Source of the DNA: an uncultured Ruminococcus sp.
Lineage (GTDB): Bacteria; Bacillota; Clostridia; Oscillospirales; Acutalibacteraceae
Assembly: GCA_902766305.1 (NCBI GenBank)
Contig: CACXDE010000189.1
Location: 1-18,860, forward strand
DNA length: 18,860 nucleotides
Direction: 5' to 3'
In this document: piece after piece, positions 1 through 18,860 of the stretch
Layout: each line of letters opens with the position of its first letter
Position numbering within the stretch: the first letter of the stretch is position 1
Position numbers and translations under genes: made by a program
Notes under the pieces: generated by a model
Databases searched by the model: none
What the model was told of the DNA's origin: nothing
The model's input: the letters and a program-made list of their open reading frames with translations, nothing else

Positions 1-71
1 CTGCGGAATAGGGATTCGAACCCCAACAAACAGAGTCAGAGTCTGTCGTGCTACCGTTACACAATTCCGCA
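1..71 (-). tRNA. tRNA-Gln (anticodon CTG)
   Basis: Read on the minus strand, a full cloverleaf folds. The acceptor stem is TGCGGAA (65-71 on the plus strand) with TTCCGCA (2-8). There is a short D arm, then anticodon stem ACAGA/TCTGT enclosing loop CTCTGAC with anticodon CTG, a 4-nt variable loop, and a T arm with TTCGAAT and a TGGGG/CCCTA stem. Position 1 supplies the discriminator G. Any encoded CCA would lie outside the window. The anticodon reads CAG glutamine codons. Confidence 0.95.
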
Positions 72-110
72 ATGTTTTATTAACTTATCTCTCTCCTGAG
101 AACAGTATTT

Positions 111-139
111 ATTATATCACTTCCTTTATGCTTTGTCAA
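111..139 (-). promoter_or_regulatory. Sigma-A-type promoter for tRNA-Gln
   Basis: On the minus strand, TTGACA (134-139) is followed by a 17-nt spacer and TATAAT (111-116). Both hexamers are perfect consensus at the ideal spacing. The expected start is near 104, about 33 nt before the 5' end of the tRNA. The T-rich stretch at 140-166 lies between this promoter and the upstream 136-codon gene. It may help end that gene's transcript, but no hairpin was seen there. Confidence 0.85.
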
Positions 140-166
140 TACCTTTTTTAAATTTTTTTTATTTTT

Positions 167-577
167 TCAAAACCAGTCTTCATCACTGCTATATGGATCT
201 TCTATCGAATCGCCATACTCTTCCTCTGCTTCAATAATCAAATGACGCACAGCCGGAATACCTATTTTATCCTTCTCTCCGACAATATAAGCAAAAACAT
301 TTTTAAGGGTAAGATTCTCAACAATACTCAAAATAACATCCGTAACCTCATACGATCTGAGGTTCATCGCAGACATGAGATATGCCTCTATCCTCCCGGC
401 AATGTCCTCCCTCAGCATCTCATAAGTATCCCACTGACGGTAGGCAAGCTCATACAGCTGTTTCAAAGCCACCATATTCTTAGGTTTTTCGCTGTATTCC
501 TCCAGAAATTTCACAAAATACTCCGCCAAATCCTCTGATTCCATGGATTCAGGTAATGATCTGAAGTCATTTTCCAA
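167..577 (-). CDS. Small acidic protein of unknown function
   Basis: A 136-residue soluble protein with no signal peptide or membrane segment and no family I recognise. It appears largely helical. The C-terminus is strongly acidic, ending in E/D/S residues before a final W-F. The start is TTG at 577, supported by a GGTGAG Shine-Dalgarno sequence about 5 nt upstream. The next in-frame ATG, at 544, would remove 11 residues and has no clear ribosome site. A plausible promoter lies at 611-639. The gene sits alone between tRNA-Gln and a repeat-rich gap, so context gives no functional clue. Coding is supported by the length of the open frame, the SD and the promoter; function is unknown. Confidence 0.7.
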   Translation of the reverse strand: MENDFRSLPESMESEDLAEYFVKFLEEYSEKPKNMVALKQLYELAYRQWDTYEMLREDIAGRIEAYLMSAMNLRSYEVTDVILSIVENLTLKNVFAYIVGEKDKIGIPAVRHLIIEAEEEYGDSIEDPYSSDEDWF

Positions 578-610
578 TGATGCTCACCGCCCAACAATAG
601 TCATACATAC

Positions 611-639
611 ATTTTAACTTATAATACACAATTTTGCAA
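611..639 (-). promoter_or_regulatory. Putative promoter of the 136-codon gene
   Basis: On the minus strand, TTGCAA (634-639), a 17-nt spacer and TAAAAT (611-616), ending 33 nt before the TTG start at 577. The -35 box matches consensus at 4 of 6 positions and the -10 box at 5 of 6. The surroundings are very AT-rich, so a chance match is possible. Confidence 0.5.
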
Positions 640-731
640 TAGCTTTTTTAAAAAAACATAAAATATTTTCACTATTATAATAAAATTCTATAAATAAACA
701 AATCAATAATCATCCTTTATCATTCACATAA

Positions 732-831
732 CCAGCGTGACGCTGAACCCAAAACAGTCTTACACTACTTTCCTCATTAAACCAATTTCCATGAATCACG
801 GGCGGTGCTCTTCCATTTTTGTTTCACCAAA
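732..831 (+). repeat. 100-bp dispersed repeat, copy 1
   Basis: Aligns without gaps to 18761-18860, with 78 identical positions of 100 counted by hand. The best-conserved blocks are the first 14 bases (CCAGCGTGACGCTG, near-palindromic), AGTCTTACA, TGAATCACGGGC and the TTTTTGTTTCACCAAA end. It lies in a 522-bp stretch (578-1099) with no gene. I see no open reading frame shared by the two copies. Confidence 0.8.
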
Positions 832-887
832 AAAATATTTATCGTAGCCAACTATAATCTTACACTTACCGCATAACCTTGTCACCC

Positions 888-920
888 TGAGCCGTCACAG
901 CTGTCATTCTGAGTGTGGAA
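888..920 (+). repeat. Degenerate fragment of a CATTCTGAG-type repeat
   Basis: Contains GTCACCCTGAG (882-892) and TGTCATTCTGAG (902-913). The second matches the left terminal inverted repeat of the longer element at 18491-18649. The rest of the element is not recognisable here, so this looks like a decayed or partial copy. Confidence 0.4.
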
Positions 921-947
921 AAATAGCTTCATCAACAGTCGTCGGCT

Positions 948-1018
948 GTCAGTTATAAGTTGACAGTTTAAAGTTTAACTTATAACTTACAACTGACAAC
1001 TTACAACTGACAACTGAC
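948..1018 (+). repeat. Converging heptanucleotide arrays forming a hairpin
   Basis: Four 7-bp units in reverse orientation (948-975: GTCAGTT, ATAAGTT, GACAGTT, TAAAGTT) are followed by six forward units (977-1018: AACTTAT, AACTTAC, AACTGAC, AACTTAC, AACTGAC, AACTGAC). The two arrays are mutually complementary. GTTATAAGTT (952-961) pairs perfectly with AACTTATAAC (977-986), and the outer GCTGTCAGTT (945-954) matches the complement of AACTGACAGC (1012-1021). A matching arrangement recurs at 18288-18315 and 18678-18719. Confidence 0.85.
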
Positions 1019-1050
1019 AGCTAAAGACTCTTTGCCGCTTGCATTCCTCA

Positions 1051-1075
1051 GAATTACAAGCATTATGTGTAATTC
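1051..1075 (-). terminator. Weak dyad downstream of metK
   Basis: GAATTAC (1051-1057) and GTAATTC (1069-1075) form a perfect 7-bp stem with an 11-nt loop, just past the metK stop on the minus strand. No T run follows, so this is at best a weak transcript-end or stability hairpin. Confidence 0.3.
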
Positions 1076-1099
1076 GTCAGATTCACTTATTAATATACA

Positions 1100-2293
1100 T
1101 CACTTTAAAAGAGCCTCAACAGCTTTTTTCAGTTCTTCCGTTCTGTTTGTCTTTTCCCATTCAACACCAAGATCTTCCCTGCCCATATGACCATATGCTG
1201 CAAGCTTGCGGTAAATAGGTTTTTTCAGATCAAGATCTCTGATGATGGCTGCCGGACGAAGGTCGAACACCATTGATACTGCCTTTGAAAGAATCTCATC
1301 GCTGACTTTACCTGTTCCGAAGCTGTCAACCATGATAGAAACCGGCTTTGCGACACCTATCGCATATGAGAGCTGTATCTCGCACTTGTCAGCAAGACCG
1401 GCTGCAACAACATTTTTAGCTGCCCATCTCGCCGCATATGCCGCGCTTCTGTCAACCTTTGTCGGGTCTTTTCCAGAAAATGCTCCGCCGCCGTGCCTCG
1501 AATATCCGCCGTATGTGTCAACAATGATCTTTCTGCCGGTAAGACCAGTATCCGCCGCCGGACCGCCGAGTACAAATCTTCCTGTCGGATTGACAAGTAT
1601 CCTCGTTTTATCATCCATCAGTTCCATAGGTATTACAGGCTTGATAACCTTCTCTACAAGATCAATTCTTATCTGATCTATAGTTACCTCTTCTGCGTGC
1701 TGAGTAGAAATAAGTACAGTATCTATTCTTACAGGCTTATTATCCTCGTATTCTACAGTTACCTGAGTTTTTCCGTCCGGTCTAAGATACGGCAACACCC
1801 AATCCTTACGAACTTTAGTAAGCTGTTTTGCAAGCTTGTGAGCAAGCGATATGGGAAGCGGCATATATTCCGGAGTTTCATTGCAGGCAAAACCGAACAT
1901 GATACCCTGATCTCCGGCACCTGTAATATTGAGCTGATCCTGCTCCCCTTCTCTTACCTCATAGGAATTATCCACTCCCATTGCAATATCAGGCGACTGC
2001 GAATCAATGGATGAAATGATAGCACAGGTATTGCCGTTAAATCCGCATTCAGGTCTGTTATAGCCTATAGAATTTATAACCTCTCTTGCAATACTGTCAA
2101 TGTCCGCATAACAGGTTGTATTTATTTCTCCCATTACATGAATAAGACCTGTTGTCGCACTGACTTCACAGGCAACATGAGCCTCCGGATCCTTTTCAAG
2201 TATCGTGTCAAGCACTGCATCAGATATCTGATCGCAAACCTTATCGGGATGTCCCTCAGTAACAGACTCTGATGTAAACAAAAACTTTCCCAT
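1100..2293 (-). CDS. metK: S-adenosylmethionine synthetase
   Basis: Cytosolic enzyme making S-adenosylmethionine from ATP and methionine, the methyl donor for reactions such as that of RsmD encoded in this window. It has 397 residues, the usual full family length. The N-terminal signature [12 protein letters not shown] (14-25) carries the catalytic His15 and metal-ligand Asp17. The GAGDQG signature is at 125-130 and the glycine-rich P-loop-like segment beginning [10 protein letters not shown] at 268. The ATG at 2293 has a GGAG ribosome site a few bases upstream. It is the last gene of a three-gene unit, 12 bp after the acyltransferase stop. No SAM riboswitch was seen in the operon leader at 3883-3957. 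Identification is secure. Confidence 0.98.
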
Positions 2294-2305
2294 TTTTCCT
2301 TCTCC

Positions 2306-3358
2306 TTAATTTTTTATCTTACCCGCCTTTAATCTGCCTTCAAGCTTGTCAAATCCTTTATCGACAAGCCCCATAAGAAAATGAAAGACAAGTGATATAA
2401 CAATAGTAACTGCAAAACAGACCGCAAAATACAGCATCTTTGGCTGGATCACATCTTTTAGTATAATCATAGGCAGTCTCTGCAAAATATATATTTCAAA
2501 CACATATTTGCCGAAAAACGCCAGAACAGGATTTCCTATCTTAAGCTTCATAGTAAGCAAAAGCATACAAATCACAAAGCCAATTACCAATATCTCTAAA
2601 CTAAAAATATTATACCTTGTCCGGTCTCCGGCAAAAACCAGATAAGCCGCTGAAATAACTGCCAAAACATACAGCCACTGATGCTTTTTCATAGACGCAA
2701 ACAGTTTTGAACCAACAACAGCATAGATCATTCCCATAGGATATACTATACACGTACTGTACCAGTATCTCTTGCGCAGGAAGCTGAGAGCAACTACAAA
2801 AGCAATTGTCAGCAGAAATACCGCAACAACTGTCGGACCGGGCCTCCGTCTGCATATTTTCGCACCTATAAACGTCAGTACATACAGAACTAATGTATCA
2901 AAGATATACCAGTTGCTATTGCCCAGTCCGTCCCAGCCTATGAACGAAAGCAGGATCTTCCCGGCTGTCAGCTCATTTCCCATACAGATATTTGCAATAA
3001 GATACAAAAGCACCGCCGTCATGAAATGAAATAAAAGCCTTGGAAAACGTCTCAGTAAAATCGAATTTACATACTTATCGCCTTTCTTCATTATGGAAAG
3101 CATAATACCGTATCCGGAATAAAACAAGAAAGAAACAACTATCAGCTGGTTCATCCATACGCTGAAATCCTTATACGTATAGTCAAATGCTTCATACTCT
3201 ATATACTGTTCAAAATGCCGCATGAATACTAAAAGAACAAAAAAACCGTTTATACATACAGTCTGTTCTCTGGATATATAGTCATCATTAAAGCTTTTGA
3301 AATGAGGCTTCATGCCTATTATAAAAAAAACGAAGGCAGCTAAAAGAACAATACTCAT
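2306..3358 (-). CDS. Membrane acyltransferase (acyltransferase family 3-like)
   Basis: A 350-residue integral membrane protein with roughly nine or ten hydrophobic segments, resembling the acyltransferase-3 (OafA/YrhL) family. These enzymes transfer acyl groups to extracytoplasmic glycans, lipids or peptides. Supporting features are the INGFFVLLVFMRHFEQY segment (36-52), where the family carries its conserved His (here His48); SGYG (81-84); the basic RRFPRLLF stretch (103-110); and a later GNSNWYIF segment before a membrane helix. The family assignment rests on this general pattern, so it is moderate, and the acceptor substrate cannot be read from the sequence. The stop lies 12 bp before metK and the start 2 bp after the cyclophilin stop, so it is probably co-transcribed and translationally coupled. 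Confidence 0.7.
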   Translation of the reverse strand: MSIVLLAAFVFFIIGMKPHFKSFNDDYISREQTVCINGFFVLLVFMRHFEQYIEYEAFDYTYKDFSVWMNQLIVVSFLFYSGYGIMLSIMKKGDKYVNSILLRRFPRLLFHFMTAVLLYLIANICMGNELTAGKILLSFIGWDGLGNSNWYIFDTLVLYVLTFIGAKICRRRPGPTVVAVFLLTIAFVVALSFLRKRYWYSTCIVYPMGMIYAVVGSKLFASMKKHQWLYVLAVISAAYLVFAGDRTRYNIFSLEILVIGFVICMLLLTMKLKIGNPVLAFFGKYVFEIYILQRLPMIILKDVIQPKMLYFAVCFAVTIVISLVFHFLMGLVDKGFDKLEGRLKAGKIKN

Positions 3359-3360
3359 AT

Positions 3361-3882
3361 TCAGAATTTCTCCGGCTCGGGGTAGCTCACTCCGAAAGTC
3401 TCAACCGTAACCTTCTTCATAATCTGCGGGTCGAGCGGCTTGTCTGCCATATCGGTATCGCACTCTGCGATCTTATTGACAACATCCATTCCTTCTGTTA
3501 CTTTTCCGAAAGCTGCATACTGACCATCAAGATGAGGCGCAGCCTTGTGCATTATAAAGAACTGTGATCCGGCAGAGTTAGGCATCATAGCTCTTGCCAT
3601 TGAAAGAACTCCCTCTGTATGCTTGAGATCATTTCTGAAGCCGTTTCCGGCAAATTCACCCCTTATGTGATAACCGGGTCCGCCTGTACCATTTCCCACA
3701 GGACATCCGCCCTGAAGCATGAAATTGTAGATTACTCTGTGAAAAGCAAGTCCGTTATAAAAGCCCTTCTGTATCAGGCTTATAAAGTTTCTTACTGTAT
3801 TAGGTGCTGTCTGAGGATAAAGCTCTGCCTTTATAACATCACCGTTTTCCATCTCAATAGTTACAACAGGATTCTGTGCCAT
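3361..3882 (-). CDS. Cyclophilin-type peptidyl-prolyl cis-trans isomerase
   Basis: A 173-residue single-domain cyclophilin, an enzyme that interconverts cis and trans prolyl bonds and so helps protein folding. FHRVIYNFMLQGG (47-59) holds the catalytic Arg49 and the Phe54, Met55 and Gln57 of the active site. SAGSQFFI (103-110) and HLDGQYAAFG (117-126) complete the fold signature. There is no signal peptide or lipobox, so it is cytosolic. The ATG at 3882 is preceded by CGGAGG with 8-nt spacing. It is the first gene of the unit with the acyltransferase and metK, under the promoter at 3958-3986. Confidence 0.95.
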   Translation of the reverse strand: MAQNPVVTIEMENGDVIKAELYPQTAPNTVRNFISLIQKGFYNGLAFHRVIYNFMLQGGCPVGNGTGGPGYHIRGEFAGNGFRNDLKHTEGVLSMARAMMPNSAGSQFFIMHKAAPHLDGQYAAFGKVTEGMDVVNKIAECDTDMADKPLDPQIMKKVTVETFGVSYPEPEKF

Positions 3883-3957
3883 TTCAAATACCTCCGATTT
3901 TGTTTATCGCTGTTAACCCAAACTGTCTTATGAAAATGATATCAACAGCCAACTAAT

Positions 3958-3986
3958 ATAATATCCTATTTGTGTCAGATATTCAA
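3958..3986 (-). promoter_or_regulatory. Promoter of the cyclophilin-acyltransferase-metK unit
   Basis: On the minus strand, TTGAAT (3981-3986), a 17-nt spacer and TATTAT (3958-3963). The -35 box matches at 4 of 6 positions and the -10 box at 5 of 6. It lies about 75 nt before the cyclophilin ATG. The short leader shows no riboswitch-like fold. Confidence 0.55.
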
Positions 3987-4055
3987 CACAGATTCAAACT
4001 TTCAGCATTTTGTACAATTATTTCTTAGTTATATTGGTAAGCTGATACATAGCGT

Positions 4056-5927
4056 TTATCCCAATTCCTTATGATAGGTTTCAAGTATTCTTCTTGAATA
4101 CTCAGAGAATGACATATTGCTCCAATCGTTAGTCGAATATCCCCCGTCAAGACTGAACGCAAAATTCAATTCCTGATTTGCAAAATATATTCCGGGAGTT
4201 ACAACAGACTGATAATTATTCCTTGCAGTTTCATACACGGAATTAAATCTGTTGACATCAAGTCTGCCCGAATCTGCAATGCGTTTCAGCGCCGCTTCAT
4301 ATTCATCAGTAAGAAAAGCATTGCTGCTGAGAATTGCGCTTTTTATAAGCGGATTAGCCTGAGAATTTCCCGCGCCCTCTGCCCTGCCTGAATAAGGAGA
4401 AGGCTTTGTCATGCCTGTTTTGTCAGGATTATAGCCGTATGTCAGACCTAAGGTTCTGTCATTATCATACGGAATGAAGATTGCTTTTCCGTTGTCTTTT
4501 CTGAAATATATGTAATGATTATTGTAATTGTTCCTGATATCGTCAGGATCACCGGCAAAATAGCTTGCTGCCAGAAAGTTTGCAAAATACTCTGTATCCA
4601 CAACACTGTCAATGCTTGCCCTGTCGGTTCTTGAGTTAATTACATTCAACATATTGACAAGAGCCGAATGATTTGAAGATTTTTCATTTGTCTTTAGATT
4701 GAAATTGAATTTTGCACCAGTATCCTTGTCATCCACACCGAAAGTAACCTGATTTGCAACGTAGTTACACGGCTTCATAGTCCAACCGCATTTATACAGG
4801 TCTCCTCCAAGAGCAGATTCCGGCAGGTGCTTTTCAAGAAACAGTTCGTCAACAGGCTCATATATCTTCAAAACTCCAAAATTTGCTCCGTTCATTACAA
4901 ACTGTGTCAGCCCTATCTTCTGCGCTAAGACGCCGTTTTCGCTGAACATTTCACTTGCATATATTTCCCTTATCTGAGTATCGTCATAGCAGCTGTTCCA
5001 CTTTATATCCATTTTTTTAAGTGTCGCAAACCGGCGGTTTTTACGCTGTTTTCTTTCCTCGCTGCTTGCCCATACCTTTGCCTCGCTGCCATAGTAATCC
5101 TTATCATCAAAGGTTTCATTGAAGCTTATCTTATAGTGCGATATGTTCTGTGCACCGCTTTGATCAAACACAGGAGTCAGGGACATATTGCCCTTAAGCC
5201 GTATGCCGACTTCCTTTATAGTATAGCTTTGTCCGTTTACAGTTACAGTCATATCCGCCTTGCGGTATATCGGCGATTTGGATTTTTTTCTTTTGTATGT
5301 ATAATAGTCGTTCTGGAGTTTATCAAGCTCTGTTTTTGGTATATCAATACTTACAGTTACTCTGTTTGCAAGATTAAACAGACTGTTAAACAGATTTATA
5401 TCACCAACGCTGCTGTTATCAACAGCCGGCTGAGGTGCTGGCTGAGGCGAAGGGTTTACCGAAGGAGCGGAAGCTGTCTGAGTACCTGTCTGTGAAGCAG
5501 GCTTGCTTGACTGAACTGCTGACGCTTGGTTTTTTGATGCCTGTGCAGTGCTGCTGCTTTGCTGAGCATTACTTTTAGCAGTCTGTACTGATGAAGTATT
5601 TTTCTTAGATACCTCCGGTGAAGCTTTCGATGATGTTTTTGATGAAGCCTCAGACCGCTTGCTGCTGACATTCGACGATTGCTGAGAAGAGGACAAAAGT
5701 TCAGAAGAACCGTCTGACGAAACAGTGCTATTTGTTATAACATCACCGCTTGTTTCCGCAGCGGAAGTATTTTCATTCTCGGCAGTCTCTGTTTCTTCAG
5801 ATGAGATCTGTTCAATTTGAGAAGCCGGTAATTCTTCATCTTTGCTTCCGGATTCATTTGTACAGGCCGGAAGCATGCTTAATATCAGTAAAAACACTAC
5901 AGCCAATAATAATCTGCGTTTATTCAT
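4056..5927 (-). CDS. CotH-family (spore-coat kinase-like) lipoprotein
   Basis: A 623-residue exported lipoprotein. A basic N-terminus and hydrophobic stretch lead to the lipobox LPAC, with the lipidated Cys22. Residues 23-172 are a Ser/Ala/Gln/Lys-rich low-complexity linker that would span the wall. Residues about 185-520 match the CotH fold: IRLKGN (242-247), NFGVLKIYEPVDE (349-361), a probable catalytic loop with Asp460-Asp463 and Asn466-Asn470, and metal-binding IPYDND (485-490). The founding member, Bacillus CotH, phosphorylates spore-coat proteins; in Clostridia, CotH proteins also occur on the cell surface. Activity here is inferred. The ATG has an extended GAGGTGAT ribosome site. The gene lies 94 bp downstream of the transglutaminase-like gene, with a hairpin between. 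Confidence 0.85.
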   Translation of the reverse strand: MNKRRLLLAVVFLLILSMLPACTNESGSKDEELPASQIEQISSEETETAENENTSAAETSGDVITNSTVSSDGSSELLSSSQQSSNVSSKRSEASSKTSSKASPEVSKKNTSSVQTAKSNAQQSSSTAQASKNQASAVQSSKPASQTGTQTASAPSVNPSPQPAPQPAVDNSSVGDINLFNSLFNLANRVTVSIDIPKTELDKLQNDYYTYKRKKSKSPIYRKADMTVTVNGQSYTIKEVGIRLKGNMSLTPVFDQSGAQNISHYKISFNETFDDKDYYGSEAKVWASSEERKQRKNRRFATLKKMDIKWNSCYDDTQIREIYASEMFSENGVLAQKIGLTQFVMNGANFGVLKIYEPVDELFLEKHLPESALGGDLYKCGWTMKPCNYVANQVTFGVDDKDTGAKFNFNLKTNEKSSNHSALVNMLNVINSRTDRASIDSVVDTEYFANFLAASYFAGDPDDIRNNYNNHYIYFRKDNGKAIFIPYDNDRTLGLTYGYNPDKTGMTKPSPYSGRAEGAGNSQANPLIKSAILSSNAFLTDEYEAALKRIADSGRLDVNRFNSVYETARNNYQSVVTPGIYFANQELNFAFSLDGGYSTNDWSNMSFSEYSRRILETYHKELG

Positions 5928-5961
5928 ACATTATCACCTCATATGCAGTTGCTGTAAAATA

Positions 5962-5995
5962 ATTTCCTGCTCTGAAACGCATCACAGCAGGAAAT
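5962..5995 (-). terminator. Intercistronic hairpin between transglutaminase-like gene and cotH-like gene
   Basis: ATTTCCTGCT (5962-5971) and AGCAGGAAAT (5986-5995) make a perfect 10-bp stem with a 14-nt loop. On the minus strand it is followed only by TATTTTAC, so termination would be partial. It may lower CotH-like expression relative to the upstream gene or stabilise the upstream mRNA. Confidence 0.5.
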
Positions 5996-6021
5996 AAATC
6001 TTCGTTTAATTCTATATTCCA

Positions 6022-7365
6022 TCAGGACTCAGGATCAGAAAGTTTTATCCTCACCGTCCGTCGTCTTGCATTCTCAGTAAGATGGCAGTGACTTGTATCA
6101 AAAACCGCCTTACCGACATAATTGTTTACCCTCTCAATGCAGTCATAAAACCTGTGTCCGCCGTTTTTAAGCATAACATTCATAAAATCATCATAGCGCA
6201 CATCATCTTCTATCAGAATATACAACAGATGTTCTCCTTTAGTATACAGATCATATACCTTGTCGGCGATATCATCATCCGCCTTATCGTCAAGACCGCT
6301 CACAACAACACCTTCACGGTAATAGTAATTCATATCGACCGAATCACATTCCGGAATGAAGAAGTTATAGCTTGAATCTTCACTGACGGCTGATTCATCT
6401 ATTATCGGATCAGGAGTATGATCTGTACCCATAGACTCCGCTGTAAGATTAAAGAAGTCATAGCCATGATCTGTTTCATCTGAATCATCCCATGTGCTGT
6501 CAAGCTGATACCACTTATCACCAAGATTGACAAGATTCCACATATGACGTTCGGGAACATTTTCTTCTCCCTCGCCCATTCCCCTGATCGTCACACTGTC
6601 AACACCGGCAAGCCTCAGCAGAAGCATCATAGCTTTGGAATAGCCCTCGCATACCGCCTGTCCTTCAACGACTGCGCCGTATGCGCTGAAATACTGCCAT
6701 CCATCGTCAATGGAATCAACACCCTTCTTATAACTGCATTTATCAAGGAGCTTATCATGAAGAATCTTCTCACGTTCATATTCTCCGTCAGCGGCAGTTA
6801 TACCGGACAGCATTTCACTGAGAGCCTCATTAAATGACTTGATATACAGCTCGCACTGATTACCGGACAAAACCGAGTAGCATTCAACATAGGTTTTATT
6901 TTTACCGCTGTGATACCCAAAATAATTGTCTATCCAGAAAACCTCAGGATGATCACAAAGATAGGCATTAATAGCAATGTTGATATCATCGGAAGAAAAT
7001 TCCGCACCCTCAACCTCTACTGTCTTTGTTTTGTATCTCCCGTCATCTGTCATTTCGTCAGAGATCCTGTAAACCGACTCATCAAGCTTTTCATAAAGAA
7101 CCCTGAGATTTTCATTGACCAGAGCGTCATAGGCGTGGGCTGAAAAATCAACATCCTTCTGCGAAGTATCAGCAGACGCTCCCCCTATCCTGCTGTATTC
7201 CCTTGAACTTTCCTGTTTTGACGGTATAAAAGGTATATGTACGGAACTATTTTCATTTTGAGAACCGGACAGCTCCTGATAAGCGTACATAGCTACAGCG
7301 CCTGCAAGCACCGCCAGAGACACAAACAATAAAATTACAAAAAATCCTGATAAGGTTTTCTTCAT
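6022..7365 (-). CDS. Membrane-anchored transglutaminase-like protein
   Basis: A 447-residue protein from the ATG at 7365, chosen because AAGGA lies about 10 nt upstream and a normal signal anchor follows directly. An in-frame ATG at 7416 would add 17 residues ahead of the signal. Residues 7-30 form one membrane segment; the rest is probably outside the cell. The Cys-His-Asp triad of the transglutaminase/protease superfamily is intact: Cys239 in GQAVCEGYS, His274 in ERHMWN and Asp289 in YQLDSTWDD. The preceding SAYGAVVEG (227-235) is typical of bacterial members. Such proteins can cross-link, cleave or only bind peptides, and the substrate is unknown. The C-terminal 130 residues match no domain I recognise. 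It is adjacent to the CotH-like gene. Confidence 0.85.
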   Translation of the reverse strand: MKKTLSGFFVILLFVSLAVLAGAVAMYAYQELSGSQNENSSVHIPFIPSKQESSREYSRIGGASADTSQKDVDFSAHAYDALVNENLRVLYEKLDESVYRISDEMTDDGRYKTKTVEVEGAEFSSDDINIAINAYLCDHPEVFWIDNYFGYHSGKNKTYVECYSVLSGNQCELYIKSFNEALSEMLSGITAADGEYEREKILHDKLLDKCSYKKGVDSIDDGWQYFSAYGAVVEGQAVCEGYSKAMMLLLRLAGVDSVTIRGMGEGEENVPERHMWNLVNLGDKWYQLDSTWDDSDETDHGYDFFNLTAESMGTDHTPDPIIDESAVSEDSSYNFFIPECDSVDMNYYYREGVVVSGLDDKADDDIADKVYDLYTKGEHLLYILIEDDVRYDDFMNVMLKNGGHRFYDCIERVNNYVGKAVFDTSHCHLTENARRRTVRIKLSDPES

Positions 7366-7482
7366 AAACAATTCATCCTTATTCTGTAAACGGCTTACTA
7401 CAGTCTCCCCCCGCACTTTATACTGTGCAAAGACACACCGGAAATCACCGGCATTATTTCAGGATCAGCATTCACACTGCTT

Positions 7483-8055
7483 TCAGGCATTTCTTCTTTG
7501 ACGTGAAGAGGGTCTGCGGGTGCCGCTGCTGCCGCCCTGGGTCTGATAATTCTTAAGTCCCTCTCTTGTCTTTTTCAGATCGGCAAGATTCTTTGAAAGT
7601 TCATCATCAGCCTTTTTCATAAGACCGTCAAGGTACGCATTCGCTGCACCCTTTATCTCAGCGGCCTGTTTATCAGCCTGAGCGATAATATCGTTTGCAC
7701 GTGTCTGTGCACGAAGAACTATCTCATTCTGCTGAACAAGTGCCTCTGCCTTTTCCTCAGCCTGCTTTACAGTGAACTTTGCTTTCTCCTCAGCCTGCTG
7801 AATCATATTCTTTGATCTGTCCTCAGCTTCCTGAACAATATCCTCTGCCTCGCTTTTTGATTTATTGATAATATTTGTTCTGTCAGCAGCGATGTTTTTT
7901 GCCTGTTTGAGTTCGATCGGAAGATTTGATCTCATATCATCTATGATCTCTTTAACTCTTTCAGTATTGATAACAGTTTTTCCTCCGCTGAGCGGTATAG
8001 TAAAAGCCTCGTCCACCAATTCCTGAAGTTCATCAATAAGCGCTTCAATTTTCAT
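7483..8055 (-). CDS. Coiled-coil protein (DivIVA/ATP-synthase b-like), function unknown
   Basis: A 190-residue soluble protein dominated by a continuous charged helix, about residues 50-165, rich in Ala, Glu, Lys and Gln with repeated AEEKA-type motifs. This resembles DivIVA-like scaffolds and the b subunit of ATP synthase, and homologues are often given vague ATPase-like names. No membrane segment or nucleotide-binding motif is present. The N-terminal 45 residues look globular, and the C-terminal tail is Gly/Ser/Arg-rich and basic. The ATG at 8055 has an AAGGAG ribosome site at 9 nt. It lies 107 bp downstream of coaD in the same orientation. A structural or membrane-curvature role is possible but not shown. 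Confidence 0.75.
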   Translation of the reverse strand: MKIEALIDELQELVDEAFTIPLSGGKTVINTERVKEIIDDMRSNLPIELKQAKNIAADRTNIINKSKSEAEDIVQEAEDRSKNMIQQAEEKAKFTVKQAEEKAEALVQQNEIVLRAQTRANDIIAQADKQAAEIKGAANAYLDGLMKKADDELSKNLADLKKTREGLKNYQTQGGSSGTRRPSSRQRRNA

Positions 8056-8090
8056 CTCTGTCTTCTCCTTCTCAATTATTTTTACTTACT

Positions 8091-8153
8091 GTAAAATTGA
8101 TAATCATTTATTTTACGCGGAGACGACTGTAATTAAACTCAGTTCCTCTCCGC
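8091..8153 (-). other. Paired intercistronic dyads between coaD and the coiled-coil gene
   Basis: Two adjacent inverted repeats lie in the 107-bp gap: GTAAAAT (8091-8097) with ATTTTAC (8110-8116), and GCGGAGA (8117-8123) with TCTCCGC (8147-8153). Both stems are perfect 7-mers. Read on the minus strand, the GC stem is followed by the AT stem without a clean T run. This is more likely an mRNA processing or stability feature than a full terminator. Confidence 0.4.
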
Positions 8154-8162
8154 CGGCATTCA

Positions 8163-8648
8163 TCATTTCATTTTATTGATCCTCATAAGTATCTCATCAT
8201 GCACACATTCCGGAACAAAAGGAGATATATCCCCTCCCAAAAGTCCCACCTGCTTTACTATGCTTGAGCTAAGGTACATATTTTCAGAGCTTGTAGTAAG
8301 AAATACCGTTTCAACAGTATCATTAAGCTTGCTGTTAGTAAGCGCCATCTGAAACTCATACTCAAAGTCGGATACAGCTCTCAGACCCTTTACCAACACC
8401 TTTGCATTATTCTTAGCCGCAAAATCCACAAGCAGTCCGTCAAACCCTGCTATCTCAACATTAGGCACATCACCTACTGTTTTCCTCAGCAGATCAATTC
8501 TTTCCTCAATTGTGAACCACGGCTTTTTCTGTACGTTAACAAGTACGCCGACTATAACCTTATCGAATATGCTTGCCGCCCTTTTAATAATATCTATATG
8601 ACCGTATGTCACCGGATCAAAGCTTCCCGGACATATCGCTGTTTTCAT
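8163..8648 (-). CDS. coaD: Phosphopantetheine adenylyltransferase
   Basis: Cytosolic enzyme of coenzyme A synthesis that joins 4'-phosphopantetheine and ATP to give dephospho-CoA. The 161 residues match the family length. The N-terminal nucleotidyl-transfer motif is GSFDPVTYGH (8-17), with the TxGH histidine at 17. The C-terminal half holds the ATP-binding YLSSSIVKQV motif. The ATG has AGGAG 8 nt upstream. It starts 18 bp after the rsmD stop; the rsmD-coaD order is a familiar pairing in Gram-positive bacteria, so co-transcription is likely. Confidence 0.98.
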   Translation of the reverse strand: MKTAICPGSFDPVTYGHIDIIKRAASIFDKVIVGVLVNVQKKPWFTIEERIDLLRKTVGDVPNVEIAGFDGLLVDFAAKNNAKVLVKGLRAVSDFEYEFQMALTNSKLNDTVETVFLTTSSENMYLSSSIVKQVGLLGGDISPFVPECVHDEILMRINKMK

Positions 8649-8666
8649 TGTGACACTCCTTTTTTC

Positions 8667-9215
8667 TCAAATGCCCTGACTTTCAGAACAAACATATAAG
8701 CTGACTGTTATTGTACCGTATTTATATTTCTTTTTCAGAATGAATTTCCCCGATCTCTCAGGCAGTGTCTCATCCGACGGATGTTCACATATAATCAGCT
8801 TATCAGTAATACGGGTACAAAGCTCAAACGCACTCTGAACAAGACCGGTCTTATACGGCGGATCAAGGAAAGCAATATCAAATCTCTCCTCAGTACCAGA
8901 AATATAAGAAATTGTATCTCTGCAAACAGTGACTGCTTTATCTGCACCAAAGCCGCACAAAGAAATATTCTTTCTTATGATCTCCATAGACCGGCGGCTG
9001 CTGTCAACAAAAAATGCCTTATCTGCTCCTCTGCTCAGTGCTTCTATACCCATCTGTCCAGAGCCTGCAAATGCGTCAAGAAAACGGCAGCCCTCTATAT
9101 CAAATTGTATAATACTGAAAACAGATTCCTTTACAGTATCCGTAGTAGGTCTTACATCATTACCGGACGGAGAATAAAGCTTTCTCCCCCGTGCAGAACC
9201 TGAAATAACTCTCAT
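8667..9215 (-). CDS. rsmD: 16S rRNA (guanine-966 N2) methyltransferase
   Basis: SAM-dependent methyltransferase modifying G966 of 16S rRNA in the small ribosomal subunit. From the ATG at 9215 it is 182 residues and begins MRVISGSARGRKL, the usual RsmD start. An in-frame GTG at 9254 would add 13 residues, but it lies within about 10 nt of the predicted transcription start, so the ATG is preferred; AAAGGAC sits about 12 nt upstream of it. The SAM-binding loop DAFAGSGQMGIEALSRGA begins at residue 47, and the catalytic DPPY is at 118-121. It heads the leftward run containing coaD. Confidence 0.95.
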   Translation of the reverse strand: MRVISGSARGRKLYSPSGNDVRPTTDTVKESVFSIIQFDIEGCRFLDAFAGSGQMGIEALSRGADKAFFVDSSRRSMEIIRKNISLCGFGADKAVTVCRDTISYISGTEERFDIAFLDPPYKTGLVQSAFELCTRITDKLIICEHPSDETLPERSGKFILKKKYKYGTITVSLYVCSESQGI

Positions 9216-9269
9216 ATAATAAACTTGTCCTTTTTCATAATCGCCGGAAGTCACAAACTCCCATATATA

Positions 9270-9298
9270 ATTATCCGGGAAAAACCTTTAAATGTCAA
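9270..9298 (-). promoter_or_regulatory. Promoter of the rsmD-coaD unit
   Basis: On the minus strand, a perfect TTGACA (9293-9298), a 17-nt spacer and GATAAT (9270-9275, 5 of 6). The expected start near 9263 gives a leader of about 48 nt to the ATG at 9215. Confidence 0.7.
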
Positions 9299-9364
9299 TA
9301 CTATTTTTACAATTTTTATAAAATACAAACAAATTTTTCATTTCTGCATATTATAACAGAATAG

Positions 9365-9383
9365 GACATAATTTTTCTATGTC
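9365..9383. promoter_or_regulatory. Inverted repeat in the divergent rsmD/glutamine synthetase region
   Basis: GACATA (9365-9370) and TATGTC (9378-9383) form a perfect 6-bp dyad with a 7-bp AT-rich centre, between the two divergent promoters. Operator-like spacing suggests a dimeric regulator, but the site does not fit the GlnR consensus TGTNA-N7-TNACA. The remainder of 9299-9460 is AT-rich, with nothing else recognised. Confidence 0.3.
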
Positions 9384-9464
9384 AATAATCCATTAAAATA
9401 AATAAACATATTTCATAAACTGATATTCATTCAACAAACATTTTCCGGCTGACTAAGTTGTTTA

Positions 9465-9493
9465 TTGACAAAACAATTATACAGGTTTATAAT
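9465..9493 (+). promoter_or_regulatory. Consensus promoter of the glutamine synthetase gene
   Basis: TTGACA (9465-9470), a 17-bp spacer and TATAAT (9488-9493): both hexamers and the spacing are ideal. The start is expected near 9500, about 160 nt before the coding ATG and immediately ahead of the attenuator. Such a strong promoter fits with control after initiation. Confidence 0.9.
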
Positions 9494-9502
9494 GCCCTTG
9501 TA

Positions 9503-9550
9503 ACAGCAACGGCGCTGTAGATCGGGCGGATAGATCTACTGCGCCTTTTT
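9503..9550 (+). promoter_or_regulatory. Leader attenuator: hexaloop antiterminator overlapping an intrinsic terminator
   Basis: The terminator stem pairs GGCGCTGTAGATC (9511-9523) with GATCTACTGCGCC (9533-9545), with one T-T mismatch and a 9-nt loop, followed by TTTTT (9546-9550). An earlier alternative hairpin, ACAGC (9503-9507) with GCTGT (9514-9518), encloses the hexaloop AACGGC and uses bases of the terminator's 5' arm, so the two structures exclude each other. The loop has A at position 1 and G at position 4, as in RNA targets of ANTAR antiterminator proteins, which control glutamine synthetase genes in some clostridia. Known targets have two such hairpins; only one is visible here. Terminator confidence is high, regulator identity is inference. 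Confidence 0.75.
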
Positions 9551-9574
9551 GTTTATATTTTTATAAATACTCAC

Positions 9575-9633
9575 GGTCATACTCTGAACGACGTTTATCC
9601 GCTCAGATTTACAGCATATACTCAGATGTGACC
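9575..9633 (+). other. Imperfect stem in the distal leader of glutamine synthetase
   Basis: GGTCA (9575-9579) pairs with TGACC (9629-9633) and, after a small internal loop, TCTGA (9583-9587) with TCAGA (9622-9626). It lies after the attenuator and before the GGAGAG ribosome site at 9651. Its role is unknown and it could be a chance fold. Confidence 0.3.
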
Positions 9634-9661
9634 TGATTCTAATTTTGAATGGAGAGTTTTT

Positions 9662-11752
9662 ATGGTTAACGTACCTGAAATGTTCGGATCAGCTGTATTC
9701 AATGATGAATCCATGAAAAAATATCTTCCAAAGGGCACATATAAAGCACTGAAGAAGACTATCGAGGACGGAAAGCCTCTTGATCTCAACATAGCAAATG
9801 TTGTTGCTCATGCTATGAAGGAATGGGCTATTGAAAACGGTGCTACACACTACACACACTGGTTCCAGCCTATGACAGGAATCACTGCGGAAAAGCATGA
9901 CTCATTTATATCCCCGACTGCCGGCGGCGGTGTTATCATGGAGTTTTCCGGCAAGGAGCTTATAAAGGGCGAGCCTGACGCTTCAAGCTTCCCCTCAGGC
10001 GGTATAAGGGCAACATTTGAAGCAAGAGGATACACTGCATGGGATCCGACCTCCTATGCCTTCATAAAGGATGGTTCACTGTGCATACCGACAGCATTCT
10101 GTTCATATACAGGTGAAGCACTTGACAAAAAGACACCCCTTCTCCGTTCAATGGAGTGCATCAATACTCAGGCACTCAGGATTCTTCGTGCTTTTGGTGA
10201 TAACGAAACCACTCACGTAACCACAACAGTCGGTCCGGAGCAGGAATATTTCCTTGTAGATAAAAAAGTATTCGACAAAAGAAAAGACCTGATATACTGC
10301 GGAAGAACTCTCTTTGGCGCAAGACCTCCAAAGGGTCAGGAGCTTGACGATCACTATTTCGGTTCAATAAAGCCAAGAGTATCAGCATTTATGAAAGATC
10401 TTGATGAAGAGCTGTGGAAATACGGTATACTTGCAAAAACAAAGCATAACGAGGTAGCGCCTGCCCAGCATGAGCTTGCTCCCATATTTGATACGACAAA
10501 TATAGCTACAGATCACAACCAGCTGACTATGGAGATCATGAAAAAGGTTGCGGAAAAGCATGGTCTTGTATGCCTTTTACACGAAAAACCCTTTGCCGGT
10601 GTAAACGGATCAGGAAAGCACAACAACTGGTCGATGTCTACAAACACAGGCAAGAATCTTCTTGAACCCACCAAAACGCCAAGACAGAATATACAGTTCC
10701 TTACCTTCCTTGCGGCTGTTATAAGAGCAGTCGACGAAAATCAGGATCTTCTCAGAATATCAGTTGCAAGCGCGGGCAATGATCACAGACTGGGCGGAAA
10801 TGAAGCGCCTCCTGCTATCATTTCAATTTACCTCGGCGATGACCTTACAGAGGTTCTTCATTCCGTTCTCAGCGGAGAGGACTATACCGGCGAAGGCAAG
10901 CCAATCATGGAAACTACAGCAGAGGTTCTGCCGAACTTCACAAAGGATACGTCAGACAGAAACCGTACCTCGCCATTTGCATTCACAGGAAACAAGTTTG
11001 AGTTCAGAATGGTAGGCTCTTCTGAAAACATTGCCTGCGCCAACTTCATGATAAATACAATGGTAGCAGATGTACTTGAAGATTTTGCAGATCAGCTTGA
11101 AAAAGCTGATGATGTCAATGCCGCTGCTGAAAAGCTTATCAAAAAGACCATAAAACAGCATAAGCGCATCATTTTCAACGGCAATAACTATTCCGATGAA
11201 TGGGTAGAGGAAGCCAAAAGAAGAGGTCTTCTGAATCTTCGCACACTTCCGGAAGCACTCCCCCTGTATACAGACGAAAAGAATATCAGGCTTTTCACAA
11301 AGCACAATGTTCTTACAGAGATCGAACTCAGATCAAGATGTGAGGTTCTTCTCGAAAAGTACTCGAAGATCATTAACATTGAAGCTCTGACTGCTCTCGA
11401 CATGGCGAAAAAGGATATCATGCCGGCAGTAACTAATTATCTCAGGGAGCTTGCTCAGACGGCAAGCCTTATAAAGTCTGTTGATCCTGAGCTTGTTCCG
11501 GCAGCGCAGACAGAGCTTATGAAGAAGCTGACAAACCTGCTTAACTGCTTTGCAAAGAAGATTGATGTGCTTGACAAGGCTGTAGTGGGTGCAAAGGATG
11601 TAACGGACGTTGCAGAAAACGCTATGTATTTCAAAGACAATGTTCTTTCCGCTATGCAGGAGCTTCGTGCAGTAGCTGACGAAATGGAAGCAAATATGTC
11701 AGCAAAAGCCTGGCCTTATCCTTCATACGGTACAATGCTTTTCAGCGTATAA
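9662..11752 (+). CDS. glnN: Glutamine synthetase, type III
   Basis: Cytosolic ATP-dependent enzyme converting glutamate and ammonia to glutamine, the main ammonium-assimilation step. At 696 residues it has type III (GlnN) length rather than the ~450 of type I. Active-site motifs in order are EQEYFLVD from Glu193, [13 protein letters not shown] (262-274), [10 protein letters not shown] from Asn315 and [15 protein letters not shown] from Arg435. A helical C-terminal extension is typical of GSIII. The ATG has GGAGAG 8 nt upstream. It is the only plus-strand gene here and is monocistronic, between its own promoter/attenuator and the terminator at 11762-11797. Such enzymes are often just called glnA. 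No GlnB or ANTAR regulator gene is in the window. Confidence 0.97.
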
Positions 11753-11761
11753 AAAATAATT

Positions 11762-11797
11762 GGCTGCCCCGGCAAATAGCTGAGGCAGTCCTTTTTT
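11762..11797 (+). terminator. Intrinsic terminator of glutamine synthetase
   Basis: GGCTGCC (11762-11768) pairs with GGCAGTC (11784-11790) including one G-U. After one mismatch, CGGC pairs with GCTG around an AAATA loop. T6 follows at 11792-11797. On the minus strand an A/T stretch also follows the hairpin, so it may serve the convergent whiA transcript as well. Confidence 0.85.
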
Positions 11798-11824
11798 CAA
11801 CAATTTCGTTTATAATAATATTTC

Positions 11825-11845
11825 CACTTTCAACTTTCAACATTC
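11825..11845 (+). repeat. Short heptanucleotide array downstream of whiA
   Basis: Three 7-bp units, CACTTTC, AACTTTC and AACATTC, lie between the terminator and the whiA stop. They resemble the AACTGAC/AACTTAC units at 977-1018 and 18678-18719. Confidence 0.5.
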
Positions 11846-11850
11846 CAAAT

Positions 11851-12765
11851 TTATATTTTGTCCGCTATCTCCATTATCCGCGCAAGTCTGTGATTTACGC
11901 CTGAACGGCTTATAGGAGTACTCAGCGCCTCTCCAAGCTCACGAAGATTATATTCGGGATTATCAAGACGCATCTGCGCAAGCTCTCTCAGATCAGGGGT
12001 AAGACTGTCAAGTCCGCATTCCCTGCTTATCTTCTCTATCGCCGCTATCTGTTTTGCAGAAGCAAGGGCTGTTTTATTGCTGTTTGCTGTCTCGGAATTG
12101 ATCTGTCTGTTGACCTTGTTCCGGACAGATTTATATATTTTCTGCTGCATTATTTCCAATGCAGCCATAGGCGCACCGATATATGTCAGAAGATCAGCTA
12201 TTGCGTCACTCTCTTTTATATATACTACATAGCTTCCCTTTCGGCGGACTGTTTTGGGAGTACCTAACAGCTCAGTCTCGCTTATTATCCTTGCAAGATC
12301 CTTTGCAAGATTCATATGCGGCACAGCAAATTCAAGATGATAATCCTTTCCGGGATCGCTTACATTTCCGCACACAAGAAAAGCACCTCTCAGAAAATAC
12401 GGAATCGTACCTTCCTCATCAATATTGGAGCGGTTTATACGAAGACTAAGCGACATAGGGTCATGACCAAAATGATCAAATATCCTTTTGCAGTCACCGC
12501 TGTCAGGTATCGACAAACACCAGCTCTTCCCTTCACTGCCCTTCCTAGTCAGCATAACCGATATATCTGATATTACCGACAGATCAGAGGAAACCTTTTC
12601 GCTGTACAGCAGCGCAGCCTCACGGCTCTCCGTTGTAAATGATATTGCAGAAGGTGAAAACACCTTTGAAAAAATCAGCATCCCATATATCAATGCCTCT
12701 CCGTCCTCTGCCCTTGTAACGGGAGCTGTACACAATTCTTTTTTAGTCTCTTTTGAAAACGACAT
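11851..12765 (-). CDS. whiA: DNA-binding protein WhiA
   Basis: A WhiA regulator, 304 residues from the ATG at 12765: an N-terminal LAGLIDADG-like domain fused to a C-terminal helix-turn-helix. In Firmicutes it influences division and wall metabolism; in actinomycetes it controls sporulation. Family features are the MSFSKETKKEL start, FLRGAFLVCGNVSDP in the middle, RQINSETANSNKT before the DNA-binding half and SGVNHRLARI near the end. The frame stays open to an ATG at 12783 inside a 7-bp repeat tract, adding six residues; the family's usual MSF start argues for 12765. Neither start has a recognisable Shine-Dalgarno sequence, unlike most genes here. It is last in the hprK-murB-rapZ-whiA order, 74 bp after rapZ. 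Confidence 0.95.
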   Translation of the reverse strand: MSFSKETKKELCTAPVTRAEDGEALIYGMLIFSKVFSPSAISFTTESREAALLYSEKVSSDLSVISDISVMLTRKGSEGKSWCLSIPDSGDCKRIFDHFGHDPMSLSLRINRSNIDEEGTIPYFLRGAFLVCGNVSDPGKDYHLEFAVPHMNLAKDLARIISETELLGTPKTVRRKGSYVVYIKESDAIADLLTYIGAPMAALEIMQQKIYKSVRNKVNRQINSETANSNKTALASAKQIAAIEKISRECGLDSLTPDLRELAQMRLDNPEYNLRELGEALSTPISRSGVNHRLARIMEIADKI

Positions 12766-12769
12766 AACT

Positions 12770-12801
12770 AATTCATAATTCATAATTCATAATTCATAAT
12801 T
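12770..12801 (+). repeat. Four-copy AATTCAT tandem repeat in the whiA leader
   Basis: Four exact copies of AATTCAT (12770-12797) plus AATT. On the minus strand each copy carries an ATG. Only the one at 12783 is in frame with whiA; those at 12776, 12790 and 12797 run into stops within a few codons. The tract ends 4 bp before the preferred whiA start and occupies the usual ribosome-site position. Confidence 0.9.
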
Positions 12802-12821
12802 GAAATAGTATACTATCAATT
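12798..12821. repeat. Palindrome in the rapZ-whiA gap
   Basis: ATAGTATACTAT (12805-12816) is a perfect 12-bp palindrome, extended by AATTG (12798-12802) and CAATT (12817-12821) around a two-base bulge. It abuts the AATTCAT array. It could be an operator, an RNA hairpin or the remnant of a repeat element. Confidence 0.4.
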
Positions 12822-12839
12822 ATTGTTCAGAAACAGAAG

Positions 12840-13700
12840 TTATCCCTTGGAAATATCACGGTGGTGTACAATAGTACGCTGACCGCCTTCAAGCAAATGG
12901 TTATAAAGCACTCTTGTCAGCGTAACTGAACGGTGTTTCCCTCCGGTACAGCCTATAGCTATAACAAGCTGGCTCTTACCTTCGCTTCTGTACAGCGGCA
13001 AAGAAAAATCCACAAGATCAAGCATCCTCTGCGCATATCCCTTTGACTGGTCATACTGCATAACATAATCAAAAACACAGGCATCAAGACCTGTATGCGG
13101 CTTGAGTTCAGGAACATAAAAGGGATTCGGCAGACACCTGACATCGAAAACAAGATCCGCCTCCGCCGGAAGACCGTACTTGAAACCGAACGAAATACAG
13201 TTTACCGTTAGCCCCAAGGATATATTGCCTAAAAACAATGATGTAATTCTTTCACGCAGCTGAGTTGTAGATAGAAGAGATGTATCAATTACATAATCCG
13301 CCCTCGCCTTTACCGGCATAAGCAGCTCTCTTTCCGTCATGACAGCAGACTCCGTAGAGGCTGAGTTTTCACTAAGCGGATGCTTTCTTCTTGTTTCCTT
13401 GAAGCGCCTGAGAAGAACGTCATCCCTTGCGTCAAGAAAAAGTATCTTATATTTCTTTCCGGCAGCCTTCAGCTTATCAAGAGACAAAAACAGATCGTCA
13501 AACACATCGCCGGCTCTTATATCTGTCACTACTGCTATCTTTTTCATATGCTCGTCGCCGGATTTTTCACACAATTCGTAAAATATCGACACAAGCATCG
13601 GAGGAATATTGTCCACACAATAGTATCCGATATCCTCCATATTTTTCATTGCTACAGACTTCCCTGCGCCTGAAAGCCCCGTTATGATTATAAATTCCAT
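12840..13700 (-). CDS. rapZ: RapZ/YvcJ-family nucleotide-binding protein
   Basis: A 286-residue P-loop protein of the RapZ/YvcJ family. The enterobacterial member is an adaptor that delivers small RNAs to RNase E and senses glucosamine-6-phosphate; YvcJ of Bacillus binds and hydrolyses nucleotides. The Walker A motif GLSGAGKS is at 8-15 and the conserved GCTGGKHRSV lies in the C-terminal domain. The start is the ATG at 13700, giving the usual MEFIIITG, with GGTGA about 6 nt upstream. An in-frame GTG at 13709 overlaps that ribosome site and is unlikely. It sits between murB and whiA, a conserved Firmicutes order linking wall-precursor synthesis with regulation. Confidence 0.95.
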   Translation of the reverse strand: MEFIIITGLSGAGKSVAMKNMEDIGYYCVDNIPPMLVSIFYELCEKSGDEHMKKIAVVTDIRAGDVFDDLFLSLDKLKAAGKKYKILFLDARDDVLLRRFKETRRKHPLSENSASTESAVMTERELLMPVKARADYVIDTSLLSTTQLRERITSLFLGNISLGLTVNCISFGFKYGLPAEADLVFDVRCLPNPFYVPELKPHTGLDACVFDYVMQYDQSKGYAQRMLDLVDFSLPLYRSEGKSQLVIAIGCTGGKHRSVTLTRVLYNHLLEGGQRTIVHHRDISKG

Positions 13701-13740
13701 CCTTCTCACCTGCCGCTGAAAGCATTACTTCAATAACATA

Positions 13741-14649
13741 TCATTTGCCAACAAACTTAACCTCACATTCCAGCTCTACACCGGTCTTTTCTTTTACAAC
13801 ACTCTGTACCTTACTGATAAGTGCTTTAACATCCTCTGCCTTTGCCTTACCGTTATTTACAATAAATCCGCTGTGCTTTTCGCTCACCTGTGCATCGCCC
13901 ACTGACACACCCTTAAGTCCGCAGTTTTCAATAAGCGCCGCCGCATAATTATCCTTCGGACGCTTGAACACGCTTCCTGCACTCGGACGGTTCAGCGGCT
14001 GTTTCTTTTTGCGCTTATCCATCGTATCCTGCATGAGGTAGAATATTTCATTCTTGTTTTTCGGTGAAAGCTTTACACACACGTCAAGTATTGTAAGCTT
14101 TTTATCGCTGTAAAAGCTGTGTCTGTACGAAAAATCGTGCATATCACCAATCATTTCACGGATATTGCTGTCCTCGTCAAGATAATGTGACGACACAACT
14201 ATATCCTTCATCTCTCCGCCGTAAGCCCCGGCATTCATATACACTGCTCCGCCCACAGAACCGGGTATGCCCCACGCAAATTCTGCACCGCCAAGACCCT
14301 TATTTTTTGCAAACAGACAAAGCTTCGCAAGACTTACACCAGCGCCGCATTTTATAATATTGTCCCCGTCAAGTGCTATCTCCTCAAAATCGCCGCCCAA
14401 TTTTATAACTATTCCGTCCATGCCAGCGTCACTGACAAGAAGATTTGAACCAAGACCAATAATAAAATATTCAGTATTTTCCTCTTTGCAAAGAGCTATT
14501 ATTTTTTTCAGTGACTCAATAGTATTAACTTCACAGAAGCAGTCTGTTTTTCCGCCTATGCGAAAGCTCGTATGAAGACTCATCGGCTCGTCAAAATACG
14601 CATTGCAGTCCTCGTTGATTATCAGGTTTTTCAGTTTTTCGCTTATCAT
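13741..14649 (-). CDS. murB: UDP-N-acetylenolpyruvoylglucosamine reductase
   Basis: Cytosolic FAD enzyme making UDP-N-acetylmuramate, the second committed step of peptidoglycan precursor synthesis. The ATG at 14649 gives 302 residues and has a strong GAGGAG ribosome site 6 nt upstream. A longer frame from TTG at 14676, overlapping the hprK stop, is not needed. FAD-binding motifs are IIGLGSNLLVSD and GIPGSVGGAVYMNAGAYGGE. PSAGSVFKRP carries the catalytic Ser, and HSGFIVN is near the end. It lies 23 bp after hprK and 40 bp before rapZ. Confidence 0.97.
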   Translation of the reverse strand: MISEKLKNLIINEDCNAYFDEPMSLHTSFRIGGKTDCFCEVNTIESLKKIIALCKEENTEYFIIGLGSNLLVSDAGMDGIVIKLGGDFEEIALDGDNIIKCGAGVSLAKLCLFAKNKGLGGAEFAWGIPGSVGGAVYMNAGAYGGEMKDIVVSSHYLDEDSNIREMIGDMHDFSYRHSFYSDKKLTILDVCVKLSPKNKNEIFYLMQDTMDKRKKKQPLNRPSAGSVFKRPKDNYAAALIENCGLKGVSVGDAQVSEKHSGFIVNNGKAKAEDVKALISKVQSVVKEKTGVELECEVKFVGK

Positions 14650-14672
14650 ATCTGTCTCCTCACGGTATTCAC

Positions 14673-15635
14673 TCAAAATTCTATCAGTTTCACATCATTA
14701 GCTTCTTCCTCCGGATATTCAAGTCCCAATGCGGAGAAAAGCTCTCTTGCGGCATTATATCCCATCTTTCTCTGACGGTTATTCATAGCCGCTACTTCAA
14801 TAATAACAGCTAAGTTACGTCCGGGCTTTACAGGTATAGTAACTATCGGTATCTGATTGCCCAGTATTTCCGTCATTTCACTGTTCATGCCCATTCTGTC
14901 ATAAACCTTTTTATTATCCCAAAGCTCAAGGTTTATTACCATGTCGATTTTTTCCGTCAGCTTAACGGAACCCATACCGAATATCCTTCTCGCGTTAATA
15001 ATACCTATGCCTCTCAGTTCAATAAAATGACGTATATTTTCCGGTGCTGAACCAATAAGCGAAGTATTTGATACCTTTCTTATCTCGACTGCATCGTCTG
15101 CTATAAGACGGTGTCCTCTTTTTATAAGCTCGATAGCAGTTTCACTTTTACCAACACCGCTGTCGCCTACCAGAAGCAGACCTTCACCGTAAACCTCCAC
15201 AAGAACGCCGTGCCTTGTAACTCTCGGCGCAAGTTCCAGATTCAGAAGATTTACAAGAGCCGCAGATACAGCTGATGTAGGCTCGGATGTACGAAGCACA
15301 GGTATCTTATATTTTTCTGCCGCAGACATAAGCTCTCCGTAAGGGATTATACCTCTCGTCACTATTATAGCCGGAGGATTGAGAGCAAATAGTCTGTTAA
15401 GAACATGAAACCTCTGTTCGGAACTGAAACGGTTAAGATAACTGTTCTCCGTATTTCCGAACAGAATTATTCTTGCATTGTCAAAGAAGTCAAGAAATCC
15501 TGTCAGTTCAAGACCGGGACGTGTAAGATCCTTTGAAAAGATCTTTATCTGATCCGGATCACCCGGCATATATGCCACATCAAGTCCCACATCTTTTATG
15601 ATCTTTGATAATTTGACCGAAAACTTGGTATCCAT
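14673..15635 (-). CDS. hprK: HPr kinase/phosphorylase
   Basis: Bifunctional enzyme that phosphorylates and dephosphorylates Ser46 of HPr, the central signal for carbon-catabolite control in Firmicutes. The 320 residues start at the ATG at 15635, which has AGGTG about 9 nt upstream; a GTG at 15647 would overlap that site. His142 (RHGVLVEV) is the conserved histidine before the Walker A GDSGVGKS (157-164). Asp180-Asp181 follow in LIADDAVE, and NARRIFGMGSVK (214-225) is the family signature. PGRNLAVIIEVAAMN near the C-terminus is also typical. It lies between the glycosyltransferase and murB in the same orientation. Confidence 0.97.
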   Translation of the reverse strand: MDTKFSVKLSKIIKDVGLDVAYMPGDPDQIKIFSKDLTRPGLELTGFLDFFDNARIILFGNTENSYLNRFSSEQRFHVLNRLFALNPPAIIVTRGIIPYGELMSAAEKYKIPVLRTSEPTSAVSAALVNLLNLELAPRVTRHGVLVEVYGEGLLLVGDSGVGKSETAIELIKRGHRLIADDAVEIRKVSNTSLIGSAPENIRHFIELRGIGIINARRIFGMGSVKLTEKIDMVINLELWDNKKVYDRMGMNSEMTEILGNQIPIVTIPVKPGRNLAVIIEVAAMNNRQRKMGYNAARELFSALGLEYPEEEANDVKLIEF

Positions 15636-15692
15636 AATACTACACACCTGCTTTCCCGGGGAGCATCATGTCAGACGCCAATCCCCTGATAT

Positions 15693-16910
15693 TTATTCCA
15701 TAAGGTCTTCATCGTCCAGACCGGCAAGCGTTTCCTTGGGATGATGAGCCTGTTTAGCCTGATCGTAGACCTTTTCTATACATTTTGCCATATACGTACA
15801 GTTAAGATTCTTTAAGCTGTGTCTTATTGCATAGCGCAGATTTTCCTTTTCACCCTCAGAAAAAAACGACAGCTTTTTCAGATATTTTACAAATTCTCCA
15901 TCACTCTTATATACAAATCCGTTCACATTATGCTTTATCATGCTGTACACATATTTTTCCTTGTCTTCCTTTACAAGGACCGGAAGACCGCAAGCCATCG
16001 CCTCAGCAAACGACATGGACAGAAGACCGTCATCCGCTGAACACACATATATATCGCACGAAGAAAGAATCCCCGGCATAATACTGTGCGCCAGCACTCC
16101 GGCGAAATGCACCCTGTCGTTAAGGTGATACTTATTGGCATGAGTGCGAAGATATTCGCTTTCCGTTCCTCCGCCGACTATCAGCAGATGGATATTATCC
16201 TCAAATCTCAGCCGTCTGCGGAAAATCTTCAGCATAAATTCTATATTCTTAGCCACTGTCAGATCACCGGCAAAAACAGCTACCGTTGCATTTCTTGGTA
16301 TCCCTAATTTTTTTCTGATCTTCATTTTTGCGGCATGATTTATCCTCTTATAATCAAATCGTTTTTTATCGGTAGCAACAGGCGTAAGGAGTACCTTTCT
16401 TTTTCTGTTTGCATTGCGGATAAACAAAGCCGCCCTTTTATTGGATGATGTAACAGCCTGACAATTATCAAGCATATCGCAAAAATGACGTTTCTCAAAA
16501 AATGTTTTTATCTTCCATATAAGCTTGGACTTATCAGAAAAACGATCAGCAAAATTATCTATAACAGAGAATACCACCGGACAGTGAAAACGGTCTGCAA
16601 TTGATATTCCCATATAACCTATTTTTGTATCAGTCAATATATGTACCATATCCGGCTCAAAGCCTCTTAGAAAACGTATGACATGAACATCATTTATATC
16701 CTTGCATTCATACCCGTACTTATTCCACGATCTTTTTGCCGGGCAGCGTATAATGCCTTTTTTTATTGAAGCTTCTGTAGTATGCAGTGAAGAAGTGACT
16801 ATTACCACCTTATGCCCTCTGCTTTCCAGACCCTTTCGGAGAACCTCCGCATAGGTGGATATTCCGCTTATGTAGGGAGTCAGCACCTCTGTAAAAATAA
16901 CTACATTCAT
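15693..16910 (-). CDS. GT4-family glycosyltransferase
   Basis: A 405-residue cytosolic or membrane-associated GT-B glycosyltransferase, family 4. The N-terminal half starts MNVVIFTEVLTPYISGISTY, the usual acceptor-domain opening. The C-terminal half has VAVFAGDLTVAKNIE and SMSFAEAMACGLPV, with the nucleotide-sugar-binding Glu303. Similar enzymes glucosylate diacylglycerol or build surface glycans; the acceptor is not identifiable. The usual first acid of the E-x7-E motif is replaced by Asp293/Asp294, with one extra residue. The tail is acidic (DDEDLME). GGTGAT lies about 5 nt before the ATG. It is 57 bp upstream of hprK and probably co-transcribed from the promoter at 16965-16992. Confidence 0.85.
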   Translation of the reverse strand: MNVVIFTEVLTPYISGISTYAEVLRKGLESRGHKVVIVTSSLHTTEASIKKGIIRCPAKRSWNKYGYECKDINDVHVIRFLRGFEPDMVHILTDTKIGYMGISIADRFHCPVVFSVIDNFADRFSDKSKLIWKIKTFFEKRHFCDMLDNCQAVTSSNKRAALFIRNANRKRKVLLTPVATDKKRFDYKRINHAAKMKIRKKLGIPRNATVAVFAGDLTVAKNIEFMLKIFRRRLRFEDNIHLLIVGGGTESEYLRTHANKYHLNDRVHFAGVLAHSIMPGILSSCDIYVCSADDGLLSMSFAEAMACGLPVLVKEDKEKYVYSMIKHNVNGFVYKSDGEFVKYLKKLSFFSEGEKENLRYAIRHSLKNLNCTYMAKCIEKVYDQAKQAHHPKETLAGLDDEDLME

Positions 16911-16964
16911 ATTCTATCACCAGTTAATCCAATTCATAATGATCCATAAACATCATTCTTTTAT

Positions 16965-16992
16965 ATTATAACATATTCTTTCAATATAACAA
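16965..16992 (-). promoter_or_regulatory. Promoter upstream of the glycosyltransferase-hprK cluster
   Basis: On the minus strand, TTGTTA (16987-16992, 4 of 6), a 16-nt spacer and a perfect TATAAT (16965-16970), about 54 nt before the ATG. This could drive the whole glycosyltransferase-hprK-murB-rapZ-whiA set. Confidence 0.6.
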
Positions 16993-17130
16993 ATACTTTT
17001 TTTATATTTTTTCACCGGCGAGCCGCGCCCGAAGGAAGTGCCCTTGGGGTGCTGAACCCTTAATGTAAGACTTTTTTCTTAACGAAGTTATCTGATGCTA
17101 ATATTCAATTAAATAATTAAAAAAGTTTCG

Positions 17131-17212
17131 CGCAAGCCTTTTCAAAGGCTTGCGGTTTCCAAAGGCAGAGCCTTTGAAAAGGGGTTCGGGGGGTGAAAGC
17201 CCCTGATTTCTG
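17131..17212 (-). terminator. Hairpin-rich repeat, probable azlCD terminator
   Basis: CGCAAGCCTTT (17131-17141) and AAAGGCTTGCG (17144-17154) form a perfect 11-bp inverted repeat. CAAAGGC/GCCTTTG (17160-17166 and 17170-17176) is a second stem, and a G/C-rich GGGGTGAAAGCCCC follows. Read on the minus strand downstream of azlD, the first stem is followed after six bases by a run of T6, so it can act as a terminator. The shared core AAGGC/GCCTT also lets the two stems pair with each other. The rest of the 349-bp gap (16911-17259) holds only the promoter at 16965-16992 and a GC-rich stretch at 17015-17060 of no obvious function. Confidence 0.6.
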
Positions 17213-17259
17213 AAACTCTGAACAGTTTACGTTTTATTGAATATCAGTATAAGTCATAG

Positions 17260-17565
17260 TCATAGGTGAAGCAAATAGCCGCATAAAAATGCCGCCCCTG
17301 ATGCGGACAAGGCAACAACTATCAGCGGAAGATCAAAGTATGCCAGCACAAGTGCAACAGCTGTACCGGCTATAGCTGTCACAACATTTCCTGTGCTGTA
17401 AAAAATAGCCGGTATCGTCATAGCGCTCAGCACAGCATACGGTACATAGTACAAAAAGCTTCTAATAAATTTTGACTTTATCTTTTGTCTGAAAAATGCA
17501 AAGGGCAATACCCTTATGAGATATGTGACTCCTGCCATCACTGCAATATATATCCAGATACTCAC
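17260..17565 (-). CDS. azlD: AzlD-family branched-chain amino acid exporter subunit
   Basis: A 101-residue membrane protein with three or four hydrophobic segments, typical of AzlD, the small partner of AzlC in branched-chain amino acid (or analogue) efflux. The conserved YLIRVLPF lies at 15-22. The start is GTG, overlapping the azlC stop in a GTGA, with GGAGG about 10 nt upstream. Coupled translation with azlC is expected, as the two subunits work together. Confidence 0.9.
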   Translation of the reverse strand: MSIWIYIAVMAGVTYLIRVLPFAFFRQKIKSKFIRSFLYYVPYAVLSAMTIPAIFYSTGNVVTAIAGTAVALVLAYFDLPLIVVALSASGAAFLCGYLLHL

Positions 17566-18260
17566 TGTTCATCGTCCTCCTTCCGGGGAAAAAACAACGC
17601 ACCTGCTGCCGAGCCGACAAGAGCGCACATTATAACAGCAAAACCGCCTGACAGTCCCGGAACAAGATATCTGCACACACAGCTGAGCGCCGCCGATATG
17701 ATAACCACCATGAGTATGCTTTTTTCCTTTCTCGAAGGCGGAACAATAATTGCAAGAAACATTCCATACAGCACAATACCCAATGCCGCTGTAACAGAAT
17801 CCGGCAGTATCTCCCCTGCCGCCGCACCGAGAAATGTCCCCAATACCCATCCGACAGTTGACACAAGTGTAACACCGTACATATACTTTGCCTTAAGAGT
17901 TCCTTTTACCGTAGAACATACCGCAAATATTTCATCTGTTATTCCGTAGGCGGCTATAAGTCTTTTCGGAAACGTGAAGCTTTCGTCCAATTTCTGCGAA
18001 AGAGATATAGCCATCAGCGCATACCGTATATTTATAATAAGCTGAACAAGAGCCATTTCCAAAAGCGTTCCGCCTGCCGCAATAACGCTGACCCCCTGCG
18101 CCTGTCCCGCCGATGTAAGATTCGTAAGCGATATCATGAACGCTTCAAAGACCGACAAGCCTGCTCCCGCCGCCATTATTCCGAAACCAAACGACACCGA
18201 CAGATATCCAAGCCCTATAGGTATACCTGCTGCCATTCCCTTTGTAAATTCCGATTTCAT
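17562..18260 (-). CDS. azlC: AzlC-family branched-chain amino acid exporter
   Basis: A 232-residue membrane permease, the large subunit of the AzlCD efflux system. Family features are the G-rich N-terminal helix (GIPIGLGYLSVSFGFG), TSAGQAQGVSV in the second segment and the INIRYALMA signature. It ends in a charged KEDDEQ tail. The ATG at 18260 has GGAAGGGG about 13 nt upstream, a rather long spacing; no better start was found. No promoter is clear, because upstream DNA is the repeat mosaic. Confidence 0.93.
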   Translation of the reverse strand: MKSEFTKGMAAGIPIGLGYLSVSFGFGIMAAGAGLSVFEAFMISLTNLTSAGQAQGVSVIAAGGTLLEMALVQLIINIRYALMAISLSQKLDESFTFPKRLIAAYGITDEIFAVCSTVKGTLKAKYMYGVTLVSTVGWVLGTFLGAAAGEILPDSVTAALGIVLYGMFLAIIVPPSRKEKSILMVVIISAALSCVCRYLVPGLSGGFAVIMCALVGSAAGALFFPRKEDDEQ

Positions 18261-18287
18261 TTATCCCATGTATCCCCTTCCAAGCAA

Positions 18288-18315
18288 TGCAGTTGTCAGT
18301 TTTCAGTTATAAGCT
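18288..18315 (-). repeat. Heptanucleotide array, reverse orientation
   Basis: Four 7-bp units: TGCAGTT, GTCAGTT, TTCAGTT and ATAAGCT. Their complements match the AACTGAC/AACTTAT family. It mirrors the forward array at 18678-18719, so the DNA between them is framed by inverted heptad arrays. Confidence 0.7.
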
Positions 18316-18490
18316 CAAAGCAGCGGCGTATCAGGCTGATTACTTCTTACGCATAAAAAGCGTATTACAAGAAAAGCCTCCGCTGTAAATAGCTCAGAGC
18401 TAAGAGTTCAGAGCATGACACATCAGACTTCTTACTTTTTTGTTGTTTTAAAAGCATTCCCTCACCTGTCATTCCGAGGAACTTGCCCAG

Positions 18491-18649
18491 CCTGTCATTC
18501 TGAGGAGCGACCCTGTCATTTATAGCCGTGACGCTTTTTGACTTGCCGGTAACGATGCACTCTGATATTTTCAGAAACAAAGCGACGAAGAATCTTTCCG
18601 GTCACGCTGGTTTAATGAAAAGATCCTTCGCTGCACTCAGGATGATAGG
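18491..18649. repeat. Element with imperfect terminal inverted repeats (MITE-like)
   Basis: The left end, CCTGTCATTCTGAGGAGCGA (18491-18510), matches the reverse complement of the right end at 18628-18649 (core TCATYCTGAG). Inside, GCGACGAAGAATCTTT (18582-18597) pairs imperfectly with AAAGATCCTTCGC (18619-18631). There is no coding capacity. A partial second left end, CTGTCATTCCGAGGA, lies just before it near 18465-18480. It resembles short non-autonomous or palindromic intergenic repeats seen in many bacteria; mobility is inferred, not shown. Confidence 0.6.
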
Positions 18650-18677
18650 ATCGCAAGGCTTTAAGCTTTGAGCTTCC

Positions 18678-18719
18678 GACTGACAACTGATAACTTACAA
18701 CTGACTGCTGACGACTGAT
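18678..18719 (+). repeat. Heptanucleotide array, forward orientation
   Basis: Six 7-bp units: GACTGAC, AACTGAT, AACTTAC, AACTGAC, TGCTGAC and GACTGAT. They share the period and consensus of the array at 977-1018. Confidence 0.8.
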
Positions 18720-18760
18720 CTAATTATACATTCTTCTTTCAGTTTAGTCAATAACAAATG

Positions 18761-18860
18761 CCAGCGTGACGCTGGACTCGCGCCAGTCTTACACCACTTT
18801 CTTCTTGGTCGTAACTTTTATGAATCACGGGCTGTGCCATTCCGTTTTTGTTTCACCAAA
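18761..18860 (+). repeat. 100-bp dispersed repeat, copy 2
   Basis: Gap-free partner of 732-831, in the same orientation, 78 of 100 bases identical. It begins with the palindrome CCAGCGTGACGCTGG (18761-18775). It runs to the window end, so the true boundary is unknown. Confidence 0.8.

Follow-up and report, generated by a model that had tools for sequence, protein, structure and literature searches.

The leader of the glutamine synthetase type III (GSIII) gene analyzed here is very probably a transcription attenuator that is controlled by the ANTAR protein of the cell through one hexaloop. The window, i.e. the whole 18,860-nucleotide stretch under analysis, covers positions 1-18860 of a contig in a draft genome of 2.38 Mb (496 contigs, 87.9% complete). 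In it, the GSIII gene (glnN, 696 aa; 9662-11752, plus strand) was recognized by the Pfam domains GSIII_N (2.5e-83) and Gln-synt_C-ter (3.7e-45), and a probable ribosome binding site, GGAGAG, was read from the sequence at 9651-9656 on the same strand. An earlier interpretation of this region as an ANTAR-type GSIII attenuator was supported by comparison of sequences, which revealed mutually exclusive structures, their conservation, invariant loop bases, a link to ANTAR proteins and the lack of a second hexaloop.

The perfect consensus promoter claimed in the preliminary description was confirmed as a sigma-70 promoter at 9465-9493 on the plus strand, in which TTGACA (9465-9470) and TATAAT (9488-9493) are separated by a 17-nt spacer and match the consensus at 12 of 12 bases. 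The window contains two such exact promoters, the second on the minus strand, and 16 of 20,000 first-order random strings with the composition of the 407-nt intergenic region carried one on the plus strand. Across 70 leaders of the genus, the spacer measured 17 nt in 68 and 18 nt in two, and the gap between the -10 box and the hexaloop hairpin ranged from 9 to 13 nt (10 nt in 48 leaders; 9 nt in the window). Transcription is predicted from the -10 box to start at about 9500, 2-9 nt before the hairpin, which is thereby predicted to lie at the 5' end of the RNA. The earlier claim of a hexaloop at the very 5' end of the transcript fits this predicted start; its 5'-terminal status depends on the start site predicted from the -10 box and does not follow from the hairpin alone.

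Close behind the promoter, a strong intrinsic terminator had been described, and it was located at 9511-9554 on the plus strand. Its arms, GGCGC-t-GTAGATC (9511-9523) and GATCTAC-t-GCGCC (9533-9545), enclose a 9-nt loop (9524-9532) and are followed by TTTTTGTTT, with the T-tract at 9546-9554. The fold of 9499-9553 had a free energy of -22.4 kcal/mol (z -3.9), and none of 200 shuffles was equally stable. A consensus scanner did not list this terminator because its 9-nt loop exceeds the scanner's limit of 8. The alternative pairing of the terminator 5' arm in a hairpin with the loop AACGGC, A at position 1 and G at position 4, was also found as described: the ANTAR-like hexaloop hairpin, a putative antiterminator recognized by sequence and folding, occupies 9503-9518 on the plus strand (-5.4 kcal/mol), with the arms ACAGC (9503-9507) and GCTGT (9514-9518) around the loop at 9508-9513. 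Thus, A1 is 9508, G4 is 9511 and the closing C-G pair is 9507/9514. Loop bases 4-6 and the 3' arm of this hairpin double as part of the terminator 5' arm, so that the two structures are mutually exclusive. When the transcript was folded at increasing lengths, the hexaloop persisted to 9540, stood side by side, back to back, with the apical terminator hairpin at 9536-9540, and gave way to the terminator from 9542-9546, shortly ahead of the T-tract.

Taken alone, the hexaloop hairpin is unremarkable, and its weight lies in its position and conservation. The fold of 9499-9530 showed no gain in stability over shuffles (z 0.07), and the window holds six A..G hexaloops with at least 5 pairs, with most other letter pairs being commoner (range 3 to 15). 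The preliminary description had also proposed a covariance-model search of the leader against Rfam; no family matched there at E values up to 5, and Rfam over the whole window returned one tRNA and chance matches only. A long imperfect inverted repeat at 923-1016 on the minus strand gave rise to chance microRNA matches in that search.

From these structures, we infer the following course of events. RNA polymerase would start at about 9500, and the hairpin at 9503-9518 would fold first, at the 5' end of the RNA. If it is left unheld, the terminator apex (GTAGATC/GATCTAC) would form next and zip downward, GCGCC would displace the 3' arm of the hexaloop hairpin, and the T-tract would end transcription at a length of about 50 nt. 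An active ANTAR protein, in contrast, would hold the hexaloop through A1, G4 and the C-G closing pair and prevent the strand exchange, so that polymerase would continue into GSIII. Binding of the ANTAR protein to the hairpin, the direction of control and the start site are all inferred in this scheme, as is the signal, which is taken to be nitrogen shortage in view of the target genes, GSIII and, in some relatives, asnA.

Conservation in close relatives, on which the preliminary description had staked its reading, was borne out. A GSIII match was present in 63 of 64 genus genomes, and two paralogues could be distinguished by their identity to the GSIII of the window over the stretches compared (A, about 80-100%; B, 54-74%). 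The 70 genus leaders, 30 of them fetched as loci and 40 by place, comprise 50 from paralogue A and 20 from paralogue B. All 70 kept the hexaloop; 64 fit the strict pattern, and the other six deviate solely at the outer stem pair. An overlapping terminator was detected in 68 by script, and in the remaining two (L047 and L058) it was seen by eye around a long insert. Four paralogue-B leaders, including that of the window's own genome (L041, L046, L047 and L058), carry a structured insert of about 70-130 nt in the apical loop of the terminator, which places the hexaloop and the terminator 3' arm far apart.

Pair counts were made on an alignment of 61 of the 70 leaders, which omitted L007, L041, L046, L047 and L058 for irregular or long-insert terminators and the near-duplicates L052, L068, L077 and L079. 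In the terminator, 97.0% of cells were paired, 9 of 13 pairs showed two-sided changes, and the covariation score was reached by 0 of 500 shuffles. In the hexaloop stem, 99.3% were paired and 2 of 5 pairs showed two-sided change; this count was equaled in 33 of 500 shuffles and the covariation score in none of 500. GC was replaced by AU on both sides of this stem in 7 of 61 sequences, and its covariation amounts mainly to one switch in paralogue B, in a stem whose 3' arm is also used by the terminator.

Within the loop, A1, A2 and G4 were found in 70 of 70 leaders; the search pattern demanded A1, and no leader remained unmatched. Position 3 varied (A 52, G 9, T 7, C 2), as did positions 5 (G 67, A 3) and 6 (C 54, T 16). 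These bases bear on the possibility that the leader is an attenuator or plain terminator unrelated to ANTAR, in which A1 and A2 belong to an A-tract facing the U-tract and G4 is simply a terminator pair. The A's of the loop can indeed pair with the T-tract in many leaders, and G4 is a member of a terminator base pair. However, position 3, which lies closest to the terminator stem, is the one that varies while positions 1 and 2 are fixed, and G4 is invariant while its partner varies (GC 53, GU 7, other 1), although G-U or A-U would preserve the terminator. Moreover, the A..G pair far exceeds the 15 other letter pairs and follows the presence of ANTAR proteins, as detailed below. We therefore consider this explanation very unlikely.

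Evidence for control by an ANTAR protein comes from the association of the motif with such proteins. A genome search for an ANTAR regulator, as the preliminary description had suggested, found one ANTAR domain protein in the window's own genome (1.8e-15), encoded at L002:398-1000. One match each was obtained in 58 of 64 genus genomes, including all 26 with a completeness of 90% or more and a contamination of 5% or less, and ANTAR proteins were found in 91 of 150 family genomes. For 129 family GSIII leaders among the matches listed (truncated and some distant places omitted), a strict test asked for an A1/G4 hexaloop with at least 4 pairs and an overlapping terminator. Among these, the test was positive in 49 of 93 leaders from ANTAR-bearing genomes vs 3 of 36 from genomes without a detected ANTAR protein (Fisher p 2e-6, kinship among leaders ignored), and the other 15 loop letter pairs reached at most 8 of 93 in the former group; 44 of the 93 failed it. 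A covariance model, R1, built from 57 of 60 stretches (L189, L193 and L210 excluded), scored at least 20 bits in 53 of 72 ANTAR-bearing genomes vs 3 of 36 others, with 40 of the leaders belonging to its training set. With training leaders removed, the figures were 15 of 53 leaders vs 3 of 36 (p 0.03), a modest excess among leaders that are mostly failures of the strict test. Three genomes without a detected ANTAR protein carry the motif, and absence of the protein from draft genomes may reflect incompleteness. In one such case, L148 (genome G069), a 35.1-bit hexaloop leader match occurs in a 96% complete genome with no detected ANTAR protein, and the motif may be a relict, or the ANTAR gene may lie in a gap.

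The genes themselves are often close: among the matches listed, ANTAR and GSIII genes lie at most 15 kb apart (311-11,678 nt) in 40 of the 79 family genomes where both are listed. Ten such regions were picked for this closeness, with some overlap with the training set, and each gave a match of at least 23 bits: eight lay immediately ahead of GSIII, one ahead of asnA-GSIII (L274) and one about 0.84 kb ahead of glnA (L276). The annotated regions (L270-L279) show a GS-GOGAT cluster, with GSIII divergent from genes that match parts of glutamate synthase, followed by a GSI-type glnA, ANTAR and carA; this annotation reports best matches, several of them under NCBI's cut-offs. An ammonium transporter adjoins GSIII in L271, and asnA does so in L274.

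The ANTAR domain of the window's own genome matched Pfam at 4.9e-15, and its receiver domain matched weakly. In an alignment of 31 genus ANTAR proteins with EutV, the RNA contacts K149, E160, M172 and R175 were retained in all 31, and K147 was replaced by R in the 31. Five of 11 contact positions were changed: Y164H, R168E and N173D in 31 of 31, R142I in L100, and R177 mostly to T. By eye, AmiR likewise has H in the place of Y164. None of the 31 has the receiver acidic pair, and 8 have the phospho-acceptor Asp, whose place is taken by N, F or H in the other 23 (the protein of the window's own genome has N). Because of these two losses, phosphate signaling appears unlikely for most genus ANTAR proteins; the phosphorylatable receiver that marks an ANTAR response regulator of the EutV type was not found in them. 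Among 31 genus loci, 11 have GSI (glnA) next to the ANTAR gene; the flanks available measured about 1.5 kb, some of them ended by contig ends.

Two papers that bear on the number of hexaloops, PMC7496416 and PMC8934654, we take to be Goodson et al. 2020 and Walshe et al. 2022, respectively. The dual-hexaloop motif was defined by Ramesh et al. 2012 (PMC3369931), who showed the importance of both loops and of the linker and predicted ANTAR leaders before glutamine and glutamate synthases; a commentary (PMC3369936) names glutamine synthetase. According to PMC7496416, selection of ANTAR-bound RNA yielded the C-G closing pair, A1 and G4, and NasR bound one hairpin at ~12 uM vs 1 uM for two, about tenfold worse. 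PMC8934654 reports a similar affinity of EutV for one and two hexaloops and urges a search for single ones. According to PMC3369931 and PMC8934654, antitermination requires both hexaloops, and the actinobacterial survey of PMC8164766 retained dual motifs only.

The leader of the window has a single visible hexaloop, as the preliminary description had noted: 9255-9661 contains no other A..G hexaloop with at least 4 pairs. What had been offered there as an oddity, a reduced single-hairpin form, turned out to be the rule in the group. Upstream, no hexaloop (P1) was found within 25 nt of any of 56 hairpins, 55 of them from outside the genus; downstream, 1 of 50 paralogue-A leaders and 4 of 71 hairpins of other genera had a second A..G hexaloop, which is the level of other letter pairs. 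Of 80 loci from named records, 1 had two AANG hexaloops within 20 nt, apparently by chance. We found no linker of defined length, since there is no second hexaloop. These counts weigh against an ordinary dual-hexaloop ANTAR target in which the second hexaloop escapes notice because of a non-canonical stem or an upstream start, as do the 2-9 nt between the predicted start and the hairpin. This explanation would agree with the ANTAR targets described in the published accounts consulted (PMC3369931, PMC8164766 and PMC7496416), all of which have two hairpins, and with paralogue B, in which a second A..G hexaloop was detected by script at the terminator apex in 14 of 20 leaders (13 with a conserved AANG apex), directly abutting the first hairpin. 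We judge it highly improbable. A control with canonical eut dual hexaloops detected none in 8 EutB loci, and the power of the second-hexaloop test therefore rests on paralogue B. In other genera, whole single-hexaloop/terminator modules occur in tandem before GSIII, about 50-80 nt apart and each with its own terminator, for example three in L210 and two in L212, L217 and L221; L182, L319 and L344 likewise have two or three in a row.

Attenuation through one hexaloop shares with EutV/eutP, NasR/nasF and AmiR/amiE, as presented in PMC3369931, the A1/G4 hexaloop (here in 70 of 70 leaders), the C-G closing pair, overlap with and exclusion of a terminator, an ANTAR protein in the genome and downstream nitrogen genes. 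Unlike these systems as presented there, the GSIII leader has one hexaloop rather than two tandem hairpins, no linker of defined length, and a hairpin at the predicted 5' end without a preceding recruiting hairpin. Since the published ANTAR motif is defined as dual, we filed the leader, by this analogy, outside the dual-hexaloop family as defined, as ANTAR-like in mechanism. The minimal binding unit of EutV in PMC8934654 is one hexaloop, as would be required here; the same paper expects single hexaloops where polymerase timing is irrelevant, whereas those of GSIII overlap terminators. Compared by description, the BglG/SacY RAT antiterminators in the discussion of PMC3369931 similarly consist of one protein-held hairpin overlapping a terminator, but involve another protein family and an RNA of 29-30 nt.

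Searches with the covariance model suggest that GSIII is the only demonstrable target in the genus, because 93 of the 94 matches in 64 genus genomes (E up to 4.2e-4) are found on the GSIII strand, 51-252 nt ahead of the gene, and, in the window's own genome, the two GSIII leaders (5.2e-6 each) are followed by a next match at 0.185. The 94th match (L250) has a complete hairpin and terminator at a contig end, and the GSIII of that genome starts 142 nt into another contig. Genuine targets could escape the model under ~28 bits. Among 25 weaker candidates (19 regions and 6 loci of the own genome), 23 had no overlapping terminator by script, and L245 and L265 had one and lacked an A..G hexaloop by eye; we therefore claim no further target. 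Two weak matches, L252 and L255 (genomes G025 and G009), precede similar lipoprotein-like genes, with a -10 box and a 5-nt-loop hairpin and no overlapping terminator.

The placement of the strong genus matches also bears on a reading compatible with attenuation, in which the terminated RNA of about 50 nt is itself the product and acts as a small RNA that sequesters the ANTAR protein, read-through being secondary. A consensus promoter would yield abundant short RNA with a predicted binding site, and EutX, as described in PMC8934654, is an ANTAR-sequestering RNA with an extra single hexaloop. However, 93 of the 94 strong matches in the genus place the motif immediately ahead of GSIII, free-standing copies were not found in this search, and with GSIII as nearly the sole target there is little to sequester the protein from. 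This role as the main function is scarcely probable.

Beyond the genus, a match of at least 20 bits upstream of GSIII was counted by hand in 53 of the 80 loci of named records, some of whose contigs are shared with other sets. These include Clostridium methylpentosum DSM 5476, Herbinix hemicellulosilytica, Merdimmobilis hominis, Mediterraneibacter agrestimuris, Claveliimonas monacensis and Blautia schinkii, and ANTAR proteins were present in 10 of 10 queried genomes of named records with a leader match. In C. methylpentosum, the leader lies at L286:346-385, ahead of asnA-glnN. In drafts labeled Treponema or Spirochaetaceae (L324, L300 and L316), GSIII is 65-67% identical to that of the window, with a weak leader match in L324; these genes may reflect inter-phylum transfer or misbinned contigs.

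In the open-access literature, to which our survey was confined, with subscription papers outside its scope, we found no description of a single-hexaloop attenuator before GSIII. In the accepted model, termination is prevented only if an ANTAR dimer contacts two hexaloops, and the strength of single-hexaloop binding is disputed between PMC7496416 and PMC8934654. Searches based on the dual motif would miss single-hexaloop switches, of which there are seemingly hundreds on a central ammonia-assimilation enzyme of dominant gut and rumen bacteria. Since these switches are about 50 nt long and easily rebuilt in vitro, the purpose of the second hairpin should be directly testable. More tentatively, and with some doubt on our part, they might form a widespread class of single-hexaloop antiterminators in gut and rumen Clostridia, served by ANTAR proteins with degenerate receivers that act without phosphate and are gated by glutamine synthetase or a partner encoded nearby. 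If this is true, the RNA switch of one glutamine synthetase would be informed of the nitrogen state by another glutamine synthetase.
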